This document shows, piece after piece, positions 1 through 64,000 of a stretch of DNA of 64,000 nt. Numbering within the stretch: position 1 is the first letter of the stretch; every line of letters begins with the position of its first letter. Under the pieces are notes generated by a model. The model was not told where the DNA came from, did no database searches, and saw only the letters and a list, made by a program, of their open reading frames with translations. The DNA comes from Clostridioides difficile (GTDB taxonomy: Bacteria > Bacillota > Clostridia > Peptostreptococcales > Peptostreptococcaceae): NCBI RefSeq assembly GCF_001299635.1, contig NZ_JRHN01000024.1:1-64000 (forward strand), given 5' to 3'. The translations under genes and the position numbers were made by a program.

Positions 1-229
1 TTATAGTCAAAATAATAATTCTTATAACCAAGGTAATAGTTATAATCAAAATAACAATAATCAAGGTAATCATTATAGTCAAAATAGTAATTCTTATAAC
101 CAAGGTAATAGTTATAATCAAAATAATAATCAGTTAGATCCTTACAATTGGACAGATTATGATGAATCAAAAAGTAATAAGGATTCTACCGAAATAGATT
201 CCAAAGATTTCAGTGGATTATATGTATAG
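1..229 (+). CDS. C-terminal fragment of an Asn/Gln/Tyr/Ser-rich protein (start off window)
   Basis: The second reading frame is open from base 2 to a TAG at 227-229 (75 residues). The visible part is low-complexity, built from repeated SYNQGN and YNQNNN units over the first ~45 residues. It is followed by a more ordinary tail containing DPYNWTDYDE and ending SGLYV. There is no Met in the visible part, so the gene begins outside the window. Such N/Q/Y-rich tails occur as flexible linkers, for example in single-stranded DNA-binding proteins, but the end does not match the acidic DDxPF tip of SSB. Function cannot be assigned. The frame looks real because the repeat keeps phase throughout. Confidence 0.6.
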   Translation, partial: YSQNNNSYNQGNSYNQNNNNQGNHYSQNSNSYNQGNSYNQNNNQLDPYNWTDYDESKSNKDSTEIDSKDFSGLYV

Positions 230-302
230 TATAGATGCCATGATTATCCATTTAAATACACTTTATACCATTTTTATTTAAAGCAATGGATATTTATGCA
301 AT

Positions 303-334
303 AAAAAAAAGCCACTCTTGTGAGTGGCTTTAAA
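303..334 (-). terminator. Intrinsic terminator of the peptidoglycan-binding gene
   Basis: GCCACTC / GAGTGGC stem (311-317 with 322-328) and a 4-base loop. Read on the minus strand it is followed by a run of eight T. It lies ~40 bases past the stop of the minus-strand gene at 373-966. It may also stop plus-strand transcription from the gene ending at 229. Confidence 0.8.
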
Positions 335-372
335 GCCCTTAAAAAAACATTTTATCTTTAAATATAAAAAAA

Positions 373-966
373 TTACATGCGTAAAAGATTCGCCAATCTA
401 TCATATGTATTATATCCAACAATTCCATCAGAAGTTAGTGAATATGCTCTTTGAAATTTTTTCACTGCATTATATGTATCATCCCCAAATACTGAATCTA
501 TTTGTACTGTATATTTAACACCACATAACATAAGTTGGACACAATGTACATTATTACCCCTTGTTGTATGTCCATATCCAACAAGAACTCTTGTACTTAT
601 AGTATAATTGCTATCTCCTGAGATTGTAATAGTTGCTTTATCAGCATCATAAGCACCATTAAAGTGAGAATAAACTCCTATATCATAATCATCTGATTTA
701 AGTAAATTTGAATTTATTGGTACAAGAATTTCTGCATCAGGTTCAGGTGTTATATTTAATTCCTTGCATTTCTCATCATAATTATCTTTTATGTCTTGTG
801 GAGCATCTTTATATATATATTTGTATGCATCTACTTCAAATTTAATTATTTTGTTTTCAGATGTATTTTCACCTCCTTGTGTTTCTGTGTCTGCAAAAGC
901 TGTATTTGTAAATACAAGCATTGAACAGCAAATTACTGCTAGTGTTTTTGTTAACTTTTTTAACAT
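373..966 (-). CDS. Secreted protein with C-terminal peptidoglycan-binding domain
   Basis: 197 residues. An N-terminal Sec signal peptide (MLKK charge, hydrophobic core, likely cut after TAFA at residue 25) sends it out of the cell. The last ~60 residues match the PG_binding_1 fold: a VQLML helix, the IDSVFGDDTYNAVKKFQ pattern, then the SDGIVGYNTYDRL helix, the usual three-helix wall-binding repeat of clostridial and bacillar hydrolases. The middle (residues 30-135) matches nothing I recognise and no catalytic motif is visible, so it is a wall-attached protein rather than a proven hydrolase. Start chosen from AGGAGG 6 bases before the ATG. It stands alone with its own terminator. Confidence 0.75.
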   Translation of the reverse strand: MLKKLTKTLAVICCSMLVFTNTAFADTETQGGENTSENKIIKFEVDAYKYIYKDAPQDIKDNYDEKCKELNITPEPDAEILVPINSNLLKSDDYDIGVYSHFNGAYDADKATITISGDSNYTISTRVLVGYGHTTRGNNVHCVQLMLCGVKYTVQIDSVFGDDTYNAVKKFQRAYSLTSDGIVGYNTYDRLANLLRM

Positions 967-1171
967 AATGTCCTCCTAAAAATATTGTTATTCTATTACA
1001 TATCTGTAGAATATGAATTAGATATCTCTATTTTATCAGAATTTTTAGGAATTTCACCTATTTTTTACATTTTTCTTTATAAAGTTTTTATTATATTTTT
1101 TAGTGCTGTTACATATGTATAGTCTATATTATTAAAATTAGACCTTGAACTGAATAATCTTATCTCCAAGT

Positions 1172-1555
1172 TCATTTATCAAAAGCATTTGCTATTTCTA
1201 TAAGATATTCAAATTCCTCTTTACTTAAAATCTTATCTTCATATAATGAAAGAAATACACTTTCTACTGAATTATTATGCATGTTACTTACAAAATCTTT
1301 TGTTACATAATTTAAGTATTCTCTATATTGGATTATAATTTTATAATGTGTGTATCTACCAATTTTTTTAGCTGATAAAAATTTTCTTTTAACAAGTCTT
1401 GATAGAAGTGTTAGCGTAGTTGTCTGCTTCCAATCATATTCATTTTGCATTGCTTCAATAACCTCTTTAGAAATCACAACATCATTTTTTCCCCAAATGA
1501 ATTTCATTACTTTTAATTCTGCTTGCGGTATTTTTTGTATCGTTTTATGCATCAT
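1172..1555 (-). CDS. BlaI/MecI-family transcriptional repressor
   Basis: 127 residues, the usual length for the BlaI/MecI/CopY family. The N-terminal winged helix carries the family pattern: QAELKVMKFIW, then the recognition-helix region DWKQTTTLTLLSRLVKRKFL and the wing GRYTHYKI. The C-terminal part (residues 75-127) would be the dimerisation helices. In known systems a BlaR1 sensor protease cleaves the repressor; no BlaR1-like gene is adjacent, so the inducer is unknown. A second member of the family begins at 63720 near the other end of the window. Confidence 0.75.
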   Translation of the reverse strand: MMHKTIQKIPQAELKVMKFIWGKNDVVISKEVIEAMQNEYDWKQTTTLTLLSRLVKRKFLSAKKIGRYTHYKIIIQYREYLNYVTKDFVSNMHNNSVESVFLSLYEDKILSKEEFEYLIEIANAFDK

Positions 1556-1630
1556 AGGTCGACTTCCTTCCCATCAGGATATGTTTTAACTTAATACTAC
1601 AAAATGAGAATAATTAAGTCAATAGAAATT

Positions 1631-2212
1631 TTATCGGCTATATCGTTGGATTCCATCCAAGATGAATTGTGCAAGTATGTCCTGTTTTTTAAAACTTTTA
1701 TTTTTTTCAGCGAAATCTAGAAATTTATTATATACATCTGAATATATTTTAAAAGATTTAACTAATACATCACCAGTTAAATTTTCTGTATTTATTTTAA
1801 ATTGTATGACATCTACTATATTTTTCTCTTCTTCAGCTTTTTTAAAGAATTCAATAGCTTTAAAAATATCTTCTTTATTTTCAACAAGTTCTATTAGATC
1901 TTTTTCTAATTTTTTTATTTCGTACATTGAAATTATAGATTTACTAGAATTAATATTTATAGAATCATGTGGTATTACTGAAGTATTACTGTAGTAAGAA
2001 GGATTTTCTTTGTTACTAGAATTAATTTTATTGTAACATTTATTTACTTGATCTAATTCATATCCAGCTTTTTTTATACGATCTCGCCAAGTTGATGATG
2101 GTAAACTTAAATTTCTACATACCTCTGCTTTAGATAATCCTAAAGACATTTTTTGATTGAAGTAATTTATTTGTTCATCAATTGTTAATTTATCAAATTC
2201 TTTTCTATTCAA
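1631..2212 (-). CDS. HTH DNA-binding protein, probably autoregulatory
   Basis: 193 residues. Start is TTG at 2210-2212, with GGGGGA 8 bases upstream. Residues 24-50 (LGLSKAEVCRNLSLPSSTW then RDRIKKAGYEL) look like a helix-turn-helix. The middle is Asn/Ser-rich, and residues 100-193 are helical, with a SFKIYSDVYNKFLDFAEKNK stretch. An imperfect inverted repeat (2268-2296) lies just upstream. The same repeat occurs twice, perfect, at 6721-6751 and 6860-6890, next to decayed copies of this gene's first codons. That coupling suggests the protein binds this operator. The family was not recognised; a role in plasmid copy or transfer control is inference. Confidence 0.55.
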   Translation of the reverse strand: MNRKEFDKLTIDEQINYFNQKMSLGLSKAEVCRNLSLPSSTWRDRIKKAGYELDQVNKCYNKINSSNKENPSYYSNTSVIPHDSININSSKSIISMYEIKKLEKDLIELVENKEDIFKAIEFFKKAEEEKNIVDVIQFKINTENLTGDVLVKSFKIYSDVYNKFLDFAEKNKSFKKQDILAQFILDGIQRYSR

Positions 2213-2267
2213 TGAATATTTCCCCCTATATTATTATAAAGTTAGTATATACCTATATTTTAATAAG

Positions 2268-2296
2268 ATATTATAAAAATAATACTTTTGTAATAT
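2268..2296. promoter_or_regulatory. Imperfect inverted-repeat operator upstream of the HTH gene
   Basis: ATATTATAAAAA - N - CTTTTGTAATAT. It is a degenerate version of the perfect AATATTACAAAA-N7-TTTTGTAATATT repeats found at 6721-6751 and 6860-6890, and lies ~55 bases upstream of the TTG start at 2212. Probable autoregulatory site. Confidence 0.5.
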
Positions 2297-2609
2297 CCAA
2301 TATATTTTACAGTTGTAACGTATTAGTAATTTATATATATTTTAGCATCATTAACATATAAAAAGTAGACTTTATATTTATATTAGAAAAAATTATAGTA
2401 ATCTATATTAAAAAGCTTTATTAAAACATTTAGTTAAGACATTTAATTAAAACATTAATTAGCAAAAACGTAATATACATGTATTATAGTATTATCAACG
2501 TATACATAAATTCATTAATGAAAAAATTATAATTATGTTAATAATATTTTTTGTTATTGTTAAAAAAAAATATTAAACTATTAATAAAAAACTTTCTTTT
2601 ATAATAAAA

Positions 2610-2618
2610 TGTGGATAA
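2610..2618 (-). promoter_or_regulatory. DnaA-box match
   Basis: TGTGGATAA on the plus strand is an exact TTATCCACA DnaA box on the minus strand. It sits in the very AT-rich non-coding stretch 2213-2740 flanking the replication genes. A single 9-mer can occur by chance. The rest of 2213-2740 holds the operator above, A/T runs and the terminator at 2626-2685; no gene is seen. Confidence 0.35.
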
Positions 2619-2625
2619 AATATGT

Positions 2626-2685
2626 AAAAAAAAAGATACATTTAATGAGATAAATTCATTATCTCATTAAATGTATCTTTTTTTT
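2626..2685. terminator. Long bidirectional terminator hairpin
   Basis: Perfect stem of about 27 bp: arm starting AAAAGATACATTTAATGAG, 5-base loop, mirrored arm ending in eight T. It ends the minus-strand gene at 2741-3805 and would also work on the plus strand. Confidence 0.85.
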
Positions 2686-2740
2686 GCATGGTAAATTAAG
2701 AGTAATCGAATTTTATTACCCCTAATTAATATATTTTATT

Positions 2741-3805
2741 TTAGTATAAACTACCAATATTCAAAATTGATTTTGTTATAAAAAACCTTACAAATCCACC
2801 TGGATTATGTATATTATTAATATTTATGTCATCTTCATAATAAGTGTTATTAAACATGTAATTTAAAGCAATTAACACTTTTTTAAATCCAAATTCTATA
2901 GAAAGATCAACTAATTCGTTCACAATAAGAGTTTTCTCAGATTCAAGTTTTATATTTGTTTCTAATAAAGGTTTTTTAAACTTATATCTTAATAATGTAT
3001 TAGAGTAATTAGAACTAAATGAGAAATTTCCATTATTAAATAAATCTAATATTCTTTTTTGAGTTGAATCTCTGAAATTTTTATTAAATTCAGATTTGGA
3101 TTTATAACTAGTAATATCTAATCGATTTCCTAAAGGTTTAAATCTAGAATTTTTACTATATATAATATTGTTAATTAACTTGCTTGATTTTTTTATATAC
3201 TCAGGTAAAGTATTTACTAAATTTTCTTTATTAAACACAATTTTTTTACCTCTACTTTTTTTAGCTGCATCAATCCATAGTAATTTTTTTAGCTCAACCT
3301 TTAACTCATTAATACAATTTATATCCAAGAAATTAGCTAGATCATCAGTAGTTAATGTTATATACCCACCACCACCATTTTTCTTTTTAAAATGATTTTT
3401 ATATTCATCACATATTACTATATCAAATTTTCCATAACCATTAGAAGAAGGGGTAAAGTATACTAGTCCTAAAATAGAAAGTAAATTTTGATTTCTTCTA
3501 GCTGTTGGAACCGATATTCCACATAATGTAGCTATATCTTTATAGCTTACATGTTTTCTAACAAAACATTTATTATAAGGCAAAAAATGATAGAGTAAAT
3601 ATTGTTTTATTAAAGATTTAGTAACAGATATAATTTGTATGGAATCATTTTTCAATAGACCATTTTCTTTTTCAAGTTCATAATATCCATCATTTATTTT
3701 AACTATATCTATTTTATTTTTAAAAATAGATATTACTTTTTTTATTTTTAATTTAGAGATTCTAGTATTTGGTTTTAAATCTTCAAATAATAGCTTATTA
3801 GTCAT
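2741..3805 (-). CDS. Winged-helix protein of the replication region, function unknown
   Basis: 354 residues, read away from the iteron cluster and divergent from the putative initiator at 4959. Residues ~85-120 (VSYKDIATLCGIS then PTARRNQNLLSILGLV) form a clear helix-turn-helix with a wing. The C-terminus has NNIHNPGGFVRFFI, a pattern like the last helix of DnaD or primosome-type replication proteins, where NP-G-[FY] precedes a helix. Between them are basic, Asn/Lys-rich segments. Expressed from AAAGGAGG before the ATG at 3805. Its place on the other side of the iterons suggests a second replication or copy-control protein; that is inference and no family was recognised with confidence. Confidence 0.5.
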   Translation of the reverse strand: MTNKLLFEDLKPNTRISKLKIKKVISIFKNKIDIVKINDGYYELEKENGLLKNDSIQIISVTKSLIKQYLLYHFLPYNKCFVRKHVSYKDIATLCGISVPTARRNQNLLSILGLVYFTPSSNGYGKFDIVICDEYKNHFKKKNGGGGYITLTTDDLANFLDINCINELKVELKKLLWIDAAKKSRGKKIVFNKENLVNTLPEYIKKSSKLINNIIYSKNSRFKPLGNRLDITSYKSKSEFNKNFRDSTQKRILDLFNNGNFSFSSNYSNTLLRYKFKKPLLETNIKLESEKTLIVNELVDLSIEFGFKKVLIALNYMFNNTYYEDDININNIHNPGGFVRFFITKSILNIGSLY

Positions 3806-3890
3806 TTTTTACCTCCTTTCATGTTTTATTTTACATACATAATAAAATATAAGCATATATTACATAAAATATAAATAAAAGTCTACATAA

Positions 3891-4751
3891 GAAAGGTTCG
3901 CAGATTCTATTGTCTTTCTATTAGAAGTATTGAAATTACTAATATAAAAAAAGGTTCGCAGATTTCATTGTCTTTTTGGTGTAAAGCAGTATTTTCAACT
4001 GTTTGATTATAAATTTGCAAAGATATGATTAAGGTAAAAAAATTTTTCGACATTTTTTACTACCTGAAAACCTTGAAAAATAGAAAGGTTCGCAGATTCT
4101 ATTGTCTTTTCAATAAATAAGATTCTATTAAAATGGAAAGGTTCGCAGATTCTATTGTCTTTTTATATGTAAATACATATCAAAATAATAATATTTCTAA
4201 GTTTTGTCGATTTTTATGTTTATAAATTGATGGATAAAGATATTTTTATATTAGAGATATAAGAAAGGTTCACAGATTTCATTGTCTTTTTTATATGAAA
4301 AGCAATAATTATATAGGTACTAATTTAAAATGTGTAAGAAAGGTTCGCAGATTTCATTGTCTTTTTTGAATATAAAAGTAGTGATTATATTTATACTGAT
4401 ATTGTACATATAAGAAAGGTTCGCAGATTCTATTGTCTTTTTGTATATAAAAAAGTAGCAACTATATATAGACTAATGTTAAATGTATAAGAAAGGTTTG
4501 CAGATTCCATTGTCTTTTTGAATATAAAAAAGTAGCAACTATATATAGACTAATGTTAAGTATGTAAGAAAGGTTCGCAGGTTTCATTGTCTTTTTGAAT
4601 ATAAAAAAGTAGCAACTATATATAGACTAATGTTAAGTATATAAGAAAGGTTCGCAGATTTCATTGTCTTTTTGAATATAAAAAAAGTAGCAACTATATA
4701 TAGACTAATGTTAAGTATATAAGAAAGGTTCGCAGATTTCATTGTCTTTTT
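3891..4751. repeat. Eleven iterons (probable replication origin)
   Basis: The 28-bp unit GAAAGGTTCGCAGATT + [TC][CT]ATTGTCTTTT occurs at about 3891, 3949, 4083, 4136, 4263, 4338, 4424, 4491, 4568, 4645 and 4723. Two core classes alternate (ATTCTATTG and ATTTCATTG). Single-base variants occur at 4263 (TTCACAG), 4491 (TTTGCAG) and 4568 (CAGGTTTC). The last four copies are spaced 77-78 bases with nearly identical spacers (GTAGCAACTATATATAGAC core), so a longer unit was duplicated. All copies have the same orientation. Position between two divergent replication-type genes and just ahead of a 522-residue protein fits Rep-binding iterons. Non-unique spacers rule out a CRISPR array. Confidence 0.85.
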
Positions 4752-4958
4752 AAATGTAAAAATATATATAAAGAGAGATTAATAGGTTATATTGTTCTCT
4801 TAACTAATTATCAAAAGTAAAATTAATAATATGATTTTTATACAATGTAAAATGTTTAATATTACTATATAATTTTTAAATAATGTACATAATGTATTAA
4901 ATATATATTTTATTAAACAATAAATTAATGTATTATAATATCTGAAGGGGGTGATAAA

Positions 4959-6527
4959 ATGTTGTATGAAAAGTTAGATGAAAAACTTGAATTTAGCGAA
5001 AAAGAACAACAAAATTTTTTGAATTTAATAATACATGCTATTTATGAACAAGAAAAATTTAAATTTATCACACAAAGGTTTTTTGAAGTATATATGATAA
5101 AAGAGCATGATACTATAGAAAATGTGAGACCTATTTTTGAAGATTTTTTATCATCAACTATTTTATCTAAATTAAATTATTTAACAACTCCTAGAAAAAC
5201 AAAAAAATTAAGGTCTCAAGAGATAACATCTAGTTGGAGAATAAAGAATAATTGGGTAAAAATGGCATTGGATTCCATGAATAGTAATAAAGGTGAACCT
5301 AAATTACTGAAAAGAGAATATCTGTCTATTAGGGATGAATATCTTAAAAATCAAGGGAAAATAAAAAGTATTGATTTAGACTCTCCAGAACAATTAATAG
5401 AAATGAGAGAAACAACACTAAGAAATTGGGCATTTGATAGTTTTTATAACATATCAGATTTTCCATATTTATTTGAAATGTCAGATTCTAAAATAAAATC
5501 TGCTTTTTCACATGATTTACTTTTATGTATAACAGAGATACTTAAAGCACAATACGAATATGACATTAATAAAATTGTTCTTACTACACCTGCATATATA
5601 GCACCAGGTATATTTTTACCAACTATTAGGCCAAGAAAAATTAAAAATCTTGAAATAGTTAAGACTGATGATAATTCATATGTATCAAATGAATATAATG
5701 CTAAAGATCATAAAGGTGTTCAGTTAAATTTATTGTACAAGTTCTCATTTGATTTTAAAGATAAAAATGGATCAGATATAGAAAATTTTAGAACAGAATT
5801 ATCTAATAGTGAAACTGAGAAAAAAGCTATGCCTAAAATATCACTAGATAAAAAAGACCTAGCAATTATTATTTATATTGAACGAATTTTTAATTTAGAT
5901 ACAGCAACATTCTATTTGGTTGATTTATTAAAGCACTTAGGATTAGCAAGGGCTAAGAAGAACTATGATGATATTAGAGAACGTCTACTGAAACTTCCAT
6001 ATTATACAGTTGATAAGAGTGTTGAAAAAGGTGGTAAAATTAAAAGAAAAGGAACCTTTAATTTCTTTACATCAGTAGATATTATAACAACTGAAAGTAA
6101 TAGAGAAATTGTTAAGGTAATAAGGGCAGTTCCTCCAGAATTTGATAGAGTTTCAACTGACTTGATGTATGAAAATGAATTAAAGAAATTAAAATTAGAG
6201 CAATCTATAAATTTAGCATATTTTCTTGAAGGCAGAAGAAATTATTTAATTAGATGCGGAGAAGATTTACAAAATAAAACATATAGATTCTTTATTGATA
6301 ATCTAAAATATGAAGTTCATATTGATAGCAAGAAAACTCTTAAAACCAATATGATGTACTTGGAACTAGCATTTAATGAAATAAAAATGAATCAATTTAT
6401 AATAAAAGATTATGTTATGGGGAAGGACTATTTTGATGTATCTTTTTATGAAAATACAGAAAAACAAAGATGTTTGTTAAATAGCATAATAGGATCTTTA
6501 CCAGAGTATATAAATGCATTAAAATAA
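4959..6527 (+). CDS. Putative plasmid replication initiator protein
   Basis: 522 residues, starting at an ATG after GAAGGGGGTG. It follows directly downstream of the iteron array, the usual place for the initiator. The sequence is charged and helical. Residues ~290-400 (LDKKDLAIIIYIERIF, then DLLKHLGLARAKKNYDDI, then a wing near KRKGTFNFFTS) resemble the winged-helix DNA-binding region of RepA/TrfA-type initiators. The N-terminal ~150 residues may be a second domain. No ATPase motif or rolling-circle tyrosine motif is visible, which fits a theta-type iteron-binding Rep. Family identity rests mainly on context. A terminator follows at once. Confidence 0.6.
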   Translation: MLYEKLDEKLEFSEKEQQNFLNLIIHAIYEQEKFKFITQRFFEVYMIKEHDTIENVRPIFEDFLSSTILSKLNYLTTPRKTKKLRSQEITSSWRIKNNWVKMALDSMNSNKGEPKLLKREYLSIRDEYLKNQGKIKSIDLDSPEQLIEMRETTLRNWAFDSFYNISDFPYLFEMSDSKIKSAFSHDLLLCITEILKAQYEYDINKIVLTTPAYIAPGIFLPTIRPRKIKNLEIVKTDDNSYVSNEYNAKDHKGVQLNLLYKFSFDFKDKNGSDIENFRTELSNSETEKKAMPKISLDKKDLAIIIYIERIFNLDTATFYLVDLLKHLGLARAKKNYDDIRERLLKLPYYTVDKSVEKGGKIKRKGTFNFFTSVDIITTESNREIVKVIRAVPPEFDRVSTDLMYENELKKLKLEQSINLAYFLEGRRNYLIRCGEDLQNKTYRFFIDNLKYEVHIDSKKTLKTNMMYLELAFNEIKMNQFIIKDYVMGKDYFDVSFYENTEKQRCLLNSIIGSLPEYINALK

Positions 6528-6562
6528 ATCCCTTTTATTTTCATAAGAGGGATTTATTTTAA
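6526..6562. terminator. Terminator after the Rep gene
   Basis: AAATCCCT...AGGGATTT stem with an AT-rich loop, followed by TATTTTAA. A related ~75-bp sequence recurs at 10443-10512, so this terminator and its flank appear to be duplicated. Confidence 0.7.
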
Positions 6563-6584
6563 TGTAAATTAATTTTTTAATATA

Positions 6585-6665
6585 TTATAATTCTAAAGAC
6601 ATTTTTTGATTGAAGTAATTTATTTGTTCATCAATTGTTAATTTATCAAATTCTTTTCTATTCAA
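6585..6665 (-). pseudogene. Truncated copy of the HTH gene 5' end (26 codons)
   Basis: From a TTG start at 6665 the first 24 codons read MNRKEFDKLTIDEQINYFNQ + KMSL, identical to the gene at 1631-2212. The next codons diverge and a stop follows after residue 26. The upstream ribosome site and operator region are also copied. A second, more decayed copy (MNSKELNKLKSD..., TTG at 6805, stop at 6752) lies directly upstream, so the 5' end plus operator exists in three versions on the plasmid. Confidence 0.8.
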
Positions 6666-6720
6666 TGGATATTTCCCCCTATATTATTGTAAAGTATAGC
6701 ATATATATAAATTTTAATAA

Positions 6721-6751
6721 AATATTACAAAAACAATACTTTTGTAATATT
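6721..6751. promoter_or_regulatory. Perfect inverted-repeat operator, copy A
   Basis: AATATTACAAAA-N7-TTTTGTAATATT, 12-bp perfect arms, upstream of the vestigial start at 6665. Probable binding site of the HTH protein encoded at 1631-2212. Confidence 0.6.
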
Positions 6752-6859
6752 TTATATATTTGTTTGTTTATCTGATTTTAATTTATTAAGCTCTTTACTG
6801 TTCAATGGATATATCCTATTATATTATTATAAAATCAGTATATATCTATGTTTTAATAA

Positions 6860-6890
6860 AATATTACAAAAACAATACTTTTGTAATATT
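6860..6890. promoter_or_regulatory. Perfect inverted-repeat operator, copy B
   Basis: Same 31-bp sequence as copy A, upstream of the second vestigial start at 6805. It lies ~270 bases ahead of the helicase gene at 7164, in the otherwise gene-free stretch 6806-7163, so it may now regulate that gene. Confidence 0.6.
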
Positions 6891-7163
6891 TTATATATTT
6901 TACAATTGTAACATATTAGTAATTTATATATATTTTATCACCATTAATCTATAAAAAGTAGACCCTATCTTTATATTTATAAGATTATAGTAATTACTAT
7001 TAAGACCTTTTGTTAAAATATATTATATAAACATCATAAAACAAGTGCAGTATAATAAAATCATTAGAATAACTGAAAAAAGTGTTTATTGTAAGGGTAA
7101 AAGAAATGTGTAGATACAAATTATAATAATATAGGCAAATCTATATAAATAAGGAGAACTATT

Positions 7164-10100
7164 ATGAGGATTTTAAAAGAATTTTTAGATGATATAAAAT
7201 CATATAATAAAAAATTAATATTAAAAAAATTGAGTACTTTTCAATATCAAATAGAAAATTCGAATTGTATAAATGTTATATCAAAAGGATTTTGGATAAG
7301 AAGAATAATAAATACTGATATTTATAAAATTAGAATTAATAATGGTGATAGAGTTTTATTTACATTTGACAAAAATAATAATAATGAATTAGTGTTCTTA
7401 AAGTATTGTAATCATGACAAACAAATATTAGATGGAAAATCAATAAATAAAAATATAAAGTTACATGTAGATAAAAGCCTAGAAATTAATTTAAATGAAT
7501 ATGAAGAAGAAGAAATAGGAAATCTTAAAGAAGAAATAGATTATTATACAAAAATATATATGTCAGCTGGATTAGAAAGTTTAAGTTCAATAGTTTTAGA
7601 AGATGAATATATAGCAATATCGTTAGAAGAAAATAGTGATGAATACTTATATTATTTAAATCAGAATCAATTTGAATGCTTAAAAGTAATAGGTAAACCA
7701 ATTATTATATCAGGATGTGCTGGTTCTGGAAAGACCATGATTGGAATTCATAAGTTACTTTCAAATAATGATATAAATACAAAATCTGCATACATAACAT
7801 ATTCTTATTTATTAAAAAATCAATCTGAAAACAAATTTAACAAGTTTAATAAAAGAAATACTAGTGTTATAGACTTTATTTGTATAAACGAATTTTTTTC
7901 AGAAAAATTAGACATAGATTTTCGCAGTGTAATTAAATATAATGATTTTGAAAGATGGTTTATTAAAAATTTTAGTTCTGTAGAAGATTTAAAAATAGAT
8001 CCCTCAATTTTATATAATGAAATTAATAAAAAGAATAGTTATAAAGACTCATATAAGTATGATGGATTTGATAAATATGAAATCAAATTAATCCAAAAAG
8101 TTTATAGTAGATATGAAGACTGGATAAATGTAAATAATTATATTGATGAAATTAGGTTGACAGAAAAGTTTATGATTGAAGTAAATAGTAATAAAATAAT
8201 ACTACCTAAATATGATTTTATATTTGTTGATGAAATTCAAGATTTGAGAGACTTACATTTGAAATTTATATATAGTGTTTTATCTATCAAAGAAAATATT
8301 ATATTTTCAGGAGATGTAAATCAGATTGTAAATAATAGTAACTTTGAATTTAATATTATAAAAAAACAATTATATGAAAATAATATAATTTATGAAGAAA
8401 AATTTATTAATAAAAATTATAGAAATACTTCAGGAGTAGTAAATTTTATTAATAAATTAATAAATTTGAGAATAAATAAGATAGGAAAATCTAAAAAAGA
8501 ATATGATCAATATGAAGAGTACATAAGAGAAGGAAAACCACCATATATAATTCCATATAAAGAAAATAATATTAGATGCATGTCTGAAAATTTAAATGAG
8601 AGAAATTATTGTGCTATTGTAGTTCCATCATATGCAGAAAAACATAAATTGATAATAGAAGGAGCTAATAAAGATAGGATATTTACTATAAATGACATAA
8701 AAGGTTTAGAATATAGAAATATATTTTGCATAAATTTTATTTCTGCATATAAAGATTATTGGAAAATGATAAATAAGAAAAATGATAAACCATACTTAAG
8801 ACATTTTTTTAATATTCTATATGTAGCTATAACTAGAGGTATAAATGTAGTAGCATTTATAGAAGAAGATGTAAATTTAGCAAAAAAAATTTTAGGACAA
8901 GATTTTTTGTATAACATGAAAGAAATAGATTTAAACTTATTAGAGATGAGTAGTATTACTGATGCTGAAGGTTGGCTAAATGAAGCAAAGAAATTAGAAG
9001 ATTCTTTAGATTATGGAAAAGCATATTATGCTTATAAGAAGGCTAATTCTAGAGAAGGAATGAACAGATGTAAGATCTTTATGAGAAAAATAAAAGATGA
9101 CCATATAAATCAAATTTTCGGAAATGTGAATGAAACTGCGATTAGAATAGAAAAAAATTCAGGGGTACTTACATATAATGATATATATTTTTCAATACAG
9201 AAAATTTTTAACAAGCATTATGTTTATTCTAAAGGGAATGTAGATTTAGTATTTCAAGATAAAAATAGAGGTACTATAGTCTCAAAACTAAAGGATTTGG
9301 ATGAAGCTAACATAATTAAACAGGTAAGTATTCGATACATAGATTGTATAAAAGAATTAAAGAATGCAAAAAAGAATAAAGTTACTATATATATGACATT
9401 TTATTATTTAAATTCACCTAAAAGAATACTATTATCAAATGGTGATGTAGTAAATTTAATCAGAGTGGATACATTTAATTCTAATAAAGGTAAGAGTAAA
9501 ATATTATTAAAATATGAATATTTAGAGTCTCTTAATGCATCTAGTATGTTAAAGGAATTGGGTATCTATGAGAGTGAGACTGAAAGTGACTATACTGATT
9601 TTGGTGATGCTTTTTTTAGCACAGAGTATTTAATGTCAGAAGCAGGTAAACATATGGATAAGGGGAATTATTGTGAAGCTATAAAATATTACAACAAGAT
9701 AATATCAGAAGACAGGATTGAAGATTATATAAATAAATTTAATACTGCAGATAAATTAAATGATGCCTCAATTAAAATAGAGAAGTCAGAAGGCGCAAAA
9801 ATAAACAACATAAATGATTTTGATGCTTATATTAAATTTAATTTATATGCTAATTTAGGAATGTGTTACAAGGAAAATAAGCTTTATGATGAAGCATATA
9901 AATATTTAAAGAAGAGCATTAATTATATGTCAGAGCAATATCAAAATAATGAATATGTTTTATTTTATACAAATGTTTTTTTAAATATAGGAGATATATT
10001 TATAATAAAAGAAGATAATAATGAAGCATATAAATACTTTGAAAAAGCAATAAGATTTGGTGATCCAAGAGGAATTAAAGGGATTGCATTAGTAAATTTT

Positions 10101-10364
10101 AGAAATAATAATTTAAGAGAAGCTTTAGACTTTATGGAAATATATTTAGATAAAGTTCCAATAGATATAAATGGTCATCTTAAAATGGTAGAATATTTTG
10201 CTACATTTATGTCTAATGAAGATGGTTCAAATTTTTTTACAGATGAAAAAATAAATAATTATTATGAAAAGACAAAATATAGTTATGAAATTGTAAAGAA
10301 AAATATAGAAAATGTATCAAAAAAAAGTAATCTAGTAAAAGTTTTTGAAGAAAATTTTTTATAG
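7164..10364 (+). CDS. UvrD-like SF1 helicase with RelE-like N-terminus and C-terminal TPR repeats
   Basis: 1066 residues, start after AAGGAG. Residues ~45-90 (FWIRRIINTDIYKIRINNG, then RVLFTF, then LKYCNHDKQI) look like the beta-sheet core of a RelE/ParE-type fold. The helicase follows: Walker A SGCAGSGKT at ~183-191, motif II FVDEIQD at ~354, motif III FSGDVNQI, motif IV NYRNTSGVVNFI, GLEYRNIFCINF and motif VI YVAITRG at ~553. Residues ~600-1040 hold TPR-like helical repeats (KAYYAYKKA, EAIKYYNKII, EAYKYLKKSI, EAYKYFEKAI). It stands alone. The architecture differs from housekeeping UvrD/PcrA and suggests a defence or RNA/DNA-surveillance role; that is inference. Confidence 0.75.
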   Translation: MRILKEFLDDIKSYNKKLILKKLSTFQYQIENSNCINVISKGFWIRRIINTDIYKIRINNGDRVLFTFDKNNNNELVFLKYCNHDKQILDGKSINKNIKLHVDKSLEINLNEYEEEEIGNLKEEIDYYTKIYMSAGLESLSSIVLEDEYIAISLEENSDEYLYYLNQNQFECLKVIGKPIIISGCAGSGKTMIGIHKLLSNNDINTKSAYITYSYLLKNQSENKFNKFNKRNTSVIDFICINEFFSEKLDIDFRSVIKYNDFERWFIKNFSSVEDLKIDPSILYNEINKKNSYKDSYKYDGFDKYEIKLIQKVYSRYEDWINVNNYIDEIRLTEKFMIEVNSNKIILPKYDFIFVDEIQDLRDLHLKFIYSVLSIKENIIFSGDVNQIVNNSNFEFNIIKKQLYENNIIYEEKFINKNYRNTSGVVNFINKLINLRINKIGKSKKEYDQYEEYIREGKPPYIIPYKENNIRCMSENLNERNYCAIVVPSYAEKHKLIIEGANKDRIFTINDIKGLEYRNIFCINFISAYKDYWKMINKKNDKPYLRHFFNILYVAITRGINVVAFIEEDVNLAKKILGQDFLYNMKEIDLNLLEMSSITDAEGWLNEAKKLEDSLDYGKAYYAYKKANSREGMNRCKIFMRKIKDDHINQIFGNVNETAIRIEKNSGVLTYNDIYFSIQKIFNKHYVYSKGNVDLVFQDKNRGTIVSKLKDLDEANIIKQVSIRYIDCIKELKNAKKNKVTIYMTFYYLNSPKRILLSNGDVVNLIRVDTFNSNKGKSKILLKYEYLESLNASSMLKELGIYESETESDYTDFGDAFFSTEYLMSEAGKHMDKGNYCEAIKYYNKIISEDRIEDYINKFNTADKLNDASIKIEKSEGAKINNINDFDAYIKFNLYANLGMCYKENKLYDEAYKYLKKSINYMSEQYQNNEYVLFYTNVFLNIGDIFIIKEDNNEAYKYFEKAIRFGDPRGIKGIALVNFRNNNLREALDFMEIYLDKVPIDINGHLKMVEYFATFMSNEDGSNFFTDEKINNYYEKTKYSYEIVKKNIENVSKKSNLVKVFEENFL

Positions 10365-10452
10365 ATTTGCTTTGTACATTAAGAAGAAAAGTATAATTTT
10401 TTAAATCACACTTTTCTATAATGAAGTTTTTAATAAATATATAAATGAATTA

Positions 10453-10489
10453 AAATAAATCCCTCTTATAAGATAAAAGGGATTTGTTT
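10453..10489. terminator. Bidirectional terminator between convergent genes
   Basis: AAATCCCTCTTAT...ATAAAAGGGATTT hairpin between the convergent genes ending at 10364 and 10499. The sequence is related to the terminator at 6526-6562. Confidence 0.7.
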
Positions 10490-10498
10490 TAATTAAAA

Positions 10499-11221
10499 TT
10501 AATTTTTTGAGAGATTATATTCTTCATATTCTTGAAATGCTTTGGCAGTATCATTATTTGGTAAAGGCAGATCTCTTTGGACCTTTGATACTATATCTTT
10601 GAATTCTTCAAACTCATAAAACTTTCCAAGAAAATCTAGATTCGAATTTTTACCTTTTATTATATTGTTATCAATATAATTTCTTTGAGATTGCAAATAA
10701 CTTATATAACTCTCATAATCTTTGATTAGCTGATTAACTAGTTCTTTATTATCACTTACAACAAGTTTTCTTATATCATTTAAAGCATCTAAATTGGACT
10801 TACAAGATGCAATACAAGTGTCAAGTAAAATTCTATAACTATCAATTGATTCCTTTGTACTCTGTATATCTTTAAAATTTTTATATGTTATATAAAAGTT
10901 AGAAGATAAAGATAAACTATATATGTATATATGGTTTTGAGTTTTATCGTTAATTATTTTAGGAATTTCAATCCTTGGGAACCTAGTGTAAAAAATTTCA
11001 TCTAATTCATTTTCATTTTGGGGTTCATCTAGTTCTTTGTTTTCTTTGCCATAATTTTCATTTCTCTTTGTTGAGTTTTTTATATTCTCAGATATATTAT
11101 ACTCAGCTTTTTTAGGGTTATTGAAAATCATAAAATAAAAAACTAATAATATAAGTACAACAAAGGATGATAAAAATATAATTAATACTAGTTTCTTGTC
11201 TTTTATTTTTCTTAAATTCAT
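10499..11221 (-). CDS. Membrane-anchored extracytoplasmic protein, unknown
   Basis: 240 residues. Residues 1-10 are basic (MNLRKIKDKK). A single membrane segment spans ~11-33 (LVLIIFLSSFVVLILLVFYF), followed by an Asn/Glu/Lys-rich linker and a mainly helical domain (residues ~80-235) with likely coiled coils. No lipobox cysteine and no enzymatic motif was seen. Start from GGAGG before the ATG. It faces the helicase at 7164 tail to tail and diverges from the helicase at 11387, separated by the perfect 32-bp inverted repeat. Confidence 0.55.
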   Translation of the reverse strand: MNLRKIKDKKLVLIIFLSSFVVLILLVFYFMIFNNPKKAEYNISENIKNSTKRNENYGKENKELDEPQNENELDEIFYTRFPRIEIPKIINDKTQNHIYIYSLSLSSNFYITYKNFKDIQSTKESIDSYRILLDTCIASCKSNLDALNDIRKLVVSDNKELVNQLIKDYESYISYLQSQRNYIDNNIIKGKNSNLDFLGKFYEFEEFKDIVSKVQRDLPLPNNDTAKAFQEYEEYNLSKN

Positions 11222-11259
11222 TTCTATTCCTCCAATTTATCTAAAATTTAATAATACTT

Positions 11260-11335
11260 AATATGGGGCAATTTAGCATTTTATTTGAAAATATTTAATT
11301 ATTTTTTCAAATAAAATGCTAAATTGCCCCATATT
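11260..11335. repeat. Perfect 32-bp inverted repeat between divergent genes
   Basis: Left arm 11260-11291 and right arm 11304-11335 are exact reverse complements around a 12-base loop (cores GGGGCAATTTAGCATTTTAT and its complement). Genes diverge from it on both sides (starts at 11221 and 11387), so it is not a terminator for either. It could be a cruciform or operator, a structured leader, or a scar of a small mobile element. Confidence 0.85.
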
Positions 11336-11386
11336 TATTGAAAATAAAAATAGCTGTATATCAGTAAAATTAAATGGAGGTTTTAT

Positions 11387-12127
11387 ATGAACTTATTAGG
11401 TGTTAATGAGGAACAACTTAAAGCTATAAAAACAAATAGCACTCATGTACTTGTAATAGCAGGGGCAGGGGCTGGTAAAACAAAAACTATCAGTAAAAGA
11501 GTTTCTTATTTAATGAAAAAAAGGATTAGCTATAGAAATATATTTTGTATAACATTTACAAGGTATGCTTCTAATGAAATGAAAAAAAGAATTATAAATG
11601 AATCAGAAAATGGAGAAAAGGTATTTGTAAATACATTTCACATGTTTTCAATTTATATTCTAAAAAAATATGGTAATTTTAAAGGATATACTATGATTTC
11701 AGACATTGAAAAAAAGAATTTAATCCAAAATATAACTAAGAGATTTCAAATAAATAAAAGTGATATTTTGATTAATGCAATAAAAAATTATGATATTCAA
11801 AATAAAAATAGAAGTATATCTTTAGCATTAAAAGAATATTTATTTACCCTAAAAAGATATAAATTACTTGATATAGACTTAATACTTCCATTATGCTCTG
11901 AACTTCTAAATGATGAAAATATTGCATCAGAAGTTAGAGATGAAATGAAGTATATTCTTGTAGATGAATATCAAGATTCAAATGATATACAAATAGAAAT
12001 CATAGATAAAATATCACCAAATAATTTATATGTTGTTGGAGATGATTCACAAGCAATTTATGAATGGAATAATTCAAAGGTAGAATATATATTAAATTTT
12101 GAAAAAAATATGGTGCAGAGGTTATAA
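11387..12127 (+). CDS. UvrD/Rep-family helicase, N-terminal part (frame interrupted)
   Basis: 246 residues, start after TGGAGG. Motif Q/Walker A region LGVNEEQLKAI and IAGAGAGKTKTI (~residues 22-34), motif Ia FTRYASNEMKKRI, motif II VDEYQDSND (~193) and motif III VVGDDSQAIYEW are all present, as in an active UvrD/PcrA. The frame stops at 12125-12127, just where motif IV should begin. Motif IV and later motifs continue in the -1 frame downstream. The junction is an A7 run at 12102-12108 read as A AAA AAT, a classical -1 slippery heptamer; slipping there gives ...FEKKYGAEVIRLVKNYRNT. So this is either one helicase made by slippage or a recently frameshifted gene. Confidence 0.8.
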   Translation: MNLLGVNEEQLKAIKTNSTHVLVIAGAGAGKTKTISKRVSYLMKKRISYRNIFCITFTRYASNEMKKRIINESENGEKVFVNTFHMFSIYILKKYGNFKGYTMISDIEKKNLIQNITKRFQINKSDILINAIKNYDIQNKNRSISLALKEYLFTLKRYKLLDIDLILPLCSELLNDENIASEVRDEMKYILVDEYQDSNDIQIEIIDKISPNNLYVVGDDSQAIYEWNNSKVEYILNFEKNMVQRL

Positions 12128-12216
12128 GATTAGTAAAGAACTACAGAAATACAAATCAAATAATAAATTCAGCAAATAAAATAATATCACTTAATTTAAA
12201 TCAAATAAAAAAAGAA

Positions 12217-13071
12217 ATGGTAGGGTTTAAAAATGGCGAAGATATTGAGATTGTTACTACTGATAATCAAGAAATACAAAATATAAAGATAACTTCTCAA
12301 ATTTGTAAGCATGTTTATGGTATTGATGATAAAAACATAGCAATATTATGTAGAACTAATATGGAAATAAAAAAATTATCCAAGGTCTTTATTAATTATG
12401 GTATAGAATTTAATAGCTCGATTAAAGAAAATAGTAATAGTAGGCTTCTTAATATCTTAACTTTAGCATCAAATCCACAAAATGATTTGTTAGCTGAAAG
12501 TATATTGAAACCTTCAGAAGAACAAAAAATAAGAGCATTGAAGGAAAGTATAAGCATATTTGAAAGTATTAAATTTGATAATAAATCGGAAGAAATTTTA
12601 AACTTTGAAAAACTAAATAATTGTATAAAAACATCCACAGCAATAAGAGCATACGAATTAGCTAAGAAGTTATTCAAAATAGAAGATATTGTTTTAAAAA
12701 ATAAAATAAAAAAATGGATCTCAAATAGTACTGTTATTAAACAAAAAAATATTGGATTTATTGAATATCTTTGTTATGAAAATACAAAGGGAGGACAAGA
12801 GTGTTTAAAAGAAAACAATAATAATGTAAACTTATTAACTATTCATTCTTCAAAGGGATTAGAATTTGATGTAGTGATAATTCCAAACTTATATGAAGAA
12901 AATTTTCCTAGAAAAAATGAAAGTTTGGAATCAGCAAGAAGGCTTTTTTATGTAGCATTAACTAGAGCTAAAGAAAAAGTAATATTGTATATTCCTAAAA
13001 ACTCTGAAGAATATGGGAAAAAGATAAAAAATAGAGAACCAAGTATTTTAATAAAAGAAATAACTAACTAG
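12217..13071 (+). CDS. UvrD/Rep-family helicase, C-terminal part
   Basis: 284 residues from the first ATG in this frame. Homology starts earlier, at 12109 (YGAEVIRLVKNYRNTNQII, motif IV), directly after the A7 tract. Visible motifs: NIAILCRTN, motif V LLTIHSSKGLEFDVV and motif VI RLFYVALTRAKEKV. Together with 11387-12127 this makes one protein of ~560 residues, short for UvrD because the 1B/2B insertions are small. The ATG at 12217 has no good ribosome site, so independent translation is unlikely. The downstream small gene at 13086 follows after 14 bases. Confidence 0.75.
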   Translation: MVGFKNGEDIEIVTTDNQEIQNIKITSQICKHVYGIDDKNIAILCRTNMEIKKLSKVFINYGIEFNSSIKENSNSRLLNILTLASNPQNDLLAESILKPSEEQKIRALKESISIFESIKFDNKSEEILNFEKLNNCIKTSTAIRAYELAKKLFKIEDIVLKNKIKKWISNSTVIKQKNIGFIEYLCYENTKGGQECLKENNNNVNLLTIHSSKGLEFDVVIIPNLYEENFPRKNESLESARRLFYVALTRAKEKVILYIPKNSEEYGKKIKNREPSILIKEITN

Positions 13072-13085
13072 AGGAGTGAGATATT

Positions 13086-13307
13086 ATGAAGTTTAGTAAT
13101 ATAAGAATAGAGCTTTTTTCAATTTTGAACAATATAAATAAAAACAACATAAATAAAGTAATATTACCTTATATACAAAATAGTCCTATTTTTTATATAA
13201 CTGATGAAGACAAGAAAATAATAAATATTGTTTTAAAAGAATTTTTGGAAAGTAAAGATATTAGAAGCTATAGTATTAATGAGAATCATGTAGCTATAAG
13301 TCTTTAG
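13086..13307 (+). CDS. Small hypothetical protein
   Basis: 73 residues, preceded by GAGGAGTGAG and beginning 14 bases after the helicase stop, so co-transcribed with it. It is a helical, basic N-terminal half followed by an acidic/hydrophobic segment (ITDEDKKIINIVLKEFLESK). No family recognised. Its linkage suggests a partner of the split helicase. Confidence 0.5.
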   Translation: MKFSNIRIELFSILNNINKNNINKVILPYIQNSPIFYITDEDKKIINIVLKEFLESKDIRSYSINENHVAISL

Positions 13308-13385
13308 AAATAAATTAATGATATTTATTAAGAGCAACACTAAAGTATTACTTTAGTATTATTTTCAATAAACGTATTACTTAAT

Positions 13386-13434
13386 TAAAAACATCACTAA
13401 AACTAATTGGTTCATAGTGATGTTTTTATTTTTT
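13386..13434 (+). terminator. Terminator ending the split-helicase operon
   Basis: AAAACATCACT ... AGTGATGTTTT stem followed by TATTTTTT. It separates this operon from the clamp/primase operon that begins at 13554. Confidence 0.8.
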
Positions 13435-13553
13435 GGAATTTTTCAAAAAAATAAAAGTTTTGACCCATATTAAAGATAAGAAAAATTTAAGCTAATTTTT
13501 AGTAAATAAAAAATAAACTGTTTTAATCAGTTAAAAAAAGGGGGACATATGTT

Positions 13554-14414
13554 ATGTCAAGCAACATAAAACAAATATTTAAATCTGGTCGTGATACAAA
13601 GGTATTTGCTGTAGAAGATGATTTAAGTGTAAATGATTTTTATAATGAAATAGGTATTTTAAAAGCTATATTACATTCAAAGGTATCTAGAATAACAATG
13701 ATAATAAATGATTCAAAAAACAATAGTAATACAAAACTAAAGTTCTGTTTTAATGTTAATGAATGGAAAGAATTCAGCGATTTATTAAAAGATGGTCCAG
13801 AAGGTTTTGGGAAGAATTGTGTAAATACAAATACTAAACCTAAATATAAAAAGACGAAGATAAATAAATATACAAGCTTTGAAGATGGATATAAAGAAAT
13901 AAGAAATTTTAGTGTATCTTGTAACAAAGACAATCAGAAAGAAGGTAAATATTATTGGACAATTAGTATATCTATTGGAAAAGGAAAGTTAAAAGACCCT
14001 AAGAACAGTTACAAAGGCATAATTAAAGAAACTTATTCTGAATTAAAACAAAACTACTTTGTTTTACAGACTGAAGAAATTAATGAAATGATTGAAATGG
14101 TAAATAAATATATACCTTTATGGGAAAATAGTATGTTCCCAATTTTTCTTGAAAATAGAAAGGCATTTAGCAAAAGGTTAATTGAAAATAATTCTGATTA
14201 TGGAACTATTGGTAGATGGAATAATTCGCCTAATAAAGATTCAGGTGATTATATAAAAAATAATGTAAATGATACTAAAAATAGCGAGTTCTGTTCAGCA
14301 TGTAATGTACATGTTGATGAAAAAACAGAAAAAATAACAAATTCAAAATATGGTAGAACCTTGTGCTATAAATGTTCTAATGAATTAAATAAAACCAAAG
14401 GAGATAAAAAATGA
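13554..14414 (+). CDS. Zinc-ribbon protein of the replication operon
   Basis: 286 residues, with GGGGGA ahead of the ATG. The N-terminal ~200 residues are mixed alpha/beta without a recognised family. Residues ~240-275 hold FCSACNVHVDEK...RTLCYKCSNEL, two CxxC pairs typical of a zinc ribbon (a single-strand-binding or RNA-polymerase-style finger). The gene overlaps the clamp gene by 4 bases (ATGA), so the two are translationally coupled. An ssDNA-binding or clamp-associated role is plausible by context only. Confidence 0.6.
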   Translation: MSSNIKQIFKSGRDTKVFAVEDDLSVNDFYNEIGILKAILHSKVSRITMIINDSKNNSNTKLKFCFNVNEWKEFSDLLKDGPEGFGKNCVNTNTKPKYKKTKINKYTSFEDGYKEIRNFSVSCNKDNQKEGKYYWTISISIGKGKLKDPKNSYKGIIKETYSELKQNYFVLQTEEINEMIEMVNKYIPLWENSMFPIFLENRKAFSKRLIENNSDYGTIGRWNNSPNKDSGDYIKNNVNDTKNSEFCSACNVHVDEKTEKITNSKYGRTLCYKCSNELNKTKGDKK

Positions 14415-15463
14415 TAATAAAAAGAGAAGATATAAAGCAAATACTTGTACAAGCTAGTAAATTTGGAGAATATGTTCAACTACAAATTGAAGATTATAAA
14501 GCAATAGTAAAGAGTGTAGGGAAAAAAAATATATATTTTGAAGCAGAGATTAAAGAAATTGAAAATCCTATAGAAGGAGAATTTTATATTTTTGATAAAC
14601 AAGCCCTAGATATTTTGCAAAAATGCCCTAAAGATGTAACTATTGAAAAAACCAAGAAAAATAAAATTAATATAAAATCTGGAGAATTTAAAGTGAGTCT
14701 AGCTGAGACAAAGCAAAGTATCATAGACATTGACGAACCAGAAATCAATTATTGTTTAACTGTAAAAAACTTAAATAAAGTAAAAAATGTTAGATATGCA
14801 GCGGCATCTAAAGATACTAGGCCAGCACTAGAATGTGTTTATTTTGAAGTAAATCCAGATATAGGGAAAATAAGAATAATAGCTACAGACTCTTATAGAA
14901 TAGCTATTGATGAAATTAATTATGTATGTAATGAGAAAATAAAGAAAGGCTCATTTCTATTAGATAAAAAAGTTCTAGGTGATGTAATAAGTAAAGATGA
15001 TGATTGTGCAGTACTAGGTGTATGTGATAATAAAATTATATTTGCATTTGAAAATGGTATTGTTATAGGTATTGATACTTTAGCAGAAAACTATATTGAT
15101 ATTGAACGTATGTTGGCAAGTATGAAATTTAGTTTTCAATTTAAAATAAAGCGAGAAGCTTTTACTAAATCAATAAAAAAATGTAAAATAGGTGATAAAA
15201 ATTCAATTAAATTATCTATTGGAAAAAGTAGTTTAGGTATAGAAATGGATTCAAATGAAACTTCAATTTATATAACTGATGAGATTGAAATAGTAGGAGT
15301 TGATGAATGCTTAGAGGTTAATCTATCATTAAATTATCTTTCAGATGCTCTTGAAAATATGAACTCTGAATATATTACTGTAAAATACAGTGATAACAGT
15401 ACATTTCCGATATTAATAGAGGATGATAGCAATAAAGCTATTATACTTCCTGTTGCTAAATAA
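14411..15463 (+). CDS. dnaN: Plasmid-borne DNA polymerase III beta sliding clamp homologue
   Basis: 350 residues (chromosomal clamps are ~365-375). Clear clamp signatures: YAAASKDTRPALECVYFE (second-domain start), IRIIATDSYRIAI (the hallmark ATDxxRL-type strand), and the C-terminal block SEYITVKYSDN ... PILIEDDSNKAIILPVAK, the place of the usual LP[VM]R end. The N-terminal domain is more divergent. It lies in an operon with the zinc-ribbon protein and primase, indicating that the plasmid supplies some of its own replication machinery. Start ATG overlaps the previous stop; the ribosome site AAAGGAG lies in the previous gene. Confidence 0.85.
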   Translation: MIIKREDIKQILVQASKFGEYVQLQIEDYKAIVKSVGKKNIYFEAEIKEIENPIEGEFYIFDKQALDILQKCPKDVTIEKTKKNKINIKSGEFKVSLAETKQSIIDIDEPEINYCLTVKNLNKVKNVRYAAASKDTRPALECVYFEVNPDIGKIRIIATDSYRIAIDEINYVCNEKIKKGSFLLDKKVLGDVISKDDDCAVLGVCDNKIIFAFENGIVIGIDTLAENYIDIERMLASMKFSFQFKIKREAFTKSIKKCKIGDKNSIKLSIGKSSLGIEMDSNETSIYITDEIEIVGVDECLEVNLSLNYLSDALENMNSEYITVKYSDNSTFPILIEDDSNKAIILPVAK

Positions 15464-15469
15464 AATATT

Positions 15470-15495
15470 AAAAGGGATATTTATAATATCCCTTC
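15470..15495 (+). terminator. Weak hairpin between clamp and primase genes
   Basis: AAGGGATAT-TTATA-ATATCCCTT stem without a good T run, directly before the ribosome site of the primase. It could attenuate rather than end transcription. Confidence 0.4.
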
Positions 15496-15519
15496 TTCAG
15501 ATTGGAGGATTAATTTAAT

Positions 15520-16647
15520 ATGGATTATTTTGATAATGAAGAAAAATTAAATATTATTAATGTTGCATTAAAATGTGATATTGAATTAATTAAAACAATT
15601 GATAGCTCTAGAGTATTGGCACATTGTCCATTTTGTGATGATAGAAGTGGACATATGTACTTGACTATAGAAAATAAGGAATTTAGAAATTTTTATAAAT
15701 GTTATAAATGTGGGAGTTATGGCAGTTCAGTTTCTTTATATGCTAAATCAAAGGGTATAACTACTAAGGAAGCATATATAGAATTAATTAATGATATTTC
15801 AAGAGAGAGACTAAATGTCAGCAAAAAAATAATTGAAAAGGTACAAAAAAAAGGTAATTCTTGTGATATTAAAGATGTAAATTATCTAGATTCTATATAT
15901 AGAGTATTTTTAGATTCACTTATACTAGAGGATAAACATTTTAACAATCTAAAAAATAGAGGGTTAAATGATTTTATTATAAAAAAGAACTTGTATAGAA
16001 CAATAGATATTAAATATAAAGAAAGAATAAGAATTTGCAAAAACTTAATCAATTTAGGATTTGATTTAAAAGGTGTTCCAGGTTTTTATAATGATAAATT
16101 TGGCAAATGGAATTTTGTATCCAAAAAAGGATATTTAATTCCAATTAAAAATCTTGATGGAAGAATTATATCCCTACAAATAAGAATGGATGATGAAGAA
16201 CTTATATCAAATAAAAATCCAAAATCAAGATATAAATATTTCTCATCATATAAATATCAAGATGGAACAAAAGCTATTGCAGCAATCCATTATATAAAAG
16301 GAAGTAATAATGACAACTCAATAATCATTACAGAAGGACCACTTAAAGCTGATATAACTAATTTCTTTAGTAATAAGTCTATTATAGCAATTCCAGGTGT
16401 GTCCATAGGACATAGTGAAGTTGTAAGGATGATTAAAAGTTTGGGCTATCCCTTAGCTATAATTTGTTTTGACATGGATTTATATGACAATATTAATGTT
16501 AAAAAAAGCATGATTGAATTATGTAAAAAATTTAATGAAAATAATATATCTTTTGTATATAAGTCTTGGAGAGAAGAATATAAAAAAAATAAAAATCTAA
16601 AGGGCATAGATAATTTGCTATACCATGAGTATAAAAACAGAGTATAG
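15520..16647 (+). CDS. DnaG-type primase (CHC2 zinc finger and TOPRIM)
   Basis: 375 residues. The N-terminal zinc finger has HCPFC (~residue 34-38) and CYKCG (~58-62) with FRNFYKCYKCG spacing as in CHC2 primases. The TOPRIM region carries IIITEGPLKADI (glutamate ~271), IAIPGVSIGH and IICFDMDLYDN (DxD ~316). The helicase-interaction C-terminus of chromosomal DnaG (~600 residues) is missing, as usual for plasmid and phage primases. It would make RNA primers for plasmid replication or for the entering strand during conjugation. Ribosome site TGGAGG; last gene of the operon. Confidence 0.85.
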   Translation: MDYFDNEEKLNIINVALKCDIELIKTIDSSRVLAHCPFCDDRSGHMYLTIENKEFRNFYKCYKCGSYGSSVSLYAKSKGITTKEAYIELINDISRERLNVSKKIIEKVQKKGNSCDIKDVNYLDSIYRVFLDSLILEDKHFNNLKNRGLNDFIIKKNLYRTIDIKYKERIRICKNLINLGFDLKGVPGFYNDKFGKWNFVSKKGYLIPIKNLDGRIISLQIRMDDEELISNKNPKSRYKYFSSYKYQDGTKAIAAIHYIKGSNNDNSIIITEGPLKADITNFFSNKSIIAIPGVSIGHSEVVRMIKSLGYPLAIICFDMDLYDNINVKKSMIELCKKFNENNISFVYKSWREEYKKNKNLKGIDNLLYHEYKNRV

Positions 16648-16682
16648 GTTGAATGTTAATATTCAATCTATACTCTGTTTTT
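16631..16682 (+). terminator. Strong terminator hairpin overlapping the primase stop
   Basis: AAAACAGAGTATAG...CTATACTCTGTTTTT, with an inner TTGAAT/ATTCAA extension around a GTTA loop, giving >20 paired bases and ending in T5. The primase TAG lies inside the left arm. Confidence 0.8.
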
Positions 16683-16689
16683 ATATTTA

Positions 16690-17066
16690 CAAAAATATAA
16701 TTTGCATAAAAAGTATAATTTATATAATTAACATAAAAAACATAAAACATATAATTTACATAAAAAACATAAAACATATAATTTACATAATTCATATAAT
16801 TAACATAAAATTAATTTAATATATATTTTAATTAATTTTATGTTAATATATAGTTTACATATTGAAATTTGACTTACAGTCATGTACTTTAAACAGAAAA
16901 TCACATGAAAGATGAAAGAAATTAGAGAATTATATGTAATTATATAGTATTATGTAAATATATAATATTATGTGATTTATATATTTACATAATTTACATT
17001 GAATTCATAGATTTTCTATAATATAATTACTATATAAATAATATTTATTTAAAAGGAGACTTAAAG
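16690..17066. repeat. Centromere-like repeat region upstream of parM
   Basis: Non-coding. Two exact 27-bp tandem copies begin at 16731 and 16758 (ACATAAAAAACATAAAACAT + ATAATTT), flanked by partial copies at ~16704 and 16785. A 15-bp inverted repeat (AACATAAAATTAATT, 16802-16844) follows, then further TTTACAT / ATGTAAAT half-sites to ~17000. Repeats of this kind upstream of ParM operons are the parC site bound by ParR. The promoter sits at the right end. Confidence 0.65.
16999..17027 (+). promoter_or_regulatory. Promoter of the parMR operon
   Basis: -35 TTGAAT (16999-17004), 17-base spacer, -10 TATAAT (17022-17027), about 40 bases before the parM start. It adjoins the repeat cluster, so ParR binding could repress it. 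Confidence 0.65.
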
Positions 17067-18308
17067 ATGGATAAAGTTGATGTTCTAGATACTAAAGCAA
17101 AGACAATGGTAAAAACAATAAATTTAAAAGTTGGAAATGATACTGGTAACAGTGAACATGATATAGTGATATCAGATTCAAGTGGAAGTGATATTGAACA
17201 AATATGCCAACCTAGTGTAATATCAAAGGTAAGAAAAAAACCAAATTTAGAATCTATCGATGAAAAATATATGATAGAAAATATAAGTGATAATTTAATT
17301 GTTGAAGTGCTTTCTGATGAAGTAAGTCCAGGTATTTTTTTTGTTGGAAATTATGCTCTTAAAAGTGGAGAAAGAATAAAAAGTATTGAAATTGGATTAG
17401 ATAATGATAAAGCAAATAATGATGTTGTATTTATAAGTACTTTAGCTCATATTGCAGGATTTGCAGTAAAAAAGGCCTATAAAGAAGGAATTTTGGATGA
17501 TGAAATTAATGTTAATATAGAAATGGGATGCTCTTTGCCAATAGGTCAGTATAATAATAAAGTAGCAGCTTTATTTGAAAACAGATTTATGAATGATAAA
17601 AGTATTGTCAAGGTAGTTACACCTAAAAAATCCATTGAAGTTAAATTAAATTTTGATTTTGTACATGCTATACCAGAAGGTGTGACAGCATCATTTGCTC
17701 TTAGTGAAATGGATGATAGTATATTTAAATCATATAATGATGTAAATGAAGAAAAATTAAATAAAGAATATTTCAAAACTCATAGAGTGTTACATATTTC
17801 AATAGGCGAAGGAACTACAGAATATCCAATTACTAAAGGTATCGCATATGAGCCTAATTATATAAGAGGTTCTAATAATGGTCTAGGAATAGCTATTGAC
17901 AATTCTTTGGATGAATTTATAGAGTTAAAAGGCATGACTAATTGCTCTAGACAAAAGTTTAGTGAAATAATTAGAGATAAAAAGCACAGATATTATGAAG
18001 ATGCTTTAGAAATTCTTGAATTTCACTTAGATCCACAAACAGACGCAATTTACAATAAAGCAAAAACAGAATTAGAAAGAGTAAATAATGAAATTGATAT
18101 AATTGTTGTCTATGGTGGCGGAAGTATATTAATGAAAAATATACTAGAAAGAAGATTAAAAAGATTATGTGAAAGAGCTGGTATAAAATTATTGTATATT
18201 GATGAGAAGTATGCAGTTACTTTAGAGTCTAAGGGATTGTATAATCTTGTAAATTCAGCCTTATGGCAAGTTTTAAAGAATGATAGATTGGCTTCTTTAA
18301 ACAAATAA
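17067..18308 (+). CDS. parM: ParM/Alp-type actin-like segregation ATPase
   Basis: 413 residues, AAAGGAG before the ATG. Actin-fold signatures: phosphate-1 loop near LKVGNDTGNSEHDI (~residues 21-34), phosphate-2 loop LHISIGEGTTEY (~243-254) and adenosine loop IIVVYGGGSILM (~344-356). Length and the downstream RHH gene fit plasmid segregation ParM/Alp proteins. It would polymerise with ATP and push sister plasmids apart once capped by ParR on parC. The first ~20 residues are an extra tail. Divergent from classic R1 ParM, as clostridial versions are. Confidence 0.8.
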   Translation: MDKVDVLDTKAKTMVKTINLKVGNDTGNSEHDIVISDSSGSDIEQICQPSVISKVRKKPNLESIDEKYMIENISDNLIVEVLSDEVSPGIFFVGNYALKSGERIKSIEIGLDNDKANNDVVFISTLAHIAGFAVKKAYKEGILDDEINVNIEMGCSLPIGQYNNKVAALFENRFMNDKSIVKVVTPKKSIEVKLNFDFVHAIPEGVTASFALSEMDDSIFKSYNDVNEEKLNKEYFKTHRVLHISIGEGTTEYPITKGIAYEPNYIRGSNNGLGIAIDNSLDEFIELKGMTNCSRQKFSEIIRDKKHRYYEDALEILEFHLDPQTDAIYNKAKTELERVNNEIDIIVVYGGGSILMKNILERRLKRLCERAGIKLLYIDEKYAVTLESKGLYNLVNSALWQVLKNDRLASLNK

Positions 18309-18325
18309 TTTTTTAGGAGATAAAA

Positions 18326-18778
18326 ATGTCAAAAAATAATTCGGAAGTAAAAAAAACAAAACTAGTTTATATAGATCCTCAGACACATTCTTTACTTAAA
18401 GCAGAAGCAATGATAAATAATGCTAGTATAAAGGAAACGCTTGAAAATATTGTAAGAAATTCAGTTAGTGACATGGCTAGGTTGATAGTTGATGGTACCC
18501 CTTCTAAACAAAATAAAGTATCAAGTGAAGATGCTAAAAAAGGTATTGAATCTTCTAGTGGGAATATAGATAAATTAGAAAAAGAACCTGAGTGTGAGAA
18601 AAAGAATGAAACAACAGAAGATATTCCAAGAGAGGTATTATCAAATGAATATGATAAAAAGAGTATTGAATCTTCTAGTGATAGTGTAGAAGAATTAGGG
18701 AAAGAGCCTGAACATGAGAAAAAGGATGAAATAACAGAAGTCCTTTCAGAAGAAGTATTAAAAGCATATAGAAGATAA
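18326..18778 (+). CDS. parR: ParR-like ribbon-helix-helix partition adaptor
   Basis: 150 residues, 17 bases after parM. The N-terminus KTKLVYIDPQTHSLLKAEA then SIKETLENIV fits a ribbon-helix-helix DNA-binding fold (strand, helix A, helix B). The tail from residue ~60 is acidic and consists of two copies of a ~40-residue unit (KGIESSSGNIDKLEKEPECE and KSIESSSDSVEELGKEPEHE), probably a disordered ParM-contacting segment. Assignment rests on the fold and on position after parM and parC. Confidence 0.7.
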   Translation: MSKNNSEVKKTKLVYIDPQTHSLLKAEAMINNASIKETLENIVRNSVSDMARLIVDGTPSKQNKVSSEDAKKGIESSSGNIDKLEKEPECEKKNETTEDIPREVLSNEYDKKSIESSSDSVEELGKEPEHEKKDEITEVLSEEVLKAYRR

Positions 18779-18848
18779 AAATATTTTCATAAAACAAAGA
18801 AAAGACTATAGTTAATATAGTCTTTTCTTTAGTTTTATGAAAATATTG
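18779..18848 (+). terminator. Terminator after parMR
   Basis: Nested hairpin: outer AATATTTTCATAAAAC / GTTTTATGAAAATATT and inner AAAAGACTATA / TATAGTCTTTT. It ends the partition operon. Confidence 0.75.
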
Positions 18849-18922
18849 TTTGAAAAACTCTTATTAATGTTATAGAATATGCTCATAAGATGCATTAAAA
18901 ATTGCATTTTCTGGAAACTTAA

Positions 18923-19169
18923 AAGTAGCCATTTCATAATAAAGGGCTACTTTATGATAAAAATATAGCTCACATCAAAAAAATTTGAACTTTTTCCTTA
19001 AAAAACAAACAAAAAATATAATATAAAATCAATAATAGTTTTAAATATAATAATTTCAATTACAATTAAAATGCAAATTAATAATTTAACTATAAAAATA
19101 CTGTCTAAATAAATTTTTATCCTAAATTACAATAAAATCAAGTCACCCAAAATTATGAAATGGCTACTT
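18923..19169. repeat. 247-bp non-coding segment bounded by an 18-bp inverted repeat
   Basis: AAGTAGCCATTTCATAAT at 18923-18940 is exactly reverse-complemented at 19152-19169. A third partial arm (GGGCTACTTT, 18944-18953) pairs locally with the left arm. The rest of 18849-19243 is A/T-rich without a gene. Could be a small mobile-element remnant or a long-range RNA or cruciform structure. Confidence 0.6.
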
Positions 19170-19243
19170 GATAAGAAGATATTTATGTACATAATTGAGG
19201 CTATTGTTAAATGAATTAATTGAAATTGGGGGGAGAGAGTATC

Positions 19244-19804
19244 ATGATGAAAACAGCTGACATTCAAAAAAGCACTATAGAAAATGGCAACTTTAAGAGG
19301 GATTTAAATGAGAGGGAAAAGAAAAAATTAGACAATATAAATTTGAAGTCAAATCAAAGGAAATATGAAGATGAAGAAGATTGTAAAGATAAAAATGATG
19401 GTATAGCTGAAATGATAAAAGAGACATTTACCATTTGTTCATTTCAAAATGATATATCATATTTTGTTAAAATAAGAGTTGATCGTATAGGTCATTATAA
19501 AAATATCAGTAAATTAATAGGCATTGAACAGGTTGATTTATTAAATTCAGAAAATAATATAATAGAAGAACAAAAAAAAATAGTATCTGTATTTAATATT
19601 CAAGAAAGATACATAAAATTAAAATTATCATTATCACCAAGATTAAAAGAATTACTTACATATATGGAAGGAATAAAAGAAGAACCACCAGCAAAATATA
19701 TTTGTTATGAAATGGATATAAGTAGACATAGATTAAAGTCATTATTAACAGAAATCTTTGAACAGATTGATGAAATTTATAAAATTTATTTGGAAATTTC
19801 ATGA
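19244..19804 (+). CDS. Hypothetical charged protein
   Basis: 186 residues from ATG 19244, chosen because GGGGGGAGAG lies 7 bases upstream; an in-frame TTG at 19220 is less likely. The first ~60 residues are highly charged (DLNEREKKKLDNINLKSN and similar) and probably disordered. Residues ~65-186 form a mixed domain ending in helices (KYICYEMDISRHRLKSLLTE). No family recognised. Confidence 0.5.
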   Translation: MMKTADIQKSTIENGNFKRDLNEREKKKLDNINLKSNQRKYEDEEDCKDKNDGIAEMIKETFTICSFQNDISYFVKIRVDRIGHYKNISKLIGIEQVDLLNSENNIIEEQKKIVSVFNIQERYIKLKLSLSPRLKELLTYMEGIKEEPPAKYICYEMDISRHRLKSLLTEIFEQIDEIYKIYLEIS

Positions 19805-19946
19805 AAAAAAGATTGTTTACTCTATTTATTGCTAGTAAAAGATATATTTTTCACTTTTATAAAATTTTGATTGTTTTTTTTAGTTTTAATATGTGATATT
19901 TTATACATAAGGGAAAAGCTATGTCAAAAAATTGGGGAGTATATTT

Positions 19947-20858
19947 TTGGGAAAAGTAGAAAAAACGGAAAAAACAGAAGTAATTGCATATTATTTGTCA
20001 GAATCTAAAAAAAGAAAAGTAAAAATTAGTGAAATGGCAAATAAGTTTAATATAAGTGAAAAAACTATAAATAATTATATTAGAAACTATAAAGTGAGTA
20101 AAGAAGAAATAATTGATTATTATATAGAAGAGTCACATCATAGAAGGGTAAAAGTCAGTGAAATGGCGAATAAATTCAATATGAGTGAAAAAACTATAAA
20201 TAATTATATTAAAGATATTAAGGTTAGAAAGTCGGAAATAATTAATTACTACATCAAAAAATCTGAATATGGGAAAGTAAGAATTAGTGAGATGGCAAAA
20301 AAGTTTAATGTAAGTGAGAAAACAATAAGTAATTATATTAAGGATTATGAACCTAAAATAAAAAGCGAATTATATGATAAAGTTAATATGTTCTTTTTTG
20401 AATACAAAATGAGTATATCAGATATCCAAGGTATGTTAAATTTAGATTTTGATACAATAAAAAAGATATTATACAAAAATGAAGAAAAATATAGTTCTGA
20501 AATACAAAGAAGGAGAGAAGAAAGTCAGAATAGAAAAAAAGAGAGAAATAAAATTTATAAGAAATCAGCTGAATATTATAATGAAAAAAGAGGTGAAGAA
20601 ATAGCTATAATGGCTAAATTAGAAAGAGATCAAAAAATTAATGCTATCAATATGTCAGTAAAACAAAGGACTACAAATAACTCTATAGTGATGATGAACA
20701 TAAATCATTATGAAGTAAAGGAAAATAAAAATAAAGATATATTTTTAGTTCTTAATAAAGAAACAAAAGAAATGGCTACAAAAGATTTGCCAATTCGGGT
20801 AAAATTGAATACAGACATGATGGAATATAAAACTTACGAAAAAAATTTTGCGGATTAA
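19947..20858 (+). CDS. Protein with three tandem HTH repeats
   Basis: 303 residues from TTG 19947 (GGGGAG 7 bases upstream; a TTG at 19932 is also in frame). Three ~36-residue units follow each other: VKISEMANKFNISEKTINNY, VKVSEMANKFNMSEKTINNY and VRISEMAKKFNVSEKTISNY. Each is a helix-turn-helix of the type that reads DNA in resolvases and transcription factors. They are linked by [EK]EIIxYYI helices. The second half has a fourth diverged unit (MSISDIQGMLNLDFDTIKKI), then a basic coiled coil rich in Arg/Glu (residues ~190-235). It looks like a modular DNA-binding protein and may bind iterated sites; the target is unknown. Confidence 0.6.
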   Translation: MGKVEKTEKTEVIAYYLSESKKRKVKISEMANKFNISEKTINNYIRNYKVSKEEIIDYYIEESHHRRVKVSEMANKFNMSEKTINNYIKDIKVRKSEIINYYIKKSEYGKVRISEMAKKFNVSEKTISNYIKDYEPKIKSELYDKVNMFFFEYKMSISDIQGMLNLDFDTIKKILYKNEEKYSSEIQRRREESQNRKKERNKIYKKSAEYYNEKRGEEIAIMAKLERDQKINAINMSVKQRTTNNSIVMMNINHYEVKENKNKDIFLVLNKETKEMATKDLPIRVKLNTDMMEYKTYEKNFAD

Positions 20859-20889
20859 TTACCTAGTATAATCTTAACTGAATGATAGA

Positions 20890-20924
20890 AATAAAAATAG
20901 ACACCTATTAAGGTGTCTATTTTT
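20890..20924 (+). terminator. Terminator after the triple-HTH gene
   Basis: AAAAATAGACACCT-ATTA-AGGTGTCTATTTTTAT, a perfect stem with T-rich tail. It insulates the sigma-factor/T4SS transcription unit. Confidence 0.85.
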
Positions 20925-20950
20925 ATTTAAGAATGGAGGTGAAAGATGTG

Positions 20951-21055
20951 ATGAAAAAAAAGACATGTTATAAAGATATAGACAGCAAAAAATCTAAAAA
21001 TAAGTTTATCTCCAAGAATAAAAAATTAAATATAGATTTTATTTATGATAGATAA
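20951..21055 (+). CDS. Tiny Lys-rich leader ORF coupled to the sigma factor
   Basis: 34 residues (MKKKTCYKDIDSKKSKNKFI...), with GGAGGTG 10 bases before ATG 20951 (a GTG at 20948 is also possible). It overlaps the sigma-factor start (21045) by 11 bases, and the sigma gene has no ribosome site of its own. Translation of this ORF probably delivers ribosomes to the sigma gene. Confidence 0.5.
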   Translation: MKKKTCYKDIDSKKSKNKFISKNKKLNIDFIYDR

Positions 21056-21674
21056 AAATAGAGAACTTATTATGGGATATAAAGCTGGAGATAAAAGCTG
21101 TCTTGAAAAACTGATAAGTAATAATCAAAAATATATTTATAAAATGATATCTAAATATACAATTAAGGATTCTTATGTAGAGGACATATTTAATTCAGCA
21201 ATAATAGGGTTCATAACTGCTATAAATAGATATGATATTAAAAAAGAAGCAAATATCTTAACATATGCGAGAAAATATATTGAAAGTGAGATATTTGAAC
21301 AATTTAGGGTTTTAACAGTAGATTGTTACATTCCTAAAAAAAAATATAAAAAAATTGTTAGAAAAAATTCACGAGGAGTTCTAGAAAAAGATAATTGTTT
21401 AAAAAAGTCATATAGTTTAATGAACAAATCAATTTGTTCAAATTTAATAAATACTAATGAATTTGATATGAGAATAACTCATTTGGAACTTAAATGGGCC
21501 ATGTCAGAGTTAGATGAGCTTGAAAAAGAAGTAATATTTTATCTTTATATTGAAAAAAAGAATTATAAAGAAATAGAGCAGAAACTAAAAATAAATTTAA
21601 ATAAAATAAGTTATGTAAGAAAGAAAGCATTGGCCAAGTTAAAAGAGAAGTTAAAACAAAAGGAGGTGGTTTAA
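21045..21674 (+). CDS. Sigma-70 family RNA polymerase sigma factor
   Basis: 209 residues. Region 2-like part: YVEDIFNSAIIGFITAINRY then ILTYARKYIESEIFEQFR. Region 4-like HTH: SELDELEKEVIFYLYIEKK, then YKEIEQKLKINLNKISYVRK and KALAKLKEKL. Length and lack of an anti-sigma neighbour fit the small sporulation/TcdR-like and mobile-element sigma factors of clostridia. It overlaps the first T4SS gene by one base (TAATG), so it lies at the head of the transfer operon and may direct polymerase to it or to other plasmid promoters. Translation probably depends on the leader ORF. Confidence 0.75.
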   Translation: MIDKNRELIMGYKAGDKSCLEKLISNNQKYIYKMISKYTIKDSYVEDIFNSAIIGFITAINRYDIKKEANILTYARKYIESEIFEQFRVLTVDCYIPKKKYKKIVRKNSRGVLEKDNCLKKSYSLMNKSICSNLINTNEFDMRITHLELKWAMSELDELEKEVIFYLYIEKKNYKEIEQKLKINLNKISYVRKKALAKLKEKLKQKEVV

Positions 21675-21988
21675 TGCACAATATAATCCTTTTTCTAACA
21701 ACTGGACTTAGCAATATTCCTGATGTATCTACAGAGGAAATGACAAATAAAATAAATGGTGCTGTGGGGGAAGTTGATGCACTTGTATCAGGCAGTTTTT
21801 ACAATATAGCTGTAATTGCTTTTCTTATAGTTCTTGTTATATTTATTTTATGTGCAACAGTGCTTAAATCAAAGTTTGCTGTTAAGGCGGCAGCAAGTAT
21901 GGGATGTATATTTTTAGCGATAGTTTTATTTTCTATGAGATTCCAAATAATAGGATGGTTCTCTCATATTGGGAAAGGTGGATTATAA
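21674..21988 (+). CDS. Small two-TM protein of the T4SS operon
   Basis: 104 residues beginning on the sigma-factor stop. The N-terminal region is polar, then two membrane helices (~47-65, FYNIAVIAFLIVLVIFILCA, and ~72-90) with a basic cytoplasmic loop (KSKFAVKAA). The topology resembles VirB2/TrbC-type pilins or small T4SS channel proteins. No cleavage motif is certain. First of three similar small membrane proteins ahead of the PrgI and VirB4 genes. Confidence 0.5.
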   Translation: MHNIILFLTTGLSNIPDVSTEEMTNKINGAVGEVDALVSGSFYNIAVIAFLIVLVIFILCATVLKSKFAVKAAASMGCIFLAIVLFSMRFQIIGWFSHIGKGGL

Positions 21989-22023
21989 CTGAAAAAACTA
22001 GAAAAAGAGGTATATTTACATAG

Positions 22024-22263
22024 ATGTTAATGGTCAAAGAAGCTAAAAAACTAGTTAAAGATGAAAATGGTGATGTTAAAATAAAAACTATTTTCATTAT
22101 TGCTAAAAATATAAAATTCTTAGGTTATACTGTAGCACAATTAGTTAATGCAAAACCAAATGAGGTTGTTTTTCTTGATACTAAGCCAAATGAAATGTTT
22201 ACTAAAGAAAAAGTTATATCAATTTATAAATGTTCTGTAGATGATTTGATTGAAAACATGTAG
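22024..22263 (+). CDS. Small hypothetical soluble protein
   Basis: 79 residues, no membrane segment. Includes LGYTVAQLVNAKPNEVVFLD and ends FTKEKVISIYKCSVDDLIENM, perhaps a small regulatory or chaperone protein. Ribosome site is weak (GAGGT 12 bases upstream). Inserted between two T4SS membrane genes in the same direction. Confidence 0.45.
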   Translation: MLMVKEAKKLVKDENGDVKIKTIFIIAKNIKFLGYTVAQLVNAKPNEVVFLDTKPNEMFTKEKVISIYKCSVDDLIENM

Positions 22264-22276
22264 GGTGGTGATTTAA

Positions 22277-22534
22277 TTGTTAGAAGTAAGAGCTGATGCT
22301 TTAAAATTTACAAATTTATTTTTATCAGTTGCTAAAAGTCCAGTTACTGTTATTGCTTTAGTCTTAGCTGTAACTGGTTTATGTTATGCAGGAATTAAAT
22401 TAATGACTTTGAATAGATCAGATGAAAGAGTAGAAGTATTACAAAATATTAAGTTCACAATAATAGGTGTTATTTTAACAGGTGTATATTTTCCAATGAT
22501 TGGATACTTGGCGACGCTAATTTTGAAGGGTTAG
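22277..22534 (+). CDS. VirB2/TrbC-like pilin or channel protein
   Basis: 85 residues from TTG 22277 after GGGTGGTG. Two membrane helices (SPVTVIALVLAVTGLCYAGI and FTIIGVILTGVYFPMIGYLA) joined by a short charged loop (TLNRSDERVEVLQN), the two-helix hairpin typical of conjugative VirB2-type pilins. Start codon TTG fits the local habit of this operon. Confidence 0.5.
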   Translation: MLEVRADALKFTNLFLSVAKSPVTVIALVLAVTGLCYAGIKLMTLNRSDERVEVLQNIKFTIIGVILTGVYFPMIGYLATLILKG

Positions 22535-22549
22535 AAAGGAAGTAATAAA

Positions 22550-22996
22550 ATGACAATAAATAGAATAAAAGAATTAATTTTAAAACAAGATGTCTTACTA
22601 GATTCAACAGAGTTAACTGAAAATAAAAATATATTATTTAAACATAAATTTATTCAGTTTGGTGGAGTTATCACAATGTTAACTGGGTTATATTTAGTTA
22701 GTAGCAATAGAATTGTAAATCTATTCTTAGTTCCAGGTCTATCTGGGATTCCATCATCTTCAGCAGAATCAATAGGAGATCAAATTATTCCTACAATTCA
22801 AAAAATAGCACAAGTAGGTGGTGCTGTTACTGCACTTGTAAGTTTATGTATAGCAGGAATTTCATTAATGGTATCTAAGCGTCAAGAACAAAGACAAGAA
22901 TCTATGTCTAAGATAATGAATATAGCTGGTGGTATAGCTGTAATAGGATTTGCAGCATCAGCTGTAGGATTCTTAACTGGTTCATTTATGAAGTAA
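22550..22996 (+). CDS. VirB2-like membrane protein of the T4SS
   Basis: 148 residues. A charged N-terminal 30 residues is followed by a membrane helix with Gly-rich start, a Pro/Ser loop (VPGLSGIPSSSAESIGD), and two more hydrophobic segments separated by KRQEQRQESMSK. The last two helices with a charged loop match the pilin hairpin. A terminator-like hairpin follows, as is common after pilin genes that need higher expression than the rest of the operon. Confidence 0.5.
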   Translation: MTINRIKELILKQDVLLDSTELTENKNILFKHKFIQFGGVITMLTGLYLVSSNRIVNLFLVPGLSGIPSSSAESIGDQIIPTIQKIAQVGGAVTALVSLCIAGISLMVSKRQEQRQESMSKIMNIAGGIAVIGFAASAVGFLTGSFMK

Positions 22997-23002
22997 ATTA
23001 GT

Positions 23003-23041
23003 AAAAGGTTTAAAGCTCATGCTTTAAGCCTTTTATTTTTT
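23003..23041 (+). terminator. Partial terminator/attenuator after the pilin-like genes
   Basis: AAAGGTTTAAAGC-TCAT-GCTTTAAGCCTTT stem and TATTTTTT, placed between genes of one operon. It probably lowers downstream T4SS expression relative to the pilins. Confidence 0.65.
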
Positions 23042-23056
23042 GTAAAGGAGGTTTAT

Positions 23057-23389
23057 ATGACTAATTTTCAAATACCTTTCGATTTAAGCTTTGAAGATAA
23101 AATAATTGGTGGAAAGTTATCTTTACGTCAAGCCATCTGGTTCGCTGTTCCAGTTGGTTTTTTTATGATAATAATACAAAGACCACAACTATTCGTTAAT
23201 TACTTAGAAAATGGAGTAACAACAATAAATTTTCTAAATATTTTAATGGTATTTTTATTTGAAGCTTTTATGTTGGCGATATCTGGTACATTCAGCTTTG
23301 TAAGAATAAATGGATTGTATTTAGATTCATATGTACTACTTAGAGTTAAGTATTTATTTAGAAAAAAAGTAATAAAACATTATGAATAA
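23057..23389 (+). CDS. PrgI-family (VirB3-like) T4SS inner-membrane protein
   Basis: 110 residues, with AAAGGAGG upstream. The N-terminus FQIPFDLSFEDKIIGGKLSL then RQAIWF is the PrgI signature (IPxD...E.KIIGGLTLRQ). Two membrane helices follow (~30-50 and ~58-80). The C-terminus is basic (YLFRKKVIKHYE). PrgI/VirB3 precedes VirB4 in Gram-positive conjugation operons, exactly as here. Confidence 0.85.
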   Translation: MTNFQIPFDLSFEDKIIGGKLSLRQAIWFAVPVGFFMIIIQRPQLFVNYLENGVTTINFLNILMVFLFEAFMLAISGTFSFVRINGLYLDSYVLLRVKYLFRKKVIKHYE

Positions 23390-23410
23390 TCTAATGAATA
23401 GGAGGTTTCT

Positions 23411-26026
23411 ATGGATTTTAAACAAAAGACAACAACATATGATTTGATAGATCAAAAGACTGTTAAGAAAATGAAACAAGATAAAAAGATAAAGCTCATG
23501 GATGAAATTATAGGAATTCAGGAAGTTTTGAACAATACAATAATAAAAAGTAAATATGGTTATTCTGTGATATTAAAAATTTCAACGACTGATGTAGCAT
23601 TATTGTCTGAAGATGATATAAAACAATTTGAAAATGTACTAATATCATATAGCTTTGGTCTGAATTTTCCTATTAAATATGCTCGTAGTAATAAAAAGCA
23701 AGATTTCAAACATTACAAAGAATTTATAGACAAAAAAATGGATAATAATGAATCAAGTGATTTCCTTAAAAAATACAAAGAGGAATTGTACAATGAATTT
23801 TCTGCTTTGGAAAATGGAATTTATAGTGATACAAAATATAATTATATATATATTGTAACTCCAAATCATCCCATTCAAGAAAGAGCTTTAAAGGAATTAC
23901 AAGGAAAAATAAATTATGTGGTGAGAGCTTTAAATGATACTAACTTCAGAGTATCTACAGTTAAAGGTATTGATATTATAGAATTTTTTCACAACCAATT
24001 TAATAAAGGTAAAGATTTTATTGTAGAAGATCTGATAGAGAAAGGTATATTTTCAGAATATGTAGAAGGATTAGGAATTTTAAGAAAAGAACATGAAGAT
24101 TATAATGATGCTGATATTAGTATCTTATCAGAAGAAGATTTAATAAAAGTAGAGTCAACTGAAAATTTAACACCAGAAGAAGAAAAAAAGCTCGTGAAAA
24201 ATAGGAAAAAAGACAAAAAAAAGAAACAGAATAAAAAAGATGAGCAATTTCTAGAGATAGGCAGATTGACTATATATGATATTATAAAACCTAATATTTT
24301 TGAAGAAAAGGAAGACTACATAAAGCTTGATAGAAACAATTATATAAGAATGTTGTCTATTCAAGCATTTCCTAAGAATATGAATATAAGTACATTGAAT
24401 AATTTGTGTTGTATAGAAAATATGGAGTTATTATCAATAGTTAAAAAGCTTGATGAAACTACTCTTAGTAAATCCTTGAAAAATCAATATTCAAAAATAA
24501 TGTCAAATATAAAACTGGAGTATAAAAGTACTGGAACAGTTGATTATGATAAGAGAGAAGCTGCTAAAAACATAGATAATTTAAGAATGTTAATAGAAAC
24601 CAATTCGGATAAATTATATCATACTCAAAATCTAATGAAGTTGTGGTCAAATGATCTAGCTGATTTAGAGAATAAGACAAGTATGATAATAGAGGCATGT
24701 GAAAAAACTGGAATAATTGTAAAGGTCTTATTTTATGATCAAAGAGATGCATTTTTAACAACTCTTCCATTTAATTCTTTTAACTATATGCAAGATAAAA
24801 GGAATATGACTACTGGTGGAACGGCTTGTCTAGTCCCAAGTGGATGCACACATTTAAATCATACAGAAGGGAAATACATTGGAAGAAATGAGCAAACAAA
24901 TTCTACTTTAATTCTAGATAATTTCTTATGTCAAAAAAAGCACATAAAAGAAAGTGAACTATACTCAAATCCGAATCTATATATTTGTGGTAAGCCTGGC
25001 TCAGGTAAATCAACATTTATGAAGGTCTTTATGGGTAGAGGGGCGTTACTAGGTGAATGGAATGCAGTGTTTGATATGGAGAATGAATATGAGAAGATAA
25101 ATAAAAAGTTTGGTGGCAATTATCTTCATATAAAAGCAGGTAGAAAAATCGGAATAAATCCTTTAGAACTATCTGTAGAAGAAGATGAAAATGGAAGAAG
25201 AACAGTACCAATCTATGAGAAAATGGTTGAGATAACTAATCTTATAAATAACTTTATAAAACAGTATAGAAATGGAAAGGGATTAGTTGGTACAGAAATA
25301 ACAGGAGTACAAGATGCTATTAAAAAAGTGTACTCTGATAGAGGAATAGGTATAGAGCCAGATTCATTGATGGAAAACAATAAAAAGAAAAGATTACCAA
25401 TACTTAGTGATTTAAAAGCTACTATGGAAAAAAATAAAAATCTTGATGAAGTATCTGATATTATGCAACTAATAACTGGTGATGGTGTAATGGCTATGTT
25501 CGACTGTGAGACAAGTGAAGAAATATCTAGATTCAAACGAAAGAAACTTATTGTTTTTTGTTTGAAACAGCTTGATGAGTTCAGTAAATTTTTCGCTATG
25601 ACTACAATTTTAAGTTGGTTATGGGGCTTATTTTCAGACTGGAAATATAAAGGAATACAAAAGAATGTATGGATAGATGAAGGTTGGAAATTCGCTCAAC
25701 ATGAAGCTAGTTTGGCTTTACTTGAAGATTTCTCAAGAAGAGGAAGAAAATACTGGATAAGCCTAATTATAAGTACACAGGCAATTGGAGAGTTCTTAAC
25801 TAAAGAGGCTGGTAAGGCAATAATAAATCTTTGTTCTACAAAAATAATATTCAAACAAGATGCGTCATTAGCAAAAGAAATAACCAAGTTTTTTGGACTT
25901 CCAGAACAAGCTCGGAAAAGAATACCTTCATTTTCAAAAGGGCAATGTATACTTGTTACAGAAGTTGGAAACATCTTAGCTCAGATTGATTTATTCAACT
26001 TTGAAAAAGAGTTTGCAGAGACTTAA
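23411..26026 (+). CDS. virB4: VirB4-type conjugation ATPase
   Basis: 871 residues, AGGAGG upstream. The N-terminal ~400 residues form the VirB4 accessory domain, including a Lys-rich insert (~260-280). The ATPase domain has Walker A YICGKPGSGKSTFMK (~527), the INPLEL and LPILSDL family blocks, Walker B NVWIDEGWKFA (~753), SLIISTQAIGEF and FKQDASLAKEITKFFGL. It powers assembly of and transfer through the T4SS at the membrane. Best match in organisation is the TraE/TcpF/CD1110-type ATPase of clostridial elements. Confidence 0.92.
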   Translation: MDFKQKTTTYDLIDQKTVKKMKQDKKIKLMDEIIGIQEVLNNTIIKSKYGYSVILKISTTDVALLSEDDIKQFENVLISYSFGLNFPIKYARSNKKQDFKHYKEFIDKKMDNNESSDFLKKYKEELYNEFSALENGIYSDTKYNYIYIVTPNHPIQERALKELQGKINYVVRALNDTNFRVSTVKGIDIIEFFHNQFNKGKDFIVEDLIEKGIFSEYVEGLGILRKEHEDYNDADISILSEEDLIKVESTENLTPEEEKKLVKNRKKDKKKKQNKKDEQFLEIGRLTIYDIIKPNIFEEKEDYIKLDRNNYIRMLSIQAFPKNMNISTLNNLCCIENMELLSIVKKLDETTLSKSLKNQYSKIMSNIKLEYKSTGTVDYDKREAAKNIDNLRMLIETNSDKLYHTQNLMKLWSNDLADLENKTSMIIEACEKTGIIVKVLFYDQRDAFLTTLPFNSFNYMQDKRNMTTGGTACLVPSGCTHLNHTEGKYIGRNEQTNSTLILDNFLCQKKHIKESELYSNPNLYICGKPGSGKSTFMKVFMGRGALLGEWNAVFDMENEYEKINKKFGGNYLHIKAGRKIGINPLELSVEEDENGRRTVPIYEKMVEITNLINNFIKQYRNGKGLVGTEITGVQDAIKKVYSDRGIGIEPDSLMENNKKKRLPILSDLKATMEKNKNLDEVSDIMQLITGDGVMAMFDCETSEEISRFKRKKLIVFCLKQLDEFSKFFAMTTILSWLWGLFSDWKYKGIQKNVWIDEGWKFAQHEASLALLEDFSRRGRKYWISLIISTQAIGEFLTKEAGKAIINLCSTKIIFKQDASLAKEITKFFGLPEQARKRIPSFSKGQCILVTEVGNILAQIDLFNFEKEFAET

Positions 26027-26051
26027 AATATGAAAATGGAGGGTTATTAAA

Positions 26052-28046
26052 ATGAGTGAACAAATTCAAGCTTTAGTTGATATACTGCAATATGCAGGAG
26101 TGATACTGATTACAATTAGTTTAGCTATACTCATATATAAGCTAATAATATATAAAAATGACTATGATAAAAGGACTATCTTAATGCAAGGAACAACAAA
26201 ACTGGTATTAGGGGCTTTAATGCTAGGTCTTATGCTAAGTTTAGCAGGTTTCTTACAAGATATAATTGTAAATATGGGTACAACAGGAGGCTCTGAATTC
26301 AAATCATCAGAGCTTAATTTTATTAAAGATCTAGAAGATGAAGATAGTTTCCTTGCAAATGGAATAGCTTTCTTATTAGATTCTATAACTAAATTTATTT
26401 TTTCTGGTGATGGATTTATACAAGAAAAATTACTAGGGACAAAGACATTAGAAGAATTAATATTTGCAAAAGATTTAAATATATTTACAAAAGAACAATG
26501 GTCACATCTAGTTTTTGGATACGGAATAGTTCAAAAAGTAGCTTATGTCTTACTTATATTAATGGTATTCTTTACAGCTGTAAGAGTTATAAAAGGTTCA
26601 GTTGATGAAAGACAAGAGATAGACACAAAGGAAAGTTTACAAAGATGGGTTTTTGTTTGCCTAATAATAGCAGGAGGTCCAGTTTTAGTTAATGGGATAA
26701 TAGTCTTTTCAAATTTTTTAACATCAATTTTAAATGAGTCTTTTAGCCATGTAACAATGTCTAATTCTATATTAGATGAACTTAAAACTGGAAATGTTTT
26801 AACTACAGCGATAATAAAAGTTTATTTCGCTTATTTAACATTGAGAGTAAATATTGTTTTTATGGTTAGAACATGGGTTTTAGGTATTATGTTTGTTTTT
26901 ACACCTGTTGCTTCTGCCTTATGGGGAATTAACAAGAACATAAATGCATTTGAAATCTGGTTTGGAGAGATATTAAGTAATGCAATAACAGGACTATGTT
27001 ACTCTATAGTATTTGTAGTATTTTCATTGTTTTTCTCAGCAACTTCATCACTACTATTTATTTTAATAGGTCTTACTTTAACTATAAAATTATCTGATGT
27101 CTTAAGAAATTCTGTACAGGGATATTTTGCTAAGTTATCTGGAATAGATGAATATGGAGAAGCTAGGCGATTTACAAAAGGGACTCTAGGAGCAATATCA
27201 GGTATGGTAACAGCATTCAAAGCTTCTACAGCAGGAACAGCAGGAACATTGGAAGCTTTAGAAGGTCTTATGGGACATGGTGATAAAGAAGGTAATTTTA
27301 ATAAAATGGCAAAGATGGCTGATAGAGCAGTAGATGGTGGAATAGGAAATAAATTTAATAGAGGAAATGATCCTGCGGAAGAGCAAAATAGATATGATGC
27401 AGATATGGAATCAAGCTATGGTGATATAGGCTTAGATGATAATATAAACTCTCTTGATGATAATAATATAAAACCTTTAGATAATATGGAAAATGAAATA
27501 CCAAAAGATGATGATTCATTAGAAAAAAATAGTGGTACTAGTGATGATGAGTATAACTTTGGAATGGATAAACTAGATAGCTCAAAAAATGGAGATGAAT
27601 TGAAGAAGAATATAGAAACTATTCCAGAAAAAGAACCAGATATTGCGTTCAAAAACCCTAGTAACGCTGAAAGAGCTATTCAAGGTATGTTCTTCAATAA
27701 CTTATCTAAGAAAGACAGTTACGGTAATAAAGATGATGGATTTATATTCTCTGCAATAAATGATAAAAGAAATATGGGGCAAGTAGAGTCAGCTAGAATT
27801 GATACAATAAATTCAATAGCTGGAAATATAATGGAGAAACCAGGTAATAATTTAGATATAACACAAGCAACTGGAAAAGCTGAACAAATTTTTGATACAG
27901 CTATGTTTAACAGCAGTGTAACTGAACCTGACAAAGAACATTTTTATGAAAATATTTCAAAAGGTGACATAGATAGTGCATCTAAATTTTTAGCAAGTAG
28001 CAAGAAAGACAATAGCCTAGATTCTTTACTTAAGGATAACTTATAG
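26052..28046 (+). CDS. VirB6-like polytopic membrane protein of the T4SS
   Basis: 664 residues. About seven membrane segments lie in the first ~340 residues (ILITISLAILIYKLII; LVLGALMLGLMLSLAGFL; VAYVLLILMVFFTAV; WVFVCLIIAGGPVL; VWVLGIMFVFTPVASAL-like; AITGLCYSIVFVVFSLFF; SLLFILIGLTL). A long acidic, Asp/Asn-rich cytoplasmic tail (~400-664) follows. This is the plan of VirB6/TrbL/TcpH channel proteins that follow VirB4 in Gram-positive T4SSs. The tail is low-complexity and probably disordered. Confidence 0.8.
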   Translation: MSEQIQALVDILQYAGVILITISLAILIYKLIIYKNDYDKRTILMQGTTKLVLGALMLGLMLSLAGFLQDIIVNMGTTGGSEFKSSELNFIKDLEDEDSFLANGIAFLLDSITKFIFSGDGFIQEKLLGTKTLEELIFAKDLNIFTKEQWSHLVFGYGIVQKVAYVLLILMVFFTAVRVIKGSVDERQEIDTKESLQRWVFVCLIIAGGPVLVNGIIVFSNFLTSILNESFSHVTMSNSILDELKTGNVLTTAIIKVYFAYLTLRVNIVFMVRTWVLGIMFVFTPVASALWGINKNINAFEIWFGEILSNAITGLCYSIVFVVFSLFFSATSSLLFILIGLTLTIKLSDVLRNSVQGYFAKLSGIDEYGEARRFTKGTLGAISGMVTAFKASTAGTAGTLEALEGLMGHGDKEGNFNKMAKMADRAVDGGIGNKFNRGNDPAEEQNRYDADMESSYGDIGLDDNINSLDDNNIKPLDNMENEIPKDDDSLEKNSGTSDDEYNFGMDKLDSSKNGDELKKNIETIPEKEPDIAFKNPSNAERAIQGMFFNNLSKKDSYGNKDDGFIFSAINDKRNMGQVESARIDTINSIAGNIMEKPGNNLDITQATGKAEQIFDTAMFNSSVTEPDKEHFYENISKGDIDSASKFLASSKKDNSLDSLLKDNL

Positions 28047-28047
28047 A

Positions 28048-28070
28048 GTTAACATAGTTAACTTTTTTAT
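28048..28070 (+). terminator. Short hairpin with T run, possible attenuator
   Basis: AGTTAAC-ATA-GTTAACT followed by TTTTT in the 35-base gap between the VirB6-like and hydrolase genes. Weak because the stem is A/T-rich. Confidence 0.4.
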
Positions 28071-28090
28071 TTAAAGGGAGGATGAAAGCA

Positions 28091-29893
28091 TTGTTTGAAA
28101 AGGGATTAGAGTTAGTAAAAGGTATTGCTAAAAATAAATTTAAAAAGCTAATGTTTAAAATAATGGTTCCTTATGGTGCTTTTGTTGTATTAATATTAAT
28201 ATTATTATCTGCAACTTTTGAACTATTTACAGGCGATAAAATAACTCCTAATTTATCTTCTGAAGAGACTAAAGAAGTTCAAGCTTACATAGATGAGAAA
28301 GTAGCACAATATACATCTAAAGATTATTATTTTTTAGACAATCAACATTTATTAAGAGCTGAACATGTAGAAAAGTATTTGAGATTTTTAGTAAGCAATA
28401 GCCAAGTATCTGCAAAAAGTAGTGTTAAGCAATTGAAGAAAAAAGTTGATGAGATAGTTGATAAGACCTTAAAACCTGATTTGAAATATTCAGAAGCTCA
28501 GATAATAACAAGGCGATTTTATAAGGAAAAAGTAGGAGAAGGTGATGATGCTAGATATGTAGAAAAGGTTGATGAAACGGTTGATACAATATATCTATTA
28601 GATTATGCAAATTCAATTTATAATACTAATAAATATATATATGAAATAAAAACAGAAACTACAACAATAGATTCTGATGAAAGAATTGAGATAACAAAAC
28701 CAGTTTTATCTACTCAAGAAAATGAAGGAGAACCATATGACCACTTTAGAGAAATATTAATTAAAGAAAATCATGTTGGTGAAAATGATGTTGATATGGT
28801 TATTGGAATGATTATAAATTCTGGTTCAGATAAAAAATGGAATTGGCTATTTGGAAATACTCTTGCACCATATTATCCAGGTGGTGGCCAATGGGGAGAA
28901 CTTGTAGGGGTTCCAGGAGAATTAGCATCATTCTTTGATGAGGCATCTCAGCTAACAGGTCTTCCAAATTGGGTATTAGCTGGATTTGCAAAACAAGAAA
29001 GTAATTTTAACCCTAATTGTCAGTATGGAGGAGCATATGGAATAATGCAATTTCAAAAGTATGATACTGATGGAAGTGATATATGGGCTGAACATATGAG
29101 AAAAGGCATGGGTGATTTATTTAAACAAGCAGGATATTCTTTTTCTAGTTCAGAGCAAATGTGGGGTATTTTTTTAAAAGATGCAAGAGCTCAGATAATT
29201 GCAGGTGCATTTGAGGCAAGATTCTATTTTAACTATGCTTTATTTAGATTAGAAAGTATGACAGGAATAGCTTGTCCAAATAAAAAGAATTATAATACCA
29301 ACAAATATGTCAATCAAATAAAGTGGGATAGTGATGAAAATGATCCTAAATTTAAAGACCTTTTGAGAAGAGCATTTGTATTATATAATGTTGGACAAGG
29401 AAGGGGTATGTCTGTAAATTTAGATAAAGCTCCTCATGACTATCCAAATAAAGTTTATCATTATGCTATAGAATTTAGAAATACAAGTATATCAGGTGGT
29501 TCTAGTTCAGAAAAGGTTAATAGGATTATTTCAATTATGAGAAAGCAACTTGGTAAACCGTATTTGTGGGCAGCAGAAGGACCTAATTCTTTTGACTGTA
29601 GTGGTCTTATGCTATATTGTTTCAATCAAGCAGGAGTTAAAGGATTGCCTAGAACTTCTAAAGCACAATGTGCAGCATCAACACCTATATCATTTGAACA
29701 ACTACAACCAGGTGACTTTGTATTTGTACATGAAAAAGGCCAATCTTTAACAAATCCTTGGAATGTGCATCATGTTCAAATGTATATTGGAGGAGGAAAA
29801 GTTATAGAAGCTCCAGAATCAGGAAAAGATGTTAGAATAACAGACATGAGAAAAGGGCCTGTGAGTTATGGTAGATTTCCTGGTTTAAAATAA
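28091..29893 (+). CDS. Bifunctional peptidoglycan hydrolase (lytic transglycosylase + NlpC/P60) of the T4SS
   Basis: 600 residues from TTG 28091 (AAAGGGAGG 9 bases upstream; an ATG at 28082 abuts the ribosome site). A membrane helix (~20-45, PYGAFVVLILILLSATFELF) anchors it. An SLT/lysozyme-like domain spans ~275-420: PNWVLAGFAKQESNFNP with catalytic Glu ~301, and GGAYGIMQF. The C-terminal NlpC/P60 domain has LGKPYLWAAEGPNSFDCSGL (Cys ~502) and HHVQMYIGGGKVIEAP (His ~560). Such two-domain hydrolases (TcpG, Tn916 Orf14) open the wall for the mating channel. Downstream terminator. Confidence 0.9.
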   Translation: MFEKGLELVKGIAKNKFKKLMFKIMVPYGAFVVLILILLSATFELFTGDKITPNLSSEETKEVQAYIDEKVAQYTSKDYYFLDNQHLLRAEHVEKYLRFLVSNSQVSAKSSVKQLKKKVDEIVDKTLKPDLKYSEAQIITRRFYKEKVGEGDDARYVEKVDETVDTIYLLDYANSIYNTNKYIYEIKTETTTIDSDERIEITKPVLSTQENEGEPYDHFREILIKENHVGENDVDMVIGMIINSGSDKKWNWLFGNTLAPYYPGGGQWGELVGVPGELASFFDEASQLTGLPNWVLAGFAKQESNFNPNCQYGGAYGIMQFQKYDTDGSDIWAEHMRKGMGDLFKQAGYSFSSSEQMWGIFLKDARAQIIAGAFEARFYFNYALFRLESMTGIACPNKKNYNTNKYVNQIKWDSDENDPKFKDLLRRAFVLYNVGQGRGMSVNLDKAPHDYPNKVYHYAIEFRNTSISGGSSSEKVNRIISIMRKQLGKPYLWAAEGPNSFDCSGLMLYCFNQAGVKGLPRTSKAQCAASTPISFEQLQPGDFVFVHEKGQSLTNPWNVHHVQMYIGGGKVIEAPESGKDVRITDMRKGPVSYGRFPGLK

Positions 29894-29904
29894 ATTGTTG
29901 ATTA

Positions 29905-29938
29905 AAAGGTATTCCAATTATGGGATACCTTTTTTTTA
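29905..29938 (+). terminator. Terminator after the hydrolase gene
   Basis: AAAAGGTATTCC-AATTAT-GGGATACCTTTTTTTT, a good stem with a T run. Confidence 0.8.
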
Positions 29939-29964
29939 TTATAAAAAACTGAGGTGATTAATTT

Positions 29965-30078
29965 ATGTTTGTTGCTTTAACAATAGCTATAGCTTTTTTA
30001 GGAGTGCTTATTTATGCTTCTGTTTTAAGTACTGAAGTATCTTTGATTCTTGATGAATTGGAAGAAGGAGATATATAA
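29965..30078 (+). CDS. Small single-TM protein
   Basis: 37 residues, too short for many gene finders. GAGGTG precedes the ATG. One membrane helix (VALTIAIAFLGVLIYASVL) is followed by an acidic end (ILDELEEGDI). It lies between two T4SS genes in the same direction with 41 bases to the next ATG, so it is likely expressed and may be a small T4SS accessory. Confidence 0.5.
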   Translation: MFVALTIAIAFLGVLIYASVLSTEVSLILDELEEGDI

Positions 30079-30119
30079 GTAAAGTGAGTAAAATTAATTA
30101 TAATTTTGGGGGGATTTTA

Positions 30120-31097
30120 ATGAATTTAGCATATAAAATGAATAGTGAAATAAAAAATGAAAACAAAATATCTGGAAAAGATATTATTTATGAACAAATA
30201 AAATTAGGCAAAAAAATAATACTAGTAAATACAGAATCTGCGAAATTTAATGATATAAAAGATGTTAGAGTAGTACAAGTTGATAAGAATAAAGAAATAA
30301 TAAATCCATTGCAAATTTATTCAACAATAAAAGATTTTGATATATTTTCATTTGGCACTCATTTAAAAAAGATACAAAGAATGTATTGTATTTTAGTAAG
30401 TGAATACACAGAAGAAGAATTAACTAGTTTAGATATATTACTAACTAAATTTTATGAATATTTTGGAATAGATATAAAAAAGTGTACAAAATATAAAGAA
30501 AATGAATACCCTATTTTATCTGATTTTCTAAATTATTTAAAATATATAGAAGGAACACATAGAATGATAAACTGTATGCAATCTCCAAATAAAGAAAAGG
30601 TATTTGAAGTATTTAAAGAGTTAAATAGTATTAAAGACATATTAAACATAAGAATAAATGTTATAGATACAATTATTTCGAAACTTAATAAAATAATAGA
30701 TAATTATGGACATTTACTAAATATACATTCTAATATAAATCATGTACACAATAATGAATTTATTGCTTTTAATAAATTAAATTTAGTTGATGATGAAAAA
30801 ATATTAGGTGTTCTATTACTAAATATTCTTACTTTTATTAATGAAAATTATTTGTTTGGAGAAAAAAATGCTGAATACTTAATTGTCTTTGATAATTCAA
30901 ATGAAATATTTTCTTTTATAAAAACAAGTATAGGAGATATAATAACCTCTTATGTTGGAGAAATCTTAAATACAGCTGATCCAAATTTCATAAGTTTTTT
31001 ATTTATAAAGACTAAGATGTCGGCTTTTTTTAACTTTAAAAATAAATTTTCCCTTATTAGGACACAAAATATAGAAGATTTTTTAGAGCAAAGCTAA
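30120..31097 (+). CDS. VirB4-like ATPase domain without a P-loop (putative pseudo-ATPase)
   Basis: 325 residues from ATG 30120 (GGGGGGA 5 bases upstream; an upstream GTG at 30084 is unlikely). Blocks align with the plasmid's own VirB4 in order: KIINPLQI-type block (EIINPLQIYS), EELTSLDILLTKFYEYFGI against TEITGVQDAIKKVYSDRGI, NEYPILSDFLNYLK against KRLPILSDLKATMEK, and a Walker-B-like strand EYLIVFDNSNE. The region that should hold Walker A is absent, since the protein begins after it, and the Walker B Glu is replaced. It therefore looks like a catalytically dead VirB4 C-domain that may cap or regulate the hexamer. Homology is my reading, not a search result. Confidence 0.5.
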   Translation: MNLAYKMNSEIKNENKISGKDIIYEQIKLGKKIILVNTESAKFNDIKDVRVVQVDKNKEIINPLQIYSTIKDFDIFSFGTHLKKIQRMYCILVSEYTEEELTSLDILLTKFYEYFGIDIKKCTKYKENEYPILSDFLNYLKYIEGTHRMINCMQSPNKEKVFEVFKELNSIKDILNIRINVIDTIISKLNKIIDNYGHLLNIHSNINHVHNNEFIAFNKLNLVDDEKILGVLLLNILTFINENYLFGEKNAEYLIVFDNSNEIFSFIKTSIGDIITSYVGEILNTADPNFISFLFIKTKMSAFFNFKNKFSLIRTQNIEDFLEQS

Positions 31098-31136
31098 ACA
31101 AGTATTATAAGTAAGCATTTGAAAGGGGATGTTATT

Positions 31137-31907
31137 TTGCTTGAACCAGAATATAGCAAATATACTTTGCTTAGTTTTATTATGGGTTGTACTCTAATTT
31201 TTGCTACAAAATTTACATTTACTCCAGAAAAATTAAAAATAATGTATTTAATAATAGGAGCTTTACTGATTTTTTGCTCTTTAGCTTCAATTTTATTAGG
31301 ATTATTACTGGTCAAAATAGATGAAAAAAAGATAAAAGCTATAGAACAAATAAAATGGAAAGTAAATATTGTATTGCACAAAAAAGGCTTAAAAATGACA
31401 GATGATATCTATACATATAATATAAAATATGTGGACTCAAACTATATATTTTTAAAATTAAATTACTTGCAGAAAGTTAAATTATTTTCAAATATAGATA
31501 TAGAAAAAGAAGTAAATTATATATTAGAAAAAATTGAATATCATTTTAAACACAATGTTGTAGAATTAGACTATAAAAGATTATGTGAATACTCACTTGA
31601 AGAAATTTACGAAAATAGTATTGAATTTTTTTGTGATGAAGAGGGGGCTTATGAGGCATTACTAAATATATATAATGAGACAATTTTATTATTGAAGGAT
31701 TCTAAAAGCTTTGGAAACAGCACTATCTTAAATGAAAATGACTTACTTGATAAAGAGGATTTGATTACTCTATTGATAGATAATAAAAATATAAAAATTA
31801 TTATTTCTAAATTGTATTGTGCAGAAACTATGAATGCATTGTATTTTAAGATAATAGAAAAAATATTATCAGAAGAATTTTCTAAAGTACGAAATATTTA
31901 TTTATAA
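31137..31907 (+). CDS. Two-TM hypothetical protein in the transfer operon
   Basis: 256 residues from TTG 31137 (AAAGGGGAT upstream; an earlier TTG at 31119 overlaps the ribosome site). Two membrane helices (~10-25 and ~37-58, IMYLIIGALLIFCSLASILL) are followed by a ~195-residue cytoplasmic, helix-rich, acidic domain. No motif recognised. Same direction and short spacing suggest a T4SS accessory protein. Confidence 0.5.
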   Translation: MLEPEYSKYTLLSFIMGCTLIFATKFTFTPEKLKIMYLIIGALLIFCSLASILLGLLLVKIDEKKIKAIEQIKWKVNIVLHKKGLKMTDDIYTYNIKYVDSNYIFLKLNYLQKVKLFSNIDIEKEVNYILEKIEYHFKHNVVELDYKRLCEYSLEEIYENSIEFFCDEEGAYEALLNIYNETILLLKDSKSFGNSTILNENDLLDKEDLITLLIDNKNIKIIISKLYCAETMNALYFKIIEKILSEEFSKVRNIYL

Positions 31908-31917
31908 GGAGTCTAAT

Positions 31918-32109
31918 ATGAAAGATTGTATTATAGTAGTTACTTCAATTATATTTGGTATTACCTCCTTATATTTGATAGATCCAAAAACATTTCATGA
32001 AGCAAGAGATTTATTAGTTGTAGCTATATCTGGAATAGATATAAAAAGAATAGTAATGCCTTTTATGATAATTATTCTTTTACATATTCAAATAAAGAAT
32101 TTAAATTAA
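31918..32109 (+). CDS. Small membrane protein
   Basis: 63 residues, AAGGAG 7 bases before the ATG. Two hydrophobic segments (CIIVVTSIIFGITSLYLI and IVMPFMIIILLHIQI) around a short polar stretch. Directly follows the two-TM protein. Function unknown. Confidence 0.5.
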   Translation: MKDCIIVVTSIIFGITSLYLIDPKTFHEARDLLVVAISGIDIKRIVMPFMIIILLHIQIKNLN

Positions 32110-32197
32110 AAATAAAATATAGTGATGAAGAATGGTAGATAAAATATAAGTTATAAAAACAAATATGTAAATATACATGAATATGAAAGTGAGACTA

Positions 32198-32290
32198 TAT
32201 ATGACATCTAGTAATAGATGTCATATACAGGTTCATTTTTGGTTTTTTCATAACAAATTGAGGTGGCTTAAAGCCATCTCACCCCTATAT
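32198..32290. other. Gene-free stretch with two hairpins (possible small RNA or transfer site)
   Basis: The gap 32110-32450 has no ORF. It holds a perfect 13-bp hairpin (TATATGACATCTA-GTAA-complement, 32198-32227) and a second, GC-richer hairpin (GAGGTGGC-TTAAA-GCCATCTC, 32260-32280) followed by ACCCC. Hairpin pairs like this are seen in structured RNAs and oriT regions; neither can be decided from sequence alone. Confidence 0.35.
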
Positions 32291-32368
32291 TTTACACATG
32301 ATGATATGATGAAAAAGTATCTATATTAAGAGCTTTTTTATTTGAATAAAAAAACTTAGCTAAATATT

Positions 32369-32399
32369 AAGGAAGATAGAATACCTATCTTCCTTTTTA
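32369..32399 (+). terminator. Intrinsic terminator
   Basis: AAGGAAGATAG-AATAC-CTATCTTCC followed by TTTTTAC, upstream of the gene at 32451. It would end transcripts coming from the T4SS genes or from the structured element at 32198-32290. Confidence 0.8.
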
Positions 32400-32450
32400 C
32401 TTTATAGATAAGAATTTGTATATACAAGATATTAGTATGTAGGGGGGATC

Positions 32451-32849
32451 ATGGTGGAAATAAAAAAAGACGAGTCTGATTATAAAACTATTAAAGAAAA
32501 AGTTGTTTGTGAACAAAAGAGTATATTTCAAATACTGAGTAGTATAGGTACAAAGATCAAGGAACGTATAGAATATTTTTGGATAGATTTTTTGGATTTT
32601 ATTAAACCTGTTTTTTTTTCAGCATTGGCTGTGTTCCTATGTTTAGTACTTCTTTGCATAAATAAAATTATGGATAAACGAGCGACTTTTCTTAGGGATG
32701 ATAGAGACATCATAAACAATATGGTAGTAAACTTAGCACATACTGCTTGTTCGTTTTTTGAGGGAATATTAGGGTTTTTATTATGTTTGGCAGCTGTGCT
32801 TACATTTATAACATTAATTTTGTGTATAGTTAAGAAAATTTTAGATTGA
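32451..32849 (+). CDS. Two-TM hypothetical protein
   Basis: 132 residues, GGGGGGATC before the ATG. The N-terminal 45 residues are charged. Two membrane helices (~50-68, PVFFSALAVFLCLVLLC, and ~100-125, GILGFLLCLAAVLTFITLIL) flank a short basic/acidic loop. Precedes another small membrane protein; both lie just upstream of the Tad genes. Confidence 0.5.
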   Translation: MVEIKKDESDYKTIKEKVVCEQKSIFQILSSIGTKIKERIEYFWIDFLDFIKPVFFSALAVFLCLVLLCINKIMDKRATFLRDDRDIINNMVVNLAHTACSFFEGILGFLLCLAAVLTFITLILCIVKKILD

Positions 32850-32865
32850 AAAAGGTGAGATTTAT

Positions 32866-33063
32866 ATGAAAGATAAAAAGAAAAATATTGATTTGAGTAA
32901 GGACAAAAAGAAGAGGTGTTTGTCAGAACGTCAGAGAGCAATTATTGGATGTATACTAATTTTATTTTTAATTTTACTAGGACCTTTACTGGGAAGAAAA
33001 GCAATAGAATACACATCTCCCATTATACAAGAAAAAATAATAGAAATGTTTGAAAAATCTTAA
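32866..33063 (+). CDS. Small single-TM protein
   Basis: 65 residues, GGTGAG upstream. Very basic N-terminus (KDKKKNIDLSKDKKKRCLSE), then one membrane helix (IIGCILILFLILLGPLLG) and a short external tail. 16 bases after the previous gene. Function unknown. Confidence 0.5.
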   Translation: MKDKKKNIDLSKDKKKRCLSERQRAIIGCILILFLILLGPLLGRKAIEYTSPIIQEKIIEMFEKS

Positions 33064-33185
33064 GAATACTTAGCTAATTCATGATTTGTATGAAATAAAT
33101 TTCTTTACAACAAGTATATGTGTTAATAAAAGCATTTTCTAGAGATGCTTTTTTATATATATTTTAAAACTTAAGGAGGATAGAC

Positions 33186-33452
33186 ATGGAGAATTTATTA
33201 TTTCAAAAAGAAAAAAGAAAACAAAGAAATACTTTTTTAGAATCCTATATAGGACAAAAAATAATGTGTATAGCAAGACATCTAAGAGAAGTATTAAATA
33301 ATGAATCTGGTATGGATGAAAATGTATCTAAGGCTATTTGGGTAGTTATTGCAGTATTTTTAGGTGGACTGATGTTAGCTTGGGCAACTGGAGCGTTACA
33401 AGATGTTATTTTACCAAAAGCACAATCTACAATTGTAAATATGTTTGGATAG
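33186..33452 (+). CDS. Putative Flp/Tad-type prepilin
   Basis: 88 residues, AAGGAGG upstream. A long basic N-terminal leader (~42 residues) ends in NNESG, followed by MDENVSKAIWVVIAVFLGGLML. A Gly, then acidic DE, then a hydrophobic helix is what a type IV prepilin peptidase cuts. The TadE-like protein at 38795 has the same pattern (NEKG, AIDESIWIIII). The mature protein would be ~46 residues, like Flp pilins. First gene of the Tad operon, next to the peptidase gene. Confidence 0.65.
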   Translation: MENLLFQKEKRKQRNTFLESYIGQKIMCIARHLREVLNNESGMDENVSKAIWVVIAVFLGGLMLAWATGALQDVILPKAQSTIVNMFG

Positions 33453-33463
33453 GATTTTATATT

Positions 33464-34021
33464 ATGTCTTTCAATAATATTAGTTCTAATAGCATATTCA
33501 GTTATTTCTATGATTTAAAATTTCTGCCAACAGGTGAAAAAATTGTGTTAAGCAAAGAGCAAAAAATGATATTGCTTTTAATAGAATATTTATTAATCAT
33601 AAGCCTATTTAAACATATTAATAATATAGCATTAATAATAAAAGGTTTTTTATATGCTCAAATATTAATCTATGCTAGTTATGTAGATTATAGAACAAAA
33701 TTAATACCTAATAAAATACAGGTATTGATATTATTTGTATCCTTTATAAAAATGAATTTATATTTATCTATAATAAATTTATTTTTATTTGCGTTACCTC
33801 TTTATTTATCAGCAATATTGAAAAATGGAAGTATTGGAGGAGGGGATATAAAGCTTATGGGAAGTAGTGGATTTTTAATTGGGTTTAAAGGTATAGAAGT
33901 TTTAATTTTTATTCTAATTAGCTTAATCTTGGCATTTGCAATCAATCGTGATACATATAAAAATGGTATTGCTTTAGCACCTTACATTTCTGTAGGGTGT
34001 TTTTTATCATATTTATTATAG
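33464..34021 (+). CDS. tadV: Prepilin peptidase (CpaA/TadV, A24 family)
   Basis: 185 residues from ATG 33464; the frame is open further upstream but overlaps the pilin gene, and AGGAT precedes this ATG. Polytopic, with the two catalytic aspartate blocks of A24 peptidases: YVDYRTKLIPNKIQ (~residue 78) and GGGDIKLMGSSGFLIG (~128). It would process the Flp-type pilin and the TadE-like pseudopilins of this operon at the cytoplasmic face of the membrane. Confidence 0.85.
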   Translation: MSFNNISSNSIFSYFYDLKFLPTGEKIVLSKEQKMILLLIEYLLIISLFKHINNIALIIKGFLYAQILIYASYVDYRTKLIPNKIQVLILFVSFIKMNLYLSIINLFLFALPLYLSAILKNGSIGGGDIKLMGSSGFLIGFKGIEVLIFILISLILAFAINRDTYKNGIALAPYISVGCFLSYLL

Positions 34022-34031
34022 GAGGAAAAAT

Positions 34032-34790
34032 ATGAAATTAGCGACAAAAAGAATAATAATTGGTTGTTCTGCATTACTGATAGGTGTATACATTTGTTTT
34101 GTTTCTCCATATTTACAGAAAATGAAATCACAAACAACCTTTGTTAGAGCAACACAAGAAATAAAAAAAGGAGAAAAAATAAGCTCCACAAAAGTTAGGG
34201 AAATTAAAACAACAGATTCTGAGGGTTTACCTCAGACAAGTATTAAAACAAAAGATAGTGTTGTTGGGAAGTATGCAATAACAGATATTAACAAAGATGA
34301 TAATGTGTTGACTACAAAGATTTCAAAAAATCGTGTGGCTGAAAATGAATATTTATATGGATTAGATGGTAAGAATCAAGCAATATCTTTTACAATAAAA
34401 AATTTTGCGGCTGGACTATCAGGAAAGCTAGAAACAGGAGATATTATATCAATTTTAGCTGCTGATTATGGAGAAGATAAAGAAACTCTAAAACCTGCTG
34501 AGTTGCAATATGTAAGAGTATTAGCTGTTACTAATGCAAAAGGTTCTGATAAGAATGATGAAAAAGTACAAAAAGGAAATGAAGAAGAAAATGAGCTTCC
34601 GACAACTATTACAGTGCAAGTAAATGATATCCAAGCTAAGTTACTAGCTACGCTAGAAGAAAATAGCAAAATGCATGTAACACTAGTGTATCGTGGTACA
34701 ACTAATAATGCTGAAAAATTTATAAAAAAACAAGAAGAAACAATAAATTTATTGGCATCAAGAAACATGACTACACCAATAAAAGAATAG
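34032..34790 (+). CDS. cpaB: CpaB/RcpC-like Tad pilus assembly protein (SAF domain)
   Basis: 252 residues, GGAGG upstream. N-terminal membrane anchor (IIIGCSALLIGVYICFVSPY), then the SAF-type segment VRATQEIKKGEKISSTKVRE, the block KYAITDINKDDNVLTTKISK and the CpaB core (NQAISFTIKNFAAGLSGKLE, GDIISILAADYG, then ATLEENSKMHVTLVYRG). In Gram-positive Tad loci CpaB sits outside the membrane and probably guides or glycan-anchors the pilus. Confidence 0.8.
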   Translation: MKLATKRIIIGCSALLIGVYICFVSPYLQKMKSQTTFVRATQEIKKGEKISSTKVREIKTTDSEGLPQTSIKTKDSVVGKYAITDINKDDNVLTTKISKNRVAENEYLYGLDGKNQAISFTIKNFAAGLSGKLETGDIISILAADYGEDKETLKPAELQYVRVLAVTNAKGSDKNDEKVQKGNEEENELPTTITVQVNDIQAKLLATLEENSKMHVTLVYRGTTNNAEKFIKKQEETINLLASRNMTTPIKE

Positions 34791-34800
34791 GGGAATAGAA

Positions 34801-35568
34801 ATGAAAGGTAAAACAATTGCTATTTGGGGAAGCCCAAGTTCAGGTAAAACTACTTTTAGTATAAAGTTAGCAAAAAAACTAGCAGAGGAAAAGAGAGATG
34901 TAATTTTAGTTTTTTCTGATTTAATCTGTCCTTCAATAAATACTATTTTACCGAATGAAAAAATTAAAGACAAGTCATTAGGAAATGTGTTGTCAGCTCC
35001 AATTTTATCAGAAGAAGTAATTTTAACAAATTTAATAAATGGGAAAAACAAATATATAAATATATTGGGATACAAACAGAGAGAAAATGTATCAACCTAT
35101 GCACAATATAATATAGAAAGGGTATTAGAACTGTTTAGAACATTGGAAAACATGACTTATTATATTATTGTGGATTGTACAAGTTATTTTTTTACAGACT
35201 TATTGACATCTACAGTTCTAGAATACTCTGATACTATTTTTAGGCTTGTAGAACCTAGTTTAAAAGCTATATCTTATTTTGATTCTAATTTACAATTATT
35301 GATGTTACAGAAATTTAAAATAAATAAACATATAAATGTGTTATCAAATTTCAGGGAAGATGAATCAGTAAGGGAAGTAAAAGAAATATATAGAATAAAA
35401 TACGAATTACCTTATCTTGAAGAAATAAGAGAGCAAACTCTATCTGGAGATTTATTTCAGGAACTTAGTAAGAAAAAGAGTCAATACAACAAAACTGTTG
35501 ATGAATTAGCCAGTACATTAAAAAATGAGGATGATATAAAAAAATGTAAATTATGGAGAAATAAATAA
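34801..35568 (+). CDS. CpaE/TadZ-like P-loop ATPase of the Tad system
   Basis: 255 residues. Deviant Walker A near the N-terminus (IAIWGSPSSGKTTFSIKLAK, residues 6-25), a MinD-like ILVFSDL strand and Walker-B-like YYIIVDCTSYF (~118-128). TadZ/CpaE proteins position the Tad machine at the cell pole or membrane; this one lacks an obvious receiver domain at the N-terminus. Overlaps the ATPase gene by one base. Confidence 0.75.
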   Translation: MKGKTIAIWGSPSSGKTTFSIKLAKKLAEEKRDVILVFSDLICPSINTILPNEKIKDKSLGNVLSAPILSEEVILTNLINGKNKYINILGYKQRENVSTYAQYNIERVLELFRTLENMTYYIIVDCTSYFFTDLLTSTVLEYSDTIFRLVEPSLKAISYFDSNLQLLMLQKFKINKHINVLSNFREDESVREVKEIYRIKYELPYLEEIREQTLSGDLFQELSKKKSQYNKTVDELASTLKNEDDIKKCKLWRNK

Positions 35569-36950
35569 TGGCTTTTGGTGATAGACAAATTCTTAAAAAT
35601 TTCTTGAATGAAGATAAGGAAGAAAAAGAATTTTCAGATGTATTAAAGGAAACTCAAAGTTATATTTTAGATAAATGCTTTTCAATTATGGCAGGAAAAA
35701 ATATATTGGAGCAAAGAGAATCAGTAAGACCATTTGTTGAAAAATTTATTGTTGATTATTCTTATAAAGTAAAAGGATTATCTGAGAAAGAATTAATTGA
35801 TAAATTATTATCTGGAATGTTAGGATTCGATTTTTTAGATAACTATCTTTATAGAAATGATGTTGAAGAAATAAATATAAATGAATGGGATTCAACTAGA
35901 ATTACGTTTAAAGATGGGCATAAGGAATTTACAAAAGAATCATTTAATAATCCAAAACATGCAATAGATGTTATTAAAAGAATGTTACAAATGTCTCATA
36001 TGGTATTTGACAATGCTCAACCTGGTGTAAGAGGACATTTATCAGAGAGAATAAGGATAACAGCTCTAGGGTACGGTTTAATTGATGAGAGTAAGGGTCT
36101 AGCTGTATCTATTCGTATTATAAACCCTCAGAAGCTAAAAATAGATGATTTTATAAAGTTTGGTACAGGAACAGCAGAAATATTTTATATCATGCAGAGA
36201 CTCTTTAAATATGGAGCAAGTATGTGTATAGTAGGACCAACTAATTCTGGAAAAACAACTCTTCTAGATTCATTAGTCAAAGAATCTGTAGATAATGATG
36301 ATAGAGTAATAACAATAGAAGAAGATGTTAGAGAGTTTGATATGGTTAAGAGAGGTGAAAATGGTAAGGTAATAAATGAAGTAATACACCTAAGGACAAG
36401 ACATAGTGATGACCCTAAGCAGGATATAGACCAAGAAAAATTATTGGAGTTTTCTCTTACAATGAACCCAGATTACTTAGTGATTTCTGAGATGAAAGGT
36501 AGAGAAGCATTTGAAGTACAAAAAGCTGCTAATACAGGTAATCCTTTTATTACATCTATACATGCAAACTCTTGTATTGATGTTTATTCAAGAATGTTAG
36601 ATTTGTGTAAGACAAAGTCAAATATGGACGATGATACTCTAATGAAAAATGTAACTAAAGCTTTTCCTATTGCATGTTTTGTAAAACAATTGAAAGATAA
36701 ATCAAGAAAAATAATGGAAATAACAGAGTGCATTGTTCATGAAGATGGAAAACGTGAGTTTAAAACATTATTTCATTTTGTTAGAACTGGTATAAAACTT
36801 GAAGGAAACAAGAAAGTAATCACAGGATATTTTGAAAAGGTAAATAATATTTCTGAGAATATTCAAAAACGTTTACTTGAAAATGGGATTACAGAAAAAG
36901 AATTAAATAAAATGTTAAATTATTATGAAGTATCTGATTTATGTAATTGA
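35568..36950 (+). CDS. cpaF: CpaF/TadA secretion ATPase
   Basis: 460 residues. N-terminal helical domain with FLDNYLYRNDVEEININEWD (the CpaF-type DxxVTEI-like block). The core: RIRITALGYGL, Walker A SMCIVGPTNSGKTTLLDS (~222), ITIEEDVREFDM (Asp box), LRTRHSDDPKQDID, Walker B DYLVISEMKGREA (~303) and the His box ITSIHANS. Hexameric motor that drives Tad/Flp pilus polymerisation at the inner membrane. Confidence 0.92.
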   Translation: MAFGDRQILKNFLNEDKEEKEFSDVLKETQSYILDKCFSIMAGKNILEQRESVRPFVEKFIVDYSYKVKGLSEKELIDKLLSGMLGFDFLDNYLYRNDVEEININEWDSTRITFKDGHKEFTKESFNNPKHAIDVIKRMLQMSHMVFDNAQPGVRGHLSERIRITALGYGLIDESKGLAVSIRIINPQKLKIDDFIKFGTGTAEIFYIMQRLFKYGASMCIVGPTNSGKTTLLDSLVKESVDNDDRVITIEEDVREFDMVKRGENGKVINEVIHLRTRHSDDPKQDIDQEKLLEFSLTMNPDYLVISEMKGREAFEVQKAANTGNPFITSIHANSCIDVYSRMLDLCKTKSNMDDDTLMKNVTKAFPIACFVKQLKDKSRKIMEITECIVHEDGKREFKTLFHFVRTGIKLEGNKKVITGYFEKVNNISENIQKRLLENGITEKELNKMLNYYEVSDLCN

Positions 36951-36964
36951 AAGGAGGTTTTTTA

Positions 36965-37906
36965 ATGGGATTCTCAAATATATTTTTGTTTTTAGTGATT
37001 ACAGGAGGGATATTTACATTATTGAATATATCTCCTATTGAATTTTTAAGAGAAATAGTATCCATATTTGAAAGAAAGCAAAAAGCACCTTCTATTAGTG
37101 ATAAAGTAGAAATTCTAACAGGCAAAAAGAAAGAGAAGGGAATAAAACGCTTAATAAAAGATACTAGTAATATCTTAGAACGGACTCAAAGTAAGGGAAA
37201 ATTCTCAAATATATGTATCATTGCTATTATATTAATGATAGTAGGGATATTTCTAGCACTTAGCATAGGCAATATATTTTTAATACCAATATTAGCATTT
37301 GGATTTGGTATGTTGCCATTTTTATATATAAAGATAACTGCTAATTCATATGAGAGGCAATTAAATGATGAGTTAGAAAGTGGTTTATCTATGATTACAA
37401 ATTCTTATTTAAGAAATGAGGATATAATACTAGCTATAGAGGAGAATATTGACTGTTTTAATCCTCTTTTAGAAAATATATTTAGAAAATGTTTATATAA
37501 AATTAAACTATCTCCTGATATAAAAGAAGCATTAGAAGAATTAAGAGATAGTATTGATAATGACATATTTGTAGAATGGGTAAATAGAGTTATACAATGT
37601 CAAACTAATAGAACACTAAAGTCTCCACTTAGAGCAACTGTAAGTAAGTTTTCAAATGTAAAGATACTAAATGAAAAAGTAAATAGTAAATTAATGGGGC
37701 CAGCAAAAAGTTTTTTAACTATGACATTTATATTATATGGCTCAATTTTTATGTTGAAATTTTTAAATATAAATTGGTTTAAAAATTTAATGTACACATT
37801 ACCAGGACAAATTTCTATTTGTATTACTGTTTCATTAACATTTTTCTCCATTATACAAATTAGTAAACTGATAAAACCAATTGATTATAAATCAATAAAT
37901 GAATAA
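36965..37906 (+). CDS. tadB: TadB-like pilus membrane platform protein
   Basis: 313 residues from ATG 36965 (AAGGAGG 7 bases upstream; the TTG at 36947 precedes that site). Membrane segments near the N-terminus (IFLFLVITGGIFTLLNI), at ~83-125 and two at the C-terminus (~255-305). The cytoplasmic loop between them (ERQLNDELESGLSMITNSYL, EALEELRDSI) is the T2SS-F/GspF fold. It pairs with TadC as the rotor platform for CpaF. Confidence 0.8.
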   Translation: MGFSNIFLFLVITGGIFTLLNISPIEFLREIVSIFERKQKAPSISDKVEILTGKKKEKGIKRLIKDTSNILERTQSKGKFSNICIIAIILMIVGIFLALSIGNIFLIPILAFGFGMLPFLYIKITANSYERQLNDELESGLSMITNSYLRNEDIILAIEENIDCFNPLLENIFRKCLYKIKLSPDIKEALEELRDSIDNDIFVEWVNRVIQCQTNRTLKSPLRATVSKFSNVKILNEKVNSKLMGPAKSFLTMTFILYGSIFMLKFLNINWFKNLMYTLPGQISICITVSLTFFSIIQISKLIKPIDYKSINE

Positions 37907-37919
37907 GGGGGGTGATTAA

Positions 37920-38783
37920 TTGATACTATTAATTTGTTTCTCTTTATTTGTATTTAGTATTTATATGATTTTAGCTGGAATACTAAATATGCCAGGAGCA
38001 AGATATTCAAAAACTGTATCATCAGTTATAAATTCAAACAAAAAAAAGAAAACATTAGATGATTTAACTACGAAAGTAGCAATGAGAGTATCAAAATTTG
38101 TAAAGGTTAATGAGTATAAAAGAAAAAAACTATTATTGACCTTGAAATCAGCTAATATAAACTTAACTCCAGAAACTTATATTGCAAATGCTTTTGTAAG
38201 TTCTTGTGTTGTTCTTTCTCTTATAGTTCCAACTTATATAATTTATCCAAAAGGATGTATTATTTGGATAGCTCTTTCTATTTATTCTATTTTTCAAGAG
38301 CTGAAAAGAGCAGATAGAATTGTTGCAGATAAAATAAAAAGAATTGATTATGAACTTGCAGAATTCGCATCAACATTAGCAATAGAATTAAGTGGAACTA
38401 GAGATCTTTTATATATAATTTCTGAGTATATAAAAACAGCAAATGAAACATTAGCTGAAGAACTTAAATTTACGTTAGCTGATATGAAATCTAGCTCTCA
38501 GAAAGAAGCTTTAATTAGATCTGAAAGTAGAGTTAATAGTTCAAATTTATCAGAAATAATAGTAGGGCTAGTGGGTGTATTAAATGGTAATGATGAGATT
38601 ATGTATTTTCAAAAATTGGCTGCTAAGTTAAATGATTTAAAATTACAAAGAGTGGAAGCTATTGCGAGTAAAAGACCAGGTAAAATTGGAAAGTACACAA
38701 TGCTTATGCTTGGTTGTCTAATAATGAATATGTTTGTTGCTTTAGGCATTGAAGTTTATAAATCCTTAAACAATTTCTTTTAA
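37920..38783 (+). CDS. tadC: TadC-like pilus membrane platform protein
   Basis: 287 residues from TTG 37920 (GGGGGGTG upstream). N-terminal membrane helix, two central ones (~85-125) and a C-terminal one (TMLMLGCLIMNMFVALGI). A T2SSF-type cytoplasmic domain contains YELAEFASTLAIELSGTRDL, typical of TadC (Ex-FxxLxxxLxxGxxL pattern). Follows TadB in the standard order. Confidence 0.8.
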   Translation: MILLICFSLFVFSIYMILAGILNMPGARYSKTVSSVINSNKKKKTLDDLTTKVAMRVSKFVKVNEYKRKKLLLTLKSANINLTPETYIANAFVSSCVVLSLIVPTYIIYPKGCIIWIALSIYSIFQELKRADRIVADKIKRIDYELAEFASTLAIELSGTRDLLYIISEYIKTANETLAEELKFTLADMKSSSQKEALIRSESRVNSSNLSEIIVGLVGVLNGNDEIMYFQKLAAKLNDLKLQRVEAIASKRPGKIGKYTMLMLGCLIMNMFVALGIEVYKSLNNFF

Positions 38784-38794
38784 GGAGGATTGGG

Positions 38795-39238
38795 ATGAAA
38801 AAAATATTAAAAAGCAAAAAAGATTTATATCAGCCTATAAGAAATGAAAAAGGAGCTATAGACGAATCTATTTGGATTATAATAATAATATTTATTGTAG
38901 CACTTTTAGTTGGACTTGTAATTAATGTGTTACCAGTTATCATTGCAAAGAGTCAATTAAACCACTATGCAAATGAGATTGTTAGAATTGCAGAAATAAG
39001 TGGGGAGGTTGGTCAGGATGTTGATAATGAAATAGAAAAATTAAATAAGAGTATAGTTGAGCCAGATAGAATTGAATGGTCAATAAAGTATATAAATGGA
39101 ACAAACAAAGTCCAGCTCAATGAAGAAATAAAGGTGACTGTAAAAAAAACAATGGATTTAAGTTTCTTTGATTTCGCTTCTTTCCCAGTACCCTTGGTTT
39201 CAAATGCGACTGGAAGGAGTGAGGCATATTGGAAATAA
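38795..39238 (+). CDS. TadE-like pseudopilin
   Basis: 147 residues. A basic leader ends NEKG, followed by AIDESIWIIIIIFIVALLVG: the same Gly-x-x-Asp-Glu cleavage context as the prepilin at 33186, so probably a substrate of the peptidase at 33464. The external part (~50-147) is mixed alpha/beta. TadE/F pseudopilins assist Flp pilus assembly. Last-but-one gene of the operon; overlaps the next by 10 bases. Confidence 0.65.
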   Translation: MKKILKSKKDLYQPIRNEKGAIDESIWIIIIIFIVALLVGLVINVLPVIIAKSQLNHYANEIVRIAEISGEVGQDVDNEIEKLNKSIVEPDRIEWSIKYINGTNKVQLNEEIKVTVKKTMDLSFFDFASFPVPLVSNATGRSEAYWK

Positions 39239-39777
39239 AGAACATCTTAAAAAAAGAAGATGGTAATGCGACTTCTATAGTAATATGTATAATTGTTGTG
39301 GTTATTATGATATTCTTTTGTATTTGTGCTGAATATTTAAGATTAGCACTAATAACTAAAGGTATTAGAGATGCTTTTGAAAAGTCTCTTATTGCTGTAG
39401 CTACAGAAAATTATGATGAAACATATCCATGTCTAAGAGAAGGATATGGTGCTGCATATCAATTAAATAAAACTGATGAATGGAAAGAGAATGTTGATAG
39501 AGGAGAGGTTGAGAATAAACTGAAAGAAGCATTAAAATTAACTGAAGAAGAAGGACATTACATAAAATATAATGATTCAAATGTTGAGTATACACTTTCA
39601 GACTTAAAAGTAGAAGTAACAAATAGACAACTAGCTCCAAATAATAGCAGTAAAGTTAAAAAGTATGAAGTAAGAGGTTCAGTTATTTTAAAAATACCTC
39701 CTTCATTTGGATTTACAAGAGCAGAGACTACAAAGATAAATTTAGATTCTGTGTCAGGATATACTCCTTTATTTTAA
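39229..39777 (+). CDS. TadE/TadF-like pseudopilin or pilus-associated protein
   Basis: 182 residues from TTG 39229 (GGAGTGAGG upstream). KKEDGNATSIVICIIVVVIM near the N-terminus, a single membrane helix directly after DG-N, then an external domain (FEKSLIAVATENYDETYPCL, ending SVSGYTPLF). Position after TadE and topology fit TadF/TadG-like minor components. The Gly-Asn-Ala context is a weaker cleavage match than in its neighbour. Confidence 0.6.
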   Translation: MEIKNILKKEDGNATSIVICIIVVVIMIFFCICAEYLRLALITKGIRDAFEKSLIAVATENYDETYPCLREGYGAAYQLNKTDEWKENVDRGEVENKLKEALKLTEEEGHYIKYNDSNVEYTLSDLKVEVTNRQLAPNNSSKVKKYEVRGSVILKIPPSFGFTRAETTKINLDSVSGYTPLF

Positions 39778-39834
39778 GGTTAAATTATTTAAAAATATAA
39801 AATAATTTAGTAATTAGATATTTATGGTAAAGAG

Positions 39835-39843
39835 TGGTATAAT
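39835..39843 (+). promoter_or_regulatory. Extended -10 promoter of the type I toxin mRNA
   Basis: TGGTATAAT with poor -35; transcription would begin near 39850. The initially transcribed bases GCAAGAAGAA match those of the opposing antisense promoter. Confidence 0.6.
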
Positions 39844-39906
39844 ATTTTTAGCAAGAAGAAAAATATATAATCTATTAGAGTGGAGTTCATACAAACAAAA
39901 GAAATA

Positions 39907-39926
39907 ACCTCCGAAAGAAAGGAGGT
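39907..39926 (+). promoter_or_regulatory. Hairpin hiding the toxin ribosome site
   Basis: ACCTCC (39907-39912), 8-base loop, GGAGGT (39921-39926). The right arm is the Shine-Dalgarno of the toxin, so translation is blocked unless the stem opens. Characteristic of type I toxin mRNAs. Confidence 0.65.
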
Positions 39927-39932
39927 GTAGGT

Positions 39933-40085
39933 ATGAACGAATTTTTACTTAATATTTTCGCTGGTGTTATTGCCAGTTTAATATTTTGCTTGATTGGCAA
40001 AATATTTACAAAAGTAAAAGGCCACTCTGTGCGAAAGAGTGACCTGAGAGTTGAGTTTAAATTTATGTTTAAACTCAAAAAATAA
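39933..40085 (+). CDS. Type I toxin-antitoxin system toxin peptide
   Basis: 50 residues: MNEFLLNIFAGVIASLIFCL then IGKIF, one membrane helix, followed by a basic C-terminal tail ending in Lys-Lys. Size, helix, and K-rich end match the small membrane toxins of C. difficile type I TA loci as I remember them. Strong AAAGGAGGTG ribosome site, hidden in a hairpin. An antisense RNA gene reads into the 3' half. Such toxins depolarise the membrane when overproduced and stabilise plasmids and prophages. Confidence 0.8.
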   Translation: MNEFLLNIFAGVIASLIFCLIGKIFTKVKGHSVRKSDLRVEFKFMFKLKK

Positions 40086-40135
40086 TCATTTTTAAAGAAC
40101 TCCACTCTAAAGCAAAATAGATTGTAATTCTTCTT
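40010..40135 (-). ncRNA. Antisense antitoxin RNA (predicted)
   Basis: Minus-strand extended -10 TGATATAAT (plus 40150-40142) would start a transcript near 40135. It overlaps the 3' half of the toxin mRNA by base pairing. It ends at a hairpin (GGTCACTCT / AGAGTGGCC, plus 40020-40044) followed on the minus strand by TTTTACTTTT. Length ~125 nt, the size of known type I antitoxin RNAs. Predicted from sequence only. Confidence 0.65.
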
Positions 40136-40141
40136 GCTTTT

Positions 40142-40150
40142 ATTATATCA
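40142..40150 (-). promoter_or_regulatory. Extended -10 promoter of the antisense RNA
   Basis: TGATATAAT on the minus strand, mirror position to the toxin promoter. The remaining gap to 40396 holds no gene. Confidence 0.6.
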
Positions 40151-40345
40151 CAAAAAATTAAATTTGATACGATTTTACATCATATATTTTTATTTAATAT
40201 CAGAGATGATATATATGTTTTCTGTAAAAGATGGTTGGTATCATGTAAGATTTATAGTTAAATATATTTGATAAATTAAAACCTTTAAAAACTATATAGT
40301 GTTTATTTTTTTGCTTAAATATAATTTTTTATAGTTATTTATTAG

Positions 40346-40374
40346 TTGTGACTGATAATTAGAATAGCTATAAT
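40346..40374 (+). promoter_or_regulatory. Promoter of the gene at 40397
   Basis: TTGTGA (40346-40351), 17-base spacer, TATAAT (40369-40374), 22 bases ahead of the ATG. Confidence 0.6.
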
Positions 40375-40396
40375 AAAATAAAAAAGAGGTAAAATC

Positions 40397-42214
40397 ATGG
40401 ATAATTATTTTAACCAAAGGATTCTTGAGAAAATATCTAAGGAAGATTTATTAAAGATGGGATTAGACATAGAAGATGAGAATATTTTTCAAAGTGAAAA
40501 ATATAAAAAACTAAGGTATATATATGTAGTATCTCCTGTTAAAATTCCTGTATCTGTAGATTATTATATAGAAAAATACCTTTTATCTAAAGAACAAATA
40601 AATAATATTAGGAAGGGTAAATTTGATATAAATTCAGATAAAGAAATTAAACTAAGTTTTAGTGAATTAAATAGGGAACTTTCTAATGAAAAGATTACTT
40701 CTGAAGAGGAAAACTTTGAAAATATTAAAAAGAAAATGGATATACTTATAAAAAATCTAAGAAAATATCTTGATTATGATATAAAAAAATTTAAAAATGA
40801 AAAGTATCAAATACTAAAGCTTATAAAGTTAATTTATAATATAAATTCTAAGAATAAAAAAAGGTTATACTATATGTTAAAAAATCCATCACTAGAATGG
40901 GGGCATAATAAATTTCATAATCAAAAAACTGAATATGGTGAAATAATAGCTTTTCTAAAGAATGAATCTATGAAAGAGATTGATGACATAAATTTTATTA
41001 AAAAGGCTGAGTTAACAATTTTTTCTATTTATAATGAATTTGGAAAAATAATAAATGAGTTTTTAGAAGATTGTTTAGAAGGTGAAGTTTATGAATATAA
41101 GTTACAATATATAAATAATGTTTTAAAATCTATTATTGATGAATTACCTAATGAAGATTTACATAGCTGTTATGAACATTCTGTTTTTGAGACTTTTTAT
41201 CTTAAATTACTGCAATATGAAATTATTGGTGAAATAAAAGATTCTATAAGTATAGCTAAATTCAACCATCAAAAGAAAGAAAAAGCAAGTGAAATATATG
41301 TATATAAATATAAAAAAATTTTGCATGAAAAAGTAAAAATAGATAATGTAAGTTATTTTATTAAGGAAAATATAGATAGAGTATCAGAACTTTTTTATAT
41401 GAAATCTAATGTTAGCAAAGAGGAAAAAAAATATCTCACAAGTGATACAACCATAAAATATATTAATAATTTTATTGATATTTGGAAATGTAATACAAGA
41501 CAAGACTTAAATAAAGAAGATACAATTCCTTTATTGAATATAATAAGTGCTTTACAAGAAATAAAATACAGTAAGATACCTAAAAAAAGCTGTAAAAATA
41601 ATTTTGAAAAAAATCTAATGTCAAATTTGAAAAAGGGTGTGAAGGCCCCAAGTCAGTATAAACTATTATGGATAAATAAGGTTGATTATAGAATATTTAT
41701 TAATCTAGATAAGGAAGAGGACTTTTACTTAATCAGTTCTATTCACATAAATTCAAGAATTATAATTGAATATATAATGAAGTCTAATAGTATAAATAGT
41801 ATGGTAGATAATAATTTAATTATTTTAGAAAAGTTACTAAGCAATATTTTTAGTAATAATTTTAGTATGAAGTATTTAAATGACATTAGGAAGAAAGTAT
41901 TTTGTATTAGTGGTTATAAAATATCAGCAATTAATACTAATGTTCTATTTAATTGCTTTGAAAAAGTAAAAGAATATGGATTAGGCAAGTTTCTGACAGA
42001 GGATATATTGGATAATATTAAAATATTTCAATTAGAAATAGAAATAAAAAAGAAAATTCCAGTATATATAAACCCCAGTTTTGAAAAATTATTTAAATTT
42101 AATTTGGTTTTAAATTCTCATAAAGAAGATAAAAAAGAATTTGTTATTTATTATAAAATTAATTTAAATGAAAGAATTATAAATTTAATAAATTTTAAAA
42201 TGATTAAAAAATAA
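40397..42214 (+). CDS. Large hypothetical protein
   Basis: 605 residues, GAGGT 8 bases before the ATG, own promoter. No membrane segment or signal peptide. Almost entirely helical and Lys/Asn/Glu-rich, with likely coiled-coil stretches (~105-150, EENFENIKKKMDILIKNLRK). No nucleotide-binding or nuclease motif recognised. Its place, alone between the TA locus and a small gene, gives no functional hint. Composition is even more A/T-biased than the T4SS genes. Confidence 0.5.
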   Translation: MDNYFNQRILEKISKEDLLKMGLDIEDENIFQSEKYKKLRYIYVVSPVKIPVSVDYYIEKYLLSKEQINNIRKGKFDINSDKEIKLSFSELNRELSNEKITSEEENFENIKKKMDILIKNLRKYLDYDIKKFKNEKYQILKLIKLIYNINSKNKKRLYYMLKNPSLEWGHNKFHNQKTEYGEIIAFLKNESMKEIDDINFIKKAELTIFSIYNEFGKIINEFLEDCLEGEVYEYKLQYINNVLKSIIDELPNEDLHSCYEHSVFETFYLKLLQYEIIGEIKDSISIAKFNHQKKEKASEIYVYKYKKILHEKVKIDNVSYFIKENIDRVSELFYMKSNVSKEEKKYLTSDTTIKYINNFIDIWKCNTRQDLNKEDTIPLLNIISALQEIKYSKIPKKSCKNNFEKNLMSNLKKGVKAPSQYKLLWINKVDYRIFINLDKEEDFYLISSIHINSRIIIEYIMKSNSINSMVDNNLIILEKLLSNIFSNNFSMKYLNDIRKKVFCISGYKISAINTNVLFNCFEKVKEYGLGKFLTEDILDNIKIFQLEIEIKKKIPVYINPSFEKLFKFNLVLNSHKEDKKEFVIYYKINLNERIINLINFKMIKK

Positions 42215-42316
42215 TTCTATTCTTCCCAGACTGTGAATTAAATATCCTTTAAAATTTAACTAAGGAACAGGAAACAATCTTGTTTCTTAAATTTAAATTA
42301 AAAGGAGATAATTTAT

Positions 42317-42700
42317 ATGAAGGCAAATTGTATTGGAATTCTTTATGAAAAGGGAGATTATTACACTAGTAAGAGGGTATCAGATGGTAGTAAGGTAAAA
42401 ATAAAAGGAGATTATATACAAATTCCTCAAGGAAATGGATGGGCTAAGAATTTAAAAGCTTCTAAATTAATTTTAAAAGTTGAGATTAATGGAAGTTTAC
42501 ATGATATATGGATTGATCAGTATTTTAAAGACAATATAGGAAGATTAACTAAGAATCGTAGGGCTAATATTATTGATAGTATGCCATCTGTAGTTGAAGT
42601 AGATGAATTTAATCGTCAAGATTCTTCTCCATATTATGTTGTTAAGTATGAAGAACTTGAAGCTTGGGCATCAAGAGTTAGAATTAAAGAAGGTTGTTAA
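42317..42700 (+). CDS. Hypothetical protein
   Basis: 127 residues, AAAGGAGA upstream. Starts with a beta-rich half (IGILYEKGDYYTSKRVSDGS, then KVKIKGDYIQIP) and ends with KYEELEAWASRVRIKEGC. No family recognised; a small soluble plasmid protein of the kind seen in clostridial mobile elements. Confidence 0.5.
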   Translation: MKANCIGILYEKGDYYTSKRVSDGSKVKIKGDYIQIPQGNGWAKNLKASKLILKVEINGSLHDIWIDQYFKDNIGRLTKNRRANIIDSMPSVVEVDEFNRQDSSPYYVVKYEELEAWASRVRIKEGC

Positions 42701-43007
42701 TATGGAAAATAAAAAGTAAAGTATTGTGTACTATAATGTTGAATTAACTGTTTATAGAGGAGTAACACAATTTTGTCATGTACAACTATGAAATTATTTT
42801 TAAGATTATAAATAAAGAGTATAAGAAATAATGGATGAGCAAAATACTCTAAAGTTAAAAGTAGTCAAGTCCATATCAAAAAGCTATGAATGAAAATTTT
42901 ATAGCTTTTTAATTTTTAAATGTAATATTTATATATTCATTACATAAGCAAATAGAATTTAGATTTACTATATATTGAAATTAGAAAAAAGTATTGTTAT
43001 AAATTTA

Positions 43008-43044
43008 AATAAAAAAATGCACCTTTCGATTTAAGAAAGATGCC
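43008..43044 (-). terminator. Terminator of the XRE regulator gene
   Basis: On the minus strand GCATCTTTC ... GAAAGGTGC followed by seven T. The rest of 42701-43098 is A/T-rich with no gene seen. Confidence 0.7.
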
Positions 43045-43098
43045 AAAACCATTATAATATGTATATTTGAATATAGTTTCTTAATTATTATTATAACA

Positions 43099-43308
43099 TT
43101 AATCGACATCTTTTACATGTTCAATTATGTCTTCTATATTGCAATCAAATACATCACAAAGTTTATCTAACATATCAATATCAATTCTTTTAATCGTTTC
43201 ATTGTAGAGAGCAGTAATTGTGCTAGGTCTAATACCAGTTTTTTCACTTAGTTCTATTCTAGACATTTTACATTTACCAAGCAATTCTGATATTTTTATT
43301 CTGATCAT
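43099..43308 (-). CDS. Cro/C1-type (XRE) helix-turn-helix regulator
   Basis: 69 residues, nearly all one HTH_3 domain: KISELLGKCKMSRIELSEKT then GIRPSTITALYNE and IDMLDKLCDVFDCNIEDIIE. GGGGGGAT precedes the ATG. It faces away from the surface-protein genes. Between them lie four 20-bp tandem repeats (43371-43450), the likely operator, making it the probable regulator of both directions. Confidence 0.85.
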   Translation of the reverse strand: MIRIKISELLGKCKMSRIELSEKTGIRPSTITALYNETIKRIDIDMLDKLCDVFDCNIEDIIEHVKDVD

Positions 43309-43370
43309 TTAAAATCCCCCCCAATAATTAATAATAAATTAATTATACTTATTCTAAAGAAAAATATCAA

Positions 43371-43458
43371 TAGGAGTGAATTATTAACGCTAGGAGTTAA
43401 AAAATAACGCTAGGAGTGAATTATTAACGTTAGGAGTGAATTTTTATATTAGGAATTA
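43371..43458. promoter_or_regulatory. Tandem 20-bp operator-like repeats
   Basis: Units TAGGAGTGAATTATTAACGC start at 43371, 43391, 43411 and 43431 (with small changes), plus a half unit at 43450. AGGAGTGA recurs inverted (TCACTCCT at 43505) and direct before the gene at 43542. The 20-base spacing keeps sites on one helix face. A TTGACT (43459) and TATCAT/TATAAT elements downstream suggest a promoter for 43542. Confidence 0.65.
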
Positions 43459-43541
43459 TTGACTTATGGTAAAAAATGGATTATCATCTAGATATAATAA
43501 GTAATCACTCCTATGAACTAAATCAAAAGGAGTGAAATAAT

Positions 43542-44129
43542 ATGAAATTTTTAAAGATAATAAAAAAAAATAAACTATCTATTTTAGTTGTAGCTTGTAT
43601 CGTAATTGGATGTGCTGGAATTTTTAGTATAAGTACACTAGGCAAGAAGGTATCTAAGGTCTCACAATTAAGTTCTAATAAGATAGAAAATAATGAAAAT
43701 TCTAATAATGATAACTTAGAAAATAGAAGTGTAAACGTTCCAACTATTGATTTAAGGGATAATGTAAATACTATACAAGAAGAAAAAGATAGAAAGGATT
43801 CTGAGAAAAAGAATAAAGTTCAGAATATAGATAATATAACTAACAATAATACAATTAAAAACAATAGACCTACCAAAGAAGAAGTTCAGAAAAAAAGTGA
43901 ACCAAAACCAAAAGTTTCAAATAATAATAAGTTAGTTAATCCAGAAGTTGTTAAAGATTCTGAGGATAATAAACCTGAAGATAATTCAAATAACCATGAT
44001 AAACCATCTGATAATAATAAATCGGATTTAGTTGATGTACCAGGTTTTGGGCCTAGCAAACCAACTAAAACTGATGGTAAGGATGTAGATTCTGGTGGAG
44101 ATTTTGATAAGGTTGTAGGGGATATGTAA
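43542..44129 (+). CDS. Membrane-anchored exported protein with shared VPGFGP...GDM tail
   Basis: 195 residues, AAAGGAG upstream. Basic start, one membrane helix (LSILVVACIVIGCAGIFSIS, residues 13-32), then a long Asn/Asp/Lys/Ser-rich disordered linker. It ends LVDVPGFGPSKPTKTDG ... DFDKVVGDM. The same ~32-residue tail ends the next protein. A helix plus linker plus tail looks like a substrate for a tail-recognising processing or anchoring step; no sortase LPxTG motif is present. First gene behind the 20-bp repeats. Confidence 0.6.
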   Translation: MKFLKIIKKNKLSILVVACIVIGCAGIFSISTLGKKVSKVSQLSSNKIENNENSNNDNLENRSVNVPTIDLRDNVNTIQEEKDRKDSEKKNKVQNIDNITNNNTIKNNRPTKEEVQKKSEPKPKVSNNNKLVNPEVVKDSEDNKPEDNSNNHDKPSDNNKSDLVDVPGFGPSKPTKTDGKDVDSGGDFDKVVGDM

Positions 44130-44152
44130 TTCATATTAAGGGGGATAATTTT

Positions 44153-45193
44153 ATGAAGATTAATAAAAAACTATTGGCATTAGGAATGTCAGTAATGATA
44201 TTCACAGTTAGTTCATCTAATGCATTTGCTTTATCATCTATAGATAAAATTCAGGGACAAGATGAATATGAAACAGCTGCTCTTATAGCAGATAAACAAA
44301 ATTACAGTACAGCAATAATTATAAACACAGATAGAACATTAGCTGATGGATTAAGTGCAAGTGGTTTAGCAGGTGTAGAAAATGCACCAATATTACTAGT
44401 TAAAAAAGATAATATACCTTCATATACATTAAAAAGGTTAGATAAAGTTAAAAAAGTATATATAGTTGGAGGGAAGAATTCAGTTAATGAGTCAGTTGAA
44501 AAAATATTAGTTGATAAAAACATAGAGATACATAGAATAAGTGGTAATGATAGAATAGATACTAGTTATAATGTAGCTAGAGTAGTAAACAGTAAGACTA
44601 AAATAGAAAAAGTCATGTTAACAAATGCTTTTAAAGGTGAAGCAGATGCTATGAGTATTTCACAAGTAGCTGTTAGGGAGAAATCTCCTATAATACTTAC
44701 AGATGGAAAAACTATTCCTTTTGATATTAAAGGTATAAAAAGCTTTGTTATTGGTGGGTACACAAGTATGAGTAATAAATTAGTAGAGAAAACTAACTCA
44801 ACTAGATTAGGTGGAATAGATAGATATGAAACTAATACAAAGGTAATAAAATATTTTTATAAAGATCCTAAAGAATTTTATATAGCAAGTGGAGCTCATT
44901 TAATATATTCACTTGTTGGATCAACAATAGCTAAGAGTAATCCAATTGTTTTAGTTGGTAAAGGTAGTGATAAAGCAATATTAAAGGGAGCGGCTAAGGT
45001 AACTGCATTAGGGAAAGTATATGATAAGGATATAGAAGAAGCTATAAATGCTGTGAATGGTAAAGCAAATAAACCTGATTCAAATAAAGAAGTGGTTGAT
45101 GTCCCAGGTTTTGGACCACAAAATCCTACTGATAGCAAGGGCGAAGAAGGTAATTCTAATGGAGATGCAGATAAGGTTATTGGAGATATGTAA
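44153..45193 (+). CDS. Cell-wall protein with CWB2 repeats
   Basis: 346 residues, GGGGGAT upstream. Signal peptide (cut after SNAFA, ~residue 25). Then three PF04122-type CWB2 units: first with DEYETAALIADKQNYSTAII and VYIVGGKNSVNE, second with NDRIDTSYNVARVV and SFVIGGYTSMSN, third with RLGGIDRYETNTKVI. CWB2 triplets bind anionic wall polymers in C. difficile and relatives. The C-terminus carries VVDVPGFGPQNPTDSKG ... DADKVIGDM, the tail shared with its upstream neighbour. A strong host marker for Peptostreptococcaceae. Confidence 0.88.
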   Translation: MKINKKLLALGMSVMIFTVSSSNAFALSSIDKIQGQDEYETAALIADKQNYSTAIIINTDRTLADGLSASGLAGVENAPILLVKKDNIPSYTLKRLDKVKKVYIVGGKNSVNESVEKILVDKNIEIHRISGNDRIDTSYNVARVVNSKTKIEKVMLTNAFKGEADAMSISQVAVREKSPIILTDGKTIPFDIKGIKSFVIGGYTSMSNKLVEKTNSTRLGGIDRYETNTKVIKYFYKDPKEFYIASGAHLIYSLVGSTIAKSNPIVLVGKGSDKAILKGAAKVTALGKVYDKDIEEAINAVNGKANKPDSNKEVVDVPGFGPQNPTDSKGEEGNSNGDADKVIGDM

Positions 45194-45217
45194 AGCACAA
45201 AATTCAATATAACTATG

Positions 45218-45253
45218 AAAAATTATGAGATATTATATCTCATAATTTTTTTA
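45218..45253 (+). terminator. Terminator after the CWB2 gene
   Basis: AAATTATGAGATAT / ATCTCATAATTT hairpin with T7. Confidence 0.8.
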
Positions 45254-45279
45254 TTTAAAAATAAAATCTAAGGAGAACT

Positions 45280-47061
45280 ATGATGAAAAAAAAAATAATT
45301 TCAATGATTATTTGTATTCTTATGATATTTATTTCAGTAATAAGTTCATTTGGTGATGGTGATGGAAATATAGATGGAGGAAGTGGCGGAGGAAGTGGAA
45401 GTGGTGGAAATAAAAATAATAAGTGGACAGCAGGTGATGAAGGTGTAAGAGTTAGTATAGTTGATGCAAAGACTCAAGATAGAGTTGGAAAATCTATTGA
45501 TTTAACCAATAGAAAGCCAAATATAAAGTTTCATTTTGGGAAAAAAAATAAAATAGAATATCGTAATGGAACTCAATTAAGTCTTTCATCACAAAGTTAT
45601 GAATACACAAATCCTGCTCGAAAATTACCTGTTATTATTTCAAGTAATACATATGGAAAAAGTGATATAAATAAAATAAAAAAATATTTTTGTAATGATT
45701 GGACTCAACAACTAATAGCGAAACAGATTGGAATTGACTATGAGGAAATGACTGGTGGGGAATATAAAGTTCTTTTAGAGCCTATAGCCTATTTCACATT
45801 TGCTGGAAATAAGATGGCTATGACAGCAACTGAGGCTGCATTGTATAATAAAAAACTCGGTGGTAATAAACTAAGAAATAAATTAGCAAGTATATCACAT
45901 AAAAACTTACCTCTCTCTATGTTTTTAGAAAAAGATGATTTAGGTTTCAAAGCTTGGAAAGGTATTTCGGATACAGATAGAGCAAAAGCAAAAGATGATG
46001 ATACAATAATTAAAATGCTAGGTTTAGGTATAGTATACTTTAATAATGAACCAAAAGAAGATGATGAAGTTGTAATTCCTCCAGTAAAACCACCTAATCC
46101 AGAAGAACCATCTAAACCAGATGAAGGTGGTCAAAGTGATTATGAGTATAGGACAGATACAGATGTTATAACTTCAATAAAGATAAAAGGATCTAATCGA
46201 ACACCTAAAAATCCAGTTAAAGTGATTTTTAATATTAAGGGGAAAGATTATTCTATGAATAACATATATCTCCCAAAAGGAGGCGGTGAACAATATGCTT
46301 GGGTTAAATGGCATACTCCAAAAACTCCTGAGAAAATAACTATTAAAGTAAGTTCAAATGCTACTACAGATAAAGCAACCATAATTGCAAATGTAGTTGA
46401 TTTAAAAGAAAAAGTTCCACCAGATCCTAAAGCAAAAGACAGGAATGATAATTTTAAAACTCCAAATTTGCCTAACCCATATGTGAAAACTAATGCTACC
46501 TATGGGGAATGGGATTGTTATTGGGTTCCACATTGGGTATATTATTCAGATGGTGATGGTGGAGGAGAATGGGTTGATGAGGGTTGGTATGAATGGAAAT
46601 GGTTAAGTTACAATGTTTCTTTGACAGCTAATATGCAAGTTAAAGCTGATTCAAAAGTACCTACATCTAAATCTGATAGAAAAGAAATGAAATCAGGATA
46701 TGGGTTTAATGTAAATGTAGATTCAAAAATGAATTATGATGCTCCTGAAACAAGTTTTACTGGTGCTCAGAACGTAAATACTTTATATCCTGAATTTAAA
46801 TATGAAACATATAACAGAGTTTTACAAAGGATTCAAAATAGTTTAAGTTCTAAATTTGAACTAAAAAATAATAAGTACTCTACATATAATCAAAAAGCTC
46901 ATTTTACACCTATTTGGTATAAAGATGGAGCATACAATGTTTATGGGCAAGTGATGGATGTGTGGACACCTGTTGGTGAGTTAAGAATAAATGTTAATAA
47001 TGCCATGACAATAAAAGGAAATCTATTTCAAGATTGGCATATAGGACCACTTAAAGATTAA
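45280..47061 (+). CDS. Large secreted surface protein, possible adhesin
   Basis: 593 residues from ATG 45280 (an ATG at 45283 gives better spacing to AAGGAG). Signal peptide (IISMIICILMIFISVISSFG). Then a Gly/Ser spacer (GGGSGSGGNK), a domain to ~270, a Pro/Glu-rich hinge (VIPPVKPPNPEEPSKPDEGG), an Ig-like beta domain (~290-375) and a Trp/Tyr-rich C-terminal domain (WDCYWVPHWVYYSDGDGGGE). No wall-anchor motif seen. Multi-domain exported proteins of this type accompany clostridial T4SS/Tad loci; adhesion is inferred. Confidence 0.6.
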   Translation: MMKKKIISMIICILMIFISVISSFGDGDGNIDGGSGGGSGSGGNKNNKWTAGDEGVRVSIVDAKTQDRVGKSIDLTNRKPNIKFHFGKKNKIEYRNGTQLSLSSQSYEYTNPARKLPVIISSNTYGKSDINKIKKYFCNDWTQQLIAKQIGIDYEEMTGGEYKVLLEPIAYFTFAGNKMAMTATEAALYNKKLGGNKLRNKLASISHKNLPLSMFLEKDDLGFKAWKGISDTDRAKAKDDDTIIKMLGLGIVYFNNEPKEDDEVVIPPVKPPNPEEPSKPDEGGQSDYEYRTDTDVITSIKIKGSNRTPKNPVKVIFNIKGKDYSMNNIYLPKGGGEQYAWVKWHTPKTPEKITIKVSSNATTDKATIIANVVDLKEKVPPDPKAKDRNDNFKTPNLPNPYVKTNATYGEWDCYWVPHWVYYSDGDGGGEWVDEGWYEWKWLSYNVSLTANMQVKADSKVPTSKSDRKEMKSGYGFNVNVDSKMNYDAPETSFTGAQNVNTLYPEFKYETYNRVLQRIQNSLSSKFELKNNKYSTYNQKAHFTPIWYKDGAYNVYGQVMDVWTPVGELRINVNNAMTIKGNLFQDWHIGPLKD

Positions 47062-47100
47062 TGAAGATAAATAAATTTTATGAAATATATAAATACTTAA

Positions 47101-47154
47101 AACACTAATTAGTATATAAATACTAATTAGTGTTTACATACTAATTAGTATATG
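47101..47154. promoter_or_regulatory. Palindromic ACTAATTAGT repeats before the HEPN module
   Basis: ACTAATTAGT occurs three times; the first two form a perfect hairpin (AACACTAATTAGTAT ... ATACTAATTAGTGTT, 47100-47133) and the third follows at 47141. The gene at 47194 begins ~45 bases later. Operator and/or terminator of the preceding gene. Confidence 0.5.
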
Positions 47155-47193
47155 ATATCATAATTGTAATAACGAATTAGAGGAGGAATTAGT

Positions 47194-47712
47194 ATGAGTA
47201 TGGTTTTTGAATGTAATATTGATAAGGATGTTATTGATAAGTTTAAGTTAGCTTTAACATTAAATAATGATGAAAAAGATGAAATAATTGAAAGGCTTAT
47301 GATGCAATATATATCAACTAGCTTTTCTAAGGCTTCACAAGTGTATAAACCTAACATGACTTTTGAAAATAATACTGTGAATGTTGAGACTGGTAAAGCA
47401 AATAATAGAATTCCTAAATGGGCTAATAGATCTCAACAAAATAATCATAAGATTGTAAGAGCATTTTTTCAAGTGGAGAATGAATTAGGATATGTACCAT
47501 TAGATGAATTAGAAAAAAGATGTAGTGACAATGAAAAATATCATTCAACTTATGTAAGAGATTTTAAAGGAAATTTCAATCAGATGAAAACAGATGCACC
47601 AAAATCTCATGGAAAAGTATTTGAAGTTGTAGATGGAGAAGTTGTTGTATGGGACTACATAAAAGAAACACTTATGGAGTATAAGAGTTATTTTATCCAA
47701 TCTAATTTATGA
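47194..47712 (+). CDS. Partner protein of the HEPN gene, possible antitoxin/regulator
   Basis: 172 residues, GAGGAGG upstream. N-terminal ~45 residues (FECNIDKDVIDKFKLALTLN then EIIERLMMQYI) resemble a ribbon-helix-helix module. The C-terminal ~95 residues (HKIVRAFFQVENELGYVPLD, ELEKRCSD, HGKVFEVVDGEVVVWDYIKE) look like a winged-helix domain found in many plasmid and phage proteins. Palindromes upstream and the gene after it suggest an autoregulated two-gene module. Confidence 0.5.
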   Translation: MSMVFECNIDKDVIDKFKLALTLNNDEKDEIIERLMMQYISTSFSKASQVYKPNMTFENNTVNVETGKANNRIPKWANRSQQNNHKIVRAFFQVENELGYVPLDELEKRCSDNEKYHSTYVRDFKGNFNQMKTDAPKSHGKVFEVVDGEVVVWDYIKETLMEYKSYFIQSNL

Positions 47713-47758
47713 TAATATTAAGCAGATATTATGTTTTACTAAGAAAGGGATGAATTAA

Positions 47759-49096
47759 TTGAAACTTCAGTTTGAAAGATGGTGTGAAGCAAATAATGTT
47801 AAAGGGGAGACTTTGAAGTTATTTAATGAAGGAGTTATATGTTATAAGATTGGAGCATATAGAGCTTCATTTATAATGACCTATCTAGGCTTTCAACATG
47901 AGTTAAGAAATAGAATTGTTACATCTCATAATAAACCAGATAATATAAAAGATAGTTATTGGAAGCAAATAATAGAAAGAGTTCAAGATGATAATAGTTG
48001 GGATACAGAAGTATTTAATACAGTTAATAGAACAAAACCTGATAACATATTTTTAATAGATGATGATATTAGAAAAAAATATGATTACTGGAGAAGTATA
48101 AGAAATGATTGTGCTCATGCAAAGGGAGAAATTATAAGCAATCCTCATATAGAGTCATTTTGGCTATTTATAGAATCAAATTATAATAAGTTTGTTATTA
48201 ATGGAGGAAAAGCAGGACTATTAGATAAAATAAGAAATCATTATGATATAAGGTATACTGAACCAGGCAAGGATTTAAATTATATAGTTGACAGTATACT
48301 ATCTTCAGTTAAAACAGGAGAACTTCAAATACTATTAAATGATATATATAACATGTTTAAAGAAAATAACAAAGACTGGGTATTTAACCCTAAAAATCCT
48401 AAGCATGATTTTTGGGACTGTATTATTCGTTCAGAAAGCGAAATTTTGAGAGATGCTATGATAAATTTTGTAAAAAAAGACAAAGATTTATTTATTGAAT
48501 TTATAGGCTATCATCCTGAACAAGTATCAATTTATTTATCAGATAAAGCTCTTGCTAGAAAGATTTGGACAGAATGCATAACGGACATGTTTAGTGATTC
48601 TCCATTGGTAAATGAAGACGTATTTTTAGAAGAAGGAGGTGAATATAGTGTCTGGATATGTGTTAAGAAGTTGCTTGAAGAAAATATAATACCTCAAAAA
48701 GAAGTTGAAGAATTTTTACATTTGATATGGATGACGTCAGACAGCTATTTTTATGGTTTTGTTCCTTATAACATGGTTGAATTTATGTATAATTATGATT
48801 ATTTTAAGTCAATGAGAAGTATAATGTTTGAAGAGAAAACATATAGTAAAACTGATTTACCAAATAGTGCAAACAAATATTGGTATGCTATGAAAGGTAT
48901 TATAATGAAGCTTGGCATAGAAGAAAATGAGATATTAGTATTAGAGAAATTATATAGAAAGCTTCCACATGGAATATTTCATAATGGGCTAGGCGATTTA
49001 CTAGCTAATAATGAGGAATTTAAAGCACAATATATGGAGGTATTAGAAAAGTATAATATAGAAGTACTTAATTTAATTTATATATTATCAAAGTAA
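47759..49096 (+). CDS. HEPN-motif protein, putative RNase of a defence or TA module
   Basis: 445 residues from TTG 47759 (AAAGGGATG upstream). Residues ~15-150 are helical and contain KYDYWRSIRNDCAHAKGEI: RNDCAH (~114) is the Rx4H HEPN catalytic motif with polar Asn after Arg. HEPN proteins of this kind are metal-independent RNases in abortive-infection and toxin-antitoxin systems. The C-terminal ~290 residues are helical and may sense a trigger. Follows an RHH/wHTH gene by 46 bases. RNase function is inferred from the motif. Confidence 0.6.
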   Translation: MKLQFERWCEANNVKGETLKLFNEGVICYKIGAYRASFIMTYLGFQHELRNRIVTSHNKPDNIKDSYWKQIIERVQDDNSWDTEVFNTVNRTKPDNIFLIDDDIRKKYDYWRSIRNDCAHAKGEIISNPHIESFWLFIESNYNKFVINGGKAGLLDKIRNHYDIRYTEPGKDLNYIVDSILSSVKTGELQILLNDIYNMFKENNKDWVFNPKNPKHDFWDCIIRSESEILRDAMINFVKKDKDLFIEFIGYHPEQVSIYLSDKALARKIWTECITDMFSDSPLVNEDVFLEEGGEYSVWICVKKLLEENIIPQKEVEEFLHLIWMTSDSYFYGFVPYNMVEFMYNYDYFKSMRSIMFEEKTYSKTDLPNSANKYWYAMKGIIMKLGIEENEILVLEKLYRKLPHGIFHNGLGDLLANNEEFKAQYMEVLEKYNIEVLNLIYILSK

Positions 49097-49164
49097 GAAA
49101 CAAAAAATTAAATTGTACGATTTATGATTTGTATTTTGATAATAAATATTTTATGGAGGACAAT

Positions 49165-49318
49165 ATGGAAACTAAGAATGCAGGAATGATGATTTCAGTT
49201 GAAGGTAATATTTGTTGTGGAAACAAGAGGTAATTATCCTGTAAAAAGGAATGTTAATTTAGAAAGTCTAGGAATATTATCTACAATATGTTTAATTTTT
49301 AATAGAAGAAAAAAATAA
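49165..49318 (+). pseudogene. Decayed fragment of an S1-domain protein
   Basis: The frame reading NYPVKRNVNLE (around 49219-49251) matches the C-terminal S1 block of the protein at 55567-56580 (CNYPVKRNVNLEIGKEI), with near-identical nucleotides over ~35 bases. Upstream codons (METKNAGMMISVEG) are in another frame, so the fragment is frameshifted and truncated. The remaining gap (49319-49560) holds no gene. Confidence 0.65.
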
Positions 49319-49560
49319 TTAAACTTTTTTATATCATAATAGTATTTAGAAGAGTTATATCTTTAATTAATTATTTTAACACATAAGATGGTTGTGAAGT
49401 TATAGTGTTTATTCTGTATAAAGCATAATTTTTAGAAAAAAGCATAAGATATTTAATAGTAATTAACTCTAGAAGAATGTAATGCGTTCCTCTAGGGTGT
49501 TACAAAATAAAATTCAAAAATATATACTATGAATAAAATTATGTAAAGAGAGAGATCATC

Positions 49561-49896
49561 ATGGAATTTTTAGGTACTAGAATAAGAGAACGAAGAAAAG
49601 AATTAGGGCTTACAATAGAACAACTATCTGAAAAAATTGATATAGGGTATAACCACCTCAGTAATATTGAAAGAGGTAGAAAAATACCAAGTTTAAGTAC
49701 ATTTTTAGAACTTATAAATGCTTTAGATATATCAGCAGACATAATTCTTAAAGATTCAGTTGAGCATGTTAAACCAAATGTTTTAAATGAAATAACAAAT
49801 AAATTGGAAGATTTGAATCCTGATCAATTGAGAACTGTAGAGGAAGTTTTAACTGTATTAATTAAAAATCTAAAATATTTAGAAAATAAAGATTAA
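49561..49896 (+). CDS. XRE-family HTH regulator
   Basis: 111 residues, GAGAGAG upstream. HTH_3 domain in residues 5-62: TRIRERRKELGLTIEQLSEK, GYNHLSNIERGRKIPSLSTF, LNALDISADIIL-like end. C-terminal helices (~70-105, LNPDQLRTVEEVLTVLIKNL) are typical of plasmid and phage repressors. Own terminator. Target unknown. Confidence 0.85.
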   Translation: MEFLGTRIRERRKELGLTIEQLSEKIDIGYNHLSNIERGRKIPSLSTFLELINALDISADIILKDSVEHVKPNVLNEITNKLEDLNPDQLRTVEEVLTVLIKNLKYLENKD

Positions 49897-49931
49897 AAAA
49901 GAGTTATTTTAATAAGATAACTCTTTTTTAT
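49894..49931 (+). terminator. Terminator after the XRE gene
   Basis: AAAAAAGAGTTA ... TAACTCTTTTTT hairpin. Confidence 0.8.
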
Positions 49932-50010
49932 GTTCATAAGTTATATTATAGCTGCTTTATAGTACCTATAATATAACTTTTTTTATGAATATTTTTAAGA
50001 GGTGATAAAA

Positions 50011-50397
50011 ATGTTTTTTGATAAAAATGAAAGAAAAAATTTTAAAAAACAATTAGAAAGTAAACTAAATTATGATGTGATTTTAGCTAATTGTAGAATA
50101 GAAGGGATAGAGTATCCTTCTATTTTATTTAAATGTAATAGACAAACAAATTGGGGAGTTGTATATGTTGATGAAAAATCAAATGAATATTTAAATAAAA
50201 AATTATATTATTGGGGAAGGTTGTGTAAATATGAAGAAGAATCAAAAGAGCTATTAATTGATACAGTTATAATAAGTGAATTTCTATCTATAGAAAAGGC
50301 AAAAGAGATATTAACTAATGGCGAGCTATATCCTAAGGAATACAGAAATGATATAGATAATAAATCATCTATATTAACAACATCAAATAATGAATAA
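50011..50397 (+). CDS. Hypothetical protein
   Basis: 128 residues from ATG 50011 (AAGAGGTG 5 bases upstream; a GTG at 50002 lies in that site). Starts MFFDKNERKNFKKQLESKLN. A beta-rich middle (GIEYPSILFKC, NWGVVYVDE) and an acidic tail. First of four closely packed small genes of phage/plasmid type (50011-51903). No family recognised. Confidence 0.5.
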   Translation: MFFDKNERKNFKKQLESKLNYDVILANCRIEGIEYPSILFKCNRQTNWGVVYVDEKSNEYLNKKLYYWGRLCKYEEESKELLIDTVIISEFLSIEKAKEILTNGELYPKEYRNDIDNKSSILTTSNNE

Positions 50398-50412
50398 TAT
50401 TGTGGAGGAAAT

Positions 50413-50850
50413 ATGTTAAATAAATTTGGAAAATACAAAATAGAATTTGTAGCTAATATTGAGGATATATTTATTCATATAACAATTTATAAAAAACTTG
50501 TGATAGAAGAAGTATCAGAGATATCACTTTTTCAGCTAGGAAATTATAGTGAAATAAAGCTTTTGTCAGATGGTATTTATATAAGCAGTAATATGTTAGG
50601 AACTATAGTTATACAGAATAGTTTTAGACATAAGTATGAGATTAAAAAATTAATAAAGAAAAATACAATAGCTGAAGATTATATAACAAGTTTAAATGAA
50701 AGCGAGTTGTATAAATCAGTTCTAGGAAATGAAGAATTTGAAATTATAAATGAGGATATAAGTTTTGTTTTTAATACTCTTAAGAAGAAATATAGTGATT
50801 CAGATTATTTTGAATTAAATAATATTACTTATAAAATTACAGAACTTTAA
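50413..50850 (+). CDS. Hypothetical protein
   Basis: 145 residues, GGAGG upstream, 15 bases after the preceding gene. Beta-strand-rich first half (YKIEFVANIEDIFIHITIYK), helical end. No family recognised. Confidence 0.5.
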   Translation: MLNKFGKYKIEFVANIEDIFIHITIYKKLVIEEVSEISLFQLGNYSEIKLLSDGIYISSNMLGTIVIQNSFRHKYEIKKLIKKNTIAEDYITSLNESELYKSVLGNEEFEIINEDISFVFNTLKKKYSDSDYFELNNITYKITEL

Positions 50851-50860
50851 AGGTGATCAG

Positions 50861-51301
50861 ATGAAAATAAAAACATTTAGAGGAAAATCTATAAAAAATA
50901 ATCACTGGATATATGGACATTATTATTCAACAGGAGTTAATGATACTAAAATACATAAGATAGTATATAACACAGGAAAACCAGATTTAATAGATCATCA
51001 TATACCAATAAAAAGAAATACGCTAGGAGAAATTACATTTAAAAAGGATTCTGATGGAACTAATATATATTCTGATGATATAGTTTATTCAATAGTATAT
51101 ATAGCTAAAAATGATATGAAAGACTTGTATTTTGATAAAAAGTCAATAATATGGATAATAAAATTTCATGATGGAAGTTGGAAAATTTATGATGGTGATA
51201 GCTACTATTTATTATTTAATGAGTCAAATGAGATAACAATTATAGGTAATAAAGATGATAATCAAGACTTATTAGATAAATATAATTTATTGAAGAGGTG
51301 A
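50861..51301 (+). CDS. YopX-family protein
   Basis: 146 residues. The N-terminus IKTFRGKSIKNNHWIYGHYY, the central HHIPIKRNTLGEITFKKDSD with GTNIYSDDIVY, and the end ITIIGNKDDNQDLL match the YopX pattern (FRGK...W.YG, T.GE.TG..D..G..I.EGDI, IGNI.ENPEL). YopX proteins are frequent in phages and mobile elements; function unknown. Confidence 0.8.
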   Translation: MKIKTFRGKSIKNNHWIYGHYYSTGVNDTKIHKIVYNTGKPDLIDHHIPIKRNTLGEITFKKDSDGTNIYSDDIVYSIVYIAKNDMKDLYFDKKSIIWIIKFHDGSWKIYDGDSYYLLFNESNEITIIGNKDDNQDLLDKYNLLKR

Positions 51302-51903
51302 TGTATTTGAGTGAGAAAAATTATATTATAGAGTATTCATTAAAAGATATAAGAGAAAAAATGAAGCTTAATAATAGAAATATTTTTAAGGCTTTAGAGT
51401 TATTAGAAAATACTCAGTATCATCTTATACAACAAATTATGAAAAATGAGCAAATAATAGATAGAATGAACTTAGATAATATAGAAAATTATTCAGAAAA
51501 ACTAATTGAAGTAAAAGAATATGTTAAAAACAAAAAAATAAAATTTTGGACAAGTATGTTGCCACCAAATTTGTTTTCAATTGAATCATCAAGATATTAT
51601 GCTGATTATAAAGAGCTAACTCAACAATTAATAATTTATAAGCTTAGTGACATTGATGAACATTTTGACAAGGTTATTATAAAGTACAAATTATATTTAG
51701 ATTACTTAAGATATGATGTTGATAATTATTTCTTTAAGAATTATACTGATGCAATCAGGAAATCAGACTTAATTAAAGATGATGATTATTCTAAAGTAAA
51801 GATATTAATTGAAGGAGGATGTGATGAAAGATTAGGCTTAGAAATAATCATTTATAATCAAAGTTTCTCTGATGAATATGCAAATGAGATTTTAATTCTG
51901 TAA
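51301..51903 (+). CDS. Hypothetical protein
   Basis: 200 residues from ATG 51301, overlapping the YopX stop by one base. A TTG at 51307 has better spacing from GAAGAGGTG and may be the true start. All-helical, Lys/Asp/Tyr-rich, no signal or motif recognised. Ends the small-gene operon. Confidence 0.5.
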   Translation: MYLSEKNYIIEYSLKDIREKMKLNNRNIFKALELLENTQYHLIQQIMKNEQIIDRMNLDNIENYSEKLIEVKEYVKNKKIKFWTSMLPPNLFSIESSRYYADYKELTQQLIIYKLSDIDEHFDKVIIKYKLYLDYLRYDVDNYFFKNYTDAIRKSDLIKDDDYSKVKILIEGGCDERLGLEIIIYNQSFSDEYANEILIL

Positions 51904-51910
51904 TATAAAA

Positions 51911-52006
51911 TTCAATATTGAATTTTTTTATTTTTCAATATTGAATTTTATACGTTTTTCAATATTGAAAAATGAAAAATAGAGAGTATTGAATTTCAAT
52001 ATTGAA
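51911..52006. promoter_or_regulatory. Four copies of the palindrome TTCAATATTGAA
   Basis: Perfect 12-bp palindromes at 51911-51922, 51934-51945, 51958-51969 and 51995-52006, with a half-site at 51987. The first three are spaced 23-24 bases. They lie between the small-gene operon and the replication-relaxation gene, an operator array or part of oriT. The stretch on to 52215 holds no other clear feature. Confidence 0.7.
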
Positions 52007-52215
52007 AAAAAAGAAAGAATCTAGTATTTACAATGTGTACAGAGTTCGATAGCATTAAACAAAAAACACAGGTTTATGTTAGCTGTCAAAAATAGCTAAA
52101 ATTAGTGTACTGATAAGAGATTATTTAAAGCTCAAAAATTTTGCAAGATAACTCTACTAAAAAAAGCTCTATTTACAATAAAAATAATAATGAAAAGAAG
52201 GGAGTTTTTAAAAGA

Positions 52216-53136
52216 GTGAGTAATTTAATGATTAAAGAACGAGATTTGAAATGTCTCAGATTATTAAATGAATATGGTGCTGTGAAAAGAAAATATCTAC
52301 ATATAATTTATCAATTAGATGATGTAAATTCAAAGAGGTGTAATCAATATAAATATGCACGAATAAATAAATTAAAACAAGAACAATACATAGAAGAAAC
52401 TGACAAAATATTCATATTAGGAACAGAAGGTAAAAAATATTTAAATCTAATTGGAGATGAATTACATTATAGAAATCACCTTAAAATGAGTAAGAGAAAA
52501 TTTTTATCAGAAGTACATGAGCTGTTATGTAAGTTTAATAATTTTAAAATTACATTAGGCAGAACCAAAATACAATTAAATCAAGATGGAATAGAATTCA
52601 TAAAGCTTTTTTATGGTAAAGTTATTTCAAATGATGATAAAGAATATCTTGTATATAAGATAAAAAAAGAGTCTACTAATGCTTATATAAAAAGAGTAAT
52701 TAATGAATTTAATGATTTTATGGCAACAAATATTATAATAATATTTGAGACAGAAAGGCAATTAAATTATTATAAAGAAATTGATGGACATAAGAGGACA
52801 ATAAAAAAAGAAATATTAGTTATGTATGAAGAAGAATCTTTTAAGGTCTTAAATTTAATTTCTGATAATAAGCTTAATAATGAAAATGTATATAGACAAT
52901 TAAAAAATAATATTGATATTAAGTACATAAAAAATTATTTATATATAAACAATGTAATAACATTTAATTTTCTTGAAGATGATTTTGTAAATGAAGAATT
53001 GACAGATTATTTTATAAAAGAAAAAAGAATTGATAATTATTATATATTATGTTTTGAACATCAAAAAGATAAAATTAGAAATAAATTTAAGAATGCAAAG
53101 CTAGTTAGTCTAAGTATCAATTCTATGTATAAATAA
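52216..53136 (+). CDS. Replication-relaxation (Replic_Relax) family protein
   Basis: 306 residues from GTG 52216 (AAGGGAG 11 bases upstream; an in-frame TTG at 52141 adds 25 low-complexity residues). The N-terminal winged helix (MIKERDLKCLRLLNEYGAVK, LHIIYQL, ARINKLKQEQYI) matches PF13814 members, which sit next to coupling-protein genes and are linked to plasmid relaxation/mobilisation. The rest is alpha/beta (FKITLGRTKIQLNQDGIEFI, YLVYKIKKE). It precedes the VirD4 gene, so it is the best candidate for the DNA-processing factor in the window. Confidence 0.6.
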   Translation: MSNLMIKERDLKCLRLLNEYGAVKRKYLHIIYQLDDVNSKRCNQYKYARINKLKQEQYIEETDKIFILGTEGKKYLNLIGDELHYRNHLKMSKRKFLSEVHELLCKFNNFKITLGRTKIQLNQDGIEFIKLFYGKVISNDDKEYLVYKIKKESTNAYIKRVINEFNDFMATNIIIIFETERQLNYYKEIDGHKRTIKKEILVMYEEESFKVLNLISDNKLNNENVYRQLKNNIDIKYIKNYLYINNVITFNFLEDDFVNEELTDYFIKEKRIDNYYILCFEHQKDKIRNKFKNAKLVSLSINSMYK

Positions 53137-53272
53137 CATGAAATATAACTATGTAGAGATGTTTTATAATTATTTATGGTGTTTTTATATGATAACAAGC
53201 TAAAAATTGAATAAGACCTATTATAATACAATATTTAGTTTCTATAGCTGAATATTGTATTTTTTTTAGGAG

Positions 53273-55546
53273 GTGATTAAATTATCAAAGATTTATCTAA
53301 TTTTAAGTAACATATTAAAAAAGATACAAAGAAGTAGTCAGAAAAAGTATTTAGCACTTATAGCTACAATAATATACATGGAAGCTCCTATTGTAATTAT
53401 GATTAGAGAAGGATTCTTTAATGTAAATTTATTAGAGCTATATTTTTCTCCTATTAAAGTCTTGTTTAAGTTATTTAATTTCCAAATAATATTTACACTT
53501 ATAAATCTTAATATAACTTTCTTAATATTTGGATTCATAATAAGGGCCATATTCATTGTAAATAAATCAGGTTCTTTTAATTTTGAGGAGAAAGAGAAAA
53601 AAATAGATTGTGCAAAAAATTTAGGAACATATGGAACTGCTGAATGGATGGGAAGAAGCGAAATTAATAAATTACAGGATTATATTTCAATTAATACAAA
53701 TGAAGGTATAATATTTGGATATTTTAGGGGTACAAAGGATATAATCACTTTGCCTAAAAATACATTCAATAATCGAAATGTAGCTGTATTTGGAAGTTCA
53801 GGTTCAATGAAGTCTCGTAGTTTTGTTATTCCAAACATTTTAAATCTCATTCGCTCAGAAGAAAGTATGTTTATAACAGATCCAAAAGGAGAGCTTCTTA
53901 GAAAATGTTCTAGTATATTAGAAAAGTTTGGTTACATAGTAAAGGCATTAAATTTAAACAATATTGAATGCTCAAATCAATGGAACATATTATCAACTGT
54001 AGAAGATGATATGAGTGCTATAACATTTGCACAATCAATTATGCTTAATACAAAAGAAAATAAAAAAGCTGGAGGTGATTTTTGGGAAAAAGGACAAGAA
54101 AACTTATTAAAGGCATTAGTTTTATACATAATAAAAGAACTTCCAGAAAATGAAAGAAATATGACTTCACTATATAGTTTTCTAACTGCAAAAGATGCAG
54201 CTAAAAAACTAGAAATGAGATTTAAATTTCTTAGAGAAGACCATATTGCGATTCAGCCATATAATATATTTTTAGAAAGCTCTGAGAATACTAAAATAAG
54301 ATCTGGAATGATCTCTGGATTAGCAACTAGATTACAATTATTCCAGTCTAAAAAATTTAAAATGCTTACATCAGAAAATGAGATAGACTTAGGGATTCCA
54401 GGAAGAAAAAAATGTGCTTATTTTGCTGTTTTACCAGATTCACATGCTTCATTTGATTTTATGGCCTGTTTATTTTTTTCTATGGCTTTTATAAAATTGA
54501 TATCAATAGCAGATAGAAAACCAACAGGAAAATTAGATAAACAAGTAAATTTCATATTAGATGAGTTTCCTAATATAGCTCAGATTCCTGACTTTGAAAA
54601 GAAAATGGCTACAATACGTTCAAGGGGTATAAATGCGTTTGTAATATTTCAAAATATAACACAACTTCAAAATAGATATCCAGAAGGAAAATGGGAAGAT
54701 ATTTTAGGGAACTGTGACAATCATATATTTTTGGGATGTAATGAAAATACAACTGCTAAATTTATCTCAGACACTTTAGGTTCTATGACTATTAAAGATT
54801 TTTCAGAAAGTAAAGATAAATATAGTTTTAATCCATTAGAAAAGAAAATATCCGAAAAATATGTAAAAAGAAATATTTTAAATATGGATGAGGTTAGAAG
54901 GATAAATCCGTTTCATTCTATATTAATGCTAAAAGGGCAAAATCCTATAAAAATGAGTAAGATGGATTACACGAACCATGAACTTAGTGATGAAATGGAA
55001 GAAATACCAATATATTATATGCTCAAAGAATGGTCCAAAGAATTCCATAAAGATTGCCTATATTCTTTTAGAGATGAAATAACAATTGATGAACATATGG
55101 AAGAAGATATGAAAGAAAGAAATATAAAAGCTCTTCAAGAGTTAGATATGTTGATAGCAGAATGTGAAAATAAATCTTTTGAACAGAGTAATTTTAATAC
55201 CAATGAATTAAGTAATCAGATATTTAATATAAAATCTATTAGTAATGAAACTAATCCTGAAAAAGATATAAAAATAAACTTAGAAAAAAGTGATCTCATA
55301 CAGGATGAGTATAATTTAGAATTTTATGAGTATGAAGCACAACAAATAATATTAGAAGAAGAATATTATAATGAATTAGAAATACATGAAGATAAAGGGA
55401 TTTCTAATGAAAGAGATTTAGTTGTAGAAGATGTTGGAGGAGATATACATATAAATATAGCTCTAAACAATGAAGAAGATGAAAATGATGATATAGATAT
55501 AGAAAATAAAAAAGAATTGATGTCTTTATCTATGTTCAACAAATAA
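53273..55546 (+). CDS. virD4: VirD4/TraG-type coupling protein (CD1115-like)
   Basis: 757 residues. Two N-terminal membrane helices (~18-36, ~62-95). Walker A VAVFGSSGSMKSRSFVIPN (~172), with Met in place of the usual Gly, as I recall for the clostridial CD1115 group. ITDPKGELLRK, Walker B NFILDEFPNIAQIPDFEKKM (~426), NAFVIFQNITQLQNRYP and FLGCNENTTAKFIS. The C-terminus (~640-757) is acidic and variable, perhaps for relaxosome recognition. The GTG at 53273 lies inside the AGGAGG site; the codon at normal spacing is TTA, so the true start is uncertain. Confidence 0.92.
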   Translation: MIKLSKIYLILSNILKKIQRSSQKKYLALIATIIYMEAPIVIMIREGFFNVNLLELYFSPIKVLFKLFNFQIIFTLINLNITFLIFGFIIRAIFIVNKSGSFNFEEKEKKIDCAKNLGTYGTAEWMGRSEINKLQDYISINTNEGIIFGYFRGTKDIITLPKNTFNNRNVAVFGSSGSMKSRSFVIPNILNLIRSEESMFITDPKGELLRKCSSILEKFGYIVKALNLNNIECSNQWNILSTVEDDMSAITFAQSIMLNTKENKKAGGDFWEKGQENLLKALVLYIIKELPENERNMTSLYSFLTAKDAAKKLEMRFKFLREDHIAIQPYNIFLESSENTKIRSGMISGLATRLQLFQSKKFKMLTSENEIDLGIPGRKKCAYFAVLPDSHASFDFMACLFFSMAFIKLISIADRKPTGKLDKQVNFILDEFPNIAQIPDFEKKMATIRSRGINAFVIFQNITQLQNRYPEGKWEDILGNCDNHIFLGCNENTTAKFISDTLGSMTIKDFSESKDKYSFNPLEKKISEKYVKRNILNMDEVRRINPFHSILMLKGQNPIKMSKMDYTNHELSDEMEEIPIYYMLKEWSKEFHKDCLYSFRDEITIDEHMEEDMKERNIKALQELDMLIAECENKSFEQSNFNTNELSNQIFNIKSISNETNPEKDIKINLEKSDLIQDEYNLEFYEYEAQQIILEEEYYNELEIHEDKGISNERDLVVEDVGGDIHINIALNNEEDENDDIDIENKKELMSLSMFNK

Positions 55547-55566
55547 AAAACTTGGAGGATAAAAAA

Positions 55567-56580
55567 ATGGAAGAAATAAGAATAAATGAGGAAACAGTAA
55601 AAATAGAGGAAAGTAATGAAGTTAGAAATATCGAGCTTCCAGATTCAGAGTTGATACAATTTATGGAGAAAGACAAAATAAATGAAATTGAAGAAGTAAA
55701 TGTTGATAGTACAAATGTAACTACTAATGAAGAAAATACATTAATTGAACAACCTAAAAGAAGAAATAATTATACTGGAGAAAGACAAAAAATATCTGAA
55801 TATAGAGATTTAATGTATCAAAGATATATTGATACTTGTGTAATACAATCTGTAGAAAGAGAAAACAAAAATGGTGATATATATGCTTGTGCTTACAAAG
55901 ATGAATTAAAGATAAAGATACATGTAGAAGAAATAGATTTATATTTACCTTTATCTGTTAGAAAATTGGAAGGAAGTCAACTTATAGCTGCTAAAGTAAG
56001 AGGTTTAAGAAGAATGGTTGGTTCTACTGTATCATATTTGGTAATATCTATAGATGAAGAAAATGAGGTTGTTTATGCTTCTAGAAAAAGAGCATTAGAA
56101 ATATTAAGAAAAGCTAGACCTCATAATGTAAATGATATTGTAGTAGCTAAAGTTATAGATGTAAATGATTATTATGCTGTGACAGAATTTGATGGCCAAA
56201 TAGGCACTATTGGGAAAAGAGATATATCTAACTCTAGAGTTTATAGAATACAAGATTACTTTAAAATAGGTGATGAAGTAAATTTAAAGATATTAAAATT
56301 AGATGAAGAAGGATGCTTTTTAAGTAGAAAAGAACTTGAAGAAGACATATTTGATAAATATATTATTGCTAAAAAATATTATTCAGAAAGAGGTGTATAT
56401 ATAGCAAAGATAAAGGAGCTTTCAGAAAAACTAATATATCTTGAACTTAGAAGAGGATTAACTATAGCATGTAATTATCCTGTGAAAAGGAATGTTAATT
56501 TAGAAATAGGAAAAGAAATAACTGTATTATTAAGAAAGATAGACAAAGAAAAGAAACAATTATCTGGTCGTATATTTTAG
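55567..56580 (+). CDS. S1 RNA-binding-domain protein of the transfer region
   Basis: 337 residues from ATG 55567 (TTGGAGGAT upstream). The first ~75 residues are acidic and disordered. S1-type barrels follow: DIVVAKVIDVNDYYAVTEFD then GQIGTIGKRDISNSRV (~195-260), and a second, VYIAKIKELSEKLIYLELRR (~278-337). The region ~85-190 may be a divergent first barrel. S1 proteins accompany VirD4 in clostridial elements, possibly binding RNA or ssDNA; exact role unknown. A degraded copy of its end lies at 49165-49318. Confidence 0.75.
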   Translation: MEEIRINEETVKIEESNEVRNIELPDSELIQFMEKDKINEIEEVNVDSTNVTTNEENTLIEQPKRRNNYTGERQKISEYRDLMYQRYIDTCVIQSVERENKNGDIYACAYKDELKIKIHVEEIDLYLPLSVRKLEGSQLIAAKVRGLRRMVGSTVSYLVISIDEENEVVYASRKRALEILRKARPHNVNDIVVAKVIDVNDYYAVTEFDGQIGTIGKRDISNSRVYRIQDYFKIGDEVNLKILKLDEEGCFLSRKELEEDIFDKYIIAKKYYSERGVYIAKIKELSEKLIYLELRRGLTIACNYPVKRNVNLEIGKEITVLLRKIDKEKKQLSGRIF

Positions 56581-56648
56581 TATAAAAAACGATTTTTCAA
56601 AAGAAAAATTTGAATTATCCCTAAAAAATAAGTAATAAAAATCTAAAA

Positions 56649-56706
56649 TTGGAGTTAAACTTAACATTTGATTAGAAAAAATCAATTTTAAAGCAACTCC
56701 TTTTTT
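56649..56706 (+). terminator. Terminator after the S1-domain gene
   Basis: GGAGTT ... AACTCC outer stem with inner TTTGAT / ATCAATTTT pairing, followed by T6. A related sequence without the closing arm occurs at 62055-62110, on the other side of the kinase-helicase operon. Confidence 0.6.
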
Positions 56707-56817
56707 AGATTTCAGATGTTAATCATATAAAAAAATCTAACTTACCACTAACACCTTGCTTTTGTTTAAAATCTTTGTCTAAAGTTAATTACCATATTAT
56801 AAGTAAATCGATTATAT

Positions 56818-58293
56818 TTAAGATATAGACATGTCCATTCTTTCTTCCAAATTTAAAATTATACTTTTAATTACCTCTTGATGTTCTGTATATATACCAA
56901 GCTCTTGTCTGAATCCCCACTTTGGATTTCCTTTAAATGATAGCCAGTTAAAACTGGTTACAACCATAAAGTCTCTGTCACAAACTAGTACTTTTTCATG
57001 TGTATTTGCAAGTCTAGTAATTTTTAATCTACTATTTTTTTCTTTTATTTTATTTAGTCTATATATTATTTCCTTATCTGAATCTTCTTTATCTGATATT
57101 CCATACCCAATGTATACACTTACCTTTCTTCCAATAGCTTGCTTTATTAGATTCTCTATCTCAGAATCCAGTCCTGACTTTTTTATCCAAGGTGATACTA
57201 CTATTACAAATTCTTTAGCGTTCTTTAGCGTTTTAACTAATAATTCTCTATGTTCATATGTGTGAACTACTCTCTGTTCGCTATTTAATTTATTCTTTAG
57301 CGTAGAAATTTCTTTTTCAAGGGCTCTAATACGTTCAACCAATCTATACTTCTCTTCTGAATCAATAAAATCTTCTGATAAAATATTTTCACTTTCTTTT
57401 ATTTCAGCTTCTATCTTTCCTACTTCTTCTTCTACTTTTTCCCTATTTTTTTCATGTTCCAATGCATTATCTATAATATCTTTAGGAAGTTTTTGTGTAA
57501 AACTATTTTGTTCATTGACATCTTCAAAAATAATATTTTCATCTAAATCAATTTGTTTTATACTATTATTTTGCATTTTTAGAATTATCTCTTCATATTC
57601 AGGGACTCTATCGCCTTTTTCGAATACCTTTATATCCATTTCTTCTCTATCAATACTACAAAAAACTAATATGTTTAACTTTTTATATTCAAGGTAAGAT
57701 TTATTTATGGAGTTAATTGATAAAATATTTCCATCATACTTATCATCCTTAGCATGTTCTTTGTTATATTTTTTTATAATCCTAGAGACAGCATTTTTCT
57801 TTATATCTTTCAATTCATCTCTAGTTTTATAAGGTTTTAGTATTCTTAAATTAAATTTTTTTGCTTCTTTAACATTATAAAATTTCACATTACTCATAAA
57901 AATATTTTTTGTTAGTCCATCAGCATAAATCTGTATATTTAGTTCTTCAGGAACAAGTAAATTTAATTCTGCTAAAACATTCCTTCCTTTTGGTGTTATT
58001 AATACATCATTCTCTGAATTAACTTTAACCAAATCTAGTCTATTCAACTCTACTATATTATCATATATTATGTTTTTATCTAATCCTAGAAACTTACTGA
58101 TTTCCTCTATTTCCTTTATTTCATTACTAAGAAATTTCAAACAAAACTCCTGAACTATACCTAATTCCTTCTTTTTTTGCATAGTAATATTTAAATCCAT
58201 TTTATATACTGGACATGCACATTCACAGTATTTCACTAATTCATACCCTGGCATACTTTTTGCATATTTTTTAGCTATTTCTTCTATCCTCAT
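56818..58293 (-). CDS. PLD-family (HKD) nuclease with wHTH N-terminus
   Basis: 491 residues. N-terminal winged helix (~35-100, EFCLKFLSNEIKEIEEISKF, LDLVKVNSENDVLITPKGRN). A coiled coil lies at ~285-335 (EAEIKESENILSEDFI, LVERIRALEKEISTLKNKLN). The C-terminal PLD domain has ILVVSPWIKK-type strand (EFVIVVSPWIKKSGLDSEIE) and HEKVLVCDRDFMVVTSFNWL: HxKxxxxD at ~432. One HKD suggests a dimer acting as a nuclease. The start lies 2 bases after the kinase-helicase stop and its AAGGAGG lies inside that gene, so the two are coupled. Likely effector of the pair. Confidence 0.75.
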   Translation of the reverse strand: MRIEEIAKKYAKSMPGYELVKYCECACPVYKMDLNITMQKKKELGIVQEFCLKFLSNEIKEIEEISKFLGLDKNIIYDNIVELNRLDLVKVNSENDVLITPKGRNVLAELNLLVPEELNIQIYADGLTKNIFMSNVKFYNVKEAKKFNLRILKPYKTRDELKDIKKNAVSRIIKKYNKEHAKDDKYDGNILSINSINKSYLEYKKLNILVFCSIDREEMDIKVFEKGDRVPEYEEIILKMQNNSIKQIDLDENIIFEDVNEQNSFTQKLPKDIIDNALEHEKNREKVEEEVGKIEAEIKESENILSEDFIDSEEKYRLVERIRALEKEISTLKNKLNSEQRVVHTYEHRELLVKTLKNAKEFVIVVSPWIKKSGLDSEIENLIKQAIGRKVSVYIGYGISDKEDSDKEIIYRLNKIKEKNSRLKITRLANTHEKVLVCDRDFMVVTSFNWLSFKGNPKWGFRQELGIYTEHQEVIKSIILNLEERMDMSIS

Positions 58294-58295
58294 TA

Positions 58296-61200
58296 CTATA
58301 CCTCCTTTAGTTCACATGAAGTTTTATCTTTATTAATATATTCTAATACTTTATAAAATGGATTCTCTTTCTGATTCCATAAAAACTTATTTTTAGCTAC
58401 ACAAGCATGATCTCCTACTAATATTAGTAGTTCTTTTGATCTAGATAAAGCGACATTTAGCCTTCTCATGTCCTTTAAGAAACCAATTTTACTATCTTTA
58501 TTACTTCTAACAATGCTATATAATATTATATCTGTCTCTCTACCTTGAAATGCATCCACAGTATTTATGTCTACTTTGATTCTCTTAAATATCGATTTAT
58601 ATTTAGATTCATATTGTTTTCTTATCATACTTTTTTGAGCTTGATAGCCAGCTATAATTCCAACTTCTTTATCAATATTATTTTTAAGACAATCTTCATC
58701 TATTTTTTCTAGAGTATCAAAAATAATGTCTATTTCACATTTATTTATGTATGTATCTTTTATCTTTTCTTCTAATCTATTTTGTTTTCTGGATGTAGAT
58801 AGCCAAACTACACTTTTTCCCCTCCACATATTCAATCCATGATCTCTATCTTCAAATGTAGTTCCAGATTTTAATTCTCCATTGTAGAAAACATTACTTA
58901 TCAAATTACCTATTCCAGGACTCATTCTATATTGTTTGTCTAACATAATCTTGCATGAACTATTTATATTATTAGCAATATATTCAAATAAGCTTTCTTC
59001 TAATTCAGCTTTATTTATATTAAGCTTCTTAAGCTCCTCTTCTTCTAAGTCTCTATCTATAATTGGTGGAAGCTGCTTATGATCTCCAACTAATATTATT
59101 CTTTTTCCTAATACCATTGGAACTAATATCTCTGGAGGTGTTGCTCTACCAGCTTCATCAATTATTACCCAGTCAAATACTAAGCTTGCACTAGATGCAA
59201 TATTAGCAACACCTAAACAAGTAGCTCCTATAATTGTTGCACTATTTACTGCTTCATTTAAGAATTCTTCACATTTGACTATTCTATCAGACCATTCCTT
59301 TATAATTGGTTCTATAGTAGATAATTTTTTATAATCATATTCTTTTTCTTTTATTTTGAATTCTATATCATTTTTTATAGAATAATATTCTTTATCATTA
59401 TTTATACCTAACATATCTTTACTATTTTGAATTTCATTTAATATTGATTCTTTGTTTTTTGTTATTTTAGATATTTCTTCTTCTAATTCAGCTCTTAAAT
59501 TACTTATATCGTTTGCTTCATCTATATTTCTTAAAAATTCATTACCTAAATTTAGATAATCTATCATAAAATCATTAATAATTATTTCAAGACTACTATC
59601 TATAATATCGTTTTCTTTTGACTTTATTTTCAAAGAAAATTTCTTTATCTCTGAGAATGCTTTATTTACTAATATAAATTTTTTATTTATTTCATCCAAT
59701 TTAGTTTTGTTATTTAAAATTTTATCATCTACAGTATTTATTTCAGCTTCTAGAGAATCTATTTTATTTATAAGTTTATAGTTATTAACAATTAATGGAT
59801 CTATTTGGATTTTATCTTTAAATTTTTCTAGGTATAATTTGCTCTTCTCAATTACTGTATTAGTCCATTCTTCCAAAAACTCTTCTATCATGTAGTCATG
59901 TACATTTTCTGATAATTTCTCCCTTCTACCTATTCTTATCATAGATATATCAGGTACTTCATCTTTTATTTTTATTAAAGCATGATCAACTGCTACATTT
60001 GACTGTGAAGAAATTAGTATTCTACTATCTTTATTTTTCTTTAGTATTTGAGTAACTATTTCAGTTATAAACGTTGTTTTCCCAGTTCCAGGTGGTCCCT
60101 GTAATAAAAATATGTCTTCACTCTGAAGAGCTTTTAAAACACTTTCTTTTTTTAAATCATCTATTTTAGATGATTTAAATACTATATCTGAATGTAATAA
60201 GTTACTACTATTTCTCGCTTTTTGAGGGTCAATTAATATTTTACTTAAATTTTGATTAATACTTTCATTATACCTAACTACTGACATAGCTTTCTCTTGC
60301 CTTTTAAGTGCATATTCCATCAAAGCTTTATCAACAGATAGTTCACCACTTGTAGATAGAAGAGATAAATCTATATCCTTATTAAGGGTTATAATAACTT
60401 CTCCATCCTTAAAATCTGAGAAGTAACCTACATTATGTTGCTTTTGGATATTATCCTTACAAGTCATGGTTAATGGTTGATCTTCTATATAGGGAACCTC
60501 CTCTATAGAATCCAGCAACTCAACTCTTATTTGAGAACTATATTTATTTACATCAAAAGTCTCATATCTAAGCGTAAATTTAGCTTTTTCTATATTATCC
60601 CTTTGGAGTCTTATTACTTTGTTCCATTTATCAACTAGCCCTTTACTTGATAAATTATCTTGCTTAATTATGTCTAGATGTTTATTATATATGATTATAC
60701 GCTCAACTAATTCATTTATATTATAATTTATAATTGTAGGTACTCTATCTGACACATACCATTTAAAATCAACAGGCATAGATAAATCCTTATTATTCTC
60801 ATGTGTTTCTGAGTATCTTGTATTTAAATAAATTGCTGTTAAACTATTTTTAGTTTTATTATTTATGACACATTTAAATGTAAATTGTTTACCATATAGA
60901 TTTAGTGAAATTTCTCCAGTATTAGATTCTGTTTTATTAATGTTAATAAAACTTTCTGAGTCTAAATCTTCCTGTACTATCTTTATAGCTTCATTTCTAT
61001 CAGTAGAGTTTATATAATTTAATTGATATAGTTTAGTAACAACACTATTAGTTAAACCTATATAGTAAAATTCTTCATTGTTTGTTTTATACTCATTATT
61101 GAAAAAGTTCATTATATCATTAATATTTGAAATACGCTCACTAGCTTTAGGTTCTATCATCTTATTTATAATCTCTTTGTATTCAAACTTTATAGATGTA

Positions 61201-61936
61201 TCTTCTTTTATCTTTGTATATATATCAATTTCTGGGTTTATAATGATATTTGATAGTATTTCATAAATTATTATCCCTAGTGAATATATATCTGATTTAT
61301 GAGTTATGTCTATACCTAACTTCTGCTCAGGAGATGCATACTTGTGACTTATATAATTCTTTAATGTGTAATCACTATAAAATGTATCTTTCAATTTACT
61401 TACACCATAATCAATTACTTTTATGTTAAGTTGTTTATCAATTAATATATTTGATGGTTTCAAATCTCTATGTATTATATTTTTACTATGTGAATACCTA
61501 AGAGCATCTAGTATTTGCTTTATTACAATTATTTTATCAGAATCGTTTAAAATACTATCGTTTATATATTCTTTTAAATTTGTGCCTTCAAAATACTCCA
61601 AAACTATAAAATACATTTTGTTAATATTGTCAAACCCTCTATCTAATATTTTTATTATATTTTTATTATATTTTTATGTTCTAAAATTTGTAAACTCTCA
61701 ACTTCTCTATTAAAGATTTTCAAGTTTAATGTATCATCATAAGAGACCTTATCAAATAACTTTACAATACATATTGAATTTTCATCAATTTTTTTACTCA
61801 GATCTTGACATAGGCATACAGTTGTCATATTTCCATCATTCAAACTTTTTATAATATTATACTTATTATTTATAACACCCATCATGTCCTCCATTATATT
61901 AAAAATTTCATCTAATATTTTACTGTTTATATACAT
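58296..61936 (-). pseudogene. Protein kinase-SF1 helicase fusion, split by an 11-bp tandem repeat
   Basis: Two frames: 61936-61655 (kinase N-lobe, ending LEHKNIIKI, Lys in ICIVKLF) and 61616-58296 (1106 residues). Deleting one 11-bp unit at 61646-61677 joins them as HKNIIKILDRGFDNINKMYF, a ~1209-residue protein. Kinase: HRDLKPSNILI, VIDYGVSKL, ASPEQKLG, DIYSLGIIIYEIL. Helicase, Upf1/Dna2-like: LLQGPPGTGKTTFI (~505 of the long frame), WVIIDEAGRATPPE (~818), GDHKQLPP, DKQYRMSPGI, TVDAFQGRETD, RRLNVALSRSKELL (~1058). A long coiled coil lies between motifs I and II. Coupled to a PLD nuclease; defence role inferred. Confidence 0.8.
61646..61677. repeat. 11-bp tandem repeat (2.9 units) breaking the kinase frame
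   Basis: ATATTTTTATT at 61646-61656 and 61657-61667, then 10 of 11 bases at 61668-61677. An 11-base unit changes the frame with each gain or loss. Loss of one unit makes the kinase continuous. Confidence 0.85.
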
Positions 61937-62144
61937 ATTTTATCACTTTTTTAATAAATATGTTTTATTCTTATACTTAAATCTCCTTAATATTAAAACT
62001 TAAGATATTAATATTAACAAAGAGGTAATAAGAAATAACATATAGAAATCCAAAAGGGGGCTGAACTAAAATTTGATTGAAAAAGATTGATTTTGAAACA
62101 ATTTATTTTTAACTAAATTTATATAGAAAGTGAGGAGATAACAA

Positions 62145-62774
62145 ATGCTAAAAAGTTATTCAATTAATGAATATATTAAAATACTTAGATTTTGCACATC
62201 AGAGCAGCTAATAAGACTAGATCCAAAAGATATAGAAAATGTAACTCCCAAAAGTAAAATCAAAAAGATTAATAATATAAAAAAATTTGCATTAAAAAAA
62301 GGACAAAGAATTGTAAAACCAGGCTATAGTTTTTACTATGATAATGAGAACGATATTTTCATAGATGTATTAGCTGACCAAGACAAAATTAACCAGGATG
62401 AACTAATATTAACAAATGTATATATAGAGTTTAAAGATATGATGAATATATGTTACTTCAATAAAGATAATGGTGTTATTCCAAGAATATATTTTTACCA
62501 AATCTATGAAAATAATGATGAAGAAGACTTGAAAAGATTTGATATTATTTATTGCAATCCTTCAGATCAAAGCTTAGTAGAAATATTAGTTCAGACAGAA
62601 GAAGATATAAAAAATATATTGGTAGTTTTAAATGAAAATAATCTTACAAGTTATCGAGAATTTAAATTATTTAAAAATAAAAGGATTGTATTTGTCTTAG
62701 TAAAAGATAGAAGATTGCTGTTAAGTGATACCCTGTCTGACATAATACAAAAATATAATAATTATCATAGATGA
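62145..62774 (+). CDS. Hypothetical protein
   Basis: 209 residues, GAGGAGA upstream. N-terminal helix-rich part (SINEYIKILRFCTSEQLIRL), basic stretch (KSKIKKINNIKKFALKKGQR), then beta-rich and acidic segments. No signal peptide or known motif. It reads away from the kinase-helicase operon and is followed by the CPBP protease gene 55 bases later, so possibly one operon with it. Confidence 0.5.
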   Translation: MLKSYSINEYIKILRFCTSEQLIRLDPKDIENVTPKSKIKKINNIKKFALKKGQRIVKPGYSFYYDNENDIFIDVLADQDKINQDELILTNVYIEFKDMMNICYFNKDNGVIPRIYFYQIYENNDEEDLKRFDIIYCNPSDQSLVEILVQTEEDIKNILVVLNENNLTSYREFKLFKNKRIVFVLVKDRRLLLSDTLSDIIQKYNNYHR

Positions 62775-62777
62775 TAA

Positions 62778-62814
62778 AATTTATTGGTCAATAGATTTTA
62801 TTGGCCAATAAATA
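62778..62814 (+). terminator. Hairpin between the two genes
   Basis: ATTTATTGGTCAATA ... ATTGGCCAATAAAT inverted repeat in the 55-base gap. No T run, so it may be an operator or weak attenuator. Confidence 0.4.
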
Positions 62815-62829
62815 TGAATAGGAGAATTT

Positions 62830-63498
62830 ATGAGAAAGTATAGGGATATTTTTTTTGTGACAATCATACATACAATATTAATTTTGACATCTACATCATT
62901 AGTAACTATAATAACAAATAGAGTTACTAATGTGTATGTGTATTCGGTTTTAAATATAGTACTATTAGTAATAATATATTACAATATGTATGTTTTAATA
63001 TATAAATTCCCAGTAGATAAGATTAAATATAAAAATAATAAAAAGAAAATTACACCCTACATAACAATACTACTTTTTATAATGGTTACAAATTCAATAC
63101 TACTAAGTAAACTTGAAAATACTTTTTTAAATTTAAATCTATATTCTGTACTCCCGAAATTAAACTTAATACTTGATACTTCATCTAAACTTATCATTTA
63201 TTTATTATCTTTATTTATTCAGACTTGTTTAATTGCTCCTATAGCAGAAGAATTAATTTATAGGAAATTTATATTAAATAATCTACTTGATAATTGTAAT
63301 GCTTTCAAGTCTATAATATTATCTTCTTTTTTATTTAGTATATATCATTTAAATCTATTACAAGGCATCAATGCAATGATAATAGGTGTCTTTCTAGGCT
63401 ATTTATACCATAGGACTTGTTCAATTAATATATGTATCTTATTACATTTTATTAATAATTTTATTAACTTCATTATTTTGACAATCTATATTACATAA
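62830..63498 (+). CDS. CPBP-family intramembrane metalloprotease (Abi-type)
   Basis: 222 residues, GGAGA upstream. About six membrane segments. Catalytic blocks: IAPIAEELIYRKFILNNLL (EExxxR at ~139), SSFLFSIYHLNLLQGI (His ~172) and CSINICILLHFINNFI (His ~205), all needed for CPBP activity. Members mature prenylated proteins in eukaryotes and in bacteria serve bacteriocin immunity or signalling. The substrate here is unknown. Confidence 0.8.
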   Translation: MRKYRDIFFVTIIHTILILTSTSLVTIITNRVTNVYVYSVLNIVLLVIIYYNMYVLIYKFPVDKIKYKNNKKKITPYITILLFIMVTNSILLSKLENTFLNLNLYSVLPKLNLILDTSSKLIIYLLSLFIQTCLIAPIAEELIYRKFILNNLLDNCNAFKSIILSSFLFSIYHLNLLQGINAMIIGVFLGYLYHRTCSINICILLHFINNFINFIILTIYIT

Positions 63499-63719
63499 AA
63501 AATCTTTAGTTTTTCTAAAACATTTTAAAATATGACATTTATGCTATAGAACAAGTTAATAATATGCATGAAGTTATTGATTTAGTTGACATTAAGAATA
63601 AAGACTCAGAAGATATAGCCATTCAATGCACAGTAAATATATGGTAATAATTGGATTTGATTATATAAAATTATTGCTGTAACATTTAATTAAATAAACA
63701 AATGATTGGGGCGATAATT

Positions 63720-64000
63720 ATGTATTTGAAAAGATTATCAAAATCAGAATTAATTATAATGAAATTTATTTGGAGTTTAGATACAGGGGTAAAATCATAT
63801 GATGTTGTTAATTATATGAAAGAAAAATATAGCTGGTCAGAAAAAACAACACTAAAGACTTTGTCTAAGTTATCAAATAAAAGATTCTTATATATTCAAG
63901 AAACAAGTCAATGTACATACTATACAATTTCAATTAAAGAAGATAAGTATTCTGAATTTATATCGCAAAAAATACATAAGCTCTTAGGGTGCAACTCTAT
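63720..64000 (+). CDS. BlaI/MecI-family repressor (C-terminus off window)
   Basis: 93 residues visible, open to the window end. GGGGCG precedes ATG 63720. YLKRLSKSELIIMKFIWSLD, KYSWSEKTTLKTLSKLSNKR and CTYYTISIKED match the winged helix of BlaI/MecI. It resembles the repressor at 1172-1555 in length and layout but only moderately in sequence. The gap before it (63499-63719) has no supported gene, only a 27-codon ORF at 63564 without a ribosome site. Confidence 0.75.
   Translation, partial: MYLKRLSKSELIIMKFIWSLDTGVKSYDVVNYMKEKYSWSEKTTLKTLSKLSNKRFLYIQETSQCTYYTISIKEDKYSEFISQKIHKLLGCNS

What the first reader, a model, noticed from the sequence alone, without database searches (positions are those of the whole stretch)
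58296..61936. Kinase-helicase fusion switched off by an 11-bp tandem repeat: possible phase-variable defence gene
The N-lobe of a Ser/Thr kinase lies in one frame and the rest of the kinase plus a Upf1-like SF1 helicase in another. The break is at 2.9 copies of ATATTTTTATT. Removing one unit restores an uninterrupted kinase (HKNIIKILDRGFDNINK) with all catalytic motifs. An 11-base unit cannot keep frame, so unit number acts as an on/off (or start-shift) switch. All later motifs are intact, arguing against old decay.
Basis: partly seen in the sequence, partly recalled or inferred. Interest (0 to 1): 0.82.

Follow-up and report, generated by a model that had tools for sequence, protein, structure and literature searches.

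The report
Plasmid defence gene broken by repeat
A plasmid, probably of a relative of Clostridioides difficile, carries a known type of anti-virus defence locus whose main gene is interrupted by an extra copy of an 11-letter repeat; it looks like an ordinary recent copying slip, and nothing yet shows that it is a built-in on/off switch.

Summary
On the minus strand a Ser/Thr kinase–Upf1-like helicase gene is split at a perfect 2.9-copy 11-bp array (61646-61677): the N-lobe frame ends in TAA at 61657-61655, the rest is open from 61673 to 58296. It is a frame-broken mkoA of a type I Mokosh locus; mkoB (PLD nuclease) follows at 56818-58293. The 5.5-kb module is present here, and a related soil Clostridioides plasmid has 12 bp at that place. 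Against the intact homologue L044 the two pieces share five residues, encoded twice 11 nt apart, and nothing is missing: one unit too many.

The switch interpretation is not supported. Six of six intact homologues read lack such an array; the 1.9-copy precursor arises from codon usage with P = 0.13; every frame of the pure array contains TAA TAA, so larger arrays, including the proposed 4.9 units, stay closed. No second isolate and no reads were available, so variation in unit number is untested. Best reading: Mokosh off in this sequence through a recent, perhaps occasionally revertible, slippage mutation.

The parts
56578..62092 (.). Mokosh module: 5,515-bp segment present here; the related plasmid pESS17301a has 12 bp at that place (gain here or loss there not tested)
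   Evidence: blastn blocks window 49266-56577 = p 122542-129879 and window 62093-64000 = p 129892-131815, in the reverse-complemented record
58296..61882 (-). mkoA (kinase plus SF1 Upf1-like helicase), frame-broken; likely start ATG 61882 (listed ORF start 61936)
   Evidence: PADLOC MkoA PDLC03920 E 4.9e-224 for the downstream piece; GGAGG 5 nt before ATG 61882; alignment to L044
61655..61936 (-). upstream piece: kinase N-lobe (conserved Lys and helix-C Glu), ends in TAA 61657-61655; 75 aa if read from ATG 61882
   Evidence: PD-T4-6 kinase profile PDLC04047 positions 1-76, E 2.4e-8; Pfam Pkinase positions 1-63, E 0.0024, 17.8 bits, below the curated 31.7; length
61646..61677 (-). perfect 11-bp tandem array, 2.9 copies, at the frame break
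   Evidence: its 22-mer occurs once in the assembly
58296..61673 (-). downstream piece: open frame with kinase C-lobe (HRD, DYG) and helicase (GPPGTGKT, DEAG, QYRM); first ATG 61616 without a Shine-Dalgarno match
   Evidence: Pkinase from profile position 73, AAA_11, AAA_12
56818..58293 (-). mkoB, PLD-like nuclease, open frame, own ribosome-binding site AAGGAGGT at 6 nt, starts 2 nt after the mkoA stop
   Evidence: PADLOC MkoB PDLC03922 E 8.7e-76; Pfam PLDc_2 E 4.9e-7
55552..56580 (+). left neighbour: S1-domain gene of the plasmid backbone
   Evidence: Pfam S1; 97.6% identical protein in pESS17301a
62145..62774 (+). right neighbour: backbone hypothetical gene
   Evidence: 90.4% identical protein in pESS17301a, where it directly follows the S1 gene

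Best explanation
This is a plasmid-borne type I Mokosh locus (mkoA-mkoB), probably in a Clostridioides species. Its mkoA is out of frame through one extra unit of an 11-bp tandem repeat, most likely added by slipped-strand mispairing at a short direct repeat that arose by chance from AT-rich codons. Shown: the frame break, the array, the family matches, the open mkoB, the place in the plasmid, and the one-unit excess relative to an intact homologue. Inferred: translation stops after about 75 codons, so no active kinase-helicase is made and the system is off in the sequenced isolate; MkoB may still be made from its own ribosome-binding site; the change is recent; loss of one unit could occur at low frequency, but there is no sign that the array is maintained as a switch.
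For: Family. One-unit excess: the N piece aa 21-93 aligns to L044 aa 5-76 and the downstream frame aa 5-1125 to L044 aa 72-1187; the five shared residues are encoded twice, 11 nt apart. No stop or frame break elsewhere in the 1,125-codon frame or in mkoB. With a stop-making fraction of 0.058, the absence of stops caps neutral change since the break at about 52 substitutions (1.6% of sites) in the downstream piece, indels not counted. A 10-nt self-match at period 11 arises in 13% of codon-usage draws for this peptide. No comparable array in 6 of 6 intact homologues read. A second 11-bp array, 3.36 copies, lies away from open frames in the same genome. Every frame of the pure array has TAA TAA. 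Of 54 backbone genes matched in pESS17301a, 52 are intact here, 1 is cut by the window end and 1 (a UvrD-like helicase) is broken, so the plasmid as a whole is not decaying. Precedent for a low-copy repeat inactivating a gene reversibly: icaC of S. aureus (PMC4117637, passages).
Against: No reads and no second copy of this module. Of the 3 arrays with a unit not divisible by three found in 404 kb, only this one overlaps an open frame, which a selection argument could also claim. The break falls in a defence gene, a class in which phase variation is known. The broken UvrD-like helicase is a second length change in a simple tract on the same plasmid, which could mean sequencing error or slippage proneness.
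Confidence: 0.7

Rival explanations
1. Phase-variable defence gene: unit number changes often and reversibly, keeping a mixed population of Mokosh-on and Mokosh-off cells.
For: Perfect tandem array with a period not divisible by 3 exactly at the break; the other motifs intact; a low-copy precedent exists (icaC, passages).
Against: Only 2.9 units; no other allele seen, though no second copy was available; no array of 1.85 or more copies in 6 of 6 intact homologues read; every frame of the array carries TAA TAA, so by frame arithmetic only one unit count can be open; the 1.9-copy precursor is expected by codon usage at 13%.
Confidence: 0.1
2. Assembly or sequencing error: the real gene has one unit fewer and is intact.
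For: The assembly is a draft of 66 contigs, its read type unknown to me; one other gene on the contig has a one-base tract difference.
Against: The 32-bp array is shorter than a usual short read (general knowledge); 52 of 54 matched backbone genes are intact, so the error rate is low; the array is perfect and its 22-mer occurs once in the assembly.
Confidence: 0.1
3. The break leaves a kinase-less but working system: translation or transcription restarts inside the gene and gives a helicase that works with MkoB, as in type II Mokosh, which has no kinase (recalled).
For: The best promoter-like match of the region (11 of 12) overlaps the array; the helicase also matches MkoC, the type II protein, E 6.9e-35; Mokosh-like loci with the kinase on a separate ORF exist (L041, L042).
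Against: Promoter-like matches in the region are at chance level (38 found; mean 46.6, sd 7.2 in shuffles); ATG 61616 has no Shine-Dalgarno match; in L041 and L042 the division falls between the domains, not inside the kinase N-lobe; a C-lobe without N-lobe would probably misfold (inference).
Confidence: 0.07
4. Programmed -1 ribosomal frameshifting at the array joins the pieces.
For: The downstream frame is -1 relative to the upstream one and overlaps it by about 18 nt.
Against: No X XXY YYZ heptamer in the upstream frame and no A run longer than 5 at the array; the 6 intact homologues are single open frames.
Confidence: 0.02

Closest known systems
Mokosh type I (MkoA kinase-helicase plus MkoB PLD nuclease)
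   Same: The downstream mkoA piece and mkoB match PADLOC MkoA and MkoB at E 4.9e-224 and 8.7e-76; mkoB follows mkoA directly, as in L044, L028 and L038, whose second genes also match MkoB
   Different: mkoA is frame-broken here; it is a single open frame in the 6 homologues read (L028, L038, L039, L040, L044, L045)
icaC tetranucleotide-repeat switch of Staphylococcus aureus (PMC4117637, passages read)
   Same: Intragenic low-copy tandem repeat whose change in unit number shifts the frame and inactivates the gene
   Different: There reversal and several unit numbers in isolates were shown; here a single sequence is known, and the array itself carries stops in all frames
Phase-variable restriction-modification genes with simple sequence repeats (search listings only)
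   Same: Defence-related genes with frame-shifting repeats
   Different: Those tracts are usually long and vary between isolates (recalled); neither is shown here

Membership tests
Mokosh type I | SF1 Upf1-like helicase of the MkoA family | tested here: met
   PADLOC PDLC03920 E 4.9e-224; AAA_11 and AAA_12; best solved relatives NAM7/Upf1. None of the 21 NCBIfam models matched reached its cut-off; the best is an IGHMBP2-type helicase, 254.8 of 348.9 bits
Mokosh type I | Ser/Thr kinase sequence before the helicase (that this marks type I is recalled) | tested here: met
   kinase encoded directly before the helicase, its N-lobe and C-lobe in two pieces
Mokosh type I | Kinase and helicase in one intact protein | tested here: not met
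   two frames; so it is filed as a frame-broken copy of a type I locus, not as a working system
Mokosh type I | Adjacent MkoB with PLD-like nuclease domain | tested here: met
   PADLOC PDLC03922 E 8.7e-76; PLDc_2. No NCBIfam match
Mokosh type I | NERD domain (PF08378), listed for Mokosh type I in PMC10952713; whether it is required is not known to me | tested here: not met
   no NERD match at E 0.001 in the two mkoA pieces or mkoB; passage
Mokosh type I | Protects against phage | not testable with these tools
   needs plaque assays
Simple-sequence-repeat phase-variation locus | Tandem repeat in the gene with a unit not divisible by three | tested here: met
   11-bp array
Simple-sequence-repeat phase-variation locus | Unit number varies between or within isolates | not testable with these tools
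   no second copy: 0 matches of the flank in viral contigs and genome contigs; of 8 genomes of the genus only the window's own has a match over the whole query, and the other 7 have no MkoA match at E 1e-60; no reads
Simple-sequence-repeat phase-variation locus | Array kept in homologues | tested here: not met
   no array of 1.85 or more copies (period 7-20) in 6 of 6 intact homologues read
Simple-sequence-repeat phase-variation locus | Open frame recurs at every third unit number | tested here: not met
   all three frames of the pure array contain TAA TAA

The most novel reading that the evidence does not exclude
The array is a contingency switch on a mobile Mokosh locus: slippage keeps a small share of cells with the system on and the rest off, so that the plasmid pays little for its defence cargo yet keeps it available under phage attack. 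With stops in all frames of the array the switch would have a single open state and every expansion would be off, a one-sided design.
Probability: 0.1. Interest if true: 0.6.

Novelty: new member of a known kind. Interest (0 to 1): 0.3.

Why it matters
It places a type I Mokosh locus as cargo on a large plasmid, probably of Clostridioides, with a 12-bp counterpart in a related plasmid for comparison, and shows how a defence system can be silenced by a single slip in AT-rich coding DNA. If the unit number proved variable, it would be a phase-variable Mokosh. In the held library two papers contain both 'Mokosh' and 'phase vari' (listing only); each has a single occurrence of Mokosh, and neither was read, so whether the idea is in print is not settled beyond that search.

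Tried and rejected
Rejected: decay of the whole plasmid (57 of the 129 annotated features of pESS17301a, picked by me, nearly all from the shared blocks, were tested; 54 matched, 52 intact, 1 cut by the window end, 1 broken; 3 had no match). Rejected: ribosomal frameshifting. Rejected: that a 10-bp tandem (57211-57232, 2.2 copies) in mkoB is a second switch; mkoB is open and, by eye, of the same length there as in L044.

Led nowhere: the search for related loci in genome contigs (13 stretches matched a pattern, none a relative); exact flank pattern in viral contigs and genome contigs (0 each); plasmid blastn (3 records, none with 80% of the query); plasmid tblastn (679 records with a match, 40 listed; 16 hold 80% or more of the query, and all 16 are listed: 7 cyanobacteria, 4 actinobacteria, 5 rhizobia, no Clostridioides). 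Structure prediction was not used. Whole-genome statistics could not be done, only 404 kb.

Choice of homologues: the order, class and phylum searches (E limits 1e-60, 1e-120, 1e-120) gave 19 places outside the window's genome. 6 run from profile position 9 or lower to 1104 or higher without a stop and were used as intact homologues; 2 (L041, L042) have stops inside and were read as divided loci; 11 start at profile position 318 or later, 2 of them with a stop, and were not examined further.

Limits: the cap on neutral change counts stop-making substitutions only; the codon counts come from 11 genes, among them the broken gene's own downstream piece and mkoB. Limit: its 'inORF' label for the window array came from an antisense + frame; one search corrected this.

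Full report
What was checked. The window is positions 1-64000 of a 144,085-bp contig (C16) of a 4.28-Mb, 66-contig assembly. The genus search covered 8 genomes, and the nearest named plasmid is pESS17301a (NZ_CP067354.1) of soil Clostridioides sp. ES-S-0173-01: 85% of window 1-25000 at 97.1%, and main blocks at 85-99% that together align about 51.5 of the 64 kb. It has a VirD4-like gene, but MOB-suite types pESS17301a as non-mobilizable, so conjugation is not established.

The break is real in the sequence. The upstream frame (61655-61936, minus) ends in TAA at 61657-61655; the downstream frame is -1 relative to it, open from 61673 to the stop at 58296, and its first ATG is 61616. The break lies in a perfect array of 2.9 copies of an 11-bp unit, 61646-61677. 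Perfect arrays of this strength are rare: 2 in the window and none in 16 simulated windows. In 404 kb of the genome there are 4 with 2.5 or more copies; 3 have a unit not divisible by three, and only this one of the 3 overlaps an open frame of 100 codons or more.

The start needs correcting. ATG 61882 has GGAGG at a spacing of 5 nt, while ATG 61936 has only GTGAT, and homologue L044 begins at about the matching place. The broken gene would thus make 75 residues.

What it is. The downstream piece matches PADLOC MkoA over profile positions 86-1107 of 1112 (E 4.9e-224); the upstream piece matches kinase profiles at positions that the downstream piece lacks (for PDLC04047, 1-76 and 87-207). In Pfam the upstream piece matches the kinase domain only weakly (E 0.0024, below the cut-off). 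Motifs seen in the alignment (names recalled): the lysine and helix-C glutamate of the N-lobe, HRD, DYG in place of DFG, GPPGTGKT, DEAG, QYRM. The next gene, 56818-58293, matches MkoB (E 8.7e-76) and the PLD-like domain. No NCBIfam model reached its cut-off for mkoA, and none matched mkoB. I file this as a frame-broken copy of a type I Mokosh locus; that type I has a kinase and type II does not is recalled from Millman et al. 2022, which I did not see. Papers seen in passages place MkoA and MkoC among SF1 Upf1 helicases (PMC10925250), list a PLD domain for types I and II and a NERD domain for type I (PMC10952713; no NERD match here), and state that Mokosh degrades viral transcripts (PMC11291487).

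Where it sits. Window 49266-56577 and 62093-64000 are contiguous in pESS17301a but for 12 bp, so a 5,515-bp segment with mkoA and mkoB is present here and absent there; gain here or loss there was not tested. A type I restriction system and a Fic-like candidate defence gene lie further along the same contig (L051 3159-9184 and 10398-11099).

How the break arose. Against L044, an intact homologue from another family of the same phylum (38% identity), the upstream piece reaches aa 76 and the downstream frame starts at aa 72. The five residues in common are encoded twice, 11 nt apart, so one unit is in excess and nothing is lost. The unit looks like a slip product: a self-match of 10 nt at period 11 appears in 13% of random synonymous versions of this stretch under plasmid codon usage, and 6 of 6 intact homologues read (L028, L038, L039, L040, L044, L045) have no comparable array anywhere in the gene. 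Another 11-bp array of 3.36 copies sits away from open frames in this genome. No further stop or frame break lies in the downstream frame or in mkoB, which limits neutral change since the break to about 52 substitutions, 1.6% of sites, in the downstream piece, if only stop-making substitutions are counted.

Is it a switch? Nothing shows it. No other copy of the module was found, so variation in unit number is untested. Each frame of the pure array reads into TAA TAA; larger arrays therefore stay closed, and by frame arithmetic (inference, no allele was built) only one unit count can be open. Precedent allows a low-copy repeat to act as a reversible switch: in icaC of S. aureus unit number varied in 9 of 103 genomes, and no variant was seen in 45,000 divisions (PMC4117637, passages). 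For C. difficile, the passages of a review that I saw describe promoter inversion (PMC11868660). The papers with Mokosh and phase variation together are two (listing only); of 5 papers with Mokosh and Clostridioides difficile none appears, by title, to be about C. difficile (listing only).

Consequence. With mkoA stopped at about codon 75, the kinase-helicase should be absent; mkoB keeps its own ribosome-binding site (AAGGAGGT, 6 nt) and may still be translated. A restart at ATG 61616 has no Shine-Dalgarno match; the promoter-like site over the array is the best in the region, but such sites are at chance level there (38 found, 46.6 expected). Loci with kinase and helicase on separate ORFs exist (L041, L042), yet they are divided between the domains, not within the kinase.

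Results against my reading. Of the non-3n arrays found in the stretches examined, this one alone overlaps a gene; the gene belongs to a class in which phase variation is known; and a UvrD-like helicase on the same plasmid is also broken, by a one-base tract difference, while intact in pESS17301a. These keep a switch, or sequencing error, possible at about 0.1 each.

Verdict. A new member of a known kind (type I Mokosh locus), in an off state through a probable recent slip; the switch is an untested possibility.

Noticed in passing
window 11387-13071 (+): UvrD-like ATP-dependent helicase split by a single-base length difference in an A tract; the pESS17301a copy is intact (561 aa). The only broken gene among the 54 matched backbone genes, apart from 1 cut by the window end.
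   Followed up: partly
L041 1435-6583 and L042 1483-7010: Mokosh-like loci of the same class with the kinase on its own ORF, followed by a helicase ORF (MkoA profile) and an ORF with a weak MkoB match; in L041 the preceding ORF also has a weak match to the MkoA kinase part.
   Followed up: partly
L051 3159-9184 and 10398-11099 (contig positions 67159-73184 and 74398-75099): Type I restriction-modification genes (R, M, S) about 5 kb beyond the Mokosh module on the same contig, followed by a Fic-like candidate defence gene (PDC-S04).
   Followed up: partly
window 6902-10501: Segment without a blastn block of 300 bp or more in pESS17301a, with a 1066-aa UvrD/GajB-like helicase (PADLOC GajB E 2.4e-11) whose C-terminal part looks TPR-like by eye.
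   Followed up: no
window 4257-4762: 6.6 copies of a 77-bp tandem repeat between genes, with several matches in pESS17301a; may be an iteron-like or partition site.
   Followed up: no
window 61665-61694 (-): Best promoter-like match of the region (TTTACA, 18 nt, TATAAT) overlaps the 11-bp array, but such matches are at chance level here.
   Followed up: no
window 57211-57232: 10-bp tandem of 2.2 copies inside the open mkoB.
   Followed up: partly
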